This document shows, one piece after another, positions 1 to 64,000 of a stretch of 64,000 bases of DNA. The stretch comes from Chromatiales bacterium (GTDB lineage Bacteria; Pseudomonadota; Gammaproteobacteria; Steroidobacterales; GCA-2729495). The translations under genes were made by a program, and so were the position numbers. Location of the stretch: positions 1 to 64,000 of the forward strand of contig JAFIFS010000101.1 in NCBI GenBank assembly GCA_020831895.1. Direction: 5' to 3'. The notes under the pieces were generated by a model. The model saw nothing but the letters and a program-made list of their open reading frames with translations. It was not told the origin of the DNA and ran no database searches. Within the stretch, counting starts at the first letter, position 1, and each line of letters begins with the position of its first letter.

Positions 1-70
1 GGCGCGGACTCGCCGTGAACCCATCCCTGGGGGCTCGGGCGCGGCATCCCTGCCGCGCACGGTCCGCGCC
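1..70. repeat. Nested palindromic intergenic element (REP-like)
   Basis: Two inverted repeats are nested here. The outer arms are 1-9 and 62-70 (GGCGCGGAC / GTCCGCGCC). The inner arms are 39-46 and 51-58 (GCGCGGCA / TGCCGCGC), a perfect 8-bp stem with a TCCC loop. The arms also carry the words CCATCCCTGG (21-30) and GCATCCCTGC (44-53), a style of dispersed intergenic palindrome I associate with gammaproteobacterial genomes. No open reading frame explains it, and the element may extend past the left edge. Its role (REP/BIME-like element or transcript terminator) cannot be settled from one copy. Confidence 0.55.
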
Positions 71-237
71 AGGGCCGACGGACGACGCCGCTGAACCTGG
101 TCGCCCGGTTTGCCGTGCGTTGTGGGAGGGAAATGCCGGGAGTGGGCAGGCGTGGTCGTGCCCGTTGGGGCGCTGGCCGGCGGGTCCGTGACAGCGGTTC
201 CGGACGCTGCCTGCCGCCAGCGCCAGGCAACCGGCGC
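71..237. other. Intergenic stretch, nothing recognised
   Basis: This stretch lies between the palindromic element and the stop codon of the minus-strand Mth938-like gene. It is GC-rich and open in several frames, but none of the translations looks like a protein and none has a good ribosome binding site. I see no clear terminator or promoter. Confidence 0.4.
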
Positions 238-606
238 TCAGCGGAGCAGGAGGGCGGCAGCGACCTTGCGGTCTTCGCCGACCAGGATGTTCCAGGTGCG
301 GCAGGCTGCCTCGGTGGACATGACCTCCACGCCGATACCACGGCGCATGATCGAGGTCAGCACCGAGCTGCTCAGGAAGCGCTGGCTCAGTCCCATGCCG
401 ACCAGGATCAGCTCCGGATCCCGCTCGACCAGAGGGGCAAGGTCCTCCTGCGAGATCGCAACGCGGTCAGCCGGCTGCCATTCCGCGACGTGATCGCCCG
501 GGCCGATCAGCAGGTCCGTTTCTATCCGGCGCTCCCCGAGCAGGATGAGGCCCGGCTCGAACGAGCGGATATAATTCGCGCCAGGCTTGTCGGTATGCAG
601 TTTCAT
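238..606 (-). CDS. Mth938-like (DUF498) domain protein
   Basis: A 122-residue soluble protein without signal peptide or membrane segment. The pattern RSFEPGLILLGER near residues 14-26, followed by WQP, a DLAPLVERDPELILVGMG segment and an alternating strand/helix layout ending near a TWNIL segment, is that of the Mth938-like fold (DUF498), a small family shared by archaea, bacteria and the mitochondrial NDUFAF3 assembly factor. The bacterial role is not established. It is transcribed divergently from recJ with 57 bases between the starts; Mth938 genes beside recJ are, from memory, common in this class. The family call is firm, function unknown. Confidence 0.75.
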   Translation of the reverse strand: MKLHTDKPGANYIRSFEPGLILLGERRIETDLLIGPGDHVAEWQPADRVAISQEDLAPLVERDPELILVGMGLSQRFLSSSVLTSIMRRGIGVEVMSTEAACRTWNILVGEDRKVAAALLLR

Positions 607-663
607 TTGGCGCCGGCAGCTTAACCGATGCCAGCATCCGGCGTCATTTCACAGGGGAGATCC

Positions 664-2400
664 ATGCGCGGCAGCGCCATGGCACGCAGCATCCGCCGTC
701 TCGACAGCGACCCGCAGGTGCTGGCGGCACTGCCGCAGCACCTGCACCCCGTGGTGCGCCAGGTGCTGGCAAACCGTGGCGTGCCCGCGAGCGAAACCGA
801 ACCCCGGCTCGGCGCGCTGCTGCCGGTGAGTTCGCTGAACGGCACGCTCGAGGCCGCGCAGCGCCTGCTGCAGGCGCGCGAGTCCGGGGAGCGCCTGGTC
901 GTGCTCGGTGATTTCGATGCCGACGGTGCGACGGCGACCGCGCTGCTGGTCCGCTGCCTGCGCAGGTTCGGCTTCAGCCGGGTCGAGTTCATCGTGCCGG
1001 ACCGGTTCCGCTTCGGCTACGGGCTCTCGCCGGCAATCGCCGAGGTGGCGGCGCGGGGCGGTCCCGGACTGATGGTGACCGTCGACAACGGGATCACCAG
1101 TGTCAGCGGCTGTGCCCGCGCGGCCGAGCTCGGCCTCGAGGTGATCATCACCGATCACCACCTCGCAGCCGAGGCGCTGCCGCCTGCCTCGTGCATCATC
1201 AATCCCAACCTGCCTTCGGCGCCCTTTGCCAGTACCGCGCTGTGTGGTGTCGGCGTGGCCTTCTACCTGGCGGCCGTGCTGGGCCGCCTGCTCGCCGAAG
1301 CCGGGCTGGTGGCTGACGCCGAGGTGCGCCAGGCCTTGAGCGGCTGCCTCGACCTGGTTGCGCTGGGCACCGTTGCCGACATGGTGCCCCTGGACTTCAA
1401 CAACCGGATCCTTGTTGCCGAGGGCCTGCGGCGCATCCGTGCCGGGCAGCTTTCCCCCGGCCTCGCGGCGCTTTTCTCCGTGGCCGGCCGCGATCCGCTC
1501 CGCGCGCAGGCCTCCGACCTGGGCTTCGCGATTGCCCCCCGCCTGAATGCGGCCGGCCGGCTCGAGGACATGCGCGAGGGTATCAGCTGCCTGCTCTGCG
1601 ACGACCCGGCCGAGGCTGCAAGGCTGGCCGCGAGGCTGGACGGCCTCAATGCCGAGCGCCGCGAGCTTCAGGCGCGCATGGTGGATGAAGCCCGGGCATT
1701 GCTGGACGGAAGCCGGGATGATTGCCAGTCTTCGCAGGCAGCACTCTGCCTGTTCGATGCACGCTGGCACCAAGGCATCGTGGGTCTCGTGGCGACGAGG
1801 ATGCGGGAGCAGACCGGGCGGCCCGTCGTGGCCTTTGCGCCGGACAGCGACCCGCAGCTGCTGCGTGGATCCGCGCGCTCGGTGCCCGGGCTCAACATCC
1901 GCGATGCGCTGGCGGCTGCGGTGCGCAGACTGCCTGACCCCGAGCTGCGCTTCGGCGGACACGCGATGGCGGCCGGCATCAGCCTGCCGGCCAGCCAGCT
2001 CGAGCGGTTCTCGGAACTGCTGAACGAGGAGGTCGCACGCATGCTGGACCCGGCGCGGGACCCGGGCGTGCTGTGGAGTGACGGGGCCCTGGCGCCGGAG
2101 GATCTCGGGCTGGGGCTGGCCGGCGCACTGGAGCAGGCAGGCCCATGGGGCCAGGGATTCCCCGAGCCGCTGTTCGACAACCGGTTCCGGCTCCTGGACC
2201 AACGGGTCGTGGGTGGCGATCACCTGCGCCTTGCACTGGCCCATGAGCAGGGGGGCGATGCTCTCGAGGCGATCGCGTTCAATCATCCGCCGCTGCCGCA
2301 GGACGCGGCTGCCCTGCACTGTGCGTACCGGCTCGAGATCAACTGGTTCCGCGGGCGTGGACGACCCCAGCTGGTTGTTGAGCATATCGAATGCGACTAG
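664..2400 (+). CDS. recJ: Single-stranded-DNA-specific 5'-3' exonuclease RecJ
   Basis: RecJ degrades single-stranded DNA 5' to 3' in RecF-pathway recombination, mismatch repair and base excision repair. The DHH phosphoesterase signature is complete: DFDADGAT near residue 83 (motif I), a VDNGI segment near 140, TDHH near 162-165 (the name-giving motif) and, in the DHHA1 part, FGGHAMAAG near 429-437. The in-frame ATG at 628 has no ribosome binding site, while the ATG at 664 follows AGGGGAG (652-658) at normal spacing and gives 578 residues, matching the usual RecJ length of about 577. prfB begins 43 bases downstream, so the two are probably co-transcribed with lysS. Confidence 0.96.
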   Translation: MRGSAMARSIRRLDSDPQVLAALPQHLHPVVRQVLANRGVPASETEPRLGALLPVSSLNGTLEAAQRLLQARESGERLVVLGDFDADGATATALLVRCLRRFGFSRVEFIVPDRFRFGYGLSPAIAEVAARGGPGLMVTVDNGITSVSGCARAAELGLEVIITDHHLAAEALPPASCIINPNLPSAPFASTALCGVGVAFYLAAVLGRLLAEAGLVADAEVRQALSGCLDLVALGTVADMVPLDFNNRILVAEGLRRIRAGQLSPGLAALFSVAGRDPLRAQASDLGFAIAPRLNAAGRLEDMREGISCLLCDDPAEAARLAARLDGLNAERRELQARMVDEARALLDGSRDDCQSSQAALCLFDARWHQGIVGLVATRMREQTGRPVVAFAPDSDPQLLRGSARSVPGLNIRDALAAAVRRLPDPELRFGGHAMAAGISLPASQLERFSELLNEEVARMLDPARDPGVLWSDGALAPEDLGLGLAGALEQAGPWGQGFPEPLFDNRFRLLDQRVVGGDHLRLALAHEQGGDALEAIAFNHPPLPQDAAALHCAYRLEINWFRGRGRPQLVVEHIECD

Positions 2401-2443
2401 CATTGCGTCCCCTGAACGACGCCGATACCCGCAGGAGCCCGAG

Positions 2444-3539
2444 ATGGAGACCAACCCGATCCGCAACCTGATCCTCGACCTGCGTGATCGCAGCGATGCC
2501 CTGCGGAGGTATCTTTGACCTAGACAGCAAGAGCATCCGGCTTGAGGAGGTTCGCCACATCCTGCAGGAGCCGGACATCTGGAACGACCCGCAGCGCGCC
2601 GAGGCGCTGGGACGCGAGCGTTCGGAGCTGGAGGCCCTGGTCGACACGCTGGCCGGGATCCAGCGCACGCTGGACGACTCCACCGAGCTGCTGGCCCTGG
2701 TCGAGGCCGAAGGTGACGAGGAGATGCTGGGCGAGCTGCGCGCCGACCTCGACCGTGCCGCCGGCCTGGTCGAGAAGCTCGAAATCCGGCGGATGTTCAG
2801 CGGAAAGCACGATGCCGCGAATGCCTACCTGGACATCCAGGCCGGCTCCGGTGGCACCGAGGCGCAGGACTGGGCCGAGATGCTGCTGCGCATGTACCTC
2901 ATGTATGCCGAGCTGATGGGCTTCCAGACGGAGCTGCTCGAGGCCTCGGCCGGCGAGGTGGCCGGCATCAAGAGCGCGACCGTGCACGTGCGTGGCAGCC
3001 ACGCCTACGGCTGGCTGCGCACCGAGACCGGGGTGCACCGGCTGGTGCGCAAGTCGCCCTTCGATTCCGGAAACCGCCGTCACACCTCGTTCGCCTCCGT
3101 GTTCGTTTCGCCGGAGATCGAGGACGATATCGAGATCGAGGTCGACCCCTCCGACCTGCGCGTGGATGTCTACCGCGCCAGCGGCGCGGGCGGTCAGCAT
3201 GTGAACCGGACGGAGTCCGCTGTGCGCATCACGCACTTGCCCTCGGGGATCGTCGTGCAGTGCCAGAGTGAGCGTTCCCAGCACAAGAACCGGGCCCACG
3301 CGATGTCGCAGCTCAGGGCAAAGCTGTACGAGATGGAGGAACAGAAGCGTCGTGCCGAGGCGCAGGCGCTCGAGGACACCAAGGCCGATATTGGCTGGGG
3401 CAGCCAGATCCGCTCCTACGTGCTCGACCAGTCGCGGATCAAGGACCTGCGCACCGGTGTCGAAACCGGTAACCCGGATTCGGTGCTGAACGGGCACCTG
3501 CACAAGTTCATCGAGACAAGCCTGAAGGCCGGCCTTTAG
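2444..3539 (+). CDS. prfB: Peptide chain release factor 2, programmed +1 frameshift
   Basis: RF2 terminates translation at UGA and UAA. The gene is in two frames: 24 codons from the ATG at 2444 to CTT at 2513-2515, an in-frame UGA at 2516-2518, then a +1 shift so that reading resumes with GAC at 2517. Joined, it codes for 364 residues, the standard RF2 length. The stop-recognition tripeptide SPF (in [15 protein letters not shown]) and the catalytic GGQ (in [14 protein letters not shown]) are both present, as is the RF2-type acidic helical N-terminus. lysS starts 2 bases after its stop, the common prfB-lysS pairing. The split is programmed, not a sequencing error or a pseudogene. Confidence 0.97.
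2505..2519 (+). promoter_or_regulatory. prfB programmed +1 frameshift signal
   Basis: An internal Shine-Dalgarno-like GGAGG (2505-2509) is followed by TAT, then the slippery CTT-T (2513-2516) whose last T begins the in-frame UGA, with C as the base after the stop (CUU UGA C). This is the classical RF2 autoregulatory site: when RF2 is scarce the ribosome slips forward by one base and makes RF2; when it is abundant the ribosome terminates at codon 25. Confidence 0.95.
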
Positions 3540-3541
3540 AC

Positions 3542-5071
3542 ATGAATGACGAGACAGCCAGAGACCAGGGTCCGTCGGCCGGTGACAGCCGGCTCGTGGC
3601 GGAGCGCCGGCAGAAGCTCGATGCGCTGCGTGAGGGCGGCTTCGCCTGGCCGAACGACTTCCGCCGCACTGCGCTTGCCGGCCAGCTGCACGCCTGCTAC
3701 GGCGCCTGGACGGCCGAACGGCTGGAGCAGGAGCCCGTCGAGGTGGCCGTGGCCGGGCGCATGATGGCCAAGCGGGTCATGGGCAAGGCAAGCTTCGTCA
3801 AGCTCCAGGACCGCACTGACCAGCTGCAGCTCTTCCTGCAGCGTGATGCGCTGCCGGACGGTGTCTACGCGGCCTTTCGCCACTGGGACCTGGGTGACAT
3901 CCTCGGGGCGACCGGGACCTTGTTCCGCACCCGGACCGGAGAGCTCTCCGTCAAGGTCGACCGTCTGGAGCTGCTGACCAAGTCACTGCGTCCGCTGCCG
4001 GAGAAATTTCACGGGCTGAGCGACCAGGAGACCCGCTACCGGCAGCGCTACGTCGACCTGATCGTCAACGAGAAGACGCGCGAGGTGTTTCGGCAGCGCA
4101 CCCGCATCGTGCAGTTCATCCGCAGCTGGCTCGATGCGCTCGACTTCCTGGAGGTCGAGACGCCGATGATGCAGTCTGTTCCGGGCGGCGCCATGGCGCG
4201 CCCGTTCATTACCCACCACAACGCGCTTGACCGGGATCTCTACCTGCGCATCGCACCCGAGCTCTACCTCAAGCGCCTGGTTGTTGGTGGCTTCGAGCGC
4301 GTGTATGAGCTCAACCGCAACTTCCGCAACGAGGGGGTATCCACGCAGCATAACCCCGAGTTCACCATGCTCGAGCTCTACCTTGCCTACGCCGACTGCG
4401 ACGTGCTGATGGAGCTGCTCGAGAACCTGATGCGAGCCCTGGCGATGACGCTGCACGGGGAGCGGGGCTTCGAATACCAGGGCGAGCACTATGACTTCAG
4501 CCGGCCGTTCGCGCGGCTCAGCATGGAGGAAGCGGTGGCGGACCGTAATTCCGGTCTGCAGCCCGGGCGGCTGCGTGACGATGGCTACCTGCGCGAGGCC
4601 TGCGCGGCCCGCCAGATTCCCGTCGAGGCCGGCTGGGGCGCGGGCAAGCTGCTCACGGAACTCTTCGAGAAGACAGTCGAGCACACGTTGGTGCAGCCGA
4701 CCTACATCACGGGGTTTCCCGCCGAGGTATCGCCGCTGGCGCGCGCGCGCGACGGTGATCCCTGGCTGACCGACCGTTTCGAGCTCTACGTCTTCGGGCG
4801 GGAGCTGGCGAACGGCTTCTCGGAGCTCAACGACCCGGAAGACCAGGCCGCGCGTTTCCGCGAGCAGGCGCGCCAGAAGGCGGCCGGCGATGCCGAGGCG
4901 ATGTTCTTCGATGCCGACTACATCGCCGCGCTCGAGTACGGCCTGCCGCCGACGGCGGGCCTTGGGGTAGGCATCGACCGGCTGGTGATGCTGCTGACCG
5001 ACTCGCCCTCGATCCGGGATGTGCTGCTGTTTCCCCACCTGCGCGACGCGAAGCCGCCCCAGGAAGGGTAG
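3542..5071 (+). CDS. lysS: Lysyl-tRNA synthetase, class II
   Basis: Charges tRNA-Lys. The 509-residue length fits bacterial class II LysRS. An N-terminal OB-fold anticodon-binding domain (about residues 60-170, with [14 protein letters not shown]) precedes the class II catalytic core: motif 1 around [13 protein letters not shown] (near 205), motif 2 with [15 protein letters not shown] (near 255-270) and motif 3 with [12 protein letters not shown] (near 475). The ATG at 3542 lies 2 bases after the prfB stop; no strong Shine-Dalgarno is visible, consistent with translation coupled to prfB. It converges on ygfZ with 9 bases between the stops. Confidence 0.97.
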
Positions 5072-5080
5072 ACGCCTCTC

Positions 5081-5911
5081 CTACCGGGGTATGTCGTAGG
5101 GCAGGTTCAGCGGCTGCAGCGGCTGCCCGCCCGGAGACTCCAGCAGCAGGGGGTCACGGCGTGCCTCCAGCGAGATCACGGCGAGCAGTTCGCTGTGGCT
5201 GTCATCTGCCGCTGCGGCCAGAACCACCTGCCCGGCCGGGCTTCCGTCCGGGTTGACGATCCGGGTTCCGGGCGCCGGGGCGGCACCTGCGCAGGCGTAG
5301 CGGAACATCCGCCGCTTGACCCGCCCGCGGTAATGCGTCCGGGCGACGATCTCCTGGCCTACGTAGCAGCCCTTGTCGAAGCTGATTGCGCCGAGCAGGT
5401 CGAGGTTGAGCATCTGGGGCAGGAATTCGCCAGAGGTTTCCGGCAGCACCTCGCCGATGCCGGCGCGGACCAGCGCGAGCGCGAATTCCGGCTCCGGACC
5501 CGGTGCGGGCGGCGTGTCGTAACCTGGCCCGAGCAGCAGCTGGAAATGGTCGTCGCCGGGGCCTTCCAGGAGCTGGAAGCCTTGATCCAGCGGGGTGTCA
5601 TCTCCGGGCAGCCGCAGGGCCAGCGCCAGTTCCGGCGCCGACTCGATCCTGGCCTTGGCACGCAGTATGAACATCGAAAGCCGGTTGGAGACCTGCTCGG
5701 CCAGCGTGGCCGGCAGCGCGAGCAGCAGGCTGTCCTCCTCGCCGATGATCCGTGCCAGCATCAGCATGCGCCCGCGCGCGTCAGTCCAGCCAGCCAGCAG
5801 CTGGGTCCCCGGTCTCGCACGCTGGACGTCCTGGGTCAGCTGGCCCTGAAGGAATGTGGTCCGGTCCGCCCCGGAAACCCGCAGCAGTCGGTAGCTTTCG
5901 AGTCTGATCAT
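5081..5911 (-). CDS. ygfZ: tRNA-modifying protein YgfZ (folate-binding, Fe-S enzyme maintenance)
   Basis: YgfZ/GcvT-like folate-binding protein that supports the activity of certain Fe-S enzymes such as the tRNA methylthiotransferase MiaB; eukaryotic relative IBA57. The family signature K-G-C-Y-x-G-Q-E is intact (KGCYVGQEIVARTHYRGRVKRR, about residues 178-199). The minus-strand frame is open back to 6094, but that extension overlaps the divergent SDHAF4-type gene and has no family character; the ATG at 5911 (MIRLESYRLL) fits YgfZ N-termini and gives 276 residues. Being next to sdh is sensible, since SdhB carries three Fe-S clusters, though a functional link is only inference. Confidence 0.9.
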   Translation of the reverse strand: MIRLESYRLLRVSGADRTTFLQGQLTQDVQRARPGTQLLAGWTDARGRMLMLARIIGEEDSLLLALPATLAEQVSNRLSMFILRAKARIESAPELALALRLPGDDTPLDQGFQLLEGPGDDHFQLLLGPGYDTPPAPGPEPEFALALVRAGIGEVLPETSGEFLPQMLNLDLLGAISFDKGCYVGQEIVARTHYRGRVKRRMFRYACAGAAPAPGTRIVNPDGSPAGQVVLAAAADDSHSELLAVISLEARRDPLLLESPGGQPLQPLNLPYDIPR

Positions 5912-6011
5912 GGGTGCCCCAGGCACGCGAGGTGCCGGTATTCGTGATGCAATATGGTCATCATTCTGGCACACTAAAAACCCTGTTAGAACCTCGTCCC
6001 GGAAGCTGGCC
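5912..6011. promoter_or_regulatory. Divergent AT-richer spacer between ygfZ and the sdh locus
   Basis: About 100 bases separate the chosen starts of ygfZ (minus) and the SDHAF4-type gene (plus). The segment 5950-5990 is clearly richer in A and T than its surroundings, so both promoters probably lie here. I could not identify a -35/-10 pair good enough to name on either strand. Confidence 0.35.
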
Positions 6012-6224
6012 GTGCCACAAGATGCCATGCGGCCCGCCGGCGCTGCGCCGGCGGAACCCCCGTCGGAGAATGTGCAGGAAGACCTGCCGGCCACTGGCCA
6101 GGCGGCAACGGACGGTCTGACCGGGCCGAAGGCGCCCGGGCCGGCGGAGCATGGCGGTCCGAAGGGCCCCGACCCGACCCGCTACGGGGATTGGGAGAGG
6201 GCCGGTCGTTGCATCGACTTCTGA
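6012..6224 (+). CDS. DUF1674 / SDHAF4-type succinate dehydrogenase assembly factor
   Basis: A 70-residue protein whose C-terminus (GGPKGPDPTRYGDW followed by ERAGRCIDF) is the signature of the DUF1674 family, the bacterial relatives of the mitochondrial assembly factor SDHAF4, which binds flavinylated SDHA before it joins SDHB. The N-terminal half is low-complexity Pro/Ala/Glu, as is usual for the family. The frame is open from an ATG at 5910, but that overlaps the ygfZ start; the GTG at 6012 is preceded by GGAAG (6001-6005) at good spacing, and ATG 6027 is an alternative. sdhC follows about 100 bases downstream on the same strand, so context supports the role. Confidence 0.8.
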   Translation: MPQDAMRPAGAAPAEPPSENVQEDLPATGQAATDGLTGPKAPGPAEHGGPKGPDPTRYGDWERAGRCIDF

Positions 6225-6324
6225 CAGCAGGTTCCCTGGCGCATTGCGCGCGCCACCCGAGACGGCCGACGCCCGGTGCAACCCGGCCGTGCGGTGGTCC
6301 GTTGACGTTTGCTTGGAGTGAATG

Positions 6325-6708
6325 ATGGCCCAACCAGACCGACCCCTGTCGCCGCACCTGGGGATCTACCGCTGGCAGGTCAGCAACACGCTGTCCATCC
6401 TGCACCGGATCACCGGTGTCGGACTGGGCGTCGGCCTGCTGCTGCTGGTCACCTGGCTCGCGGCCCTGGCCGGTGGTCCGCAGCGTTTCGCCGGCGTCAT
6501 GGGCTTTCTCGCCGGACCGGTTGGTCTGCTGCTGCTGGCGGGCTTCAGCTTCTGCTTCTTCTATCACCTCGCCAATGGAATCCGCCACCTGATGTGGGAC
6601 GCCGGGCGTGGTTTCGAGCCGGCTGTCGCCCGGCGCAGCGGCTGGTTCACGGTGAGCGCGGCCGCCGTGCTGACCGTGCTGCTGTGGCTGTTGATACTGG
6701 TTTTCTGA
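6325..6708 (+). CDS. sdhC: Succinate dehydrogenase cytochrome b556 subunit
   Basis: Membrane anchor subunit that, with SdhD, binds haem b and ubiquinone for complex II. Three hydrophobic helices are visible (about residues 25-50, 60-80 and 105-127). The N-terminal RPLSPHLGIYRW and SILHRITG segments and the haem-ligand region FYHLANGIRHLMWD (around residues 78-91) are the family signatures. Two ATGs stand at 6322 and 6325; GGAG at 6315-6318 is 6 bases from the second, so I prefer 6325 (127 residues). It is followed after 13 bases by sdhD. Confidence 0.95.
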   Translation: MAQPDRPLSPHLGIYRWQVSNTLSILHRITGVGLGVGLLLLVTWLAALAGGPQRFAGVMGFLAGPVGLLLLAGFSFCFFYHLANGIRHLMWDAGRGFEPAVARRSGWFTVSAAAVLTVLLWLLILVF

Positions 6709-6721
6709 CAGGGACGCGACG

Positions 6722-7108
6722 ATGAGCCTGAAGACGCCGCTGGGCCGCGTGCTCGGCCTGGGTTCCGCGAAGAGCGGGTTCCACCACTGGTGGGCGCAAC
6801 GGCTGAGCGCGGCGGCGCTGCTGCCGCTGACGCTCTGGCTGCTTGTCGCATTGCTGATGCTCCCCGCGCTCGATTACCCGACCGTCAGCGCCTGGCTCTC
6901 GGCCCCCCTGCCGGCTGTGCTGCTGACTCTGCTGGTGCTGGCGATGTCCTGGCACTCGGCCCTGGGCCTGCAGGTCGTGGCAGAAGATTACGTTCACCAG
7001 CCGGCGCTGCGCGTCGTGCTGCTGGCCGGGATCAAGCTGCTGCACGTCGCGCTCGCGGTCACGGCTGTTTTCTCGATCCTGCTGGTTTCCCTCGGAGCGC
7101 GCCCATGA
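6722..7108 (+). CDS. sdhD: Succinate dehydrogenase hydrophobic membrane anchor subunit
   Basis: The second membrane anchor of complex II: 128 residues with three hydrophobic helices (about 29-48, 58-78 and 97-122). The characteristic [14 protein letters not shown] segment (around residues 78-91) carries the conserved haem-side His and the Asp-Tyr pair near the quinone site. The last four bases, ATGA, are shared with the start of sdhA, so the two are translationally coupled. Confidence 0.92.
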
Positions 7109-8892
7109 CCCAGCCCTACAGCTTCGTCGACCATACCTATGATGTCGTCGTCGTCGGGGCCGGCGGCGCCGGCCTGCGGGCGGTGGTTGGTCTTGCCGAG
7201 GCCGGCCTCTCGACAGCCTGCCTGAGCAAGGTGTTCCCGACCCGCAGTCACACGGTGGCTGCCCAGGGCGGCATCAGCGCCGCGCTGGGCAACATGGGCG
7301 AGGACGACTGGCGCTGGCACATGTATGACACCGTCAAGGGTTCGGACTGGCTGGGCGACCAGGACGCGATCGAGTACATGTGCAAGGAGGCGCCGGCTGC
7401 GGTCATCGAGCTCGAGCACTATGGTGTGCCATTCTCCCGCACGGACGAGGGGCGCATCTACCAGCGCCCGTTCGGCGGCATGACCACACATTTCGGCAAG
7501 GGCACTGCCCAGCGGACCTGCGCGGCGGCTGACCGTACCGGCCACGCGATGCTGCACTCCCTGTACCAGCAGAGCCTGCGTCACAATGCGACGTTCTTCA
7601 TCGAGTATTTCGCCCTCGACCTGATCATGGAGGAGGGTACCTGCCGGGGGGTCGTGGCCCTGGAGATGGCTACCGGCAAGCTGCACCGGTTCCGCGCGCA
7701 CCGGGTGGTGCTGGCGACTGGCGGCTACGGCCGCACCTACTTTTCCTGTACTTCCGCGCATACCTGCACCGGCGACGGCAACGCGATGGTGCTTCGTGCC
7801 GGGCTGCCTCTGCAGGACATGGAGTTCGTCCAGTTCCACCCGACCGGCATCTACGGCGCCGGCTGCCTGATCACGGAGGGCGCGCGTGGCGAGGGCGGTT
7901 ACCTGACGAACTCGGCCGGTGACCGCTTCATGGAGCGCTACGCACCCAATGCGAAGGACCTGGCCTCGCGCGATGTGGTCAGCCGCTCCATGACGATCGA
8001 GATCCGCGAGGGTCGCGGCGTCGGGGCCGATGCCGACCATATCTTCCTGCACCTCGAGCACCTGGGTCCCGAGGTCATCGAGGAACGCCTGCCCGGTATC
8101 GCCGAGACCGCCCGCATCTTTGCCGGAGTCGATGTCACGCGTGAACCGATCCCGGTGCTGCCCACGGTTCACTACAACATGGGCGGCATACCGACCAACG
8201 TCCATGGCGAGGTGCTGACGCTCAGGAGTGGCAACCCCGATACGCCGGTTCCGGGCCTGATGGCCATCGGCGAGGCAGCCTGCGTCTCGGTGCATGGGGC
8301 CAACCGCCTCGGGAGCAACTCGCTGCTCGACCTTGTCGTGTTCGGCCGTGCCGCCGCCAGGCGCTGCGCCGAGCAGATCAGGCCGGGTCACAGGCAGCGA
8401 CCGCTGCCGGCCGGTGCCGGCGACGAGGCGATCGCCCGCCTTGATCGTTTCCGCAATGCCAGCGGAAGCCGGCGTACGGCCGACATCCGGCTCGAGATGC
8501 AGAGGATCATGCAGAACCACGCGGCGGTGTTCCGCACCGGCGAATCGCTCGAGGAGGGTATCGCCCTGCTCGAAAAGTGCCATGCGTCGTTTGCTGATGT
8601 CTCGGTCAGTGATCGCAGCCTGGTCTGGAACACCGACCTGATCGAGACCATGGAGCTCGACAACCTGCTGTCCCAGGCGCTGGTCACGATTGCCTCGGCG
8701 CGCAACCGCACCGAAAGCCGCGGTGCCCATGCCCGTGAGGACTACCCGGACCGGGATGACGAGCAGTGGATGCGTCACACGCTGTCCTGGGTCGACGCCC
8801 AGGGCAAGGTGGCGCTGGGCTCACGGCCGGTCCGGATGAACACGCTGACCGACGAGGTCCAGCCTGTGCCCCCGCAGGCACGCGTTTACTGA
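7105..8892 (+). CDS. sdhA: Succinate dehydrogenase flavoprotein subunit
   Basis: Catalytic subunit oxidising succinate to fumarate in the TCA cycle and passing electrons through covalently bound FAD. The start at 7105 overlaps the sdhD stop and gives 595 residues (E. coli 588); the longer open frame from 6790 is a shadow of sdhD. Visible signatures: the FAD-binding [12 protein letters not shown] near residue 12, the FAD-linked histidine in [10 protein letters not shown] near 45, the catalytic-site [21 protein letters not shown] near 245, and [13 protein letters not shown] near 405. Flavinylation should depend on SdhE, encoded downstream. Confidence 0.98.
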
Positions 8893-8908
8893 TTCCAAGG
8901 AGCTGGAG

Positions 8909-9691
8909 ATGGCTGAGTTCAGTTTGCCCGCCAATTCGCGCGTCAGCGAGGGCAAGGTCTTCAAGGCTGCGGCGGATGCCGCGCAGGTGCGCAGTTTCCG
9001 CGTCTACCGTTACGACCCGGACAGCGGCGAGAACCCGCGGCTCGACACCTACGAGGTCGACATCAGCCGCTGCGGGCCCATGGTTCTCGACGCGCTGATC
9101 AAGATCAAGAACGAGGTCGACTCGACGCTGACGTTCCGGCGCTCCTGCCGGGAGGGTATCTGTGGCTCCTGCGCCATGAACATCGACGGGGTCAACACGC
9201 TGGCCTGTACCCAGGCCATCGAGGACATCAAGGGCGATGTGCGGATCTATCCGCTGCCGCACATGCCGGTGATCAAGGATCTCGTGCCCGACCTGACCAA
9301 CTTCTATGCCCAGTACGCGTCGATCAAGCCCTGGCTGCAGACACGCACGCCGGCACCGCCGGACCGTGAGCGCCTGCAGTCGCGAGCGGACCAGGAGCTG
9401 ATCAATTCGCCCTCGGCCTGCATCCTCTGCGCGTGCTGCTCGACCAGCTGCCCGAGCTACTGGTGGAACAGCGATCGTTACCTTGGTCCGGCAGCCCTGC
9501 TGGCAGCCTACCGATGGCTGGTCGACACGCGGGACGAAGCAACCGGCGAGCGGCTTGACGACCTGGAGGATCCTTTCCGGTTGTATCGCTGCCACACGAT
9601 CATGAACTGCACCAATGCCTGTCCCAAGGACCTCAACCCGGCCCGTGCCATTGCGGCCACCAAGCGCATGATCGCGGAGCGCCACCTCTGA
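8909..9691 (+). CDS. sdhB: Succinate dehydrogenase iron-sulfur subunit
   Basis: Electron-transfer subunit of complex II, 260 residues. Cysteine sets for all three clusters are present: [15 protein letters not shown] with a later cysteine for [2Fe-2S] (from about residue 83), [12 protein letters not shown] (about 171-182) and [17 protein letters not shown] (about 229 onward) for [4Fe-4S] and [3Fe-4S]. The start follows AAGGAG at 8897-8902 with 6-base spacing. The N-terminus is about 20 residues longer than in E. coli SdhB, before the conserved FRVYRYDP segment. Confidence 0.98.
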
Positions 9692-9939
9692 ACCCCGGCT
9701 CGCGCGAGCACCTTTCGAGGCTGCGCTGGCATTGCCGCAGGGGCATGCGCGAGCTCGATGTCCTGCTCGAGCGTTTCCTCGAGGACGAGTACCCGCATGC
9801 CGGGCCGCAGGGGCGGCAGGCGTTCGAGGCGCTACTAACCCTGCCCGACCCCGAGATACTCGGCTTGCTGACCGGGCGGCTGCACGCGGATGATCCTGGT
9901 CTCGATGATGTGGTCAAACGGCTTTCCGGACACAGTTGA
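9688..9939 (+). CDS. sdhE: SdhE, FAD assembly factor (SDHAF2/DUF339), CTG start
   Basis: Small protein that promotes covalent FAD attachment to SdhA. The family signature [14 protein letters not shown] (RGMxELD) is present. The first ATG in frame (9745) is the Met inside that RGM motif and would cut off the conserved first helix. Reading the frame upstream gives [15 protein letters not shown] back to a CTG at 9688 that overlaps the sdhB stop (CTGA) and sits 8 bases after GGAG (9676-9679). I therefore annotate a CTG start and 83 residues, close to E. coli SdhE (88). No ATG, GTG or TTG is available between 9688 and 9745. Confidence 0.88.
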
Positions 9940-10402
9940 CCTGCTGCCCGGCCCGGCCGCCCCCGGCGCCCTGACAGCCCTAGTGCTGCTGCCCGCGATC
10001 TTGCCGGTGCTGCTGCTGTCCGGTGTGCCCACGGTCGCAGCGGCCCTGCTGGTCGGTGCGGCTGCCTGGCTGCAGTGGCGCGCCGAGCGGGCTGCGGCGG
10101 TCCGGCGGGTGGTGCTCGATGCCGACGGACACTGGTTCGTGGATCCCGGGGACGGCGTCCTGCGCAGCGCCCGACTGACGCATCACTGGATGCTGCCCAG
10201 GCCCTGGCTCGTAGGCCTGCGCCTGAATGTCGACGGCTGCTGGCGCGCGAGGACACTGCTGCTGTGGCGCGGCCGAATCGGGGCGGGTACCCTGCGTCAC
10301 CTGTGTGTGCGACTGCGATATCCCCGCGAGGCCGGAATACCTTCGGGGGGAGCGCTGCAGCGCGGCCATTGGCAGAGTGGCGATGGACTCCGGCGGCGGT
10401 GA
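9890..10402 (+). CDS. ygfX: YgfX-family membrane protein (CptA-like)
   Basis: Up to 170 residues with two adjacent hydrophobic helices near the N-terminus (about residues 27-60) followed by a soluble part with LDADGHWFV, WMLPRPWLVGLRL and LLLWRGRIGAGTLRHL. This layout and spacing resemble E. coli YgfX, encoded next to sdhE and reported as CptA, a toxin-like partner of SdhE(CptB) affecting the cytoskeleton; the family role outside E. coli is unclear. The ORF start at 9890 overlaps sdhE by 50 bases; ATGs at 9905 and 9908 are equally possible. Its last bases overlap the candidate rpoE promoter. Confidence 0.7.
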   Translation: MILVSMMWSNGFPDTVDLLPGPAAPGALTALVLLPAILPVLLLSGVPTVAAALLVGAAAWLQWRAERAAAVRRVVLDADGHWFVDPGDGVLRSARLTHHWMLPRPWLVGLRLNVDGCWRARTLLLWRGRIGAGTLRHLCVRLRYPREAGIPSGGALQRGHWQSGDGLRRR

Positions 10403-10429
10403 GAACTTTCATGGGCGAGGCCAGTCTCA
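10402..10429 (+). promoter_or_regulatory. Candidate sigma-E promoter of rpoE
   Basis: AGAACTT at 10402-10408 matches the sigma-E -35 consensus GGAACTT at 6 of 7 positions. After exactly 16 bases comes TCTCA (10425-10429), 4 of 5 against TCTRA. Position fits too: it overlaps the last base of ygfX and would start transcription about 45 bases before rpoE. Autoactivation of rpoE is well known in gammaproteobacteria. Confidence 0.6.
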
Positions 10430-10480
10430 TTCAGTGTAGCCCGCGCGCATGCGGACCAGACATGGCCTGAGTGCGTGCGG

Positions 10481-11056
10481 ATGACCCAGGAGCAGATCGA
10501 CCGGCAACTCGTCAGGAAGGCCCAGCGCGGTGACCGTGCTGCCTTCGACATGCTGGTCATCAAGTATCAGCAGAAGATCGTGAAGCTGGTGATGCGCTAT
10601 GTACGAGACCCGGTCGAGGCGCTGGATGTCAGCCAGGAGGCCTTCATCAAGGCCTACCGGGCCCTGCCCAATTTCCGGGGCGACAGCGCGTTCTACACCT
10701 GGCTCTATCGCATCGCGATCAATACCGCGAAGAATTACCTCGTAGCCATGCAGCGCCGCCCCATGGAATATGACGTCGACCTGCAGGATCCGGAGCAGGC
10801 GGACATCGCGGCCCGGCTTCGTGATGATGACTCCCCGGAAGGCATTGCCCAGCGCGAACAGCTGCGCGAGGCCGTCGAGAAGGCCATAGCCTCGCTGCCG
10901 GAGGAGTTGCGTACGGCAATCACGCTGCGCGAGGTCGATGGCCTCAGTTACGAGGAGATCGCCCAGGCGATGGATTGCCCGGTCGGAACGGTGCGCTCAC
11001 GGATCTTCCGTGCGCGTGAGGCAATCGACAGTTCGATCCGTCCGCTGGTTGAATAA
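10481..11056 (+). CDS. rpoE: RNA polymerase sigma factor RpoE (sigma-24)
   Basis: Extracytoplasmic-function sigma factor for envelope stress. Region 2 (about residues 22-90: AFDMLVIKYQQKIV, DVSQEAFIKAYRAL, FRGDSAFYTWLYRIAINTAKNYL) and region 4 (about 130-185: LPEELRTAITLREVDGLSYEE and CPVGTVRSRIFRAREAID) match RpoE/AlgU closely. The frame is open from a GTG at 10475; ATG 10481 (MTQEQIDRQLV) aligns better with known N-termini and gives 191 residues. Neither start has a strong ribosome binding site. rseA and rseB follow as in the standard operon. Confidence 0.96.
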   Translation: MTQEQIDRQLVRKAQRGDRAAFDMLVIKYQQKIVKLVMRYVRDPVEALDVSQEAFIKAYRALPNFRGDSAFYTWLYRIAINTAKNYLVAMQRRPMEYDVDLQDPEQADIAARLRDDDSPEGIAQREQLREAVEKAIASLPEELRTAITLREVDGLSYEEIAQAMDCPVGTVRSRIFRAREAIDSSIRPLVE

Positions 11057-11079
11057 TTCAGACTCAGGCAAGTGCAGGC

Positions 11080-11685
11080 ATGACCCAAAAGTCACTCGAA
11101 GAACAGATCTCGGCCTTCATCGACGATGAGCTCGATCCTCGAGAGCTCCCGCTGTTCACCGCACAGGTGAGCCGGAACCCGGATCTGCGCCGCAAGCTGC
11201 TGCGCTACCGGCTTGCCGGCGACTGCCTGCGCGGCGAGCACCAGCGGGCCGGTTCCGTGATGGACCTCGCCGAAAGGGTTCAGGCAGCACTTATCGCAGA
11301 TGCTCCTGCAGCGTCCATGGCGCCTCCGCGGCGACAGGCGCCCGCCTGGCGCTGGACGGCCCTGGGCGCCGCAGCGGCCGTGGTTCTGGCCGTTGCCGTC
11401 GTGATGCAGGCCCCGGTGCAGCAGCCCACGGGCAGCGAGACCATGCTCGCTGCCAGCGACAGCCGGCTGTCTCCGATCACCGTGGCTGTGCAGCCCCTGC
11501 CGGCCCCGGTCCGCGCCGAGGCTCAGGCAGCTGCGGCGCGTCAAATGCGCATGACCAGCTACCTCGTCTATCACGGTGAGTTCGCCGGAACGCTGTCCTC
11601 ACGCACGGTCGCCTCGCGCATCGTGGACCAGGACAGTGGCGCGCGCTGGATGCCGGCACGCCATGCGGTGCATACGCATGACTGA
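11080..11685 (+). CDS. rseA: Sigma-E anti-sigma factor RseA
   Basis: Inner-membrane anti-sigma factor, 201 residues. The N-terminal cytoplasmic part (EEQISAFIDDELDPRELPLF, then RNPDLRRKLLRYRLAGDCLRGE) is the RseA/MucA sigma-binding domain. A single transmembrane helix follows at about residues 92-111 (WTALGAAAAVVLAVAVVM), then a periplasmic Ala/Pro/Gln-rich tail, the expected topology for regulated proteolysis by DegS and RseP. The gene ends by overlapping rseB by 8 bases. Confidence 0.9.
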   Translation: MTQKSLEEQISAFIDDELDPRELPLFTAQVSRNPDLRRKLLRYRLAGDCLRGEHQRAGSVMDLAERVQAALIADAPAASMAPPRRQAPAWRWTALGAAAAVVLAVAVVMQAPVQQPTGSETMLAASDSRLSPITVAVQPLPAPVRAEAQAAAARQMRMTSYLVYHGEFAGTLSSRTVASRIVDQDSGARWMPARHAVHTHD

Positions 11686-12685
11686 ACGTGCCGCGCTGCG
11701 CACCCGTTCCGGGCTCGCCACGCTCGCTCTCGCAGCCTGGTCGCTGCCGGCGCTTGCCGGGAGCGATGCCCAGGAGTGGCTCGACCGCATGGCCTATGCG
11801 GTCGAGTTCCTGAACTACGAGGGCACCCTCGTTCATAGTCATGGTGGTCACGTGTCGGTGCTCCGGGTCGTGCACCGGGTCGAGGACGGGATCGCCTCGG
11901 AGCGCATCACTTCGCTGGACGGCGCGGGGCGGGAGATCATACGTAGCAGCGAGGAAACGACCTGTATCCTGCCGGACGAGCAGATGGTGATGGTCGACCA
12001 GCGTGATGCCAGCCCGCGGGAACCCGGCAGCCCGCTGCGTCAGCGCGTTCTGCCCTATGCCAGCTTCGAGAGCGCCTTTTACCGTGCCAGACTCAAGGGT
12101 CCCGGCCGCGCCGCGGGTAGACGCGCGCAGCGCCTGGCGGTGACGCCGGCGGACGAGTGGCGCTACGGTTACCGCCTGTGGCTCGACCACGCCACCGCGA
12201 TGCCGCTCAAGGTGCAGGTGACACTCAAGGACGGGGAGGTGATCGAGCAGCTGCTCTTCACGAACATCGAGCTGCCGACGACGATTTCCGAAGACCGCGT
12301 GCGTGCGCGCAACGCGACTGACTCGTACACCTGGCGGCACTTCCGTGCCGCGGTACCTGCCGGTGATGCCGCACCCGGGACGGCAGCCTGGCTGGCGAGG
12401 GAACTCCCGCCGGGTTTCGTTCTCAAGGCTGCGCGGACCAAGATCCCGGTCGGCGACGAAAACGGCGGAACCATGGAGCATCTGGTCTACAGCGATGGCG
12501 TGGCCACCGTGTCGGTGTTCATCGAGGCTGCCGTCGATGGTGAGCTGGATGACGAGGGCGGCTACCGGGTGGGTGCTGCTCACGCGTGGCGGCTGCGCAA
12601 AGGGGACCACATCGTGACCGCGGTAGGCGAGGTGCCGGCCAGGACGGTCGAGCTGATCGCACGCTCGGTCACGCCAGTCCGCTGA
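11678..12685 (+). CDS. rseB: Sigma-E regulatory protein RseB/MucB
   Basis: Periplasmic lipoprotein-sensor-like protein that binds RseA and protects it from DegS. The 335-residue product from ATG 11678 begins with a Sec signal (LATLALAAWSLPALAGS, cleavage near residue 27), then the MucB/RseB N-terminal domain (SDAQEWLDRMAYAVEFLNYEGTLVH) and C-terminal domain (LPPGFVLKAARTK to VEAAVDG-like segment, HLVYSDGVATVSVFIE). The upstream open part from 11576 overlaps rseA and has no signal-peptide character. The usual next genes rseC or mucD are absent; a glutaredoxin-like gene follows after 10 bases. Confidence 0.92.
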   Translation: MTERAALRTRSGLATLALAAWSLPALAGSDAQEWLDRMAYAVEFLNYEGTLVHSHGGHVSVLRVVHRVEDGIASERITSLDGAGREIIRSSEETTCILPDEQMVMVDQRDASPREPGSPLRQRVLPYASFESAFYRARLKGPGRAAGRRAQRLAVTPADEWRYGYRLWLDHATAMPLKVQVTLKDGEVIEQLLFTNIELPTTISEDRVRARNATDSYTWRHFRAAVPAGDAAPGTAAWLARELPPGFVLKAARTKIPVGDENGGTMEHLVYSDGVATVSVFIEAAVDGELDDEGGYRVGAAHAWRLRKGDHIVTAVGEVPARTVELIARSVTPVR

Positions 12686-12695
12686 GCTGCACAGG

Positions 12696-12935
12696 GTGGA
12701 GCTGCTGCTGTATGCCCGGGAGGGCTGCCACCTGTGCGACCAGATGCTGGAAGAGCTCGAAGAGCTGTCGCGTGGCCGGCTGAGGCCCCGCGTGGTCGAT
12801 GTAGACGGTGACCCGGAGCTGGTCCGTCGTCACGGGCTGCGCGTCCCCGTGCTCGAGCTGGCGGGAGAGGAGCTGTGTCACGGTCGACTCGACCCGCGCG
12901 CCGTGGCAAGACTTGACGCCCTGCTGCACCCCTGA
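12696..12935 (+). CDS. Glutaredoxin family protein (DUF836)
   Basis: A 79-residue thioredoxin-fold protein. The redox-active CHLC sits at about residues 11-14 in LYAREGCHLCDQMLEEL, followed by the strand VVDVDGDPELVRRHG and the cis-proline loop RVPVLEL, typical of the DUF836 glutaredoxin-like family. It starts with GTG at 12696, 10 bases after rseB, so it is probably part of the rpoE operon. In related genomes members of this family often sit between the rpoE and lepA-lepB genes; its substrate is unknown. Confidence 0.82.
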   Translation: MELLLYAREGCHLCDQMLEELEELSRGRLRPRVVDVDGDPELVRRHGLRVPVLELAGEELCHGRLDPRAVARLDALLHP

Positions 12936-13019
12936 GGCGGGGCTGCGGCCGGCGCACGGACGCCCGGCCGGCGGCGTGCTAACCTAGCCGCTTTTGCTGG
13001 GCGGCTGACGGAAGCGCAC

Positions 13020-13772
13020 GTGGATTTTTCCCTCCTGCTGGTCCTCGCGACCGCAATCTCGGGCCTGATCTGGCTCGGTCACTGGATGGTTTCACGGCAG
13101 CAGGCCGGGCAGCCTGCCGAGCCTGTCATCGTCGAGTACGCGCGGTCTTTCTTTCCGATCCTGCTGATCGTCCTTGTGATCCGGTCGTTCCTGTTCGAGC
13201 CGTTCCGGATCCCCTCGAGCTCGATGCTGCCGACGCTGCTGGTCGGCGACTTCATCTTCGTCAGCAAGTTCTCCTACGGGCTGCGCCTGCCGGTCACCAA
13301 CACCCTGGTGCTGGATACCGGTAGTCCGCAGCGGGGTGACGTCGCCGTTTTCCGGCTGCCCTCCGACCCGGCAACCAACTACATCAAGCGGCTGGTGGGT
13401 ATGCCGGGCGATACCGTCATCTGGCGCAACAAGCAGCTGTTCATCAACGGCGAGCCGGTCACCATGGAGCCGCTTGGCCGCTTCATGGGCCCCGAGCAGC
13501 CTGGGGCGCTGCTGGCCCGCGAGATGCTCGGTCCTGTGCAGCACCAGGTGCTGCTGATGTCGAACATGCGCGGTGGCGAGGGCACCTTCGTCGTGCCTGA
13601 CGGGCATTACTTCATGATGGGCGACAACCGCGACAACAGTCGCGACAGCCGCTTCGCCGAGGTCGGCTACATTCCGGAAGAACTGATGGTGGGACGAGCA
13701 GTCCGCATCTGGATGAACTGGGACTTCCGGAGTATGCCGCAGTGGCGCAGGATCGGCCAGCGCATCCAATAG
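13020..13772 (+). CDS. lepB: Signal peptidase I
   Basis: Cleaves Sec and Tat signal peptides at the outer face of the inner membrane. Two N-terminal membrane helices (about residues 4-24 and 45-62) precede the catalytic serine in RIPSSSMLPTLLVGD (Ser near residue 69) and the catalytic lysine in NYIKRLVGMPGD (Lys near residue 123); the box GDNRDNSRDSR near 203-213 is the third signature. Start is GTG at 13020. The translation factor gene lepA, which usually precedes lepB, is not here. 250 residues is within the family range. Confidence 0.96.
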   Translation: MDFSLLLVLATAISGLIWLGHWMVSRQQAGQPAEPVIVEYARSFFPILLIVLVIRSFLFEPFRIPSSSMLPTLLVGDFIFVSKFSYGLRLPVTNTLVLDTGSPQRGDVAVFRLPSDPATNYIKRLVGMPGDTVIWRNKQLFINGEPVTMEPLGRFMGPEQPGALLAREMLGPVQHQVLLMSNMRGGEGTFVVPDGHYFMMGDNRDNSRDSRFAEVGYIPEELMVGRAVRIWMNWDFRSMPQWRRIGQRIQ

Positions 13773-13809
13773 GTTTCCGCGAACCTCGCAACGACATGGG
13801 GAGATGGCA

Positions 13810-14175
13810 ATGCGTGCAAGACAGACTGGTGTGTCCCTGCTCGGTTTCCTGTTCGTCGCTGCCCTCTGCGCGGTGATCGGGTTCGGTCTTCTCAAGCTCT
13901 CTCCGATCTATATGGACAACCTCAAGATCCAGCGGATGCTGGCGGACGTGCAGGGCCAGTGGGAAGGGCAGAACCCCTCTGTCGGGCAGCTGCGCAGCTC
14001 GCTGGAAAGCAGGATCAACATCGAGAGCATCACTGGCGTTACGGCCCGCGATTTCAATATCTCGCGCAGCGAGGCCGGCTACCTGGTCAGTGTCAGCTAC
14101 GAGCGCCGCACCGACTTCTTCGGCAACATCGAGCTGGTGGCGAGCTTCGACGAATCGGTGGAGATCAGACGCTGA
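13810..14175 (+). CDS. DUF4845 membrane-anchored protein
   Basis: A 121-residue protein of unknown function, conserved between lepB and rnc in gammaproteobacteria. It has a single N-terminal membrane helix in a pilin-like setting (QTGVSLLGFLFVAALCAVIGFGLL, about residues 6-29) and a periplasmic domain (YMDNLKIQRML, VTARDFNISRSEAGYLVSVSYERR). Two ATGs occur, at 13804 and 13810. GGGGAG (13798-13803) abuts the first but is 6 bases from the second, so 13810 is chosen. Its stop overlaps the rnc start (TGATG). Confidence 0.85.
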   Translation: MRARQTGVSLLGFLFVAALCAVIGFGLLKLSPIYMDNLKIQRMLADVQGQWEGQNPSVGQLRSSLESRINIESITGVTARDFNISRSEAGYLVSVSYERRTDFFGNIELVASFDESVEIRR

Positions 14176-14879
14176 TGCAGCTGCTGGACTGGGCCAGCAA
14201 GCAGCTGGGTTATCGCTTCGCGGACCCGGCCCTGCTGGAACAGGCACTGACCCACCGGAGTGCCGGCAGTCCCCACAACGAGCGGCTCGAGTTTCTCGGT
14301 GATGCGGTGCTCGGCATGGTGATCGCGGAGGCGCTCTACAGGAGCCAGCCTGATGTCAGCGAAGGCGGACTGAGCCGGCTCCGTGCAGGCCTCGTGCGAC
14401 GAGACACGCTCGCGGCAGTGGCGCGCGACATCGGCCTGGGTGACCGGCTTCTGCTCGGGAGTGGCGAGCTGCGCACGGGCGGCCAGCAGCGCAGCTCGAT
14501 ACTGGGTAATGCGCTGGAGTCGCTGTTCGGTGCGCTTTACCTGGACGGCGGTTTCGTCGCCGCCCGGGGCGTGATCCACCGGCTCTTCGATGCGCGGCTT
14601 GCCGCGGTCTCGCCAGCCGATGCCGAGCGAAAGGACCCGAAGACCCGCCTGCAGGAGCACCTGCAGGCGCAGGGACTGATACCCCCGGAATACGAAGTCA
14701 CCAGCGTGAGCGGGCCGGCCCATCGCCAGCATTTCCGGGTGAGTTGCCGTATGCAGGCACTGGCCCTGGAGTGCAGCGGGTCAGGCAGCAGCCGCCGGAT
14801 GGCCGAGCAGAATGCTGCGGCGGCCGCGCTCGAGGCCCTGGACCAGGGTGGAAACCGGTCGACGGAGCGGGGCACGTGA
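14175..14879 (+). CDS. rnc: Ribonuclease III
   Basis: Double-strand-specific endoribonuclease processing rRNA precursors and mRNAs. The RNase III signature NERLEFLGDAVLG is at about residues 36-48 with the second acidic site in ALESLFGALYLDGG (about 114-127); a C-terminal dsRNA-binding domain runs from DPKTRLQEHLQ (about 155) to the end. ATG 14175 overlaps the DUF4845 stop and gives 234 residues (E. coli 226). The GTG of era overlaps its stop, the classical rnc-era coupling. Confidence 0.97.
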   Translation: MQLLDWASKQLGYRFADPALLEQALTHRSAGSPHNERLEFLGDAVLGMVIAEALYRSQPDVSEGGLSRLRAGLVRRDTLAAVARDIGLGDRLLLGSGELRTGGQQRSSILGNALESLFGALYLDGGFVAARGVIHRLFDARLAAVSPADAERKDPKTRLQEHLQAQGLIPPEYEVTSVSGPAHRQHFRVSCRMQALALECSGSGSSRRMAEQNAAAAALEALDQGGNRSTERGT

Positions 14880-15775
14880 GCGCCTTCCGGTCGGGCTTCG
14901 TTGCGGTGACTGGCCGGCCGAACGTCGGAAAGTCCACGCTGGTCAACCGCCTGGTCGGCGAGAAGGTCAGTATCGTCACTCCACGCCCCAACACGACGCG
15001 GCACGCGATCACCGGCATCCTCGAACGTCCTGGCTGCCAGGTTATCCTGGTCGACACCCCGGGACTCGACATGCGCGCGCGCAAGCTGCTGAACAAGGCG
15101 ATGAACCGGACCATCAGCGGTGCGCTGGGTGGGGCTGACCTCGGCCTGCTCCTGGTGCCGGCGACGGGGTGGACTGCGGCCGACGACGCGACACTCGCCC
15201 AGGCGCAGGACTCCGGCCTGCCACTGGTACTGGTGGTGACCAAGATCGACCTTGTGCAGCCGCGCGAGCGGCTGCTGCCCCTGCTCAGGCAGTATTCCAC
15301 CCGGGCCGATTTCGCCGCCGTCGTGCCGGTGTCGGCGCGACGTGAGGACAACCTCGAGGCGCTGGTCGAGGTCATGGCGCGCCTGCTGCCCGAGGGGCCG
15401 GCCCTGTACCCGTCCGGCAGCCGGACCGACCGGTCGCCGGCCTTCCGCGTGGGAGAGGTGATCCGGGAGAAGCTCATGCTTGCGCTGCGCGAAGAGCTCC
15501 CCTACGGCGTTGCGGTCGAGATCCAGGTCTTCGAGGACAAACCCGGCGTAGGCCTGGTCGACGCGACGCTGTGGGTCGAACGGGACTCGCAGAAGGGCAT
15601 CGTCGTGGGACGCGGAGGCGAGACCATCAAGGCCATAGGCAGCAGTGCGCGTCGCGAACTAGAGGCCTTATTCGGAAAGAAATTTCACCTCGAGCTCAAG
15701 GTGCGCGTGAAGCGCAACTGGGCCGACAGCGAGCGCGCCCTGCAGCAGTTCGGCTACGAGGGCCAGTCGCCGTGA
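14876..15775 (+). CDS. era: GTPase Era
   Basis: Ras-like GTPase that binds the 3' end of 16S rRNA in 30S maturation. Visible G motifs: GRPNVGKSTL (G1, about residue 13), TTRH (G2), DTPG (G3, near 60), TKID (G4, near 123) and a VSAR segment (G5). The C-terminal KH RNA-binding domain carries GIVVGRGGETIKAIGSSAR. The GTG start at 14876 overlaps the rnc stop (GTGA); 299 residues, normal length. The next gene recO also begins with an overlapping GTG. Confidence 0.97.
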   Translation: MSAFRSGFVAVTGRPNVGKSTLVNRLVGEKVSIVTPRPNTTRHAITGILERPGCQVILVDTPGLDMRARKLLNKAMNRTISGALGGADLGLLLVPATGWTAADDATLAQAQDSGLPLVLVVTKIDLVQPRERLLPLLRQYSTRADFAAVVPVSARREDNLEALVEVMARLLPEGPALYPSGSRTDRSPAFRVGEVIREKLMLALREELPYGVAVEIQVFEDKPGVGLVDATLWVERDSQKGIVVGRGGETIKAIGSSARRELEALFGKKFHLELKVRVKRNWADSERALQQFGYEGQSP

Positions 15776-16506
15776 CCCGGGCCGGCAGCATCGCGCTGGA
15801 GCCGGCCTACCTGCTGCATGCACGCCCCTGGCGCGAGACCAGCCAGCTCTGCGAGGTCTTGAGCCAGCGCCACGGACGCCTGGGACTGCTGGCCAAGGGC
15901 GCCCGTGGTGCGCGCTCGCGCTGGCGGGGCCTGCTGCGGCCGTTCCAGCCGCTGCGCCTGAGCTGGACGGGTCGTGGCAGTCTGCCGGTGCTGACCGCAG
16001 CGGAGCCCAGCGCCTACCTGCAGCTGCCGGCTGGTGAACCTCTGTTCGCGATGTTCTACCTGAACGAACTGCTGATGAATTTCCTCAGTCGTGGCGACCC
16101 GCATCCGGATCTGTTCGCTCACTATGGTGGTGCGCTCGCATCGCTGGCGGGTGGACAGCCGGTCGAGCCGGCGCTGCGCAGCTTCGAGCTGGTGCTGCTC
16201 GAGGAGGCTGGTTACGGCCTCAACCTGCGCCATGACGTAGTCAGCGAGCGTCCCCTGGAGCCGGGCCTGAGCTACCGCTACCTCCCCGAGCGCGGACCGG
16301 TGGCGACGGACAGGGACGCAGCCGGGGACAAGCTGGTATTCTCCGGCGCGGAGCTGCTGGGCATAGCCGCTGGCGACCTGGGCAGCGGCGAGAACCTGCG
16401 GGCGGCCAGACGCCTGCTGCGCTCTCTTCTCGATCATCACCTTGGTGGACGTCCGCTGAAGACCCGCGCCGTGCTTTCTGCAATGCGCGGCAGCGGCGCA
16501 GCCTGA
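15772..16506 (+). CDS. recO: DNA repair protein RecO
   Basis: RecO loads RecA onto SSB-coated DNA with RecR. The 244-residue product from GTG 15772 has the N-terminal OB fold ([37 protein letters not shown], residues 8-45) and the helical C-terminal domain ([40 protein letters not shown]). The start overlaps the era stop by 4 bases. No zinc cysteines are present, as usual for proteobacterial RecO. Confidence 0.94.
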
Positions 16507-16535
16507 TAGGTCCCGACCGGGCCGGAGTACTGCCA

Positions 16536-17273
16536 ATGAAGCCGAGCTGCCGCCTGGGCGTCAACATCGATCACGTCGCGACGCTGCGCCAGGCCCGTGG
16601 AACCCGCTATCCCGATCCGGTGCAGGCCGCCGCCGTGGCTGAGCAGGCGGGCGCGGACAGCATCACCGTGCACCTGCGCGAGGACCGTCGCCACATCCAG
16701 GAACGCGACCTCGAGGTCCTTGCATTGACGCTGCAGACGAGAATGAACCTAGAGATGGCGGCAACCCCGGAGATGCTCGCGATGGCACGGCGACTGCGCC
16801 CTTCCGACTGCTGCCTGGTGCCGGAGCGGCGCGAGGAGCTGACCACCGAGGGCGGGCTGGACGTGCTTGGTGGCGGCAACGAGCTGGCAGACTACTGTGC
16901 TGCCCTGGCTGCCGAGGGGATCCGCGTCTCCCTGTTCGTCGATCCCGAACCGGAACAGCTGGCTGCCGCTGCCGCAGCGCGGGTGCCCGTGGTCGAGCTG
17001 CACACCGGAGCCTGGGCCGAGGCCGGGAGCCCCGAGGAGCAGGCGCGGGAGCTCGCGCGGCTAGTGAGCGCGGCTGACACTGCGGCCGGGTTGGGCCTGG
17101 TGGTGCATGCGGGACATGGGCTTCACTACCACAACGTGCAGCCTGTGGCTGCAATCACTCCGCTTGCCGAGCTGAACATCGGCCACGCGATCATCGCGCG
17201 CGCGCTGTTCAGCGGGCTGGCTGACGCCGTGGCGACGATGAAGCGGCTGATCGACGAGGCGCGTGCCGCGTGA
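16536..17273 (+). CDS. pdxJ: Pyridoxine 5'-phosphate synthase
   Basis: Condenses 3-amino-2-oxopropyl phosphate with deoxyxylulose 5-phosphate to pyridoxine 5'-phosphate, the last ring-forming step of vitamin B6 synthesis. TIM-barrel of 245 residues with family motifs [17 protein letters not shown] (residues 7-23), [12 protein letters not shown] (43-54), TTEGGLDV and GHGLHYHNV (about 195-203), and [14 protein letters not shown] near the end. acpS follows with a GTG overlapping its stop, as in E. coli recO-pdxJ-acpS. Confidence 0.97.
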
Positions 17274-17671
17274 TCTTCGGTATCGGCACCGATATCCTGC
17301 GCATCGAGCGCGTGGCTGCGGTATACCAGCGACACGGTCAGCGCTTCGTCGAGCGGCTGCTGATGCCCGAGGAGCTGGTGCTGTTTCCGGCCACGCGCAA
17401 CCCGGCGCGCTTCCTGGCCATGCGTTTCGCCGCGAAGGAGGCCATCGTCAAGGCGCTCGGGACCGGTTTCGCCCATGGCATCTGGCTGCGCGACACGGGT
17501 TTCGTTCCCGATGCGCGCGGGCGCCCGGAGATCATCTGGTCGCCCCGTGGCGCCCGGCTGTGCGCCGGGTTCGGCGTGGGCTCCGGGCACGTGAGCCTGA
17601 CTGACGAGTCCGGCCTGGTGGTTGCGATGGCGGTGCTCGAGTGTGGCGAACAGGGAGGGACGCGAGCATGA
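17270..17671 (+). CDS. acpS: Holo-[acyl-carrier-protein] synthase
   Basis: Transfers 4'-phosphopantetheine from CoA to apo-ACP. The signatures [12 protein letters not shown] (residues 4-15, metal-binding Asp) and [15 protein letters not shown] (about 53-67, catalytic Glu/Lys helix), plus GHVSLTDE near 105, are intact. GTG start at 17270 overlaps the pdxJ stop. Length 133 residues, normal. Confidence 0.95.
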
Positions 17672-18462
17672 ACAGCCTGGTTTTCGATATCGAGACGATC
17701 CCCGACGTGGCCCTCGGCCGACGGCTGCTGAACCTGGACGGGCTCAGTGACGAGGACGTGGCCAAGGGCATGAGCTTCCAGCGGCTGCAGGAATCCGGCT
17801 CCGAGTTCCTGCCGCTGTACCAGCACCGGGTCGTCGCGATTTCCGTCGTGCTGCGCAGCCGGGACGGGCTGCGCGTCTGGAGCCTGGGCGAACCTGACAG
17901 TGACGAGGCCGAGCTGGTGCGTCGTTTCTTTGACGGCATCGACCGTTACTCCCCTGAGCTCGTGTCCTGGAATGGTTCCGGCTTCGACCTGCCGGTGCTG
18001 CACTACCGAGGATTACTGCATCGCGTGCAGGCTGCCCGCTACTGGGAGCAAGGCGACCACGACCGCGAGTTTCGCTACAACAATTACCTCAACCGCTATC
18101 ACTGGCGGCATGTGGACGTGATGGACGTGCTCTCGGCCTTCCAGTCCAGGGCGCGCGCAGGCCTGGACCAGGTGGCGACGATGCTGGGTTTTCCCGGCAA
18201 GATGGGCCTCAAGGGTGACAAGGTCTGGGAGATGTTCCTGGCCGGTGAGATCGATACCATCCGGAATTACTGCGAGACCGATGTCCTGAACACCTGGCTG
18301 GTATACCTGCGGCTGCAGTACATGCGCGGGCTGCTCGACGACGAATCGCTGGATGCGGAGCTGGCCATGGTGCGCGATGTGCTGGCAGCCTCGCCGGCGC
18401 CGCACCTGCAGGAGTTCCTCGGGGCCTGGCAGGGCAACGGGAGCGGCCAGGCTCCTCCATGA
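17668..18462 (+). CDS. Predicted 3'-5' exonuclease, PolB-like (PF10108 type)
   Basis: A 264-residue DnaQ/RNase H-fold exonuclease. The three Exo motifs are recognisable: VFDIETIPD (residues 5-13, Exo I DxE), VSWNGSGFDLPVLHYR (about 98-113, Exo II) and IRNYCETDVLNTWLVY (about 197-212, Exo III with YxxxD). This matches the family annotated as predicted 3'-5' exonuclease related to the PolB exonuclease domain. The start at 17668 overlaps the acpS stop (ATGA); the upstream open part to 17641 is acpS. Substrate unknown; it sits in an RNA/ribosome maturation neighbourhood. Confidence 0.85.
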   Translation: MNSLVFDIETIPDVALGRRLLNLDGLSDEDVAKGMSFQRLQESGSEFLPLYQHRVVAISVVLRSRDGLRVWSLGEPDSDEAELVRRFFDGIDRYSPELVSWNGSGFDLPVLHYRGLLHRVQAARYWEQGDHDREFRYNNYLNRYHWRHVDVMDVLSAFQSRARAGLDQVATMLGFPGKMGLKGDKVWEMFLAGEIDTIRNYCETDVLNTWLVYLRLQYMRGLLDDESLDAELAMVRDVLAASPAPHLQEFLGAWQGNGSGQAPP

Positions 18463-19796
18463 GGCCTGCCCGCGCGAACCTGCCGGAGGAGACCGGCGTT
18501 GCCATCGACGACACCGTCGAGGGCAGTGGTGTGCTTGATCCGGGCGGAAAGCGTGTGTTTGTCCCGGGCGTGCTGACGGGCGAGTCGGTCAGCTTCCGCC
18601 GCCGACGCCGCCGGCGCAGTTATGACGAGGGCGAACTGGTCGCACTGCACCGTCGCTCGCCCGAGCGGGCGGAACCGCGCTGCCCGGTGTTCGGGCGCTG
18701 CGGCGGCTGCCGCCTGCAGCACGTATCCGGTGATGCGCAGCTCGGGCTCAAGCAGCGCACGCTGCGCGAGGCCCTGCGACGGATTGGTGCCGTCAGTCCC
18801 GAGCGCTGGCTTGATCCCGTCGCCGGCCCGCAGTGGGGCTACCGGCGCCGGTCACGCCTGGCCGTGCGGGACGTGCCTGGCAAGGGCCGCGTGCTGGTCG
18901 GTTTCCGGGAGCGGGACAAGCCGTACGTGACTGACATGCGCGACTGCCTGACGCTGGAGCCGGATACTGCCGCGCTGCTCGGGCCGCTGGCCGAGCTCAT
19001 CGGCAGCCTGTCGATCCGTGCCCGGATTCCCCAGGTCGAGACGGCCCGCGCCGACAACGCGCTGGCGCTGGTGTTCCGCGTGCTGGATCCACCAGCGCCG
19101 GGGGACCTGGACCGGCTGCGCGCGTTCGCCCGTGCGCAGGATGTGCAGGTCTGGCTGCAGCCAGGCGGCGAGGGCTCGCTTGAGGCGCTCGAGCCGCAGC
19201 AGCCGGAAGTGCTGGTCTACGAACTGCCCGCGCATGGGCTGGAGTTCGCATTCGGCCCGCTGGATTTCATCCAGGTCAACGGACCGGTCAACCAGCGTAT
19301 GGTCGACCTGGCCCTCGAGCTGCTCGACCCCCAGGCAGGTGACACGGTGCTGGACCTGTTCAGCGGTATTGGCAACTTCGCGCTCCCGCTTGCCCGGCGG
19401 GCCGCACAGGTCCATGGCTTCGAGCTCGCCGCAGGCAGCGTCACGCGAGCCCGGGAAAATGCCGGGCGCAATGGCATCGGCAACGCTGAATTCTCGGTGA
19501 TGGACCTGGCCGACCCGGAGGCTGTGCGCGAGCTTGCCGGCCGCGAGGCGCAACGCCTGCTGCTGGACCCACCCCGTAGCGGCGCGGCCGCGCTGCTGCC
19601 TGTCATCGGCGCGCTGGCGCCGGAGCGCATCGTTTACGTTAGCTGCCATCCGGGAACGCTGGCCCGCGATGCGCAGGCGCTGGTTGGTGAGCAGGGCTAC
19701 CGCCTGGAGGCCGCCGGGGTACTCGACATGTTTCCGCAGACCGCGCACGTCGAGTCGATCGCATTGTTCGTCCGCACGCGCGGTGCCGCGCCATGA
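18459..19796 (+). CDS. rlmD: 23S rRNA (uracil-1939-C5)-methyltransferase RlmD
   Basis: SAM-dependent methyltransferase of the TrmA/RlmD family. An N-terminal TRAM-like domain (about residues 8-60) is followed by the Fe-S cysteines in CPVFGRCGGCRLQH (about 75-88; the fourth cysteine is expected near RDCLTLE), SAM motif VLDLFSGIGNFALPLARR (about 297-314), LLLDPPRSGA (about 367) and the catalytic cysteine in YVSCHPGTLARD (about 393-404). The ATG at 18459 overlaps the upstream stop; 445 residues versus 433 in E. coli. Confidence 0.95.
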   Translation: MRPARANLPEETGVAIDDTVEGSGVLDPGGKRVFVPGVLTGESVSFRRRRRRRSYDEGELVALHRRSPERAEPRCPVFGRCGGCRLQHVSGDAQLGLKQRTLREALRRIGAVSPERWLDPVAGPQWGYRRRSRLAVRDVPGKGRVLVGFRERDKPYVTDMRDCLTLEPDTAALLGPLAELIGSLSIRARIPQVETARADNALALVFRVLDPPAPGDLDRLRAFARAQDVQVWLQPGGEGSLEALEPQQPEVLVYELPAHGLEFAFGPLDFIQVNGPVNQRMVDLALELLDPQAGDTVLDLFSGIGNFALPLARRAAQVHGFELAAGSVTRARENAGRNGIGNAEFSVMDLADPEAVRELAGREAQRLLLDPPRSGAAALLPVIGALAPERIVYVSCHPGTLARDAQALVGEQGYRLEAAGVLDMFPQTAHVESIALFVRTRGAAP

Positions 19797-20281
19797 CTTC
19801 ATCACTGCGCCTGCGCGTCAGCCTGACGCGCCAGCAGCTGCTGCTCGAGGACGACCAGGGCCTGCGCGGCAGCTGGTTGGTCTCCACGTCGCGCTTCGGG
19901 CCGGGCGAGCAGGCCGGCAGCCTCTGCACCCCCCGCGGCCTGCATCGTGTCCGGGCGCGTATCGGTGACGGCCTTCCCGCTGGCACGGTGCTACGGGCAC
20001 GTCGCCCGACGGGGGAGGTGCTGCCCGCGGGTCAGGCGGCACCCGGACGCAGAGCAGACCTTATCCTGACGCGCATCCTGTGGCTCTCCGGATGCGAGCC
20101 GGGCCGCAACCGGAATGGCCTGGTGGATACGATGCGGCGCTATATCTACATCCACGGCACGCCCGATGACCAGCCCATGGGCGTGCCGATGTCGATCGGC
20201 TGCATTCGTATGCGCAATGCCGAAATCGTCGAGCTGTTCGACCAGGTTCCGGTCGGAACCCTGGTGGACATCCAGCCATGA
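19793..20281 (+). CDS. YkuD-fold L,D-transpeptidase without signal peptide
   Basis: A 162-residue protein with the YkuD catalytic signature: His in YIYIHGTPDD (about residue 121) and SIGCIRM (Ser-x-Gly-Cys-x-Arg, about 135-141). Such enzymes form or attach meso-DAP-linked peptidoglycan crosslinks in the periplasm. Here the start ATG overlaps the rlmD stop (ATGA) and the N-terminus SSLRLRVSLTRQQLLLED is polar, so no signal peptide or membrane anchor is visible and no better downstream start exists. It lies directly before nagZ (peptidoglycan recycling), which suggests a cytosolic muropeptide substrate, but that is inference. Confidence 0.82.
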   Translation: MTSSLRLRVSLTRQQLLLEDDQGLRGSWLVSTSRFGPGEQAGSLCTPRGLHRVRARIGDGLPAGTVLRARRPTGEVLPAGQAAPGRRADLILTRILWLSGCEPGRNRNGLVDTMRRYIYIHGTPDDQPMGVPMSIGCIRMRNAEIVELFDQVPVGTLVDIQP

Positions 20282-20297
20282 CAGGAGCGGGACAGGC

Positions 20298-21341
20298 ATG
20301 ACCCTCGGGCCCCTGATGCTCGACCTGGCCGGGCCTGCGCTGGCCGAAGAGGAGCGGCACCGGCTTCTTCGGCCCGAGGTCGGTGGCGTCATCCTGTTCA
20401 GCCGCAATGTGGTCGACCGCGCGCAGCTGCGTGCACTGTGCGGGGAGATCCATGGGCTGCGCACGCCCGCGCTGCTGATCGCGGTGGACCAGGAGGGTGG
20501 CCGGGTCCAGAGGCTGCGGGAGGGTTTCCTTGGTCTGCCGCCGCTGCGCTGGCTTGGCCACCAGTACGACCTCGATGCCGACACGGGCCGCCGTCTGGCC
20601 CGGACCTGCGGGTTCCTGATGGCCAGCGATGTACTCGATGCGGGGATCGACTTCAGTTTTGCCCCCGTGGTCGACCTCGATTACGGCGTCAGCGAGGTGA
20701 TTGGGGATCGCGCCCTGCACCGCCGCCCGGAGGTGGTCGGCGAGCTTGCCCAGGCTTATGCCGGCGGCATGCGCCTCGCCGGCATGGTGGCCGTGGCCAA
20801 GCATTTTCCCGGTCACGGGGCCGTGGTGGCCGACTCGCATGCCGAACTGCCCGTCGATACGCGTCCGCTCGAGGCGCTGGCTGATGATCTGCTGCCCTAT
20901 GAGCAGCTGATCGCCCATGGCCTGGCGGGCATCATGGCGGCACATGTCGTCTATCCGGCCGTGGACGCGGAGGTGGCCAGCCTGTCTCCGCGCTGGCTGC
21001 GCGGGGAGCTGCGCCAGAGGCTTGGATTCAGCGGAGCGATCTTCTCCGACGATCTCAGCATGGGCGCACTGTCGGGCAGCGGCACGCCGGCCGAGCGGGC
21101 ACTTCGGGCGCTGGCTGCGGGAGCAGACATGCTGCTCCTGTGCAATGCACCCGAGGCGCAGCCGGCGGTGCTGGAAGCCCTGCAGGGGCATGAGGACCCG
21201 GCACGCGCAGCCCGCCTGCCGCCGCTGCGCGGCCGGGCGCCGGCGGACCGTCGCCCGCTGCGTGAGCGCTCGGAGTGGCGCGAAGCGCTGACTGCGCTGG
21301 AGGCGGCGCAGGCGCCGCCGGAGCTGGACCTGCATGGCTGA
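20298..21341 (+). CDS. nagZ: Beta-N-acetylhexosaminidase NagZ
   Basis: Glycoside hydrolase family 3 enzyme removing N-acetylglucosamine from anhydro-muropeptides in the cytosol during cell-wall recycling. Visible signatures: IAVDQEGGRVQRLR (about residues 61-74), the KHFPGHG loop with VADSH carrying the acid/base His-Asp dyad (about 169-182) and IFSDDLSMGAL with the nucleophile Asp (about 251-261). ATG 20298 is preceded by AGGAG (about 10 bases upstream); the ORF is open to 20115 but that part overlaps the transpeptidase gene. 347 residues, normal. Confidence 0.95.
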   Translation: MTLGPLMLDLAGPALAEEERHRLLRPEVGGVILFSRNVVDRAQLRALCGEIHGLRTPALLIAVDQEGGRVQRLREGFLGLPPLRWLGHQYDLDADTGRRLARTCGFLMASDVLDAGIDFSFAPVVDLDYGVSEVIGDRALHRRPEVVGELAQAYAGGMRLAGMVAVAKHFPGHGAVVADSHAELPVDTRPLEALADDLLPYEQLIAHGLAGIMAAHVVYPAVDAEVASLSPRWLRGELRQRLGFSGAIFSDDLSMGALSGSGTPAERALRALAAGADMLLLCNAPEAQPAVLEALQGHEDPARAARLPPLRGRAPADRRPLRERSEWREALTALEAAQAPPELDLHG

Positions 21342-21873
21342 GTCTCTGCCACGCTCCCGGCTGCTGGTGCCTGCGGCCAGCGTCGAGGTGGCGCTGGACC
21401 GGCTCGCCGGCGCGATCCAGCCGCTTGTGCACGGCGGCCAGCTGACCTTGCTCGGGGTGCTGATGGGTGGCCTGCTGCCGCTCGCCTGGCTCGCTGCCCG
21501 TCTGGACGGCGGTTTCCTGCTCGATAGCTGCCGGGCCAGTCGCTACGGCGACGGGACCCGCGGCGGCGTGACCGGGCTGCTCATGCCGCCGGCCAGTCCC
21601 GTGGCCGGGCGCACGGTGCTGCTGGTCGACGACATCTTCGATGAGGGGCTGACGCTGGACTTCGTGCGCCGGCACTGCCTGGAAGCAGGGGCTGCGCACG
21701 TGTTGTCTGCCGTGCTGGTGCGCAAGCGCCACGACCGCTGCCAGGTCGACTGGCAGCCTGACTTCACAGGGCTCGAAGTGCCCGACGGCTTTGTGTTTGG
21801 TGCCGGCATGGACTGGCGTGGCCAGTGGCGCCATCTGCCGGATATACACCTCCTCCTCGAGGACGAGCGTTGA
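21334..21873 (+). CDS. hpt: Hypoxanthine-guanine phosphoribosyltransferase-like protein
   Basis: Purine salvage enzyme attaching phosphoribose to hypoxanthine or guanine. The PRPP-binding loop VLLVDDIFDEGLTLDFV (about residues 94-110) and the upstream LGVLMGGLLPLAWLAARLD pyrophosphate-loop region are present; the C-terminal FVFGAGMDWRGQWRHLPDI fits the base-binding hood of Hpt. It overlaps nagZ by 8 bases and the following phosphorylase by 4. The nagZ-hpt-MTI phosphorylase trio is also, as I recall, found in Pseudomonas. Confidence 0.88.
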   Translation: MAESLPRSRLLVPAASVEVALDRLAGAIQPLVHGGQLTLLGVLMGGLLPLAWLAARLDGGFLLDSCRASRYGDGTRGGVTGLLMPPASPVAGRTVLLVDDIFDEGLTLDFVRRHCLEAGAAHVLSAVLVRKRHDRCQVDWQPDFTGLEVPDGFVFGAGMDWRGQWRHLPDIHLLLEDER

Positions 21874-22610
21874 GGCGGCTGGGCGTGATGGGTGGCAGCG
21901 GGGCCGCCCGGCTGGTTCCGTCCGGAGCCGACACGCTGGCCCCGGCGCGCACGCCGTTCGGCCCTGCGGACGCTCCGCTGCGGCGCTGGATCAATGCAGC
22001 TGGCTGCGAGATCTGGTGGCTCGAACGCCATGGCGAGTCTGGTGCCATCGCGCCGCACCGGGTGAACTACCGGGCCAATATCTGGCTGATGCACAGCCTT
22101 GGCCTCGACGGACTCATCGGGCTGAATGCCGTCGGCGGCATAGACGATGCGAGCTATCCCGGACGCATCGTCGTGCCGCACCAGCTGATCGACTACACCT
22201 GGGGTCGCGCGCATAGCTTCGCCGGGGAGGCCGGCTTTGGCCGGCCGCATGTCGACTTCACGGAACCTTTCGACCGCAGGCTGCGTCTGCACCTGCTGGA
22301 CCTCGCCCGCGCGACGGGTATCGACTGCCTGGACCAAGGCACCTATGCGGCTGTCCAGGGTCCGCGGCTCGAGACCGCGGCGGAGATCGACCGGCTGGAG
22401 CGCGACGGGGCCACACTGGTCGGCATGACCGGCATGCCCGAGGCCGGCCTCGCGCGCGAGACCGGCCTTGCCTATGCGATGTGCGCGCTGGTCGTGAACC
22501 GTGCCGCCGGCCGGAGCAGGCAGCCGATCCACGAGGAAATGGCCCGCTGGCTGGATGCGGCCGTCGAGGCGGCCGGGCGACTGCTGGACAGGACAGGCGC
22601 CAGCGACTGA
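21870..22610 (+). CDS. mtnP: S-methyl-5'-thioinosine phosphorylase (PNP/MTAP family), TTG start
   Basis: Trimeric purine nucleoside phosphorylase fold. GVMGGSGAARL (residues 5-15), ERHGESGAIAPHRVNYRANIW (about 52-72), NAVGGID (about 86) and QGPRLETAAEI with LVGMTGMPEAGLARE (about 166-195) are the MTAP/PNP signatures. In Pseudomonas the homologous gene beside nagZ codes for a phosphorylase of methylthioinosine, and the neighbourhood here is the same, so that substrate is likely; methylthioadenosine is the alternative. The TTG at 21870 overlaps the hpt stop (TTGA) and gives 246 residues; the ATG at 21888 would begin inside the conserved GVMGG. Confidence 0.82.
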   Translation: MRRLGVMGGSGAARLVPSGADTLAPARTPFGPADAPLRRWINAAGCEIWWLERHGESGAIAPHRVNYRANIWLMHSLGLDGLIGLNAVGGIDDASYPGRIVVPHQLIDYTWGRAHSFAGEAGFGRPHVDFTEPFDRRLRLHLLDLARATGIDCLDQGTYAAVQGPRLETAAEIDRLERDGATLVGMTGMPEAGLARETGLAYAMCALVVNRAAGRSRQPIHEEMARWLDAAVEAAGRLLDRTGASD

Positions 22611-22683
22611 GCCTGCGCATGGATCGCGGGGCAGGTGAACCCTGTCACGGTGATCCGGAAGCCTGCCCACTATGCTCGGGGCG

Positions 22684-23667
22684 ATGGCCACTCTCCCCCC
22701 AGATCTCTGCCGTGAGGTGCTCGACGGCCTGCCTGTTGCGCTGGCCGTGGTCGATCCGTCGCTGCCCGGCTGGCCGGTGGTTTACGCGAATCCGGCTTTC
22801 GCGCGGCTGTTCGGCGCATCGGCCGAAAGCGTGACGGCGCTCAACTGGTGCGACCTGGCCGAACCACGCGGTGGGGCCGGGCAGGGCGACGCTGCGCTGC
22901 TCAAACGCCCCGCCTGCGGTTTCTGGTCGCTCCGCCAGGGCACGGCCGTATTCAATGCCAGTACCCGGCCGCTCCCGCGCGTCGGCGCTGCGCCACTTCT
23001 GCAGCTGACGCTGGGTGATGCAGTGCTTCAGGAGCGGCCCCAGCCTGCGCTGGCGGCGCTCCAGCGCGCGGCGCTGGCCCAGCGTCTGGACCCGGCAACC
23101 GGCCTGCCGCTGCGTGCGCCGCTGCTCGAGATGCTCCAGCGTGACTGGGGCCGCGCCCGCCGCGATGGCCGCCGAGTCAGCCTGATCCTGTTCCGCATCG
23201 ACGGGCTCGACAGCTATCGCGGACTCTTCGGGCAGCACGCTGCCGAGTCCTGCCTGAAGCGCGTGGGCCAGCTGATCGCAGGGTGCCTGAGACGTGCCGG
23301 TGACTACTGTGCACGCTATGACGAGGACTGCTTCGCCGCGCTGATCGACAACCAGCAGGAGCTCGAGCTGCGGGCGCTTGCTGCACGCATCGCCAGCCGC
23401 GTCAGGAGCCTGGGCATACACCATCCGCGCCTGGCCGCCCGATTCATCACGGTCAGCGCCGGCATCGCGAGCGAGATACCCGGTCGTGATGCAGCCGGAC
23501 CCGGGCTGCTGGAGATGGCGGAGAGATCCCTTGATGAACAGCGGCCCGAGATGCTGGACACCAGCGCGATTGTCCTCGCGGGCACGGGGACGGAAGGACA
23601 GCCCGCTCAGTCCTCGTCGCCGTCAACCGCCGGCCGCACCAGGGCCAGTATGCCGAACCGCGGGTGA
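22684..23667 (+). CDS. PAS domain plus degenerate GGDEF protein
   Basis: About 327 residues. The N-terminal half (DGLPVALAVVDPSLP, VVYANPAFARLFG) is a PAS sensor; the C-terminal half is a diguanylate cyclase fold (DPATGLPLRAPLLEMLQRDW near the start, FRIDGLDSYRGLFGQHAAESCLKRVGQLI, then RAGDYCARYDEDCF). The GGDEF active-site loop reads DEDCF, so catalysis is unlikely, but the RxxD inhibitory site (RAGD) is kept at the canonical 5-residue distance. No membrane segment is present. ATG 22684 or 22672 may be the start. Its last 61 bases overlap the 3' end of the convergent csiV gene. Confidence 0.8.
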   Translation: MATLPPDLCREVLDGLPVALAVVDPSLPGWPVVYANPAFARLFGASAESVTALNWCDLAEPRGGAGQGDAALLKRPACGFWSLRQGTAVFNASTRPLPRVGAAPLLQLTLGDAVLQERPQPALAALQRAALAQRLDPATGLPLRAPLLEMLQRDWGRARRDGRRVSLILFRIDGLDSYRGLFGQHAAESCLKRVGQLIAGCLRRAGDYCARYDEDCFAALIDNQQELELRALAARIASRVRSLGIHHPRLAARFITVSAGIASEIPGRDAAGPGLLEMAERSLDEQRPEMLDTSAIVLAGTGTEGQPAQSSSPSTAGRTRASMPNRG

Positions 23668-24254
23668 TCGAGGTAGTGCAGCACCCCGCTGCGCAGGATG
23701 CGCGTCTCGCGCAGGCGGTACTCGCCGGGGGGCAGGCCGTCGATGTTCTCTCCGGCCGGCAGCCTGAGGTCCACCTCCAGGTGCAGTGACTGTCGCCGGT
23801 AGAGCCGCAGCTCGCCGTGGAGCCCGCGCGCTCCGGGGAGCATCGGCAGGTTCTGTGCGCGGCTGCCGCGGGGGCCCGCGACCGGCTGCCGCCAGGCCAC
23901 GTGCAGCAGCGGCTCGATATCGAGGTTGCGCTCGAGCTGTCGCCACTCGTTGCGCAGCGCGAGGCTGTCGGGCCCCAGCAGCGGATAGCGCGTGACGGGA
24001 AGCAGCTCCTCGAGCAGTCCCCGGGCTGCCTCCGGCACATCGTCCTCACCGGCCTCACCGGCCTCACTGGCCGGCACGAGGGGCAGCGCAGCGCGCCAGC
24101 GATCGGCCGGGGCAGGCGTCAGCGGCTCCAGTACGTGCTCGATACTGGCCGGCGGGTTGGTCCAGCTGAAGACGATCACCTCGATCACCTGATCCGCGCG
24201 CAGCGGCGTGGCGAGCAGCAGCAGGAACAGGGCTGGCAGTGGTGGCCGGATCAC
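23607..24254 (-). CDS. csiV: CsiV family periplasmic protein
   Basis: A 215-residue protein with a Sec signal (PPLPALFLLLLATPLRAD, cleavage near residue 20), then IEVIVFSWTN, an acidic middle, LLHVAWRQPV, LHGELRLYRRQSLHLEVDLRL and a C-terminal YRLRETRILRSGVLHYLDHPRFG segment. These and the place directly after mfd match CsiV, described in Vibrio cholerae as a peptidoglycan-binding protein needed for growth with D-amino acids through LpoA/PBP1A. It starts with GTG at 24254, overlapping the mfd stop (GTGA). Its 3' end overlaps the convergent GGDEF-like gene. Confidence 0.8.
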   Translation of the reverse strand: MIRPPLPALFLLLLATPLRADQVIEVIVFSWTNPPASIEHVLEPLTPAPADRWRAALPLVPASEAGEAGEDDVPEAARGLLEELLPVTRYPLLGPDSLALRNEWRQLERNLDIEPLLHVAWRQPVAGPRGSRAQNLPMLPGARGLHGELRLYRRQSLHLEVDLRLPAGENIDGLPPGEYRLRETRILRSGVLHYLDHPRFGILALVRPAVDGDED

Positions 24255-27200
24255 TGGCGCGCTACCCGGATGCTGGCCTGACGACGGCCAGCCAGCAGCA
24301 GCTGGACAGCCTGCTCGACGAAGCGGAAGCGGGACTCGGGATCATCGAGATTCTCGCTGAAGCGCAAACGCTGCTCGCGGTCGAGGCGCCATGTCGCGGG
24401 ATCCGATTGTATCAGCTGCACCAGTGTTTCCGGGCGTACGGTCGTGCGCGAGGAGAACTCGATGTAGCCGCCCGTTGCCGCCGCATTGATCCGGCTGATG
24501 CCCAGCGGCACCGCTTCGAGCTTCAGTGCAGTGATGCGGAACAGGTTCCTGGTCGGCCCGGGCAGTAGCCCGAAACGATCGATGAGTTCGATTTTCAGCT
24601 GGTCCAGCGCGGCGGCCGAGTCCGCGCTGGCGATGCGCTTGTAGTGGACCAGGCGCAGGTGGATGTCCGGCATGTAGTCGTCGGGCAGCAGGGCGGGCAG
24701 GTGCAGGTCGATCTCTGCGCCCTTCGGTTCGTCGAGGTCCGTCTCCGGCTCGCGCCCCTCGCGCAGGGCCTCTATGGCGCGATGCAGCATGTCGTTGTAC
24801 AGCTCGAATCCGACCTCCTGCATCTGGCCGCTCTGGTCCTCGCCGAGCAGCTCGCCCGCGCCCCGGATCTCCATGTCGTGCGTTGCCAGCAGGAAGCCCG
24901 ATCCAAGGTCTCCCAGTGCACCGATGGCATCCAGGCGCTTGGCGGCATCGCCGGTCATTGCTTCGCGCGGCGGTGCCAGCAGGTAGGCAAAGGCCTGGTG
25001 ATGGGAGCGGCCGACCCGCCCGCGCAGCTGGTGGAGTTGCGCGAGGCCCAAACGGTCGGCGCGGTTGATGATGATGGTGTTCGCCGTAGGCACGTCGAGG
25101 CCGCTCTCGATGATCGCCGTGCAGACGAGGATATGGAAGCGGCGGTGGTAGAAGTCGAGCATGATCTGCTCGAGCTCCTTCTCCCGCATCTGGCCATGCG
25201 CGGTCTCGATGCGTGCCTGCGGCACGATGTCGGCCAGCGCCTCTGCCACGCGCTGGATGTCCTCGATGTGGTTGTGCACGAAGTACACCTGACCGCCACG
25301 GTTGATTTCCCTGAGGCAGGCTTCGCGGATCGTGCGTTCGTCCCAGCGCGTGATGAAGGTCCGGATGCTCAGGCGCGACTCCGGCGGGGTGGTGATCAGC
25401 GAGAGGTCACGCAGCTGGCCTATCGCCATGCTCAGGGTCCTGGGGATGGGTGTCGCAGTCAGCGTCAGCACATCGGCCTCGGTGCGCAGTGCCTTGAGCT
25501 TCTCTTTGTGGCGTACGCCGAAGCGGTGCTCCTCGTCGATGATGATGAGACCAAGGCGGCGGAAGCGCAGGTCGCCCTGGATCAGGCGGTGGGTCCCGAT
25601 CACGACATCGACCGTGCCGTCCTCGATCCCTGCCAGCACAGCGCGGCTTTCCCTGGCGCTGCGAAAGCGCGAGAGCACCTCGACCCGCAACGGCCACCCG
25701 GCGAAACGGTCGGCGAAGGTCTGGTAGTGCTGCTGCGCCAGCAGCGTTGTCGGCACCAGTACCGCGACCTGGCGCCCGGAGTGGGCAGCGACGAAAGCCG
25801 CGCGCAGTGCGACCTCGGTCTTGCCGAAGCCGACGTCGCCACAGACGAGGCGGTCCATCGGTTTCGGCCCTGACAGGTCGGCCAGCACGGCATCTATCGC
25901 CCGGGCCTGGTCCTCGGTCAGCTCGAAGCGGAAACCGTCAGCAAAGGCTTCGTAGTCGTCGCGGTCGAGGGCGTCACGCTCGCGCGTGCGGCTTTCGCGC
26001 CTGGCATAGAGCTCGAGCAGCTCGGCTGCCACGTCGCGCAGTTTCTCCGCCGCCCGGCGCCGGGCCTTTTCCCACTGGTCGGTGCCCAGCCGGTGCAAGG
26101 GTGCCGATTCGGCCGAGCCACCGGTATAGCGCATCACCCGGTGCAGCGAGCCCACAGGCACCAGGATACGGTCACCACCGGCATACTCGAGCGTGAGGAA
26201 CTCGGTGGCCAGCCCGTCCATTGTCAGGGTGGTCAGGCCCTGGTAGCGGCCCACCCCGTGATCGAGGTGCACGATCGGATCTCCCGTGCCGAGGTCCGTG
26301 AGGTCGGCGATCAGCTGCGCCGGATCACGTCCACGGCTGCTGCGCCTGCGTCTGCGGCCCGACTCGCCGAACAGCTCGCGCTCGGCCAGGATCACGATGC
26401 GCGCATCCTCCAGCACCGCACCTTGGCGCAAGGGACCGGTGGTGACGGCCAGCCGGGCGTCGCCGCCGGCGAAGTCTTCCCAGCCTTCGACTGGCGTCGC
26501 GGGCATGTCCGCGGCCGCCAGCGTCTCGTTCAGCAGTTCCTGCCGGCCCGGTGATTCCGGCACCAGCAGCAGTCGCGCGCCCGTAGTCGCGGCCAGCTCG
26601 CGCAAGCCCTGCACCGGTTCTGCGCTGCGCCGGTCCACAAGCGGGCCTGGCCCTGGCGGACTGGAGCCTGCAGCCGGATCTTCGAATCTCGCGGCGGGCC
26701 GCCGCGCCATGGCCGCAAGATGCTCGTCCACGGTGCCGCAGAGCTCCTCCGGCGCGAGCGGCGGGCGTTCCAGGTCGTTGTCGGCCGCCGCATGACGTTC
26801 GCACAGCTGCGCCCAGGCGCGTTCAAGCAGCGCCACGGGATCACCGACGGTCACGGTCGCGAAGTCGTCCGGAAGGTAGTCCCAGAGCAGCGCTGTCTCG
26901 TCGAAAAACAGCGGCAGGTAGCTCTCGATGCCGCCGGGCATCCGGCCCTCCGAGACCTCACGGTAAACGAGCGACCGGGCCGGATTGCCCTCGAAGCGTC
27001 GTCGGTAAGCCTGCCTGAAGCGCGTTATTGCGGCTGCGTCGCTCGCGAACTCCCGCGCAGGCAGCAGTTCAAGCGTCTCCAGCTGCCCGCTGGACAGCTG
27101 TGAATCCGGGTCGAAGGGCCGGATGCTGTCGATCTCGCGGTCAAGGAAGTCGACGCGGACCGGGCTCACGTAGCCCATGGGAAAGAAGTCGAGCAGCGAG

Positions 27201-27733
27201 CCGCGCAGCGCGTATTCCCCATGCTCGATCACCTGGCTCACGCGGCGGTAGCCGGAGTGTTCCAGGCGGACCCTGAGTTGTTCGGGATCGAGCGCCTGTC
27301 CGCGCCGCAGGCCGATGCTGTAGCCGTCGATGAAGCGCCGGGGCGCAAGCCGCGGCAGCAGCGTCGGCACGGCTACCAGCAGCATCCGTATTTCGCCGTC
27401 GCGCAGCGCGCGCAGGGTGGCGAGGCGATGCGAGACGAGGTCCTGGTGCGGGCTGAAGCTGTCGTACGGCAGTACCTCTGCATCGGGGAACAGTTCGATC
27501 CCGGCCGCAGCAGCGCCGCAGAAAAAACCAAGCTCTGCCTTGAGCGCCTCGGCTTCGGACACACTGGGCAGCAGCACGAGACAGCGGCGGGGCCTGCCGC
27601 CCGTGATCAGGCTGGACAAGGCCAGCGCGAGGCCGCAGCCACCGGGTGCCGGCCACAGGACGGGGGTGCCGGGCCGCTCCGGCAGGGGCGGGCGGGGCGT
27701 CAGCAGCGCCTCGGGGGACGCGGTTCGGGGCAT
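24251..27733 (-). CDS. mfd: Transcription-repair coupling factor Mfd
   Basis: Removes RNA polymerase stalled at DNA lesions and recruits UvrA. The 1160 residues contain the UvrB-homology N-terminus (CLVLLPSVSEAEAL, PYDSFSPHQD, RRVSQVIEHGEYALRGSLLDFFP), the RNA polymerase-interaction/CarD-like domain (LGTGDPIVHLDHGVGRYQGL), and the RecG-like translocase (Walker A GDVGFGKTEVA, DEEH box IIDEEHRFGVRHKEKLK, TATPIPRTL, VHNHIEDIQ, QLRGRVGRS), then the C-terminal TRCF domain. Start ATG 27733 has a candidate extended -10 just upstream. Confidence 0.98.
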   Translation of the reverse strand: MPRTASPEALLTPRPPLPERPGTPVLWPAPGGCGLALALSSLITGGRPRRCLVLLPSVSEAEALKAELGFFCGAAAAGIELFPDAEVLPYDSFSPHQDLVSHRLATLRALRDGEIRMLLVAVPTLLPRLAPRRFIDGYSIGLRRGQALDPEQLRVRLEHSGYRRVSQVIEHGEYALRGSLLDFFPMGYVSPVRVDFLDREIDSIRPFDPDSQLSSGQLETLELLPAREFASDAAAITRFRQAYRRRFEGNPARSLVYREVSEGRMPGGIESYLPLFFDETALLWDYLPDDFATVTVGDPVALLERAWAQLCERHAAADNDLERPPLAPEELCGTVDEHLAAMARRPAARFEDPAAGSSPPGPGPLVDRRSAEPVQGLRELAATTGARLLLVPESPGRQELLNETLAAADMPATPVEGWEDFAGGDARLAVTTGPLRQGAVLEDARIVILAERELFGESGRRRRRSSRGRDPAQLIADLTDLGTGDPIVHLDHGVGRYQGLTTLTMDGLATEFLTLEYAGGDRILVPVGSLHRVMRYTGGSAESAPLHRLGTDQWEKARRRAAEKLRDVAAELLELYARRESRTRERDALDRDDYEAFADGFRFELTEDQARAIDAVLADLSGPKPMDRLVCGDVGFGKTEVALRAAFVAAHSGRQVAVLVPTTLLAQQHYQTFADRFAGWPLRVEVLSRFRSARESRAVLAGIEDGTVDVVIGTHRLIQGDLRFRRLGLIIIDEEHRFGVRHKEKLKALRTEADVLTLTATPIPRTLSMAIGQLRDLSLITTPPESRLSIRTFITRWDERTIREACLREINRGGQVYFVHNHIEDIQRVAEALADIVPQARIETAHGQMREKELEQIMLDFYHRRFHILVCTAIIESGLDVPTANTIIINRADRLGLAQLHQLRGRVGRSHHQAFAYLLAPPREAMTGDAAKRLDAIGALGDLGSGFLLATHDMEIRGAGELLGEDQSGQMQEVGFELYNDMLHRAIEALREGREPETDLDEPKGAEIDLHLPALLPDDYMPDIHLRLVHYKRIASADSAAALDQLKIELIDRFGLLPGPTRNLFRITALKLEAVPLGISRINAAATGGYIEFSSRTTVRPETLVQLIQSDPATWRLDREQRLRFSENLDDPESRFRFVEQAVQLLLAGRRQASIRVARQ

Positions 27734-27763
27734 GCGGCAACGGGCTCTGGGCGAAAAAACCCC

Positions 27764-27772
27764 ATTATCGCA
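27764..27772 (-). promoter_or_regulatory. Candidate extended -10 for mfd
   Basis: On the minus strand TGCGATAAT is an extended -10 element (TGn then GATAAT, 5 of 6 to TATAAT). Transcription would begin about 24 bases before the mfd ATG. No -35 is recognisable, which extended -10 promoters tolerate. Confidence 0.35.
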
Positions 27773-27806
27773 CAGCGGTCTCCGGCCCCGGGGGCCGGGT
27801 GGCGGC

Positions 27807-28079
27807 TCAGCGTCGCGTCACGGAGTGGATCACGTGCCGGTGCTCGAAGAACACGACGAAACCAGGGTACTCCCACCGCGTGATCGGAGGCTCTCCGACC
27901 GGTCCCTGGGTGCGCTCAGGCTGTCCCCAGCCCGCGCTGACACGATCCATCGTCATTCCGCGCACCGGACGTTCCGCTGCTCCGGGCTCCGTGAGGCCCT
28001 CGATCAGCAGCGTGTCGGCGCGTGCGAGCCCGGTCGCCCCGAGGGCCACCAGTGCCATACCGATCAGTAACTTGCCCAT
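27807..28079 (-). CDS. Small conserved periplasmic protein, BamE/SmpA-like
   Basis: A 90-residue protein with a clear Sec signal (KLLIGMALVALGATGLARAD, cleavage near residue 22) and a short mature domain: VRGMTMDRVSAGWGQPE, then GEPPITRWEYPGFVVFFEHRHVIHSV. The pattern GMtxxxVxxxxGxP followed by a W-Y strand recalls the BamE/SmpA fold, and similar proteins with a GPPITRW-type segment are known to me as hypothetical proteins in gammaproteobacteria. Function unknown. It may be expressed separately from mfd, from which it is 73 bases away on the same strand. Confidence 0.7.
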   Translation of the reverse strand: MGKLLIGMALVALGATGLARADTLLIEGLTEPGAAERPVRGMTMDRVSAGWGQPERTQGPVGEPPITRWEYPGFVVFFEHRHVIHSVTRR

Positions 28080-28230
28080 CCTCTCTCTCCGCTACCCGGG
28101 ATGGCGGATGCTACCATCGCGGCTGGCCCCGGAATATGTGCTGGCTCACGGACCGCGCGGCCGCTTCGTGGCGCCCGCATGCCACACTACAATCGCCGCT
28201 TTGCCGGCCGCCGGGACCGAGCCCCCACGC
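28080..28230. other. Divergent spacer between small periplasmic gene and lolC
   Basis: The 151-base gap holds the candidate lolC promoter on the plus strand and presumably a promoter for the small minus-strand gene, which I could not pick out. No RNA gene was seen. Confidence 0.4.
28165..28193 (+). promoter_or_regulatory. Candidate lolC promoter
   Basis: TACAAT (28188-28193) is 5 of 6 to the sigma-70 -10 and lies 38 bases before the lolC ATG. The hexamer 17 bases upstream, TTCGTG (28165-28170), matches the -35 only weakly. Confidence 0.35.
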
Positions 28231-29487
28231 ATGATTCGACCCACCATCCTATTCATCGGCCTGCGCTACCTGACCGCGCAGCGCGCGAACCCGTTCGCTG
28301 CGCTGGTCGGCTGGGCATCTGTCGCCGGGGTCGCCCTCGGCGTCGCAGCCCTGATCATCGTGCTGTCGGTGATGAACGGTTTCGAGAACGAGCTGCGGGA
28401 GCGGCTGCTCGGCATGACCGGCCATGCCCGCGTACTGCCCGACGGCGACAAGCCGCTGAGCTGGGAGGCGATGCTGGACGACCTGCGCCGCCATCCCGGC
28501 GTAGTTGCAGCGGCGCCTTACGTCGAGCTGCAGGGCATGCTGGGAAGCGGCCCTGAGCTTGCACCGGCCGTGATCAGCGGCGTCGACCCTGCGTCCGAGG
28601 CCCTGCTGTCGGGGCTCGACGGCCAGATGCTGGCGGGCTCCCTGGACAGCCTGCTCCCGGGCAGTCGCGCGCTGGTGCTCGGTCGCAGCCTCGCGCTCGC
28701 GCTTGGCGTGGGGCCCGGTGATCCGCTGCGCGTGATGGTTCCGTTTCGTGAGCCCGGTGGGCGCGTCGAGTCACGGCTGCGGGAGTTCACTGTCGCCGGC
28801 ATCTTCGAAGTCGGACTGCGCGACCATGACAGCGTGCGTGCGCTGGTCCACATCAGCGATGCCGCCGCGCTGGCCGGTCTCGATACGCCCTTCAACGGGA
28901 TCCAGCTGATCGTGCAGGATGTTTTCGCCGCGCCCCGGACGATTGCCGAATGGCAGTCGGGCTGGGCCGCGCGGGGTGGCGGCGTGCCGCGCATCAGTGA
29001 CTGGACTGTCGACAATGCGACCTATTTTCGCGCCGTGCGCATCGAGCGCGTCATGATGACGCTGCTGCTCTCGCTCATCGTTGCGGTGGCGGCCTTCAAC
29101 ATCGTTGCCACCCTGGTCATGATGGTGACCGACCGCAGACCGGGTATCGCGATCCTGCGCACACTCGGGTTCTCCAGGCGCGCGGTCGTCGGCATCTTCG
29201 CGCTGCAGGGCCTGTTGATCGGCTGGGCCGGGGTACTGGCCGGAGTGGGGCTTGGAGTCCTCGTGGCGCTGCGGGTCGACACGCTGGCCCCGCAGCTGGA
29301 GCGCTGGTTCGGTTTCGAGTTCATGCCCGCCGATGTCTACTACCTGACCACGCTGCCCGCCGAGCTGAAAGGCACCGATGTGGGCTGGGTGGCGGTGATC
29401 GCACTGGCGCTGACAGCCCTGGCGACCCTTTACCCGGCCAGCCGGGCCGCGGCCGTGGCCCCGGCCGAGGTGCTGCGCTATGAGTGA
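28231..29487 (+). CDS. lolC: Lipoprotein-releasing ABC transporter permease (LolC/LolE family), first copy
   Basis: Inner-membrane subunit of LolCDE, which extracts outer-membrane lipoproteins and hands them to LolA. 418 residues; the MacB-like layout is clear: TM1 with VAGVALGVAALIIVLSVMNGFENELRER (about residues 29-57), a large periplasmic domain, then three C-terminal helices starting at MMTLLLSLIVAVAAFNIVATLVMMV, and the closing motif ALTALATLYPASRAAAVAPAEVLRYE. The frame is open far upstream (to 27646) but that is non-coding; ATG 28231 matches family N-termini. A paralogue and lolD follow. Confidence 0.93.
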   Translation: MIRPTILFIGLRYLTAQRANPFAALVGWASVAGVALGVAALIIVLSVMNGFENELRERLLGMTGHARVLPDGDKPLSWEAMLDDLRRHPGVVAAAPYVELQGMLGSGPELAPAVISGVDPASEALLSGLDGQMLAGSLDSLLPGSRALVLGRSLALALGVGPGDPLRVMVPFREPGGRVESRLREFTVAGIFEVGLRDHDSVRALVHISDAAALAGLDTPFNGIQLIVQDVFAAPRTIAEWQSGWAARGGGVPRISDWTVDNATYFRAVRIERVMMTLLLSLIVAVAAFNIVATLVMMVTDRRPGIAILRTLGFSRRAVVGIFALQGLLIGWAGVLAGVGLGVLVALRVDTLAPQLERWFGFEFMPADVYYLTTLPAELKGTDVGWVAVIALALTALATLYPASRAAAVAPAEVLRYE

Positions 29488-29499
29488 GGGAGGCCCGAG

Positions 29500-30743
29500 G
29501 TGATCCGCCCCTGGGAACTGGCGATTGCGCTGCGCTATGTGCGCTCGCGTAACAAGAGCCGCTTCGTTTCGTTCATCTCGGTCACCTCGATGGCCGGCAT
29601 CGGCGTGGGCGTCGCGGTGCTGATCATCGTGCTCTCGGTCATGAACGGGTTCGAATATGAGGTGCGTGACCGGATCCTGAAGGTGGTTGCCCATGCCTCG
29701 ATCAGCGGCTTCGATGGCCGCCTTCCGGACTGGGAGGGGCTGGCACGGCTGGCTGCCGAGGACCCGGAGGTCGAGTCCGCGGCCCCGTACATCGCTGCCC
29801 AGGGGATGCTTGTCGGCCCGCGCGAGGTTCGGGGTGTCGAGGTGCGCGGCATCGAACCTGCGGCGGAGCTCGCGACCTCGGCGATCGGCGAGCTGCTGAC
29901 AGCCGGCCAGCTGACCGACCTCGCGCCGGGGGACTACGCCATCGTCCTCGGCAGCGGCCTTGCGGACGCCCTGGGCGTAGTGCCGGGTGACCGCGTGATA
30001 CTGATGATTGCCGAGGGCACCGTAACGCCCGCCGGCGTGGTGCCGCGCATGCGTCGCTTCACGGTATCCGGCCTGTTCCACGCGGGGATGTACGAGTACG
30101 ACCAAGGTCTCGCGTTAGTGCACCTCCGGGATGCGGCGACACTCTGGCGCAAGGGCGACGACGTAACGGGCCTTCGGCTCTCGATGCGGGAGGTGCTGAC
30201 GGCGCCCGTCACCGTGCGCGAGCTGGCGCGCCGCCACGGTGGCGGGGTCTATGTCACCGACTGGACCCGGCAGCATGCGAACTTCTTCCGCTCGATCCAG
30301 ATCACCCGGACGATGATCTTCCTGATCCTGCTGCTGGTCGTCGCGGTCGCTGCCTTCAATATCGTCTCGACGCTGGTGATGGTCGTGCGTGACAAGCGCG
30401 GGGAGGTCGCGATCCTGCGCACGCTCGGAACGAGCCCGGCCGCGGTGCTGGCGATCTTTGTGCTGCAGGGTGCACTGATCGGACTCATCGGCACCGGCCT
30501 GGGCGCGCTGGCGGGGGTTGCCGCCGCTGCGAATATCGACGTGATCGTGGCCCTGATCGAGCGCCTGCTGGGCTTCAGGTTCCTCGCGCCCGATGTCTAC
30601 TTCATCAGCGACTTTCCCAGCCGCATTCTCTGGAGCGACGTGCTGCGTGTCTCGGGCATAGCCCTGCTGCTTGCGTTGCTGTCGACACTCTATCCGGCCT
30701 GGCGCGCCGCCAGGATGGCGCCGGCCCAGGTGCTGCGCTACGA

Positions 30744-30747
<4 letters not shown>
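29500..30747 (+). CDS. lolE: Lipoprotein-releasing ABC transporter permease (LolC/LolE family), second copy
   Basis: A 415-residue paralogue of the preceding protein with the same topology: LRYVRSRNKSRFVSFISVTSMAGIGVGVAVLIIVLSVMNGFE at the N-terminus, a periplasmic domain, three C-terminal helices and a final LLSTLYPAWRAARMAPAQVLRYE. With the first copy it should form the LolC/LolE heterodimer; which is C and which is E is not decided by inspection. GTG 29500 is preceded by GAGGGAGG at good spacing. lolD overlaps its stop (ATGA). Confidence 0.9.
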
Positions 30748-31499
<752 letters not shown>

Positions 31500-31974
31500 A
31501 CAGCGTCGACAGCCGCCAGGCGAGGTTAAGCACCAGCCAGGCGGACGAGGCCAGCAGGGCGCCCAGCACGACTGACCCCAGAAGCAGCGCGACCCAGAAT
31601 TCCAGCGCCAGTGTACCGAGCGAGCCCAGACTGATCGCTGCAGAGCCGGGCTCGCGGCCCAGCAGCCGCGAGCCGATCCAGAATTCGGCGTAGAGCAGCG
31701 GTGCGTAGGTCAGCGGGTTCGATACCCAGACCGCAAGCGCGGCCACGGCGGGGTTGACGCGCGCGGCCAGCGAGCTGCCCACGGCAAGCAGTGTCTGGAC
31801 CGGGACAGGCTGGCAGCCGAAGAACACCCCCAGCCAGAGGCCCCCGGAGACGCTGCGCCGGTTGACTGCGAACACGCGCGTGCGGGCGAGGCGCTCACGC
31901 CACGGGCGCAGGTACCAGCTGGCCGAATTCGGCCGGTATTGCCTGGAAAGTTGCCTGAAGAACCTGCGTGGCAT

Positions 31975-32068
31975 TGCCTAGACTCGTCCTGTCTGCCGTG
32001 CGCCTCCGCGCGGACGGCAGGCCCACCGCGCCCGATTTTCCCACCGTCTGCGGGCCACGACAGCGACC
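31975..32068. other. Divergent spacer between DUF2062 gene and comEC
   Basis: A GC-rich 94-base gap. Promoters for both divergent genes are expected here, but I see no convincing -35/-10 pair and no hairpin with a T-run. Confidence 0.35.
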
Positions 32069-34423
32069 ATGATCCCGCTTTCCGCCAGCGCCGTGCTCCT
32101 GATGCTTCTGCTGCTGGCACTGCCCGGCCTGCCCGGGCCAGCCTTGGTTGCACTCGGCGGGCCGCCGCTGCTCGCTGCCGCCTGGCTGCTGGCCGGGCTC
32201 AGGGGCTGCGGCCTCGTCCTGCTGGCCGTCTGGCTCTGTGCCGAGGCTGCGGTGATGCAGTCACAGCGCGCCCCGGCAGCCCTGATCGGCAGCGACGTGC
32301 TGGTGACGGTCATGGTCTGCGACTTCCCGCGGGTGGCGCCGGGCGTCACCCGGCTGGTGGTAGACACCGGTCCGGACCCGGGGTTCCCCGGGCTGCCCCG
32401 GCGGATGCAGGTCGGCTGGTATGAGGCTGCTCCGCCACCCGCCGTGGGCGAGCACTGGCAGCTGAAGCTGCGCCTGCGTGGTGCGCGTGGCCTGCACAAT
32501 GCGGCGGGCTTCGACTTCGAGCGCTGGCTGTTCGTGCAGCGCCTCGGCGGCACCGCCTATGTGCGCAGCTCCGGGCTCAACCGCCGCCTGGCCGGTGAGT
32601 CGCTGCCCCGGCCCTGCCGGCTGGCTGCCTGGCGGGGCGAGGTCGCGGCGCGACTGGATGCCGTGGTCGGGCAGCGGCCCGCTGGCGCCTGGCTGCGGGG
32701 CCTTGCGGTCGGGGCTCGTGACGGGCTGGAGGATTCCGACTGGCGGCTGCTCAGGCGAACCGGCACGACGCACCTGATGGCGATCTCGGGGCTGCATGTC
32801 GGACTGGTCGCGGGACTGGCGGGTGGGCTGGCGGCAGCGCTGCTGCGCGCGCTGCCCGCCGGGCCGGGCGCCCGGCTGCTGCCGATCGCTGCCGGCCTGC
32901 TGGCCGGTACGCTCTACGCCGCGCTGGCAGGATTCGCCCTGCCGACGCTGCGGGCAACGGCCATGCTCTGGACGGCCGGGCTGCTGCTCGCGATGCGCGT
33001 CCGCCCGGACCCCTGGCAGGGCATGGCCGTTGCCGTGCTGGCCGTGCTTCTGGTCGACCCGTTTGCCACGCTGCAGGCGGGTTTCTGGCTGTCGTTTGCC
33101 GGCGTCGCGATCTGCCTGCTCAGCCTGCAGTGGGAGCTGCGCCGGAAGCAGCTGGCAGCCGGCCCGGGCCCTCTGGCCTGGCTGCGCACGCTCATGGGGC
33201 TGCAGCTGCTGCTCGCCGTGGGCCTCGCGCCGCTGACCATGCTCTGGTTCGGCGAGGTGTCCCTGGCCGGTACGCTGGCCAACCTGCTTGCGGTGCCTGT
33301 CTTCTCGCTGTTGCTCGTGCCTCTGGTATTGCTGGGCATGCTGCTGCTGCCCTGGCCATCGCTGTCGGTCCCGGTGATGCTGCTCGCGGCAGGAGTGCTG
33401 GAGGCGCTGCTCGTGCCGCTGTCCTGGCTGGCGGGGCTGCCGCCGGCTCTGCTCGAGTGGCAGCCGGCCGGGGCGCTGGCCCTGCTGCTGCTGCTGACTG
33501 GCTCGCTGCTGCTGCTCTGGCCACCGCCGCTGCCGGGTCGCTGGGTCGCGCTGCCCCTGGTTGCAGCGGGCCTGTTCCTGCCGTTGCCGGGCCCGGGGCC
33601 GGATGGCCTGCAGGTTGACGTGCTCGATGTGGGGCAGGGTGCTGCCGTCATCGTGCGCACGCACAGGCATGTCCTGGTCTACGACGCCGGGCCGGCACAT
33701 CGGGGCAACAGCGTCGCGGACAGCGTGCTGCTGCCCTCGCTGAGGTCGGCGGGCGTGCGGCGCATTGACCTGCTGGTGATTTCCCATGGCCACCTCGATC
33801 ACTACGGCGGCGCCCCTGGCTTGCTGGCCGCCTATCCGGCAACGCCACTCCTCGCAAACGGGACCCACGGTCTGCATGCCATGGAGTACCGCCGGTGCCG
33901 CGCGGGTCAGCGCTGGCGCTGGGATGGCCACGATTTTTTGGTCCTGCACCCGGACGATGCCCGCATTCCCTGGTCCCTCAACGATGGTTCCTGCGTGCTG
34001 AGGATCGATGGGCCCGGCGGCAGCGTGCTGCTGCCAGGCGACCTGGAGCGCCTCGGTGAGCGCTACCTGCTGCGTGAGCGCGGACTCGAGCCTGTAGACC
34101 TGGTGCTTGTGCCGCATCATGGGAGCCGGACCTCGTCCACGGCCGAGTTCGTTGCGGCTACGCAGGCCCGGCATGTCGTCGTGCCGTCAGGAAGCTTCAA
34201 CCGCTTCGGTCACCCGGACCCGGGCGTCGTCGGGCGCTGGCGTGACAGTGGAAGCTGCGTTTTCAAGACCAGTCACGATGGCGCTGTCCGCTTTTCCACC
34301 GGCAAGGCAGGCCGGCTGGAGCCGGTCAGGGTCAGCCGTCGTGACGGGCGCAGGGTCTGGCAGTCACGTGACCTGCCGCTTGGGGCCTGTGCAGGGGCAG
34401 GGGCGGCCGGGCCGATGTTATAG
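32069..34423 (+). CDS. comEC: ComEC/Rec2 family DNA internalisation protein
   Basis: Inner-membrane channel for uptake of transforming single-stranded DNA. 784 residues: short N-terminal helices with the DUF4131 soluble domain (about 30-190, including LRGARGLHNAAGFDFERWLF), the Competence membrane domain (about 215-500, with RRTGTTHLMAISGLHVGLVAG and LRATAMLWTAG) and a C-terminal metallo-beta-lactamase-like domain (about 515-770) with VDVLDVGQGAAVIV, SHGHLDHYGG, LLPGDLE and VPHHGSRTSST. All typical motifs are intact. Together with exbB, exbD, msbA and lpxK downstream this is a common gammaproteobacterial order. Confidence 0.94.
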   Translation: MIPLSASAVLLMLLLLALPGLPGPALVALGGPPLLAAAWLLAGLRGCGLVLLAVWLCAEAAVMQSQRAPAALIGSDVLVTVMVCDFPRVAPGVTRLVVDTGPDPGFPGLPRRMQVGWYEAAPPPAVGEHWQLKLRLRGARGLHNAAGFDFERWLFVQRLGGTAYVRSSGLNRRLAGESLPRPCRLAAWRGEVAARLDAVVGQRPAGAWLRGLAVGARDGLEDSDWRLLRRTGTTHLMAISGLHVGLVAGLAGGLAAALLRALPAGPGARLLPIAAGLLAGTLYAALAGFALPTLRATAMLWTAGLLLAMRVRPDPWQGMAVAVLAVLLVDPFATLQAGFWLSFAGVAICLLSLQWELRRKQLAAGPGPLAWLRTLMGLQLLLAVGLAPLTMLWFGEVSLAGTLANLLAVPVFSLLLVPLVLLGMLLLPWPSLSVPVMLLAAGVLEALLVPLSWLAGLPPALLEWQPAGALALLLLLTGSLLLLWPPPLPGRWVALPLVAAGLFLPLPGPGPDGLQVDVLDVGQGAAVIVRTHRHVLVYDAGPAHRGNSVADSVLLPSLRSAGVRRIDLLVISHGHLDHYGGAPGLLAAYPATPLLANGTHGLHAMEYRRCRAGQRWRWDGHDFLVLHPDDARIPWSLNDGSCVLRIDGPGGSVLLPGDLERLGERYLLRERGLEPVDLVLVPHHGSRTSSTAEFVAATQARHVVVPSGSFNRFGHPDPGVVGRWRDSGSCVFKTSHDGAVRFSTGKAGRLEPVRVSRRDGRRVWQSRDLPLGACAGAGAAGPML

Positions 34424-34455
34424 TTGGCGCTTCGGGGTTCGCGGGCGCAGGGTTC

Positions 34456-35112
34456 ATGTGGGAAATCATCCAGGCGGGCGGCTGGCTGATGCTGCCGATC
34501 CTCCTGTGCTCGGTCATCGCCTGCGCGATCATCGCCGAGCGGCTCTGGACGCTGCAGCCACAGCGCGTGATACCCGCGGACCTCAGTCGCCAGGTCTGGG
34601 ACTGGATCAGCCGCAACCAGCTCACGCAGCAGCACCTGCAGGCCTTGCGCGAGACTTCGCCACTGGGGCAGGTTCTCGCTGCGGGGCTGGCAAGCCGGCA
34701 CCGTGACCGCGAGGGCATGAAGGAGAGCATCGAGGACACAGGCCGTCACGTGGTCCACGAGATGGAGCGCTACCTGACGACGCTGGGTACGATCGCGGCC
34801 GTGACGCCGCTGCTCGGCCTGCTCGGCACCGTGATCGGCATGATCAAGGTCTTCAACGCGATCACGCTCGAGGGCGTGGGCGACCCGGGCGTTCTCGCCG
34901 GCGGTATCTCGGAGGCGCTGATCACGACCGCTGCCGGACTCAGCGTAGCGATTCCCTCCCTTATGGCCTATCGTTACCTGCGCAGCCGGATCGACGGGCT
35001 CGTCGTCAGCATGGAGAAGGAAGCGCTCGCGCTGCTGGATGCCCTTCAGCGCAAGCAGGGTCTGGACAACCTGGTGCAAGGCGATGAATCTTCGCTCCAG
35101 CACGCGCGATGA
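34456..35112 (+). CDS. exbB: ExbB/TolQ-family proton channel protein
   Basis: Component of a proton-motive-force-driven energiser for TonB-like transport. 218 residues with three membrane helices (about 10-30, 108-132, 150-172) and the family core YLTTLGTIAAVTPLLGLLGTVIGMIKVF, then ISEALITTAAGLSVAIPSLMAY. The gene starts 32 bases after comEC and overlaps exbD by 29 bases. No tonB follows; in this position before msbA-lpxK the pair's partner is unknown. Confidence 0.92.
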   Translation: MWEIIQAGGWLMLPILLCSVIACAIIAERLWTLQPQRVIPADLSRQVWDWISRNQLTQQHLQALRETSPLGQVLAAGLASRHRDREGMKESIEDTGRHVVHEMERYLTTLGTIAAVTPLLGLLGTVIGMIKVFNAITLEGVGDPGVLAGGISEALITTAAGLSVAIPSLMAYRYLRSRIDGLVVSMEKEALALLDALQRKQGLDNLVQGDESSLQHAR

Positions 35113-35509
35113 GCCGGAGATCAACCTCACGTCGCTGATCGACGTGGTGCTGCTGCTGCTGGTGTTCTTCATGATCACGACCAGCTTCGTGCGCGAGTCC
35201 CACATCGCGCTGCGGCTACCTGAAGCCAGCGAATCACGCCAGCCACCCGGAGCCGCCGAGGTCCTGGAGATCAGCGTGGGCGCGGATGGCAGCTACCGTG
35301 TCAACGGCCGCGCACTGATCGATGCAAGGCCCGAGACCCTCCGTGCGGCGATCCGGCTGGTCAGCGCCGATGAACTGCCCGGACCCGTCACCATCAGCGC
35401 GGACGCCCGCGCTCCGCACCAGGCCGTCGTCACGGCGATGGACGTCGCCGGCCGGCTGGGCCATGTCGAGATCCGCATCGCGACCACCGATGTGCGTGAC
35501 GACGACTGA
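35084..35509 (+). CDS. exbD: ExbD/TolR-family biopolymer transport protein
   Basis: 141 residues from ATG 35084 (MNLRSSTRDEPEINLTSLIDVV). The single membrane helix LIDVVLLLLVFFMITTSF (about residues 16-33) carries the conserved Asp for proton translocation, followed by a periplasmic ExbD/TolR domain (LEISVGADGSYRVNGR, ADARAPHQAVVTAMDVAGRLG). The ORF opens at 35039 but the earlier part overlaps exbB and lacks family character. Works with ExbB. Confidence 0.92.
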   Translation: MNLRSSTRDEPEINLTSLIDVVLLLLVFFMITTSFVRESHIALRLPEASESRQPPGAAEVLEISVGADGSYRVNGRALIDARPETLRAAIRLVSADELPGPVTISADARAPHQAVVTAMDVAGRLGHVEIRIATTDVRDDD

Positions 35510-35530
35510 CGCGCAGCGGGTCGGCGGGCG

Positions 35531-37297
35531 GTGAGCAGCGCCGTTCCCGATCACGCGCAGCCGCTGGCGATCTACCGCCGCCTGCTGCGCTTCTGCATCC
35601 CGTACTGGCCGGTGTTCATCCTGGCCGCGCTCGGCATGGCGGCCTATGCCGCCACCGATACCGGTTTCGCACTGCTGATCAACCAGCTGATCGGCGCCTT
35701 TGGTGACGACACCGGCGCCGACGACTTGCAGCGCTGGCTGCCGCTCGCGATCCTGCTCCTGTTCCTGGTCCGTGGCGTGGCCGAGTTCACATCGACCTAC
35801 ACGCTGGGCTGGATCGGGCGGCGCGTGATCGAGCAGATGCGCCGCGAACTGTTCGCCCGCTACCTGGTGCTGCCTTCCCGTTTCTTTGACCAGGCCTCGG
35901 GCGGCGCGCTGCTCTCGCGCCTGACCTTCAACATCGAGCAGGTGGCCGAGTCCACGTCCAACGTGATCACGGTGCTGATCCGTGACACGCTGACCATCAT
36001 CGGCCTGGTCGGCTACATGATCTACCTGAGCCCGCCACTGACCGCATTCGTGTTCATCGTGGCGCCGGTGCTGACGGTGATCATCCGTGTGCTGAGCCGG
36101 ATGTTCCGTCGCCACAGCACGCGGATCCAGGACTCGATGGGTGAGCTGACGCGTATCTCGGAGGAAGCGCTGCGCAGCCAGCGGGTGATCCGCGTGTTCG
36201 GCGGCCAGGCCTACGAGGCCGAGCGCTTCCGTCAGGCCAACGAGCGCAACCGCCGCATGCACATGCGCATGTATGCGACCAAGGCGGCCGGTAACGCCGT
36301 GACGGCGCTGCTCGCTGCCTTTGGGATCGCCGGCGTGGTCTTCTTCGCTACGCAGGACTTCGTGCGGGACTCGATGGCGCTCGGGGACTTCGGCGGGTTC
36401 ATCACCGCGCTGGTCCTGTTGATGCGCCCGTTGCGCCAGCTGACCAACGTCAACGTGGCGATCCAGCGCGGCATCGCCGCCGGCAGCAGCATCTTCGCGC
36501 TGCTGGACGAGGCCGGCGAGCCGGACGGTGGCCAGGTGGCGCCCGCACGCGTGCGCGGCGAGGTCGAGTTCCGTGACGTCAGCTTCGGTTACGCCAGTGA
36601 CCAGGGGCCGGTGCTGCACGGGGTCAACCTGCATGTGCCCCCGGGGCAGACGCTGGCAATCGTCGGTCGCTCGGGCAGTGGCAAGTCCACCCTCGTGAGC
36701 CTGCTGCCGCGTTTCTACGATGCGACAAGCGGCGAGATCCTGCTCGATGGTGTTCCCCTGCGCGATTACTCGCTGGCCGGGCTCAGGGCCCAGGTCGGCA
36801 TGGTCAGCCAGGACGTCGTGATCTTCAACGGCAGCATCGCCGAGAACATCGCCTATGGCGCACTCGGCGGCGCGCCGCGCGCGGCGATCGAGGCCGCTGC
36901 GCGTGCCGCGCATGTGGACGAGTTCGCCGACCGCCTGCCCGACGGGCTGGACAGCTGGGTCGGGGACAAGGGCGTCCTGCTGTCCGGTGGCCAGCGACAG
37001 CGCATCGCGATCGCCCGCGCACTGCTCAAGGATGCCCCGGTACTGATCCTGGACGAGGCGACTTCGGCACTGGACACCGAGTCCGAGCGCCACATCCAGC
37101 AGGCGCTCGATGCGCTGATGCGTGACCGCACCACCTTTGTCATCGCGCACCGGCTCTCGACCATCGAGCGTGCCGACCGGATCATCGTGATGGCCGATGG
37201 CCGGATCGTCGAATCCGGCACCCATCACGAATTGCTGGCTGCGGGTGGCCGCTACGCCCACCTGTACCAGCTGCAGTTCCGGGATGAGCCAGGCTGA
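35531..37297 (+). CDS. msbA: Lipid A export ABC transporter MsbA
   Basis: Half-transporter flipping lipid A-core across the inner membrane. 588 residues: six-helix transmembrane domain (about residues 20-320) and nucleotide-binding domain with Walker A GRSGSGKSTLVSLL (about 378-391), QDVVIFNGSIAENI, signature LSGGQRQRIAIARALLKDAP (about 481-500), Walker B LILDEATSALD (about 502-512) and AHRLSTIE. The GTG start at 35531 lies 21 bases after exbD; lpxK overlaps the 3' end by 14 bases. The msbA-lpxK-kdsB order supports MsbA over a generic ABC exporter. Confidence 0.95.
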   Translation: MSSAVPDHAQPLAIYRRLLRFCIPYWPVFILAALGMAAYAATDTGFALLINQLIGAFGDDTGADDLQRWLPLAILLLFLVRGVAEFTSTYTLGWIGRRVIEQMRRELFARYLVLPSRFFDQASGGALLSRLTFNIEQVAESTSNVITVLIRDTLTIIGLVGYMIYLSPPLTAFVFIVAPVLTVIIRVLSRMFRRHSTRIQDSMGELTRISEEALRSQRVIRVFGGQAYEAERFRQANERNRRMHMRMYATKAAGNAVTALLAAFGIAGVVFFATQDFVRDSMALGDFGGFITALVLLMRPLRQLTNVNVAIQRGIAAGSSIFALLDEAGEPDGGQVAPARVRGEVEFRDVSFGYASDQGPVLHGVNLHVPPGQTLAIVGRSGSGKSTLVSLLPRFYDATSGEILLDGVPLRDYSLAGLRAQVGMVSQDVVIFNGSIAENIAYGALGGAPRAAIEAAARAAHVDEFADRLPDGLDSWVGDKGVLLSGGQRQRIAIARALLKDAPVLILDEATSALDTESERHIQQALDALMRDRTTFVIAHRLSTIERADRIIVMADGRIVESGTHHELLAAGGRYAHLYQLQFRDEPG

Positions 37298-38303
37298 ACG
37301 CGCGCGGCGCTGGGAGCGCCGCTGGTATGGCGCGCCGCCAGGTCCGCTGTTGCGCCTGCCGGCGCTGCTGTTCGCCGGCATCTCCGTGTTGCGCCGCAGG
37401 CTCTACCAGGGCGGATGGCTGGCCGTCAGTCACCCCGGCGTACCGGTGATCGTGGTCGGGAACCTGACGGTTGGTGGCACGGGCAAGACACCCTGCACGG
37501 CCTGGCTGGCCGGCGAGCTGCGCCAGGCCGGGTGGCGGCCGGGCATCGTCAGTCGTGGTCATGGCGGTCGCCTGCGCGGGCCGCACCTGCTGCAGCCAGG
37601 CGACGAGGCCGGGAAGGTCGGTGACGAGCCGCTGCTACTGATGCGCGAGACCGGCTGTCCGGTCAGTATCGGCCGTGACCGGCCGGCAGCGGCGCGCCTG
37701 CTGCTCGGCCAGGGCTGTGATGTCGTGATCGCGGACGATGGCCTCCAGCACTACCGGCTTGGCAGGGACATCGAGATCGCCGTGGTCGATGGACGTCGCG
37801 GCTTCGGCAACGGTGCCCTGTTACCGGCGGGCCCGCTGCGCGAGCCGGCGGGACGGCTGGCCGACTGCGACTTCGTGCTGGTCAATGGCGGTGCCGGGAG
37901 CGCCGCCACTCGCCTGCCGGAACACCCGGGCAGGTGGCCGGTCGCGGTACGTGCCGGTGAGCTGCGCAGCCTGGATGGCCAGCTGCGGCGACCACTCGCC
38001 AGCCTGGCCGGCCAGCGCGTGCGCTTGCTGGCCGGGATCGGGCATCCGGCGCGACTGGTGGCCGAGCTTGAGGCGGCGGGGCTCGTGGTCGAACCCCTGC
38101 CGGTCGCCGACCATGGGCGGGTCGCCGCCACCGATCTGGCCGCGCATCCCGATCTGCCCCTGCTGATGACGGCCAAGGATGCCGTCAAGTACCCGGCGCT
38201 GGCACGCCAGGACTGCTGGATCATCGAGGCGCGGCTCGAGGTGCCGGCTGGCCTTGCCGGTGCCATCCTCGCGCGGCTGCCGGGCAGCCCGCGGGCAGTG
38301 TAG
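37284..38303 (+). CDS. lpxK: Tetraacyldisaccharide 4'-kinase
   Basis: Phosphorylates the 4' position of the lipid A disaccharide. 339 residues from ATG 37284. Early helix LLRLPALLFAGISVLRRRLYQ (membrane association), P-loop VVGNLTVGGTGKTP (about residues 56-69), SRGHGG (about 93), IADDGLQHYRLGRDIEIAVVDG (about 150-171) and LLMTAKDAVKYP near residue 293 are the LpxK signatures. The upstream open stretch to 37197 is msbA shadow. The Trm112-family gene ycaR, often next, is missing here. Confidence 0.95.
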   Translation: MSQAERARRWERRWYGAPPGPLLRLPALLFAGISVLRRRLYQGGWLAVSHPGVPVIVVGNLTVGGTGKTPCTAWLAGELRQAGWRPGIVSRGHGGRLRGPHLLQPGDEAGKVGDEPLLLMRETGCPVSIGRDRPAAARLLLGQGCDVVIADDGLQHYRLGRDIEIAVVDGRRGFGNGALLPAGPLREPAGRLADCDFVLVNGGAGSAATRLPEHPGRWPVAVRAGELRSLDGQLRRPLASLAGQRVRLLAGIGHPARLVAELEAAGLVVEPLPVADHGRVAATDLAAHPDLPLLMTAKDAVKYPALARQDCWIIEARLEVPAGLAGAILARLPGSPRAV

Positions 38304-38353
38304 GCGGGCGCGGCGGGCCGCGTGCTGGCTGCGGGCTGCTAGACTTGCGCGCG

Positions 38354-39094
38354 ATGGATTTCCGCGTAGTCATTCCGGCCCGCTTCGCGTCCTCGCGCCT
38401 GCCGGGCAAGGCCCTGCTGCCGCTGGCCGGCCGGCCGATGATCGAGCACGTCTGGCGGCAGGCGACGCGCAGCCATGCGCGCGAGGTCATCATCGCGACC
38501 GACGATGACCGGGTGCGCGATGCGGCGCAGGCTTTCGGTGCTGGAGTGGTGATGACCGCGAGCACGCACCGCTCCGGAACCGAGCGCATCGCCGAGGTCG
38601 CGACCCTGCGTGGCTGGCCTGACGACCAGATCGTGGTCAACTGCCAGGGCGACGCCCCGCTGGCACCACCGGAGAACATCGACCAGGTGGCAGGGCTGCT
38701 GGCGGCTGACCGCGCCGCCGGCATGGCGACCCTGTGCGTGCCGATCCTCGACGACGAGGACTACGAGAGTCCGCATGTGGTGAAGGTGGTCGCCGACCGC
38801 GACGGGCGCGCGCTGTACTTCAGCCGGGCGCCGATCCCGGCCCGTGGCCACGACGGCAGCATGCCGGCGCAGGCCTTCCGGCACCTCGGCCTGTATGCCT
38901 ATCGCGCGGGTACGCTGCGTGAGCTCGCGGCCAGCGCGGCCTGCGCGCTTGAGCTGTCAGAACAACTCGAGCAGCTGCGTGCACTGTGGCTGGGCATAGG
39001 GATCAGCATCGCGACGGCGAACGTCGTGCCGGGCCCCGATGTCGATACGCCGGATGACCTCGCCCGGGTCGCGGCGCTGCTGAAGCCGCGCTGA
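38354..39094 (+). CDS. kdsB: 3-deoxy-manno-octulosonate cytidylyltransferase
   Basis: Activates Kdo as CMP-Kdo for lipid A-Kdo assembly. 246 residues with VVIPARFASSRLPGKALLPLAGRPM (residues 5-29), IATDDDRV, RSGTERIAEVA and VDTPDDLARV near the C-terminus. The usual QGDEP segment reads NCQGDAPL (about residues 96-103), so the conserved Glu after the metal-binding Asp is Ala; all other motifs look normal. A TTG at 38345 would add three residues; ATG 38354 is the conserved start. It overlaps the next gene by 1 base. Confidence 0.92.
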   Translation: MDFRVVIPARFASSRLPGKALLPLAGRPMIEHVWRQATRSHAREVIIATDDDRVRDAAQAFGAGVVMTASTHRSGTERIAEVATLRGWPDDQIVVNCQGDAPLAPPENIDQVAGLLAADRAAGMATLCVPILDDEDYESPHVVKVVADRDGRALYFSRAPIPARGHDGSMPAQAFRHLGLYAYRAGTLRELAASAACALELSEQLEQLRALWLGIGISIATANVVPGPDVDTPDDLARVAALLKPR

Positions 39095-39663
39095 TGCTGG
39101 GACGGATCTGGCGCCGGCTGCGCGGGCCGGCCGGAAGCTCGACGGAGGCTGCAATGAGTGGTGAGGGTAGCGTGGGTGTGTTGCTGGTCTGCATGGGCAA
39201 CATCTGCCGTTCGCCCATGGCCGAGGGCGTGTTGCGTCACCGCCTGGCTGGCCTGGAGCGTCCGCTGCCGGTCCGCGTCGACTCTGCCGGCACGCATGGC
39301 TATCACCGGAATGCTGCTCCCGACCCGCGCGCCCAGGCGGCCATGCGGCGACGCGGTATAGAGATTGCCGATCTGCGGGCGCGAAAGGTGGTCCATGAGG
39401 ACCTGCAGCGCTTTGACCTGATTCTCGCAATGGACGAGGACAACCTCGCCTTCCTTCAGGCCATGGCCGGTGACAGCATGGCCGACAGGCTGCGTCTGTT
39501 CATGGATTTTGCGCCGCAGGCCCGCTCGCGTATCGTTCCCGATCCCTACTACGGGGGCAACAGCGGGTTCGAGCGGGTGCTCGACCTGATCGAGGAAGCG
39601 AACACGGGGCTCCTCGAGGACCTCGCCCGGCGCGCGGGCAGGCCCGGCCCGCCCGCGCGCTGA
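39094..39663 (+). CDS. Low-molecular-weight protein tyrosine phosphatase
   Basis: The P-loop CMGNICRSP (C-x5-R, about residues 33-41 of the long form), the DSAGTHGYHRNAAPDPRAQ segment and the general-acid loop PDPYYGG (about 149-155) identify an LMW-PTP. The first ATG at 39094 overlaps the kdsB stop (TGATG) and gives 189 residues; the ATG at 39154 (MSGEGSVGVLLVCMGN) gives 169, nearer the usual 150-165, so the true start is uncertain. Related enzymes act in exopolysaccharide control (Wzb) or stress; the substrate is unknown. Converges with rne. Confidence 0.9.
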   Translation: MLGRIWRRLRGPAGSSTEAAMSGEGSVGVLLVCMGNICRSPMAEGVLRHRLAGLERPLPVRVDSAGTHGYHRNAAPDPRAQAAMRRRGIEIADLRARKVVHEDLQRFDLILAMDEDNLAFLQAMAGDSMADRLRLFMDFAPQARSRIVPDPYYGGNSGFERVLDLIEEANTGLLEDLARRAGRPGPPAR

Positions 39664-39669
39664 GCGGCC

Positions 39670-42336
39670 TCAGTCATTTCCGCTGTCCGGGCGCCTGGGG
39701 GCCTCTGCAGCGGGTTGCGGCCTGGGTGCCGGCGCAGGGGCCGCTGGTTTTTCCACCACAGCTGACTTGTCCGTAACAGGAGCCGGTGCTGTCCGGGCCG
39801 GGCTGCCGTTGCCTGGGCCGGCAGCTGACGACATCGGGGCAGCGGGTGCCGGAGGGATGGCAGGTGCTGGCGGTGCCACCGTCGTTGAAGGGGCCGCTGG
39901 TGGCGCCATCGGACGGGCGGGCTGCGAAGCCGGTGGGACGGCCGGCGCGGCCGCAGCTGGAGGCGGCCTGGATGCCGGGTCAGATGCAGCCGGGGCAGGG
40001 CTGGATGCCGGAGCAGGTGTGACCGAAGCTGACGCAGGCTGCGGTGGGGCGGGTTGCGGCGTCTCGGGTCGTGGCGCAGGAGAGGCGCTGCTGCCTTCGG
40101 CGGTCGCCGCCGCAGGCGGCTCTAACCGTCGCTCACCCCCGACCGGCTGATTATCCTGGCTGGCGGCGGGCTGGCCGTCAGCCGGATCATTCTGGGTCGT
40201 GGCCGACTCCCGCTGCTCGCCTCTTTCCGCGCCGCGCTGCGCGCGACCCTGGCCGCCACGCCGGCGCCTGCGGCGCGGGCGATCGCCACGGGCCTGCTGG
40301 CCCACGGTCGCCTCCTGGCCGTCGCCGGAAACCGACGCATCCGGCTGCGATGCCTCCTGCCGGGAGGTGTCCTGGCGCCGGGCTTCGGCTTCGGGCTGCC
40401 GGCGGCTGGACTCGCCGCGAGCTTCCCGCGATTCCGGGCGGCTGTCATCCCCATCGGCGCCACGCCGGCCGCGTCCGGTGCGCCGACGGTCCTGCGGTGC
40501 GCTCCCGCGTCCGCCCCGTCGCTGTCCGGGGCCCCGGCTGCTGCGGCCCTCGCCGCTGCGGCTGCGGGTCCGCGGGCTGCTGCTCTCGTCGCTAATGCCC
40601 GGCTGGCGTTGTTCAGGATCCGGACTGGCCGATGGCTTCAACCAGGCGAACAGCCGGGCGAGCAGCCCGGGCGCCTGGCTCGCTGCGCGGTCCGGCGACG
40701 CCGCAGGCGCCGGCGGTGCGTTGGGCAGCACCGTACTGACCACGGGCTGTTCCGGGCTTGGCCGCCCGGCCGCCAGCTGCTCCAGCCGGGTGGCGGGGTC
40801 CAGCTCTTCCGCGGACTGCAGCGTCTGCTCATAGCTCGCGGCGGTGTTTTCCGGCAGCTCGGCCTGGTCGTCGCGGACCCGGCGCAGCTCGTAGTTAGGT
40901 GTCTGGAGGTCTGAACTCGCCACCAGCATGATGGCGATGTTCTCGCGTTCCTCGATCGTGCGGATCCAGTCCCGCTTCTCGTTCAGGAGGAAATTGGCAA
41001 CGTCCATGGGCAGCTGCGCGATCACCTTGGCCGTGCGCTCCTTGCGTGCCTCCTCGCCGAGCAGGCGCAGCACCGCGAGCCCCAGCGACTCGACGCTGCG
41101 CACATAGCCGGCGCCACCGCAGCGCGGGCAGGTCTGGTGCGCCGACTCCCCCAGCGAGGGTCGCAGGCGCTGGCGTGACATCTCGAGCAGGCCGAAGCGC
41201 GAGATGCGCCCGATCTGGATCCGCGCCCGGTCCATCTTGACGGCATCGCGCAGGCGCGTCTCGACTTCGCGCTGGTTGCGCTGCGGCGTCATGTCGATGA
41301 AGTCGATGACGATCAGGCCGCCCAGGTCGCGCAGGCGCAGCTGGCGTGCGATCTCGTCCGCAGCCTCGAGGTTGGTGGCCAGCGCGGTTTCCTCGATGTC
41401 ATCGCCCTTGGTGGCCCGGGCGGAGTTGATGTCGATGGATACCAGCGCCTCGGTATGGTCGATCACGATGCTGCCGCCCGAGGGCAGCTCGACGGTGTGC
41501 CGGAATGCGGACTCGATCTGGCTCTCGATCTGGTAGCGCGTGAACAGCGGCACGTCCTCGCTGTACATGCGCAGCTTCGACAGGTTGTGGGGCATCGCGC
41601 GCTCGACGAACTGCCGGGCCTCGGCATAGGTGCCCGCATCGTCGATGCAGATTTCGCCGATATCAGCAGCCAGGTGGTCGCGCAGCGCGCGGATCACCGC
41701 ATTGCTGTCCTGGAAGATCAGGAAGGGCGCGGGGCGGCCAACGACCGCAGCCTTGATCGCCTCCCATATGCCGAGGAGGTAGTCGAGGTCCCAGCGGATT
41801 TCTTCCGTCGAGCGCCCGACGCCGGCGGTGCGCACGATGATGCCCATGCCTTCGGGCACCTCGATCTCGCGCAGCGTCTCGCGCAGCTCGTCCCGGTCAT
41901 CGCCGCTGACCCTGCGCGACACGCCGCCCGCCCGGGGGTTGTTCGGCATCAGCACGATGAAGCGCCCTGCCAGGCTGATGAAGGTGGTGAGTGCGGCGCC
42001 CTTGTTGCCGCGCTCCTCCTTTTCAACCTGCACGACGATTTCCTGACCCTCGCGCAGCAGTTCCTTGATGTTCAGGCGAGCGCCGTTCTCGGGTTCCTTC
42101 AGGAAGTACTCGCGGGAGACTTCCTTGAGTGGCAGGAAGCCGTGCCGGCTGGAGCCGTAGTCGACGAAGGCGGCCTCGAGGCTGGGCTCAACGCGGGTGA
42201 TGCGGCCCTTGTAGATATTGGCCTTTTTCTGTTCGCGGCCGGTGGATTCTATGTCCAGGTCGTACAGGCGCTGGCCATCGACCATTGCCACGCGCAACTC
42301 CTCGGACTGAGTTGCATTGATCAGCATTCTTTTCAT
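39670..42336 (-). CDS. rne: Ribonuclease E
   Basis: Endoribonuclease initiating mRNA decay and processing rRNA and tRNA precursors, scaffold of the degradosome. 888 residues. Catalytic half (1 to about 520): MKRMLINATQ, S1 domain with ANIYKGRITRVEPSLEAAFVDYG (about 39-61), DNase I-like subdomain with VSIDINSARATKGDD (catalytic Asp near 304) and LGGLIVIDFIDM (second Asp near 347), and the zinc-link CPRCGGAG (about 405). The C-terminal half is first Arg/Gly/Ser-rich (about 570-700, RNA binding) then Pro/Ala-rich to the end, with no obvious folded domain. ATG 42336 follows AGGA. Confidence 0.97.
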   Translation of the reverse strand: MKRMLINATQSEELRVAMVDGQRLYDLDIESTGREQKKANIYKGRITRVEPSLEAAFVDYGSSRHGFLPLKEVSREYFLKEPENGARLNIKELLREGQEIVVQVEKEERGNKGAALTTFISLAGRFIVLMPNNPRAGGVSRRVSGDDRDELRETLREIEVPEGMGIIVRTAGVGRSTEEIRWDLDYLLGIWEAIKAAVVGRPAPFLIFQDSNAVIRALRDHLAADIGEICIDDAGTYAEARQFVERAMPHNLSKLRMYSEDVPLFTRYQIESQIESAFRHTVELPSGGSIVIDHTEALVSIDINSARATKGDDIEETALATNLEAADEIARQLRLRDLGGLIVIDFIDMTPQRNQREVETRLRDAVKMDRARIQIGRISRFGLLEMSRQRLRPSLGESAHQTCPRCGGAGYVRSVESLGLAVLRLLGEEARKERTAKVIAQLPMDVANFLLNEKRDWIRTIEERENIAIMLVASSDLQTPNYELRRVRDDQAELPENTAASYEQTLQSAEELDPATRLEQLAAGRPSPEQPVVSTVLPNAPPAPAASPDRAASQAPGLLARLFAWLKPSASPDPEQRQPGISDESSSPRTRSRSGEGRSSRGPGQRRGGRGSAPQDRRRTGRGRRGADGDDSRPESREARGESSRRQPEAEARRQDTSRQEASQPDASVSGDGQEATVGQQARGDRPRRRRRRGGQGRAQRGAERGEQRESATTQNDPADGQPAASQDNQPVGGERRLEPPAAATAEGSSASPAPRPETPQPAPPQPASASVTPAPASSPAPAASDPASRPPPAAAAPAVPPASQPARPMAPPAAPSTTVAPPAPAIPPAPAAPMSSAAGPGNGSPARTAPAPVTDKSAVVEKPAAPAPAPRPQPAAEAPRRPDSGND

Positions 42337-42690
42337 GTGTTCCTGTCTCGGCAGTACCGGTTGCAGTACGCGAGCCTCCCGGGAACAACTCAGGCGGGCC
42401 AGTGTCCTGGCGACAGTGGCTCAGCAGCACGGACAGGAACAGGCGGCACCAATCGGTGCGCCCGTTCCGGATGTCATAGTGGACGGCTGCTGCCATCATG
42501 CGCAGGCCCTCGAACAATCCTGGTCCAACCTGCAGCCGCGGGCGCACCGGTCAGGTGCGCCGTCCGGGAGGTCGTCTCTGGCCCGTCAAGCGGGCCCCTT
42601 TGGCTCACCCGCAGGCCAGGGCCGGCGGGCGCTACAAGAATCCGGCGCCATGTCCCGTTGCTGCGGGCACTGGCGCGAGGTTCAGCAGAC
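42337..42690 (-). promoter_or_regulatory. Long rne 5' leader with strong hairpins
   Basis: Between the predicted transcription start near 42690 and the rne ATG lie about 354 bases with no gene on either strand. They contain strong hairpins: 42541-42561 (perfect 8-bp stem, 5-base loop), 42580-42596 (6-bp stem) and 42443-42462. E. coli rne has a similarly long (about 360-nt) leader whose stem-loops let RNase E control its own mRNA stability; the same role is inferred here from length and structure, not from sequence identity. Confidence 0.6.
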
Positions 42691-42696
42691 GACTGT

Positions 42697-42725
42697 AATA
42701 TAGCAGCGCATCCCAGAGCCAGCAA
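42697..42725 (-). promoter_or_regulatory. Candidate rne promoter
   Basis: On the minus strand TTGCTG (42725-42720), a 17-base spacer and TATATT (42702-42697, 5 of 6 to TATAAT) form a sigma-70-like pair. Start of transcription would be near 42690. The -35 overlaps the region just before the rluC start, so the two divergent genes may share this control region. Confidence 0.5.
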
Positions 42726-42741
42726 TGAAAGTTCCCACTAA

Positions 42742-43710
42742 GTGCCCGCATCGGAAAGAATTTCCGGGAATCCCCGACGTTCAGCGGTACAGCGCCTGAC
42801 TGTGGGCGAGGACGAGGAGCACCGCCGCCTCGACAATTTCCTGATGTCCCGCCTCAAGGGACTGCCGCGCTCGCGCGTGTACCGGCTGATCCGCAGCGGG
42901 GAGGTCCGGGTCAACGGTGGCCGGGCGAGACCGGCAACACGGCTGGTCCCGGGCGACGAGGTGCGCGTGCCGCCGGTGCAGCTGGAGGCCGAGGCGGCCG
43001 ACCTCCCGGCCCGCCCCGGCCAGCTGGAGTGGATACGGCGTCTGGTCTGCCATGAGGACGAGGACCTGCTGGTGCTGGACAAGCCAGCCGGCCTTGCGGT
43101 GCATGGGGGCAGCGGCATCCGGCTCGGCGCGATCGAGCTGCTGCGCAAGGCGATTCCGCATGGCGGGTCGCTGGAGCTGGTCCACCGGCTTGATCGGGAG
43201 ACCAGCGGCTGCCTGCTGGTGGCACGGCGCCGGAGCAGCCTGCGCAGGCTGCACCAGCAGTTTCGCGACGGCAGCATCGACAAGCGCTACCTTGCACTGC
43301 TGACTGGCGGGGACTTCAGCTCGGACAGCCTGGTCTGCGCGGCGCCCCTGCGCACCAGCGAGCGGCGCGGCGGGGAGCGCCATGTGCAGGTAGACCCTGA
43401 AGGCAAGCCGGCGCGAACCGAGTTCCAGCTTCTGCGCCGGTACCCCGGCGCCGCACTGGCCGATGTCCGGCTGCTGACGGGGCGTACCCACCAGATTCGT
43501 GTCCATGCCGCTGCGCTGGGTCACCCGCTGGCGGGCGATCCGCGCTATGGCAGGGCCGATGATCCCATCGTCCACCATGCGGGCCTCTCGCGGCTGTTCC
43601 TGCATGCTGCGTCCCTGAGCTTCGAGCATCCGCGCGACGGGCGCCTGGTCACCGTCCGCTGTCCACTGCCGGAGGAGCTCGCCGCCGTGCTGGGACGGCT
43701 CGACGGGTGA
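42742..43710 (+). CDS. rluC: 23S rRNA pseudouridine(955/2504/2580) synthase RluC
   Basis: Pseudouridine synthase of the RsuA/RluC/RluD family. The N-terminal S4 RNA-binding domain (RRLDNFLMSRLKGLPRSRVYRLIRSGEVRVNGG, about residues 28-60) is followed by LLVLDKPAGLAVHGG (about 109-123) and the catalytic Asp in VHRLDRETSGCLLVARR (about 148-164), with RTHQIRVHAAALGHPLAGD near 250. The GTG at 42742 is the furthest usable start; an upstream ATG at 42725 is in another frame. Divergence from rne is the standard gammaproteobacterial arrangement and favours RluC. 322 residues. Confidence 0.93.
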   Translation: MPASERISGNPRRSAVQRLTVGEDEEHRRLDNFLMSRLKGLPRSRVYRLIRSGEVRVNGGRARPATRLVPGDEVRVPPVQLEAEAADLPARPGQLEWIRRLVCHEDEDLLVLDKPAGLAVHGGSGIRLGAIELLRKAIPHGGSLELVHRLDRETSGCLLVARRRSSLRRLHQQFRDGSIDKRYLALLTGGDFSSDSLVCAAPLRTSERRGGERHVQVDPEGKPARTEFQLLRRYPGAALADVRLLTGRTHQIRVHAAALGHPLAGDPRYGRADDPIVHHAGLSRLFLHAASLSFEHPRDGRLVTVRCPLPEELAAVLGRLDG

Positions 43711-43716
43711 TCTGGT

Positions 43717-44304
43717 TCAGGGAAGCTGAAAACCCAGCCCGCGCAGCGCCCGGGTCACGCTGATCAGCGGCAGACCCTCGAGCGCGGTCGGGTCGGTGCT
43801 GTTGACGGCATCGAACAGCGTGATCCCGAGTCCCTCGATCTTGAAGCTTCCGGCGCTGTCCAGCGGTTGCTCCCGCAGCACATAGCGCTCGAGTTCCGCC
43901 GGTTCGAGCTGGCGAAACACGGTCTCGGTCCTGTCCAGGTGCTCGAGGACCACCTCGCCCCGCGGCCCGAGAACGGTGACCGCGGTCAGGAATACGACGC
44001 TGCGCCCGCTGCAGGCTGCCAGCTGCTCGATGGCACGGCGCTCGTCACCCGGCTTGCCGAGCGCGCGATCGCCCAGCGTGGCGACCTGGTCGCTGCCGAT
44101 GACCACGGCCCCGGGCTCCAGCCCGGAGACGGCAGCGGCCTTGGCCCGCGCCAGGCGGAGCGCAAGCTCTCCGGGCCCCTCGCCGGGCATGGGCGTTTCG
44201 TCGACCCCGGGGCTGCGGCAGCAGAATTCCTCGAGCACCCGTGCGAGCAGGCGGCGCCGGTAAACCGAGGAGGAGGCGAGGACGACCGGGGGCAGGACAG
44301 GCAT
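43717..44304 (-). CDS. maf: Maf-family nucleotide pyrophosphatase (YceF type)
   Basis: Hydrolyses non-canonical or modified nucleoside triphosphates (YceF: 7-methyl-GTP). 195 residues from ATG 44304 (MPVLPPVVLASSSVYRRRLL). Maf motifs: LASSSVYRR (about residues 9-17), VDETPMPGE (about 34), IGSDQVATL (about 69-77) with the catalytic Asp, and DSAGSFKIEGLGITLF (about 149-164). The pocket reading of SAGSFKIE and the location opposite yceD-rpmF favour YceF. The upstream in-frame start at 44340 lies in the divergent yceD promoter. Confidence 0.92.
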   Translation of the reverse strand: MPVLPPVVLASSSVYRRRLLARVLEEFCCRSPGVDETPMPGEGPGELALRLARAKAAAVSGLEPGAVVIGSDQVATLGDRALGKPGDERRAIEQLAACSGRSVVFLTAVTVLGPRGEVVLEHLDRTETVFRQLEPAELERYVLREQPLDSAGSFKIEGLGITLFDAVNSTDPTALEGLPLISVTRALRGLGFQLP

Positions 44305-44330
44305 GGACAGGCTCCGTGGTGCGGGGGATT

Positions 44331-44359
44331 TTGACAGCACAATGGCTGATTCTTATCAT
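44331..44359 (+). promoter_or_regulatory. Near-consensus sigma-70 promoter of the yceD operon
   Basis: TTGACA (44331-44336, perfect -35), a 17-base spacer, and TATCAT (44354-44359, 5 of 6 to -10). It is the best sigma-70 promoter I see in the window. Transcription should start around 44365-44367, only 2-4 bases before the ATG at 44369, so the transcript would be almost leaderless. Confidence 0.8.
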
Positions 44360-44368
44360 AGGCCGATT

Positions 44369-44887
44369 ATGCTGCCTGCGAGCTTCAGCGCGGGCGAGCT
44401 GGCTGAACTGGTGGCCCGCTCGGCCAGCCGGTCGTTCGAGTTTCCCGCGGAATCCTGTGCGCGCCTGGCCAGGCTGGTGGTGGAGAACCCCGCCGGCCCG
44501 GGCCCCGAGCTGCGCGCGGAAGTAAGGTTCCGGGAAATCGATGGTGGCCCGGGGCTGGAACTGAGGCTGAGCGGGACGCTACGGCTCAGGTGCCAGCGCT
44601 GCCTGGAGCCGTTCGAATGGCCGCTGGACGAGGGCTGCGAGCTGCGTATCTGCACGAGCGAGGCGGCGGCGGGCGCAACCGGCGAACCGTTCGACACGGT
44701 GGTGCTGAACGACGCCGGCCAGCTGCCGCTGGCCGAGGTGGTCGAGGACGAGCTGCTGGCGGCATTGCCGCTGTCGGCCCGGCACCCGGATGCGGCACAA
44801 TGCGCCCCTGGGGCAGGGGCGGCGCCCGGCGACGACGGCTTGACCCGTCCGTTCGCGGGCCTCGGTGACCTGCTCGGCCGCAAGTAG
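44369..44887 (+). CDS. yceD: YceD / DUF177 large ribosomal RNA accumulation protein
   Basis: DUF177 family, linked in E. coli and plants to 23S rRNA accumulation and co-transcribed with rpmF. Two cysteines in LRCQRCLEPFEWPL (about residues 71-84) form the family's CxxC; LAEVVEDELLAALPL near 122 and PFAGLGDLLGRK at the C-terminus are also typical. The frame opens at 44303, and an ATG at 44342 exists, but both are upstream of the predicted transcription start, so ATG 44369 (MLPASFSAG) is chosen; it gives 172 residues, as in E. coli (173). Confidence 0.88.
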   Translation: MLPASFSAGELAELVARSASRSFEFPAESCARLARLVVENPAGPGPELRAEVRFREIDGGPGLELRLSGTLRLRCQRCLEPFEWPLDEGCELRICTSEAAAGATGEPFDTVVLNDAGQLPLAEVVEDELLAALPLSARHPDAAQCAPGAGAAPGDDGLTRPFAGLGDLLGRK

Positions 44888-44921
44888 CGGCACAGACTAG
44901 ATCGATGGATGGAGACTTGCG

Positions 44922-45113
44922 ATGGCAGTCCAGAAGAGCCGTAAAACACCGTCCCGGCGTGGCATGCGCCGGGCCCACGACAGCCTTGCGAAGCCCGCGC
45001 TGTCGGTGGAGCCCGGTTCCGGGGAAACTCATCGCCGACATCACGTCAGCCCCGATGGCTGGTATCGCGGCAAGCAGGTGATCCGCCGGCCCGAGGCCGA
45101 GGATCTCGACTGA
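44922..45113 (+). CDS. rpmF: 50S ribosomal protein L32
   Basis: 63 residues. The N-terminal [22 protein letters not shown] is diagnostic of bacterial L32, and the C-terminal [15 protein letters not shown] completes it. No zinc cysteines, as in proteobacterial L32. It sits between yceD and plsX, the conserved gammaproteobacterial order linking ribosome and lipid synthesis. Confidence 0.97.
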
Positions 45114-45201
45114 ACCCGGAGCGGCCCGCAAGGGCCCGCCTGAAGGGCATGCCCGGGCCAGGTTGATGGACCGGCCGCAATCCAGCGAGCAGGGGGCAAG
45201 C

Positions 45202-46212
45202 GTGCGGGATGCCGTTACCATAGCCGTGGACGCCATGGGCGGCGACGCTGGCCCCAGCGTCTGCGTTCCCGCCGCTGTCGGCATGGTGCGCCAGCATCCT
45301 TCCCTGCGTCTCGTGCTTACCGGGCTGCCCGAGGTTCTCGAGCCCGCCCTCGCCCAGGCGGGAGACTGCCGTGACCGCCTCACTATCCGCCCGGCAAGCC
45401 AGGTCGTCGACATGGACGAACCTCCGGCTGATGCGCTGCGCAAGAAGAAGGATTCCTCGCTTCGCCTTGCGATAGACCTGGTCAGGTCCGGGGAGGCGGA
45501 TGCGGCCATCAGCGCCGGCAATACGGGCGCGCTGATGGCCACCGGCCGCTTCGTGCTGAAAACGCTGCCCGGCATCGACCGCCCGGCGATCATGGCCCGT
45601 ATGCCCACGCGGCACGGTGCCGTCTACATGCTTGATCTGGGCGCCAATGCTGACTGTACCTCGGAGCACCTGTTCCAGTTTGCCGTCATGGGTGCCGTCG
45701 TCGCGCGCGTGACAGGCAACAACGCGAACCCCCGCATCGGCCTGCTGAACATCGGCGAGGAGGAGATCAAGGGCAACGACACGGTGCGCCAGGCCGCCGC
45801 ACTGCTCGCGGCGAGCCACCTGAACTACATCGGGTTCATCGAGGGCGACGTAATCCACGAGCACCGTGCAGACGTGATCGTCTGTGACGGCTTCAGCGGC
45901 AACGTCGCGCTGAAGACAATGGAGGGCACGGCGCGCCTGATCCGCCACTTCCTGCGCGCGGAGTTCAGCGGCAGTGTCTACGGCCGGCTCGCTGGCCTGG
46001 TTGCGGCACCGGTGCTGCGCTCGCTCGCCATCAAGCTTGACCCGCGCCAGTACAATGGCGCAAGCCTCGTCGGGCTGAACGGTATCGTGATCAAGAGCCA
46101 CGGCAGTGCGGACGAGGTGGCCTTCCGCCGGGCGCTGACGATCGCGATGCTGGAGGCGCAGATGGGCGTGCCGCAGCTGATCAGGGACCTGCTGGAAGAA
46201 CAGGCCAGATGA
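45202..46212 (+). CDS. plsX: Phosphate acyltransferase PlsX, GTG start
   Basis: Converts acyl-ACP to acyl-phosphate for phospholipid synthesis. Family motifs: [20 protein letters not shown] at the N-terminus, [37 protein letters not shown] (about residues 80-116), [34 protein letters not shown] and [18 protein letters not shown]. The frame is open to a TTG at 45163 and ATG at 45166, but AGGGGG (45191-45196) lies 5 bases before the GTG at 45202, which also matches family N-termini; 336 residues. fabH overlaps its stop. Confidence 0.94.
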
Positions 46213-47177
46213 GATATTCAAGAATCGCCGGAACCGGGCGCTATCTTCCGGAACGGGTGCTGACCAATACCGAGCTCGAGGTCATGGTCGACACCAGCGA
46301 CGAGTGGATCCGGGCCCGCACAGGCATAGAGCGCCGGCATATCGCCGCCGAGGACCAGACCACCCTGGACCTGGCCGAGCAGGCCGCCCGCCAGGCAATG
46401 ACCGCGGCAGGCGTGGGGCCGGCAGACATCGACTTCATCGTCGTGGGAACGACAACACCGGACGTGGTCTTTCCGAACCTCGGCTGCCTTCTGCAGGAGC
46501 GCCTGGGCGTGGCTGCCTGCCCGGCCTTCGCACTGGAGGCTGCCTGCAGCGGGTTCATCTATGCGCTGGGTATTGCGGACCGCTTCGTCAGCGGAGGGAT
46601 GGCCCGCTGCGCGCTGGTCGTCGGTGCCGAGACGCTTTCACGGATCACCGACTGGACCGACCGGTCCACCTGCGTGATCTTCGGTGATGGTGCGGGTGCG
46701 GTGATCGTCCAGCCTGCCGACGAGCCCGGGATCATCTCGGCGCATCTCGCTGCCGACGGCCGCTACAAGGACCTGCTTTACTTCCCCTACGGACCCTCGC
46801 GCCGGCGGCGGCCCGAGGACACCGAGACCGCCGCGATCCACATGCGGGGCAACGAGGTGTTCAAGGTCGCGGTCAAGACCCTGGAGAGCATCGTCGACAC
46901 CACGCTGGCCGCGAACAACCTGGAGCGGGGCCAGATCGACTGGCTGATTCCGCACCAGGCCAACATCAGGATCATCCAGGCAACGGCCAGACGGCTGGAC
47001 ATGCCCATGGACAAGGTCGTGCTGACGCTGATGGATCACGGCAACACCTCGGCTGCATCGGTGCCGATGGCGCTGGATGTGGCCGTACGTGACGGCCGGA
47101 TCAAACGGGGCGACCTGCTGCTGCTCGAGGCCTTCGGTGGCGGGTTCACCTGGGGCTCGGTTCTGCTGCGTTACTGA
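46209..47177 (+). CDS. fabH: Beta-ketoacyl-ACP synthase III
   Basis: Starts fatty acid synthesis by condensing acetyl-CoA with malonyl-ACP. 322 residues with the catalytic triad in its motifs: Cys in [12 protein letters not shown] (about residue 113), His in [10 protein letters not shown] (about 249) and Asn in [10 protein letters not shown] (about 279). N-terminal [15 protein letters not shown]-type segment ([15 protein letters not shown]) is typical. Unlike E. coli, fabD/fabG/acpP do not follow; an L,D-transpeptidase with its own promoter does, so the operon likely ends here. Confidence 0.97.
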
Positions 47178-47185
47178 ACCGGGCA

Positions 47186-47214
47186 CTGGCATTTGCTGTC
47201 GTAGCGGGTATAAC
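47186..47214 (+). promoter_or_regulatory. Candidate promoter of the secreted L,D-transpeptidase
   Basis: CTGGCA (47186-47191, 4 of 6), a 17-base spacer and TATAAC (47209-47214, 5 of 6) lie between fabH and the next gene. Transcription would start near 47221, about 20 bases before the ATG at 47241, leaving room for its GGAGGT. Confidence 0.5.
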
Positions 47215-47240
47215 TAGATATCTTGCGCTGGAGGTCACCA

Positions 47241-48212
47241 ATGTCCGAGTCCCTTTTGCGCCGCGGCGCCCTGCTGTCCGGGCTGTTCCTGGTCCTGTCG
47301 ACGCTGGTTGCACCGCGTGCCCCGGCGGACGTTTTCCTGCTGGTGCCGGGTGAGGACCTGATCGGGGCGGCCAGCAGCATCAGCGCGCGCTACGAGGACA
47401 CCCTGCTCGACATCGGACGGCGCCACGGCCTCGGCTACGAGGACATGCGCAAGGCCAACCCGACCGTCAACACCTGGCTGCCGGGCGAGGGCACCCGGGT
47501 CGAGCTGCCAACCCGCTTCGTGATGCCCATCGCCGCAAGGCAGGGCATTGTCGTGAACCTGCCCGAGTACCGGCTGTACTACTTCTATCGCGAGAACGGG
47601 CAGGACCTGGTGGCTACATTCCCGATCAGCATCGGGCGCATGGACTGGAATACGCCGATTGGTCGCTGGTCGGTCATCGCCAAGCATGAACGGCCGACCT
47701 GGTTCCCGCCGGAATCCATCCGCGCCGAGCATGCTGCCGACGGGCGCTACCTGCCTCGCGCGGTCCCGCCCGGCCCGGACAACCCGCTGGGAGATTATTC
47801 GATCCGGCTCAGCCTGCCGTCCTACCTGATCCACGGCACCAATCGCCCGTCCGGCGTCGGGATGCGCGTGACACACGGCTGTATCCGGATGTTCCCCGAG
47901 GACATCGAGTGGCTCTTCCCGCGGGTCCCGGTCAACGCGCAGGTCCAGATCGTAAGCCAGCCGTACAAGATGGGCTGGAGCGGTGACTATCTCTACCTCG
48001 AGGTCCATCCGCCGCTCGAGGAGGACGAGGAGCGGCGCCAGCGTGGCCTGAGCGCGATCATCGAGCTCTATGTACGTGCGACTGCGGATCGTGCTCCCGA
48101 CCAGGTCGACTGGGAGCTGATCGAGCAGGTGTTCCAGGAAAAGCGTGGCCTGCCGGTCAGGGTCGGCAGCAGCCAGCCTCGCGCGCTTACGGCGGGCATT
48201 CAGGCAAACTAG
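47241..48212 (+). CDS. Secreted L,D-transpeptidase with LysM-like N-terminus (ErfK/YbiS type)
   Basis: Periplasmic YkuD enzyme that crosslinks peptidoglycan or attaches proteins to it. 323 residues from ATG 47241, preceded by GGAGGT at 5-base spacing. Signal peptide LLSGLFLVLSTLVAPRAPAD (cleavage near residue 30), a LysM-like segment (TLLDIGRRHGLGYEDMRKANPTVN, about 54-77), then the YkuD domain with NTPIGRWSV, the catalytic His in LIHGTNRPSG (about 203) and the Cys in THGCIRM (about 219-225). It is likely a partner for the Lpp-like lipoprotein encoded 1.5 kb away, an inference from family knowledge. Confidence 0.9.
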   Translation: MSESLLRRGALLSGLFLVLSTLVAPRAPADVFLLVPGEDLIGAASSISARYEDTLLDIGRRHGLGYEDMRKANPTVNTWLPGEGTRVELPTRFVMPIAARQGIVVNLPEYRLYYFYRENGQDLVATFPISIGRMDWNTPIGRWSVIAKHERPTWFPPESIRAEHAADGRYLPRAVPPGPDNPLGDYSIRLSLPSYLIHGTNRPSGVGMRVTHGCIRMFPEDIEWLFPRVPVNAQVQIVSQPYKMGWSGDYLYLEVHPPLEEDEERRQRGLSAIIELYVRATADRAPDQVDWELIEQVFQEKRGLPVRVGSSQPRALTAGIQAN

Positions 48213-48233
48213 CGCAGTCCTCCGGTCCGGGGG

Positions 48234-48680
48234 TCACCAGGCCACGAACAGCAGGCAGCTGTTGTACCAGGCGTGCAGCAGCACCGGGGTCGCCAGCCGG
48301 CCGTGGCGTTCACGGAAGTAGCCGAACACCAGGCCTGGCCAGAGTACCCCGCTGACCTGCAGGAGGCCACCGCGCGGCCAGTGGCTCAGGGCAAAGGCGG
48401 CTGCACTCAGCAGGTTGGCTACGCTGAGCGGACCAAAGCGCCGCCTCGCCCAGGGCCTTTCCAGCAGCCAGCCCTGGATCAGCCCGCGAAAGACGAGTTC
48501 CTCAAGCACCGGCGAGAGCAGCAGCAGCAGCAGCAGAGCGGTGAGGCCCGAGCCCGACAGGCTGCCGGTGAACCCGGTCAGCGAGACCCAGGCCCAGGCG
48601 CCGGCCGGTCCTGCGGCCAGCGCCAGTGCCAGCAGCGGATCCTTCAGTGGTGAGCGCCCGGGCGGCGCGTGATCATTCAT
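48234..48680 (-). CDS. CPBP-family intramembrane metalloprotease (small)
   Basis: A 148-residue membrane protein with four hydrophobic helices. Signature CPBP motifs: SPVLEELVFRGLIQGWLL (about residues 55-72, Glu-Glu and Arg), ALSHWPRGG (about 97, His) and LLHAWYNSCLLF (about 134, His and Asn). CPBP proteases include CAAX-processing enzymes and bacteriocin-immunity proteins; a short version such as this could also be a sorting protease for a C-terminal-anchor system, but I found no such substrate in the window. Start ATG 48680; converges with the transpeptidase gene. Confidence 0.8.
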   Translation of the reverse strand: MNDHAPPGRSPLKDPLLALALAAGPAGAWAWVSLTGFTGSLSGSGLTALLLLLLLSPVLEELVFRGLIQGWLLERPWARRRFGPLSVANLLSAAAFALSHWPRGGLLQVSGVLWPGLVFGYFRERHGRLATPVLLHAWYNSCLLFVAW

Positions 48681-48686
48681 CCGGGC

Positions 48687-48720
48687 AAAAAAAAGCCGCA
48701 GCCCTCGCGGGCCGCGGCTT
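48687..48720 (-). terminator. Rho-independent terminator of the alanine-zipper lipoprotein gene
   Basis: Read on the minus strand, a 12-bp stem (48709-48720 with 48693-48704, one G-U pair) with a 4-base loop is followed by a run of eight U (48694-48687). It lies 20 bases after the lipoprotein stop codon and just before the CPBP gene, so it separates the two minus-strand genes. Confidence 0.9.
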
Positions 48721-48740
48721 CTCCTGCGGCATGTCAGGCC

Positions 48741-49046
48741 TTACTTGGCCTGGCTGCGCTCGAACATGCGGTCGACTTTTTCATTGGTCGCATCACAGCA
48801 GGCCTGGGCCTGGTTGGCTGCATTCAGCGCCTGGTTGGCCGTGCTCTGTGCGCCGGAAGCGATCTGGCGTGCCTCGGAGGCCGCTGCGCTGGCCGCATCG
48901 GCAGCCGACTTGGCTGCGGCAGCGTCCTGGGCAACGCGGTCGAGACGCGCGCTCATTTCGTTGATTTGCTGGGTCGATGCACAGCCGGATGCGATCAGCA
49001 TCACGACTGCAATCATCCCGCCCTTGAGCGTGGTCTGAAGTTTCAT
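48741..49046 (-). CDS. Alanine-zipper outer-membrane lipoprotein (Lpp/OprI-like)
   Basis: 101 residues. The signal peptide ends in a lipobox (LIASGC, lipidated Cys near residue 21). The mature part is a long Ala/Ser/Asp/Lys coiled-coil in 3-residue and 7-residue repeats (alanine zipper) and ends in SQAK, a C-terminal lysine like the one that attaches Lpp to peptidoglycan. Two adjacent cysteines (ACCDATNEK) near the C-terminus are unusual. The frame is open to 49139, but MKLQTTLKGG at 49046 is the signal start, with GAGGA upstream. Ends in a strong terminator, as an abundant mRNA would. Confidence 0.85.
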   Translation of the reverse strand: MKLQTTLKGGMIAVVMLIASGCASTQQINEMSARLDRVAQDAAAAKSAADAASAAASEARQIASGAQSTANQALNAANQAQACCDATNEKVDRMFERSQAK

Positions 49047-49341
49047 AGTCACAAGTCCTCGAACAGAATTTAAGTTTGGCCAGTTCGTCTTCTTCGCGCA
49101 TGGCAACGCCTGTTGCGGGCAGTCGCCAAGTCGCACCAATCATGAACGAAAGCATGTTGTTGCGCAATCAGTCTAGCGGTTTAGCGGCTTTTTCAAACGC
49201 GGATTTTCACCTGTTTCCCGCGGGCTGCTCCCGTCCTGCGCCGGGGGGCTGGCCGGCAGTGTCCGGACAGGTTGCCCGGCGAGGGGGCACCCGTTCAGGC
49301 GAGGGCGGCAAGGCGTCTCGCACGCAACAGGCGCTACGGGA

Positions 49342-49369
49342 TTGCGTTCCTGTGGAGCCTGTATAAAAT
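49342..49369 (+). promoter_or_regulatory. Candidate lexA promoter
   Basis: TTGCGT (49342-49347), 16 bases, TAAAAT (49364-49369); alternatively TATAAA at 49362-49367. The -10 is overlapped by the first LexA box, as expected for an autorepressed SOS promoter. Confidence 0.5.
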
Positions 49370-49374
49370 GCCAG
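49359..49374 (+). promoter_or_regulatory. LexA box 1 (imperfect)
   Basis: CTGT, eight bases, CCAG: one mismatch to the gammaproteobacterial SOS box CTGT-N8-ACAG, with an AT-rich centre. It covers the -10 region of lexA and is centred 18 bp upstream of box 2. Confidence 0.65.
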
Positions 49375-49376
49375 TA

Positions 49377-49392
49377 CTGTCCATAAGAACAG
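49377..49392 (+). promoter_or_regulatory. LexA box 2 (perfect core)
   Basis: CTGT, eight bases (CCATAAGA), ACAG: an exact SOS-box core, extended outward as TACTGT and ACAGGTA. It lies 10 bases before the lexA start codon. Together the two boxes should let LexA repress the whole lexA-imuA-imuB-dnaE2 cassette until DNA damage. Confidence 0.88.
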
Positions 49393-49402
49393 GTACCCGC
49401 GC

Positions 49403-50023
49403 ATGGCCGCACTGACCCCGAGGCAGTCTGAAATTCTCGATTTCATTCAGTGCTTTATCGACGAGCACGGGATGCCTCCGACGCGCGCCGAGATTGCCGG
49501 CGCGCTCGGGTTCAGTTCGCCCAACGCGGCCGGCGAGCATCTGCGCGCACTGAGCAGGAAGGGCGTGATCGAGCTGCGCCCTGGTGTCTCGCGCGGGATA
49601 CAGCTGACGGTGGGTGGACAGGCGGCCGGCGGTCTCCCGCTGGTCGGGCGCGTCGCAGCCGGTCAGCCACTGCTGGCGACCGAGCACATCGAGGCGCGCT
49701 ACCGGCTCGATGCCGGCCTCTTCAGCCGCAAGCCGCATTACCTGCTGCGTGTACATGGCATGAGCATGCGTGATGCCGGCATCCTCGATGGCGACCTGGT
49801 GGCTGTCTGCCGCACTCCGGATGTACGCAACGGCCAGATCGTCGTCGCGCGTCTCGACGACGAGGTCACGGTCAAGCGTTATCGCCAGCGTGGTTCGCTG
49901 GTCTGGCTGCTGCCCGAGAATCCCGAGCATGAACCGATACGCGTCGACCTGAAGCAGCAGTCGCTGATGATCGAAGGGGTGGTCGTCGGCGTGCTGCGCA
50001 CGCAGGTGAACGTGGCAGCCTGA
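49403..50023 (+). CDS. lexA: SOS repressor LexA
   Basis: 206 residues. N-terminal winged helix ([47 protein letters not shown], residues 4-50), autocleavage site Ala-Gly in [12 protein letters not shown] (about 84-95), and the catalytic Ser ([10 protein letters not shown], near 121) and Lys (EVTVKRYR, near 158) of the S24 peptidase domain. RecA-stimulated self-cleavage should derepress the operon. It heads the imuA-imuB-dnaE2 genes with 16 bases before imuA. Confidence 0.96.
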
Positions 50024-50039
50024 TGCGGGCTCCCGGCGC

Positions 50040-50681
50040 ATGGCGGATGCAGGTGGTATCGATGAACTGCTGCGTGGCCACCTGCTCTGGCGTGGCCCGG
50101 GCCGCGCCGCGCATGGCGCCGCGCCACTGCCCAGCGGTTTTCCCGTGCTTGACCAGGCGCTGGCCGGCGGCTGGCCAGTGGGTGTACTGACCGAGCTGCT
50201 CGTCGACCACTACGGGATCGGTGAGCTCAGCCTGCTGCTGCCGGCCCTGGCCCGGCTGGGCGAGGCACGACCCTCACACTGGCTGATGCTGGTCGCGCCT
50301 CCCTGCCTGCCCTATGCGCCGGCGCTGGAGCAGGCAGGCATACCGCTGTCCCGGCTGCTGCTGGTTCATGCGCAGGGTCGTGACGAGGTGTTCTGGGCCT
50401 GTGAGCAGGGTCTGCGCTCGGGCAGCTGTGCCGCGGTGCTGGCTTTCCCCGGCCAGGCCAGCCTGACAGGACTGAGGCGGCTGCAGCTTGCTGCGCGTGA
50501 CAGCGGCGCCTGGACGGTGCTGTTCCGGCCGGCTTCCAGCCGTCGCCAGCCGTCGCCGGCCGCGCTGCGCATCGCGCTAGCACCCGAGGCACCGGGGTTT
50601 CTGGCGATCGAGATCTTCAAGAGCCGCGTGAGCGGCCGGCCACTGCGCCTGCGGCTCTGTCTGGACGGGGCATGGCCCTGA
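50040..50681 (+). CDS. imuA: Translesion synthesis accessory protein ImuA
   Basis: RecA/SulA-like protein of the ImuA-ImuB-DnaE2 mutasome. 213 residues: LPSGFPVLDQALAGGWPVGVLTELL (about 30-54), HWLMLVAPPCLPYAPALEQAGIPLSRLLLV (about 80-109), EQGLRSGSCAAVLAF and the C-terminal RPLRLRLCL match the ImuA family. There is no proper Walker A, as usual. It overlaps imuB by 10 bases. Confidence 0.9.
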   Translation: MADAGGIDELLRGHLLWRGPGRAAHGAAPLPSGFPVLDQALAGGWPVGVLTELLVDHYGIGELSLLLPALARLGEARPSHWLMLVAPPCLPYAPALEQAGIPLSRLLLVHAQGRDEVFWACEQGLRSGSCAAVLAFPGQASLTGLRRLQLAARDSGAWTVLFRPASSRRQPSPAALRIALAPEAPGFLAIEIFKSRVSGRPLRLRLCLDGAWP

Positions 50682-52018
50682 TGCCGCGGTCGCCACAGGC
50701 GGCAGCGGTCGTGGCCGACAGCCTGGCCGCGCCAGCGGCCGCGCAGCCGGTGGAGGCATCAGCCACGCGCAGGACGCGCCTGTGGCTGTGCCTGCACGAT
50801 CCTGATCTACAGGGTATGCAGCATGACCGGCTGCTGCAGCAGCTGTTCGCATTCACGCCGGTGGTTGCCCGCGACCCGGATGGCGATGCGCTGCTGCTCG
50901 AGGTGGCGGGCAGCCTGCGCCTGTTCGGCGGACTTGGCCGCCTGTGTGCGCGCATACAGGCCCTGCCTGCCTACGCGCATGCCAGCCTCGCGGTTGCGCC
51001 GACCGCGCGGGCGGCGCTCTGGCTTGCACGTGCCGGCGACTGCCGCCCTGTGCGCGACCCCGCACAGTTGCCCGCAGCGCTGTCACGCCTGGCCGTCGCC
51101 GTGACCGGGTGGCCGCAGGCCGCGCTGTCGCTGCTGTCCGGCACCGGCATCCGCACGCTCGGTGAGTGCCTGCGCCTGCCGCGCCACGGGCTGGCGAGGC
51201 GTATCGGCAGGCGCTGCCTGCTCGAGCTGGACCAGGCGCTGGGCCATGCCACGTGGCTGCCGGAGCCGCAGCGGCCATGCTGGCGTTTCCATGAGAGCAG
51301 CGAGCTCCCGGACGCTGCCGCCGATGGCAGCCTGCTGCTGCCGGCGGCGATGCGGCTGCTTGATCGCCTCGTGTCCGGGTTACGCAAGCGCCACGCCGCG
51401 GTAGAGGTGTTGTGGTGGCGGCTGTGCCAGCCAGGTGGTGCTGATGAGCGGGTACGCATCGCGCTCGCCTGTCCAGGCCAGGATCGCGCACTGCTGGGTG
51501 AGCTGGTGGCGCTGCGTTTTTCCACCCTGCGTCTCGCTGCCCCGGTGCAGGTGCTGGAACTGCTGGCCCAGCCGGTGCCGCTGGCCCCTGCCGCCGGCAC
51601 CGACCTGCTCGGCGACCTGCCCGAGACCGGTGGGCCTCGTGCGGCGCTGCTGCAGCGCTTGTCCGCGCGCTTCGGAGCCGATGCGGTACACGGCCTGGCC
51701 AGTCAGCCGCACTGGCAGCCCGAGGCCGCCTGGCAGGCGGTGGGTCTGGCGCCGGGGCGGCGCGTGCCGTCGGCGCCGCCGGCACCCGCAGGCCCGCAGC
51801 CCCTGTGGCTGCTGCCGGAGCCGCGCAGGCTGTCCGCAGCGCCCGGATCCGGTGGCCTGCGCCTGGGCCACGGTCCGCGCCGGCTGGAGACCGGCTGGTG
51901 GGCTGGTGAGAATGTCCGGCGCGACTACTATGCCGCTATCGCGCCGGATGGCCGGCGGCTCTGGGTGTTCCAGGACCTGCGCGATACGCACTGGTACCTG
52001 CATGGCCTGTTCGGGTGA
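50672..52018 (+). CDS. imuB: Catalytically inactive Y-family polymerase ImuB
   Basis: Adaptor of the mutasome that connects DnaE2 to the sliding clamp. 448 residues with a Y-family polymerase fold (LWLCLHDPDLQ at about 31, GTGIRTLGECLRLPRHGLARRIGRR helix-hairpin-helix near 153-177), but the acidic residues of an active Y polymerase (SxDE-type motif) are replaced (EVAGSLRLFGG, about 79-89). The family C-terminus (QPLWLLPEPRRL, GWWAGENVRRDYY, RLWVFQDLRDTHWYLHGLFG) is complete; QPLWLL may be the clamp-binding peptide. dnaE2 overlaps its stop by 4 bases. Confidence 0.93.
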   Translation: MALMPRSPQAAAVVADSLAAPAAAQPVEASATRRTRLWLCLHDPDLQGMQHDRLLQQLFAFTPVVARDPDGDALLLEVAGSLRLFGGLGRLCARIQALPAYAHASLAVAPTARAALWLARAGDCRPVRDPAQLPAALSRLAVAVTGWPQAALSLLSGTGIRTLGECLRLPRHGLARRIGRRCLLELDQALGHATWLPEPQRPCWRFHESSELPDAAADGSLLLPAAMRLLDRLVSGLRKRHAAVEVLWWRLCQPGGADERVRIALACPGQDRALLGELVALRFSTLRLAAPVQVLELLAQPVPLAPAAGTDLLGDLPETGGPRAALLQRLSARFGADAVHGLASQPHWQPEAAWQAVGLAPGRRVPSAPPAPAGPQPLWLLPEPRRLSAAPGSGGLRLGHGPRRLETGWWAGENVRRDYYAAIAPDGRRLWVFQDLRDTHWYLHGLFG

Positions 52019-55000
52019 GCAGCATGTCGGGGCTGCCCGGCTATGCAGAACTTCACTGCATCAGCCATTTCACCTTCCTGCGCGGTGCCTCCTCGCCGGA
52101 GGAACTCGTGCAGGAGGCCGTGATGCTCGGGTACCGCGCGCTGGCGCTGACCGACGAGTGCTCGCTTGCCGGGATCGTGCGCGCGCATGTTGCGGCACGC
52201 GGACAGGGCCTGCGCCTGGTCAGCGGGAGCGAGTTCCGCTGCAGCGACGGCATGCGGCTGGTGCTGCTCGCGGCCTCGCGCAGCGGCTATGCGCAGCTGT
52301 CCGCACTGATCACGACCGCGCGGCGCGCAGCGGCCAAGGGCCAGTACCGGCTCGAGCGGGCAGACCTCACGCAGCCACTGGACGGCTGCCTGGCGCTGTG
52401 GCTGCCCGGCCGCCCGGTACGGCAGGATGAACTGGCCTTCCTCGCCGGGTGTTTTCCCGGCAGGCTCTGGATTGCCGTTGCGCTGCATCGACTTGGTGAC
52501 GACCAGCAGCGGCTTGCCATGCTCGCGGCGCTCGGCCGCTCTCATGGCGTGCCGCTCCTGGCCGCCGGCGACGTGCACATGCACCGGCGCAGCCGGCGCA
52601 TGCTGCAGGACACGCTGACTGCGATCCGGCTGCGTACCACGGTCGCCGCTGCCGGGCACCGGCTGTACCCGAACGGCGAGCGCTGCCTGCGTCCTCCGCG
52701 CCTGCTGGCGCGGCTGTACCCGCCGGAGCTGATCGACGAGACCGTGCGGCTGCTCGAGCGGGTCGAGTTCTCCCTCGACGAGCTGCGCTACGAGTATCCG
52801 CATGAGCTGGTGCCCGCGGGTCACACCCCGGACAGCTGGCTGACCGAGCTCGTCGGGCAGGGCATGTGCCGGCGCTGGCCTGGCGGCGCACCGGAGGCGG
52901 TGCGCCGCCAGATCGGGCACGAGCTCGGGCTGATCGCCGAACTTGGCTATGCCGCCTATTTCCTTACCGTGCATGACATCGTCAGCCATGCGCGTGGCCG
53001 GGGCATTCTCTGCCAGGGACGCGGCTCGGCCGCCAACTCCGCGGTCTGTTTCTGCCTAGGCATCACCGAGGTGGACCCGGCCCGTATGTCGCTGCTGTTC
53101 GAGCGATTCATCTCCCGTGAACGCAACGAGCCACCCGACATCGACGTCGATTTCGAGCACGAGCGCCGCGAGGAGGTGATCCAGTACATCTATGCAAAGT
53201 ACGGGCGCGAGCGCGCCGCGCTCGCCGCTACCGTGACCACCTATCGTCCGCGCAGCGCGATACGCGATGTCGGTCGCGCGCTCGGCATCGATGCCGCGGT
53301 CATTGACCGGCTGGCCAGGTCGATACAGTGGTGGGATGGGCAGGGGATCAGCGATGCCCAGCTGACCGGTGCCGGCCTGGATCCGGAAGGGCTGCCGGCG
53401 CGCCAGCTCCGCCACCTGGCTGGCGAACTGCTCGGCTTTCCGCGCCACCTGTCGCAGCATGTCGGCGGCTTCGTGATCTCGGAGCGGCCCCTGAGCGAGC
53501 TGGTGCCGGTCGAGAATGCAGCGATGCCGGGGCGCACGGTGATCCAGTGGGAAAAGGACGACCTCGAGCAGATGGGCCTGCTCAAGGTCGACGTGCTCGC
53601 GCTCGGCATGCTGACCGCGATCCGTCGCTGTCTTGACCTGGTCAATGCCCATGAGGGCAGCACGCTGACCCTGGCCGATATCCCGGCCGAAGATCCCCGG
53701 GTCTACGAGATGATCAGCCGGGCCGATACCGTCGGTGTGTTCCAGATCGAGTCGCGGGCGCAGATGGCAATGCTGCCGCGCCTGAAGCCACGCTGTTTCT
53801 ATGACCTCGTCATCGAGGTCGCGATCGTCAGGCCAGGGCCGATACAGGGCGAGATGGTGCACCCCTACCTGCGCAGGCGCAGCGGGCTCGAGCCGGTCAG
53901 CTATCCGGGCGAGGAGCTGCGCGGAGTGCTTGAACGGACCCTCGGCGTGCCGATCTTCCAGGAGCAGGTGATGCAGCTGGCGATCGTTGCCGCCGGTTTC
54001 TCGCCAGGGGAGGCCGATCGTCTGCGCCGGGCGATGGCGGCCTGGAAGCGCAGCGGCGGCATGCGCCCGTTTGCCGACCGGCTCATAGGCGGCATGCGCG
54101 CGCGTGGCTACAGCGAGGCATTTGCCCGCCAGATTTTCCACCAGATCGAGGGCTTTGGCGAATATGGTTTTCCGGAATCACATGCGGCCAGTTTCGCCCT
54201 GCTGGTCTATGTGTCGGCCTGGCTCAAGCGCTATCACCCGGCCGCATTCACCGCGGCCCTGCTGAACAGCCAGCCGATGGGTTTCTACGCGCCCGCACAG
54301 CTGGTGCAGGCGGCCCGGCGCCAGGGTGTAGAGCTGCGTCCGGTCGACGTCAATGCAAGCCACCGGGACTGCACGCTGGAGCCAGGCAGGGAGGGTCCGG
54401 CGCTGCGCCTGGGCCTGTGTATGGTGCAGGGGCTTTCCGTGCTGCATGCGGAGCAGCTGGTCGCTGCCCGTGGCGACAGGTCGTTTACCGGGCCGGATGA
54501 GCTGGCCACGCGCAGCCGCCTGCCAGGGGCCGTGCTGGAACGCCTGGCTGCTGCCGGTGCACTGGCCTCGCTCGCCGGTCACCGCCACCGTGCCCGCTGG
54601 CGGCTTGCCGGGCGGCCCGCGCCGCTGCCGCTGCTGCCTGACTCGCGCTTTCGCGAGGGCATACCGCTGCTGCGTGCGCCATCCGAGGCAGAGGACATCC
54701 ACGCCGACTACCATGCGACCGGGCTCAGCCTGCGCCGCCATCCGCTGGCGCTGCTGCGCGCGCGGCTGGCGGAGCGGCAGCTTTGCAGTGCGGCCGAACT
54801 GTATTCACGGCCGGATGGCGCGTGGCTGGCTGCGGCCGGTCTCGTGATCAGCCGTCAGCGCCCCGGCAGTGCGCACGGGACGGTTTTCGTCACGCTCGAG
54901 GACGAGACCGGGCAGGTCAATGTGATCGTTCACCCTCGCCTTGCCGGGCGTCAGCGCGGCGTGCTACTGCAGGCGCGCCTGATGGCGGTCACTGGCCACC

Positions 55001-55101
55001 TGCAGCGGCGTGATGGTGTGCTGCACCTGGTGGCCGGGGAGCTGGCAGATTTCAGCGAATGGCTGGGCCAGCTCAGGGTGGAGAGCCGGGATTTCCGCTG
55101 A
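52015..55101 (+). CDS. dnaE2: Error-prone DNA polymerase DnaE2 (ImuC)
   Basis: C-family polymerase used for SOS translesion synthesis. 1028 residues from GTG 52015 (ATG 52024 is an alternative). PHP domain at the N-terminus (AELHCISHFTFLRGASSPEELV, ALTDECSLAG), polymerase core with PPDIDVDFEHERREEVIQYI (about 374-393, catalytic Asp pair), FPRHLSQHVGGFVIS, then FGEYGFPESHAASFALLVYVSAWLK (about 710-734) and a C-terminal OB fold (VFVTLEDETGQVNVIVHP, about 961). The shorter C-terminus and operon with imuAB distinguish it from replicative DnaE. Confidence 0.96.
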   Translation: MSSMSGLPGYAELHCISHFTFLRGASSPEELVQEAVMLGYRALALTDECSLAGIVRAHVAARGQGLRLVSGSEFRCSDGMRLVLLAASRSGYAQLSALITTARRAAAKGQYRLERADLTQPLDGCLALWLPGRPVRQDELAFLAGCFPGRLWIAVALHRLGDDQQRLAMLAALGRSHGVPLLAAGDVHMHRRSRRMLQDTLTAIRLRTTVAAAGHRLYPNGERCLRPPRLLARLYPPELIDETVRLLERVEFSLDELRYEYPHELVPAGHTPDSWLTELVGQGMCRRWPGGAPEAVRRQIGHELGLIAELGYAAYFLTVHDIVSHARGRGILCQGRGSAANSAVCFCLGITEVDPARMSLLFERFISRERNEPPDIDVDFEHERREEVIQYIYAKYGRERAALAATVTTYRPRSAIRDVGRALGIDAAVIDRLARSIQWWDGQGISDAQLTGAGLDPEGLPARQLRHLAGELLGFPRHLSQHVGGFVISERPLSELVPVENAAMPGRTVIQWEKDDLEQMGLLKVDVLALGMLTAIRRCLDLVNAHEGSTLTLADIPAEDPRVYEMISRADTVGVFQIESRAQMAMLPRLKPRCFYDLVIEVAIVRPGPIQGEMVHPYLRRRSGLEPVSYPGEELRGVLERTLGVPIFQEQVMQLAIVAAGFSPGEADRLRRAMAAWKRSGGMRPFADRLIGGMRARGYSEAFARQIFHQIEGFGEYGFPESHAASFALLVYVSAWLKRYHPAAFTAALLNSQPMGFYAPAQLVQAARRQGVELRPVDVNASHRDCTLEPGREGPALRLGLCMVQGLSVLHAEQLVAARGDRSFTGPDELATRSRLPGAVLERLAAAGALASLAGHRHRARWRLAGRPAPLPLLPDSRFREGIPLLRAPSEAEDIHADYHATGLSLRRHPLALLRARLAERQLCSAAELYSRPDGAWLAAAGLVISRQRPGSAHGTVFVTLEDETGQVNVIVHPRLAGRQRGVLLQARLMAVTGHLQRRDGVLHLVAGELADFSEWLGQLRVESRDFR

Positions 55102-55118
55102 CGGCGGCCCGGTCCCGC

Positions 55119-55400
55119 TCAGTCTTCGAGGTCGTAGTCCTCGAAGTCCATGATGTCGCGGAACGTGCGCCGCTCTTCCATGTACTGCTCGAGCTTGCGC
55201 CGCGCGCTCATCGTCGGGCCTCCGCCCGCATCCGACTCGATGCGTGCGATCAGGTCCTCGACGTTGATCTCCACCGAGTCTTCGCCGATCGGATCATCGC
55301 TGTCGGCATCGACCTCTACTTCATCGGCCTCTTCGTCCCCGTCGTCTTCGGCAACGACCTCGTCGTCGAGCCCGGAAAGCCCGTCCGTATCGTCATTCAT
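55119..55400 (-). CDS. Small acidic protein, PA3496-family-like
   Basis: 93 residues: a very acidic first half (Asp/Glu about one residue in two) and a conserved-looking C-terminus SARRKLEQYMEERRTFRDIMDFEDYDLED. The arrangement of an acidic stretch followed by an RRxLExxxEExxxRxxxxDF helix resembles the small PA3496-type proteins of gammaproteobacteria, whose function is unknown; this family call is tentative. ATG 55400 is preceded by AGGAAGG at good spacing, better than the in-frame upstream start at 55418. It has its own well-formed promoter and converges with dnaE2 (17 bases between stops). Confidence 0.65.
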   Translation of the reverse strand: MNDDTDGLSGLDDEVVAEDDGDEEADEVEVDADSDDPIGEDSVEINVEDLIARIESDAGGGPTMSARRKLEQYMEERRTFRDIMDFEDYDLED

Positions 55401-55457
55401 TGCCTTCCTGCGCCCCATTGTTCCGCGCTCGTACCCGCTCCCACGGTATTCGCGGCC

Positions 55458-55486
55458 CTTATAATCGCAATCCCGGCAGCTGACAA
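55458..55486 (-). promoter_or_regulatory. Sigma-70 promoter of the small acidic protein gene
   Basis: On the minus strand TTGTCA (55486-55481, 5 of 6), a 17-base spacer and TATAAG (55463-55458, 5 of 6). Start of transcription near 55451, giving a leader of about 50 bases before the ATG at 55400. Confidence 0.7.
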
Positions 55487-55502
55487 TAGCGACTTATGTG
55501 AA

Positions 55503-55518
55503 GTGCGCAGCAGCGCAC
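55503..55518. other. Perfect hairpin after gspF
   Basis: GTGCGC, a 4-base loop, GCGCAC: a perfect 6-bp stem 30 bases beyond the gspF stop on the minus strand. There is no T-run, so it is at best a weak or Rho-assisted terminator separating gspF from the next gene. Confidence 0.35.
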
Positions 55519-55548
55519 GAAACGGGCTGAGGCGGGCGCCGCCGGCCG

Positions 55549-56763
55549 TCAGTCCAGCAGCTGGTTGAACTCGAAGATCGGCAGCAGGATCGCCAGCACG
55601 ATGAGCAGCACGATGGCGCCCATGCCCACGATCAGCGCAGGCCCGAGCAGGCCGAGCAGCGTGCCGATCAGGCTCGTCATCTCCCGCTCCTGGTGCGTGG
55701 CGGCGCGCTCGAGCATGGTTTCCAGCTGCCCGCTGGTTTCTCCCGCCGAGATCAGGTGGATGCAGATGGGCGGGAAATAGCCGCTGCTTCCCAGCGAGCG
55801 GCCGATCGGCGCGCCCTCGCGCACCCGCGCCGTCGCGTCCTCGACCGCATCACGCATGGGCAGATTGCCGAGCACCTGCCCGGAGATGCGCAGGGCCTCG
55901 AGCACTGGGACCCCGCTGCCGCTCAGGATGCTCAAGGTGCGCGTGAAGCGCGCCGTGTTGCTGCCGCGCACGATCTTGCCGGCGACCGGGACGCGCAGCG
56001 CGATGCGGTCGAAGCGTCTGCGCGGCCCTGGCTGACGCAGCAGCTGGCGTGTGGCGAAAGCGAGTACCGCCAGCAGCACGAGCAGCAGCAGGCCTTGGTC
56101 GCGGAGGAAATCGCTGAGGGTGATCAGGCCCGTGGTCAGGCGCGGCAGATCGCGTCCGGTGTTGTCGAACACGCCGACCACCTGTGGCACCACGCTGACC
56201 ATCATGAAGCTGATGATCGCGACCGCGAACAACACCAGCATCACGGGGTAGATAGTTGCCTGGCGGATGCTGTCGCGCATGACCTGCCGGTTCTCGGTGT
56301 AGTCGGCGAGCCGCTCGAGCACTGCATCCAGGTGGCCTGACTGCTCGCCGGCGGCCACCGTCGCCCGGTACAGCTCCGGGAAGGCCTTGGGGAAATCGGC
56401 CAGGCCCGCCGCCAGCGTGTGGCCCTCCATGACCTTCGCCCGTACACCCAGCAGGATGCTCTTGACGCGCGGGGCCTCGGTCTGCTCGGCCGTTGCGGTC
56501 AGCGCCTCCTCCAGCGGCAGCCCGGAGCGCATCAGCGTCGCCAGCTGGCGCGTGGCCAGGGCAAGGTCCGCGGCGGACATGCCCGGGCGCAGCGAGAAGG
56601 CCTGCTGACGACTGGCTTCCCGTCTGGCCACTTCCGTGACCGAGACTGGCAGCAGCCGTTGTTCGCGCAGCAGCTGGCGGACCTGGCGGGGCGTGTCGCC
56701 CTCGATGACCCCGCGCCGTTCCTTGCCGAGCGCGTCGACCGCGGTGTACTCGAACGCACCCAT
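55549..56763 (-). CDS. gspF: Type II secretion inner-membrane platform protein GspF
   Basis: 404 residues, GspF/PilC family. N-terminal FEYTAVDALGKERRGVIEGDTPRQVRQLLREQRLLPVSV is the standard start; two GspF repeats (about 70-190 and 270-395) each with helical bundle and membrane helices (VMLVLFAVAIISFMMVSVVP near 180; LGPALIVGMGAIVLLIVLAILLPIFEFN at the end). Signature PLEEALTATAEQTEAPRVKSIL in repeat one and GVPVLEALRISGQVLGN in repeat two. It begins at the last base of gspE. No pseudopilin gene gspG follows in the window. Confidence 0.94.
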   Translation of the reverse strand: MGAFEYTAVDALGKERRGVIEGDTPRQVRQLLREQRLLPVSVTEVARREASRQQAFSLRPGMSAADLALATRQLATLMRSGLPLEEALTATAEQTEAPRVKSILLGVRAKVMEGHTLAAGLADFPKAFPELYRATVAAGEQSGHLDAVLERLADYTENRQVMRDSIRQATIYPVMLVLFAVAIISFMMVSVVPQVVGVFDNTGRDLPRLTTGLITLSDFLRDQGLLLLVLLAVLAFATRQLLRQPGPRRRFDRIALRVPVAGKIVRGSNTARFTRTLSILSGSGVPVLEALRISGQVLGNLPMRDAVEDATARVREGAPIGRSLGSSGYFPPICIHLISAGETSGQLETMLERAATHQEREMTSLIGTLLGLLGPALIVGMGAIVLLIVLAILLPIFEFNQLLD

Positions 56764-58307
56764 CAGTCGGCGCGGGTCACCCGCATCACTTCCTCGAGGG
56801 TCGTGACCCCGGCCAGCACCTGCCGCAGGCCGTCATCCCGGATGCCGGGGCTCAGTGTGCGCGCGTAGCGCTCGAGCTCATGCTCGCCGGCCCCGTCGTG
56901 AATCATCGTCCTCAGGCGGTCGTCGATCGGGACGAGCTCATAGATGCCCGTGCGTCCCTTGTAGCCGCCACCCGCGGCGCTTACGTCGGCACGGTACAGC
57001 GTCGGTGGGTCGGAGGGGTCCAGCCCCATCAGGCGGCATTCGTACTCCGATGCGGTGCAGGGCAGGCGTGTCGCCGGGTCGAGCACACGGACCAGGCGCT
57101 GGGCCACCACGCCGATCAGGCTGGAGGAGAGCAGGAAAGGCTCGACGCCCATGTCACGAAGGCGGGTCACGGCCCCGACGGCTGTGTTGGTATGCAGCGT
57201 GGACAGCACGAGGTGGCCCGTCAGGCTGGCCTGCACGGCGATTTCGGCGGTCTCCAGGTCGCGGATCTCGCCGACCATCACGACGTCAGGGTCCTGGCGC
57301 AGGATCGCCCGCAGCCCACGCGCGAAGGTCATGTCCACCTTCGTATTGACCTGTGACTGCCCGATGCCGTCCAGGTAGTACTCGATCGGATCCTCGACAG
57401 TCATGATGTTGCGGGTGTTGTCGTTGATCTGCTCAAGCCCCGCATACAGCGTGGTGGTCTTGCCCGACCCGGTGGGTCCCGTCACGAGTATGATCCCGTG
57501 CGGCTTGTGGATCAGGGCATCCATCAGCGACCGGGTGCGGGGCTCCATGCCCAGGTGCTGCAGGTTCAGGCGGCCTGCCTGCTTGTCGAGCAGGCGGAGC
57601 ACCACGCGCTCACCGTGGCCCGAGGGCATGGTCGACACGCGCACGTCCACCGCCCGCCCGGCGATGCGCAGCGAGAAACGCCCGTCCTGCGGCAGCCGCT
57701 TCTCGGCGATGTCGAGCCTCGACATCACCTTGATGCGCGAGACCACCAGCGGTGCGACCGCGCGGCGGGACTGAAGCACCTCGCGGAGCACGCCGTCGAC
57801 CCTGAAGCGGACGACCAGCCGGTTCTCATAGGGCTCGACGTGTATGTCCGAGGCGTTGTCCTTGATCGCTGCCGTCAGCAGCGCGTTGATCAGCCGGATG
57901 ATTGGCGCATCGTCGTCGCTCTCCAGAAGGTCAGAGGGCTCGGGCAGGTCCTGCGCGACCTGCAGCAGGTCCGTGTCCTCCCCCAGGCCATCGACCATCT
58001 GCATGGTGCTGTTGGATTCCCGTTCATAGACCTGCTGCAGCTGCTGGTCGAACTCCGCGCCACTGACCTGGTGCAGCTGCAGGGGTCGGCCGATGAAGCG
58101 CCGGACCTCGGCCAGTGCTGTCGCGCTGATCTCGGGTCTCACCAGGACGCGCGCGCTGTCCGCGGTGACCTCCTGCACGAGCACGCCATGGCGGCGAGCG
58201 AACGGGAACGGAAGCATGCGGCGCAGCGCCAGGGCGTCACCGATGGGCCCACCCGCGCTGTCCGGTACCGGCTGGGGCATGAAGATCGCGGATTCGGCGC
58301 TACTCAT
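56763..58307 (-). CDS. gspE: Type II secretion ATPase GspE, without the zinc tetracysteine
   Basis: Hexameric ATPase driving pseudopilus assembly, 514 residues. N-terminal GspE/XpsE domain (about 20-130), then Walker [16 protein letters not shown] (about 284-298), Asp box [13 protein letters not shown], Walker [38 protein letters not shown] (about 347-383). Where the zinc-binding CxxC pairs normally sit the sequence is [10 protein letters not shown] and [12 protein letters not shown], so all four cysteines are absent although the surrounding [14 protein letters not shown] is typical. Overlaps gspD by 8 bases. Confidence 0.94.
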
Positions 58308-60279
58308 CCGTGGCGAGGTCCCTGAGGTCTATTGCCCGCTCTTCTGCGTCGTCGAACACCTGCTCCGGCAGTTCGGGGAGTATGGCACGCGTCTCGCCGC
58401 GCAGCAGCGGCACGCGCCCGGGTTGCTGTTCCAGCTGCATGTTCCGCACGAAGTTGTACTTGGCATTGGTCTCGAACGCGACCTGGGCGTCATCACGCAG
58501 GATGGTCGGCCTGATGAACACCATCAGGTTGGTCTTCACCTTGTTGACACTGGAGGCCCGGAACAGGGCGCCCACGAGCGGCAGGCTGCCGAGCACCGGC
58601 ACCCGGCTCTGCGTCTCGCGCAGATCCTCCTGCAGCAGGCCGCCCAGGACCAGTATGCCGCCATCCTCGACGATCACGGTCGTGTTGATATTTCGGTTAT
58701 TGGTGACCAGGTCCACCGCCTGCGTCGTTTCCGAGACGCTGGAGATCTCCTGCTCAATCTTCAGCCGGACCGCATTGCCCTCGTTGATCTTAGGCGTGAG
58801 CTTCAGCAGCAGTCCGACCTGCTCGCGCTGGATCGTCTGGAAAGGGTTGACGACGCCGCCCGTGCCGGTCTGCGTGCCCGTGCTGGTGAACTGCCCCGTG
58901 ACGAAGGGCACTTGCTGGCCGACGCGAATCTCCGCCTCCTCGTTGTCCATTGTGACGAGGATCGGCGTGCCTAGCAGGTTCGTGTTGCTGTCGGCCTCAA
59001 GCGCCTCGATCAGGGCGACGAAACTGGTGCCCGAGCCGGAGACGCGGCCGACGCCCACGGTCATGCCGCTGCCGATCAGCGAGGCCGGGTTGGTCGTGCC
59101 TGCGCCGCCAATCAGGGCGCCACCCAGGCCGACGACACCGCGGGTACCCGGGAAGTTCGTGACGCCCACGGCGTTCTGCAGGTCGGCGTCGGCAATGGCC
59201 CAGGTGACACCGAGATCGGCCGCGCGGTCCGAGGAGACCTCGACGATGATGGCTTCCACCAGCACCTGAAGGCGGCGAATGTCCAGCTTGTCGATCACCG
59301 ACATGATCGAGCGCATGCGCCGGGGCGGAGCCGTGATGATCAGCGCATTCGTGGCCTCGTCAGCCCAGATATTGACCGCCACTGCCGTGCCGGGCGGCCC
59401 TTCCGCAGTGGCGCCGCGCCCGTTGCTGTCGGCGAACTGGGCCTGGAGGCGCGAGGCCAGATCTGTCGCGTCCGTGTAGCGCAGGTAGCGCACCTGCGTG
59501 TCGCCGATCTCTTCAAGCGGCGTGTCGAGCCAGGTGATCAGCGTCCGGGCCCGCAGCCGCTCGGTGCGGTCGCCGCTGACAAGTACGCTGTTGCTGCGGT
59601 CGTCGGCGACCAGCGTCGCCCGGGGCACCCCCCCGCCTTCGGCCTGCTGCGCGCCCTGGTTCAGGGTCTGGATGACGCGGACGATCTCGTTTGCCGTGGC
59701 GAACTCGAGCCGGATCACCTCGACGTCATCGTCGCCGCTCTGGTCTATGCGACGGATGATGCGCGACATCCGCTCAACGTTGGCAGCCCGGTCGGAGATG
59801 ATCAGCACGTTGGAGGGCGGGTGTGCGGCGAGGTGCCCGAACTGGGGGATGAGCGGGCGCAGTATTGGCACCAGCTGCGCTGCCGCCACCTTCCGCACGG
59901 CGATCACCTGCGTGACGAGGTCGTCCGGGCGCCAGTCGCGTGGATCACCGAGCTCCGCGCCCGGCACCTGGCGGGCGTTGGCGTCCGGGATGATCCGGAT
60001 GATTTCGCCCGAGGGCACCGCGACGAAGCCGTAGACCGCCAGGATGGACAGGAAGGCCTCGTAGAAGGCATCCGGCGACATCGGGCTCGCCGAGATCATC
60101 GTGACCTGGGCGCGCACGCGCGGGTCGAGCACGAAGTTGCGGCCCGTGACCTCGCCCACGGCCTCGATGACCTGGCGGATGTCGGCGTCCTTGTAATTCG
60201 GCGTGATGGTGGCCTGCTGGGCTAAGGCCGGCGGCAGTGCGAGCAGCAGGAGTGCCAGGACAGGAGTCAGCCTGCTCAC
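58300..60279 (-). CDS. gspD: Type II secretion outer-membrane secretin GspD
   Basis: 659 residues. Sec signal [19 protein letters not shown] (cleavage near 20), N0 domain ([28 protein letters not shown], about 27-55), N1-N3 domains with [24 protein letters not shown] and [17 protein letters not shown] repeats, and the secretin domain (about 330-590) with [66 protein letters not shown] and [17 protein letters not shown]-terminal tail of about 55 residues remains. First of the structural genes after gspC, overlapping it by 4 bases. Confidence 0.96.
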
Positions 60280-61247
60280 TCAGTCACGCCTCCGCTCACA
60301 TCGATCTGGCTCAGGTCCACCTGGAGTGTCTCGGGTTGTCCGTCTCGTTCAAGGGTCAGGGTCACTAGGGTGCTCTCTTCAAGGCTGTTGAAAATCTCCA
60401 TGCCCTGGGCCGGGTTGTCCAGCGGCATGCCGTTGATCTCGGTGACCAGGTCCCCGGAGCGCAGGCCGAGGGCGTTGAAGCGCTGGCGGTTGGGACCGGG
60501 AAACAGCCGGAAGCCGCGCAGCTGACCGTCCGGCATGAACGGGGTAGGCCGCACGATTTCCAGAAAACCGGCCTGGCTCTGTGCGATCAGCTCCTGCACG
60601 CTGCCCGGTGCGGGCTCGGTGCGTGGCTGGGCCGGCGGTGGTCTTGCACCTCGCAGCTGCTGGGCAGGGGCGGCAGCCGGCGCGCGGGCGGCGGCCGGCT
60701 GACCCGCGCCTCCGGACGTATCGCGCGGCAGGCGCAGCACCTCGAGGCTGCCGTTGCGGTTCAGTATCACGCGGTCGAGCTGGACCCGGTGCAGGCGTGC
60801 GCCGCCAGGAATGCTGTCCTCGAGGAAGTAGACGCGCTCGACACCGCTGGCATCCGCGATGATCGCGTGGGCGAAGCGGCTGTCGTCGGCCATCACCGCC
60901 CCGCGCAGGCGAAGGTTGAGGCGTGTATCCGGGGCGTCGTCGATGTCGTCCTCGACCACGGCTGCCGCCGCGGGTTCGGGAGCGGCGCTGGCCTCGCCGA
61001 ACAGCCTTGCCGAGACGATGCGCTGTGGGTCCACCGAGGTGGCAGGCTGCCGGGCGCTGCCTGTCAAGGGCGGCGGCGGGATCCAGACGGGGTCGGGTTG
61101 CGGCCATGCCAGCCAGGCCAGGCGAGCCGCATACCAGCCGATCAGCAGCACCATGAGCAGCGAGACCCAGAACGGGCCCTGCTCGCTGACGCGGGCAAGC
61201 AGCTGCGGGTTCAGCCCCGCGCTGAACCGGTTGAGCAGATCCTGCAT
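60276..61247 (-). CDS. gspC: Type II secretion inner-membrane protein GspC
   Basis: Links the inner-membrane platform to the secretin. A single membrane helix (PFWVSLLMVLLIGWYAARLAWLAW, about residues 26-48), the homology region (VSARLFGEASA, LNLRLRGAVMADDSRFAHAIIADASGVERVYFLED, about 75-150), a Pro/Ala-rich linker and a C-terminal PDZ domain (FRLFPGPNRQRFNALGLRSGDLVTEINGMPLDNPAQGMEIFNSL, about 250-295). ATG 61247 (MQDLLNRFSAGLN) looks like a GspC N-terminus and gives 323 residues; ATG 61319 would add 24 residues but coincides with a candidate -10. The longer frame to 61613 is non-coding. Confidence 0.88.
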   Translation of the reverse strand: MQDLLNRFSAGLNPQLLARVSEQGPFWVSLLMVLLIGWYAARLAWLAWPQPDPVWIPPPPLTGSARQPATSVDPQRIVSARLFGEASAAPEPAAAAVVEDDIDDAPDTRLNLRLRGAVMADDSRFAHAIIADASGVERVYFLEDSIPGGARLHRVQLDRVILNRNGSLEVLRLPRDTSGGAGQPAAARAPAAAPAQQLRGARPPPAQPRTEPAPGSVQELIAQSQAGFLEIVRPTPFMPDGQLRGFRLFPGPNRQRFNALGLRSGDLVTEINGMPLDNPAQGMEIFNSLEESTLVTLTLERDGQPETLQVDLSQIDVSGGVTE

Positions 61248-61317
61248 GTTCACGATAGGGTCTGCAGCCTCCGCCGCACGCTGCTGCCATCTGCCAAAAG
61301 TGGCTGATCTGTCCAGC

Positions 61318-61345
61318 ATGATAGACACTCGCCCCAGCCGTGCAA
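61318..61345 (-). promoter_or_regulatory. Candidate promoter of gspCDEF
   Basis: On the minus strand TTGCAC (61345-61340, 4 of 6), a 16-base spacer and TATCAT (61323-61318, 5 of 6). The -10 contains the ATG at 61319, so if used, translation must start further down, at 61247. Confidence 0.45.
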
Positions 61346-61513
61346 GTGACAGAATCACTACAATCGAGGCTTCTGCGGCGCACCAAGTCGTTGGCGCGGG
61401 GCATCGGGCTGGTAAAGGATGGCCCCTGACGGCATCCAGCGGCAGGGCTCCCGGCGAATAAGGTAGTATTTTCGGGATAAATCCCCATACCCAGGGAGTG
61501 ACCCGGCAGGAAC
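61346..61513. other. Spacer between gspC promoter and clpS
   Basis: This gap should contain the clpS promoter. An AT-richer patch at 61456-61482 (TAGTATTTT, then GGATAAAT) is the likely place, but no good -35 pairs with it. The cspD gene that lies beside clpS in enteric bacteria is absent. Confidence 0.35.
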
Positions 61514-61873
61514 ATGGATCCGCGACCCGATTGCATGGCAGGCGACAGTGACAGTACCCGGACAGGACGCCCGGACGACGGGCGTGGTCTGGCGCTCGAG
61601 GAGGCACGGCCAAAGGTCAAGCGGCCGCCGCTCTACCGCGTGGTGCTGGTCAACGACGACTACACACCGATGGAATTCGTCGTGGAGGTGCTCGAGATGA
61701 TTTTCGGCATGGATCGGCCCAAGGCGACGCGCGTGATGCTCGAGGTGCATACCAAGGGCAAGGGCGTCTGCGGCGTCTATACCTACGAGATTGCAGAAAC
61801 CAAGGTGGCGCAGGTGAGCGCGCTGGCGCAGCAGCACCAGCACCCGCTGCTGTGCACCCTGGAGGAGACCTGA
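61514..61873 (+). CDS. clpS: ClpA adaptor protein ClpS
   Basis: N-end-rule adaptor that delivers substrates with bulky N-terminal residues to ClpAP. 119 residues: disordered N-terminus, then [29 protein letters not shown] (about residues 38-66, the NDDYTPM substrate pocket), [28 protein letters not shown] (about 71-98). The His of HTKGKG is conserved. ATG 61514 or 61535 may be the start; 61514 has AGGA just upstream. clpA follows after 1 base. Confidence 0.95.
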
Positions 61874-61874
61874 G

Positions 61875-64000
61875 ATGTTGAGCAGCGAACTCGAATACTG
61901 CCTCAATGAGGCATTCCAGCAGGCGCGCAGCAGCCGCCATGAGTACATGACCGTTGAACACCTGCTGCTCTCGATACTCGATGTTCCGGGTGTCGGTGAC
62001 ATACTCAAGGGCTGCGGCGCCGACCTCGCGCGGCTCAGGCGTGACCTGGAGCAGTTCATCGAGGAGTCCACGCCCCGGCTCGAGGGCGAGAGCGACCAGG
62101 ACGTGCAGCCGACGCTGGGCTTCCAGCGCGTGCTGCAGCGCGCTGTGTTCCATGTCCAGTCCAGCGGCAAGAAGGAGGTGCGCGGCGAGAACGTGCTGGT
62201 CGCCATCTTTGGCGAGAAGCAGTCGCACGCCGTCTATCTGCTGGGTCTGCAGGATGTGGCCCGGCTGGACGTCGTCAATTTCATCTCGCACGGGCTCTCC
62301 CGGCTGCGTGATCCGGGGTCGGAGCCTGCCGGCAAGACGGCTGGTGAGGGCGAGGAGGGTGAGGCCGCCGCGGGCGCGCTTGCGAGTTATGCGAGCAACC
62401 TGAACCAGCTGGCCCGGGACGGGCGTATAGATCCACTGATCGGTCGCAAGGCCGAGATCGAGCGCACTGTCCAGGTGCTGTGCCGGCGGCGAAAGAACAA
62501 CCCGCTGTACGTCGGGGAGGCGGGCGTCGGCAAGACCGCGCTGGCCGAGGGCCTTGCGCGGATGATCGTCGAGAAGCAGGTGCCCGAGGTGCTGGCCGAC
62601 TGCACGATCTACGCCCTCGACATGGGCGCCCTGCTGGCCGGCACCAAGTACCGGGGGGACTTCGAGAAGCGTCTGAAGGCCGTGATCGCGGAGCTGCGCG
62701 ATGACCCGGGCGCGATCCTCTTCATCGACGAGATCCATACGCTGATCGGCGCCGGGGCCGCCTCTGGCGGCGTGCTCGATGCCTCGAACCTGATCAAGCC
62801 CGTGCTCTCCAGCGGCGAGATGCGCTGCATCGGCTCGACCACCTACCGCGAGTACCGGGGTGTTTTCGAGAAGGACCATGCGCTTGCGCGCCGCTTTCAG
62901 AAGATCGATATCGTCGAGCCAGGCACCGAGGAGACCGTCGACATCCTGCAGGGCCTGCGCCCGCGCTTCGAGGAACACCACGGCATCGCGTATACCGACG
63001 AAGCCCTGCGTGCGGCGGTCGAGCTCTCCGTGCGCCACATCAACGAGCGTTTCCTGCCGGACAAGGCCATCGACGTCATCGACGAGGCGGGCGCCAGCAT
63101 CCGTTTGATGCCGGAGGAGCAGCGGCCCGAGAAGGTCGATGTGGCCCAGGTCGAGGCAGTCGTTGCGCGCATTGCCCGCATACCGCCGAAGAGCGTATCG
63201 GCCTCCGACAGGGACCTGCTGCGCAACCTGGAGCGCGATCTGAAGCTGGTCATCTTCGGCCAGGACCCGGCCATCGAGGCACTGGCCTCGGCGATCAAGA
63301 TGGCTCGCTCCGGGCTGCGGGAGCCGGAAAAACCCGTGGGTGCGTTCCTGTTCGCCGGACCCACCGGTGTCGGCAAGACCGAGGTCACGCGCCAGCTGGC
63401 GCACTGCCTCGGTATCGAGCTGATCCGCTTCGACATGTCCGAGTACATGGAGCGCCACACGGTCTCGCGCCTGATCGGCGCGCCGCCGGGATATGTCGGT
63501 TTCGACCAGGGTGGGCTGCTGACAGAAGCCGTGGCCAAGCACCCGCATGCCGTCGTGCTGCTGGACGAGATCGAAAAGGCCCATCCGGAGGTGTTCAATC
63601 TTCTGCTGCAGGTGATGGACCACGGCACGCTGACAGACAACAACGGGCGCAAGGCCGATTTCCGCAACGTGGTGCTGGTGATGACCACCAATGCCGGCGC
63701 GCAGGAAATGAGCCGGTCCTCGATCGGCTTCACCCAGCAGGATCACAGCACGGACGGCATGACGGCCATAGGCCGCATGTTCTCGCCCGAGTTCCGCAAC
63801 CGCCTCGACGCGATTATCCAGTTCGCGCCGCTGGGCAGGGATGCGGTACTCCGGGTCGTGGACAAGCTGGTGATGGAGCTTGAGGCTCAGCTGGACAGCA
63901 ACGAGGTGACGCTTGAGCTCGATGCCAATGCTCGGGAATGGATGGCCGACCACGGGTACGACCCGAAGATGGGTGCCCGGCCCATGGCGCGCGTGATTCA
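61875..64000 (+). CDS. clpA: ATP-dependent Clp protease ATP-binding subunit ClpA (partial, 3' end outside window)
   Basis: AAA+ unfoldase of ClpAP. The frame is open from ATG 61875 to the window edge (about 708 codons of an expected 750 or so). N-terminal double Clp repeat ([34 protein letters not shown]), first AAA+ module with [19 protein letters not shown] (Walker A, about residue 215) and [15 protein letters not shown] (Walker B), second module with [19 protein letters not shown] (about 493) and [20 protein letters not shown], sensor region [12 protein letters not shown]. Spacing to clpS (1 base) means co-expression. Confidence 0.97.

Follow-up and report, generated by a model that had tools for sequence, protein, structure and literature searches.

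A conserved promoter nine bases before the yceD start codon and a predicted leaderless yceD-rpmF message in Gammaproteobacteria

In the 64,000-nucleotide stretch of Chromatiales bacterium DNA analysed here (the window), a near-consensus promoter ends nine bases before the start codon of yceD, which encodes a ribosome-assembly protein, and the same geometry recurs across Gammaproteobacteria. We regard it as highly probable, from sequence and its conservation, that yceD-rpmF is driven by a housekeeping (sigma70) promoter at positions 44331–44359, placed close enough to the start codon to leave yceD leaderless or nearly so, with a normal Shine-Dalgarno at rpmF. Comparison with relatives shows the promoter to be functional and old, a norm of the class rather than a quirk of one genome.

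The promoter and operon in the window

The promoter matches the sigma70 consensus at 11 of 12 bases, and its spacer falls within the accepted 16–18 range (Table 1). The coordinates given in an earlier note on this DNA, TTGACA and TATCAT separated by 17 bases with nine more to ATG 44369, proved exact. No other sigma70-like match (at least 9/12) lies in positions 43000–46000, where shuffles would be expected to give 0.2, and there is none in 24000–43999 or 46000–64000, which makes the yceD promoter unique over the 41 kb scanned. Within 43000–46000, neither another promoter-like site nor a forward terminator was found, and yceD, rpmF, plsX and fabH lie close together or overlap. The YceD/DUF177 assignment rests on a PF02620 match of 53.5 bits (gathering cut-off 33.2). 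A structured RNA leader at yceD was rejected because the window has no Rfam match (nor any tRNA) and the first 60 nt of the yceD message, in the window and in E. coli alike, fold no better than shuffles.

Table 1. Features of the yceD locus in window coordinates
Feature	Position	Strand	Basis or remark
-35 hexamer TTGACA	44331..44336	+	sequence match; kept in class
-10 hexamer TATCAT, spacer 17	44354..44359	+	sequence match; kept in class
9-base discriminator plus predicted 0–5 nt leader, AGGCCGATT	44360..44368	+	distance 9 in 101/131 class genomes; transcription predicted to start at ~44365–44369
yceD (DUF177), 172 aa, start ATG 44369	44369..44887	+	Pfam match; conserved start position
rpmF (L32), Shine-Dalgarno-like GGAG upstream	44922..45113	+	TIGR01031; rpmF Shine-Dalgarno survey
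plsX, longest frame taken	45163..46212	+	TIGR00182
fabH, overlapping plsX stop	46209..47177	+	gene identification
maf, divergent neighbour	43717..44304	-	64 bases between maf and yceD start codons

Conservation and its taxonomic boundary

Throughout the family and order of the source genome, the pattern TTTTGACA-N17-TANNNT-N9-ATG recurs at yceD with differing spacer sequences, and in several of these relatives in-frame stops at -9 to -15 make any earlier yceD start impossible. Among named genomes, those of Natronospira, Thiohalobacter, Thermomonas, Rhodanobacter and Nitrosomonas have this geometry, as do those of Vibrio, Yersinia, Klebsiella, Erwinia, Serratia and Actinobacillus, and it is present in 78 of the 103 fetched loci where yceD was located. 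One of these 78, from an alphaproteobacterial MAG (L087), is a poor match at a distance of 12 and most likely reflects chance.

For a class-wide survey, 369 class genomes were drawn evenly, and the DNA upstream of yceD was read at the 150 loci that could be placed. A promoter whose -10 box ends 7–12 bases before an in-frame start is present in 131 of the 150, compared with about one in shuffled DNA. Among these 131 promoter-bearing genomes, the distance is exactly nine in 101, the start codon is ATG in 128 and the start lies 58–66 residues before the YceD Pfam domain in 130; the promoter-linked start is the most upstream possible in-frame start in 89 class genomes. At a 9/12 threshold, 95 of 150 loci fall at nine in the distance histogram and the other two frames have no peak there, and when each family is represented by one genome the geometry is found in 56 of 63. 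The earlier note had expected the arrangement to be unusual in this class, an expectation that was wrong for yceD: it is the rule in Gammaproteobacteria, E. coli included. On visual inspection, several of the 19 loci scored negative (L208 and L229, for example) have a -10-like box near the start, and 131 is therefore probably an undercount.

Consensus matches alone are weak evidence, and one alternative is a chance promoter-like match beside an unrelated start codon. Its probability is now negligible: when the 60 upstream bases were shuffled, 0.76 geometry matches arose on average versus 125 observed, and this result, the frame control and the conservation across families together refute a chance match at yceD. 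The surveyed genomes are related rather than independent draws, but the depth of sampling makes a chance origin of the geometry untenable despite that relatedness. In genomes that have a listed yceD, a strict version of the pattern matched 53 times at this gene and 15 times at other places.

The arrangement has a clear boundary. In a phylum-wide draw, the strict pattern stands at yceD in 30 of 46 Gammaproteobacteria genomes and in none of 104 genomes of other classes, whose 25 matches to it lie at other loci; relaxed rules applied to 30 yceD loci from other classes likewise yielded none. In the fetched-locus set, the geometry is absent at yceD from nearly all Alphaproteobacteria, and it was not found at yceD in Legionella/Tatlockia (L099, L107) or Burkholderia/Paraburkholderia (L098, L100, L106). 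At Burkholderia-type yceD loci, a TTGAC-17-TATG(A/C)T promoter lies at a greater distance upstream, from which we conclude that the leaderless arrangement was lost, replaced or never present in the Burkholderia and Legionella lineages. At a different locus, a TTTGACAC...TAAGCTCACGGGAGCATG stretch is conserved in three genomes of another class (G426, G469 and G497; family f209).

Start codon, leader and translation

Three in-frame ATGs are available to yceD in the window, at 44303, 44342 and 44369. The second falls in the 17-base spacer and hence inside the promoter, as had been pointed out earlier. The first, which had been missed, lies upstream of the promoter, is preceded by the Shine-Dalgarno-like AGGACAGG and overlaps the start of divergent maf (44303–44305); automatic annotation that favors the longest frame could lengthen YceD by 22 residues by starting there. 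A start at 44369 places about 62 residues before the Pfam domain, well within the class range, in keeping with the earlier description of YceD as having exactly its usual length. The start-to-domain distance fits 44369 and neither 44342 nor 44303, both of which we reject on this conserved position and on the in-frame stops in relatives; the earlier choice of 44369 is strongly supported.

Transcription usually starts about 6–9 bases after the -10 box. As the box ends nine bases before the ATG, that window corresponds to a leader of about 1–4 nt, and we predict 0–5 nt for yceD; a start at G44365 would leave 4 nt and one at A44366 would leave 3 nt. In the class, the discriminator consensus is roughly T-S-S-S-S-G-C-T-T-ATG, and we infer that the two natural initiation points would be the position-6 G and, for a later start, the first base of the ATG. 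Shine-Dalgarno-like runs of at least 4 nt precede 8 of 131 yceD starts versus 100 of 101 rpmF starts, and the window yceD has no such run and an AUG start codon, both features of leaderless mRNAs. Were transcription to begin at a more upstream site, the trinucleotide AGG at 44360–44362 could serve as a weak Shine-Dalgarno; it is not conserved. A leaderless or nearly leaderless yceD message is very likely, given the fixed promoter–ATG distance, the near-exclusive use of ATG, the missing Shine-Dalgarno, the in-frame stops upstream in relatives and the constant start-to-domain distance. These features strongly support the earlier leaderless reading at the yceD start; the transcript may run on through plsX and fabH. 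In E. coli, the promoters of yceD are described as driving yceD-rpmF, with the fab genes having additional promoters of their own (PMC13060810).

Alternatively, the main transcript could begin further upstream, at a promoter within maf or antisense to it, so that translation of a leadered mRNA would start at ATG 44303 or 44342 and the conserved promoter would play a minor role. The Shine-Dalgarno-like stretch before 44303 would suit such a message, as would the sRNA gene sraB upstream of E. coli yceD and the two E. coli yceD promoters reported in that study; given two promoters, a longer, leadered transcript may coexist. Moreover, an E. coli dRNA-seq study lists five mRNAs with leaders shorter than 10 nt, and yceD is not among them (PMC4681348); its absence may be explained by the threshold, by how start sites were assigned or by a second promoter lying upstream. 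We nevertheless judge an upstream origin improbable, because the 41 kb scanned hold no other sigma70-like site, in relatives in-frame stops separate promoter and ATG, the fixed start-to-domain position excludes both upstream ATGs and the conserved start lacks a Shine-Dalgarno.

We propose that RNA polymerase would start 0–5 bases before the yceD AUG, and that the resulting message, lacking a Shine-Dalgarno, would be read by the leaderless route, in which 70S ribosomes or initiation complexes engage the 5'-proximal AUG. With a normal Shine-Dalgarno at rpmF, one mRNA would then give little YceD and much L32. This difference between the two starts fits the report that E. coli yceD is translated less efficiently than rpmF (PMC4378010). 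Positions 2–6 of the discriminator are GGCCG in the window and 91% G+C in 66 core class members, compared with 52% in the spacer. A G+C-rich discriminator is a sequence signature of stringent control, which makes growth-rate sensitivity of the operon plausible, and the operon would accordingly be a candidate for growth-rate/ppGpp control.

Why the arrangement has been kept is a separate question. The promoter could be an ancestral one that became frozen, its short leader serving no purpose of its own, with YceD needed in small amounts and no selection on leaderless translation itself. We give this account a substantial chance, somewhat short of even: in its favor, E. coli translates yceD poorly compared with rpmF and a yceD deletion grows normally (PMC5049393); against it, the exact nine-base distance and the ATG have been kept over many families while discriminator and spacer diverged. 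Persistence of a leaderless start at one housekeeping operon over dozens of families suggests selection for leaderlessness. Tentatively, and as a possibility we would not yet bet on, yceD-rpmF may be a core housekeeping operon held leaderless at a nearly fixed -10-to-AUG distance across Gammaproteobacteria, in which the dependence of YceD, a ribosome-assembly factor, on leaderless (70S) initiation and of L32 on Shine-Dalgarno initiation forms a built-in ribosome-state sensor. If so, ribosome state would be sensed in this way in a class whose leaderless genes are regarded as few and commonly of phage origin.

Comparison with E. coli and other leaderless systems

In E. coli K-12, the annotated yceD start (1146794) is the ATG of TTGACT-17-TAATAT-GCGCGCCCT-ATG, and the 65-bp stretch is carried by 5,370 of 5,426 complete E. 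coli genomes. A 2014 paper named E. coli yceD, in passing, as a gene without a 5' noncoding leader (PMC4378010). Leaderlessness of E. coli yceD is thus already on record, and the window copy adds a member; in the open-licence literature, we found no description of class-wide, fixed-distance conservation at yceD, which is weak evidence of absence. The E. coli yceD-rpmF locus (yceDp) shares with the window its gene order, the divergent maf/yceF, the TTGAC(A/T)-17-TAnnnT-9-ATG geometry and the lack of a Shine-Dalgarno before yceD. By contrast, enterics have -35 TTGACT and -10 TAATAT, the E. coli discriminator differs from that of the window, and the E. coli intergenic region is longer and contains sraB. 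The sRNA SraB is annotated between yceF/maf and yceD (L111:2090-2258; NC_000913.3 1146589-1146757) and stops 36 bases short of the E. coli yceD ATG, immediately before the conserved promoter; the maf–yceD gap of the window has no room for an SraB-like RNA.

More broadly, enterobacteria and their relatives are considered to have few leaderless mRNAs (PMC9031893, PMC5230787), and E. coli yceD offers a natural, non-phage test case for the use of leaderless initiation. Gene finders that demand a Shine-Dalgarno or favor the longest frame may assign yceD a wrong start, as the ATG at 44303 illustrates. Known enterobacterial leaderless mRNAs (lambda cI, Tn1721 tetR, racR, dicA, ymfK, rhlB and pgpA) have a 5' end within 10 nt of the AUG, as predicted for yceD, and no Shine-Dalgarno. 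Most of them, however, encode phage or mobile-element regulators or are isolated housekeeping genes (PMC4681348), whereas yceD heads a ribosome/lipid operon kept across a class. The acuR operon of Rhodobacter sphaeroides (PMC3293720) is similar in that its first gene is leaderless and yields much less protein than the genes that follow it on that mRNA, but its genes are unrelated, it encodes a regulatory protein and it belongs to a different class. Finally, stringently controlled sigma70 promoters of rRNA and ribosomal operons share the near-consensus -35 and -10 elements and the G+C-rich discriminator; the yceD promoter differs from them in that the start codon follows immediately after the discriminator.
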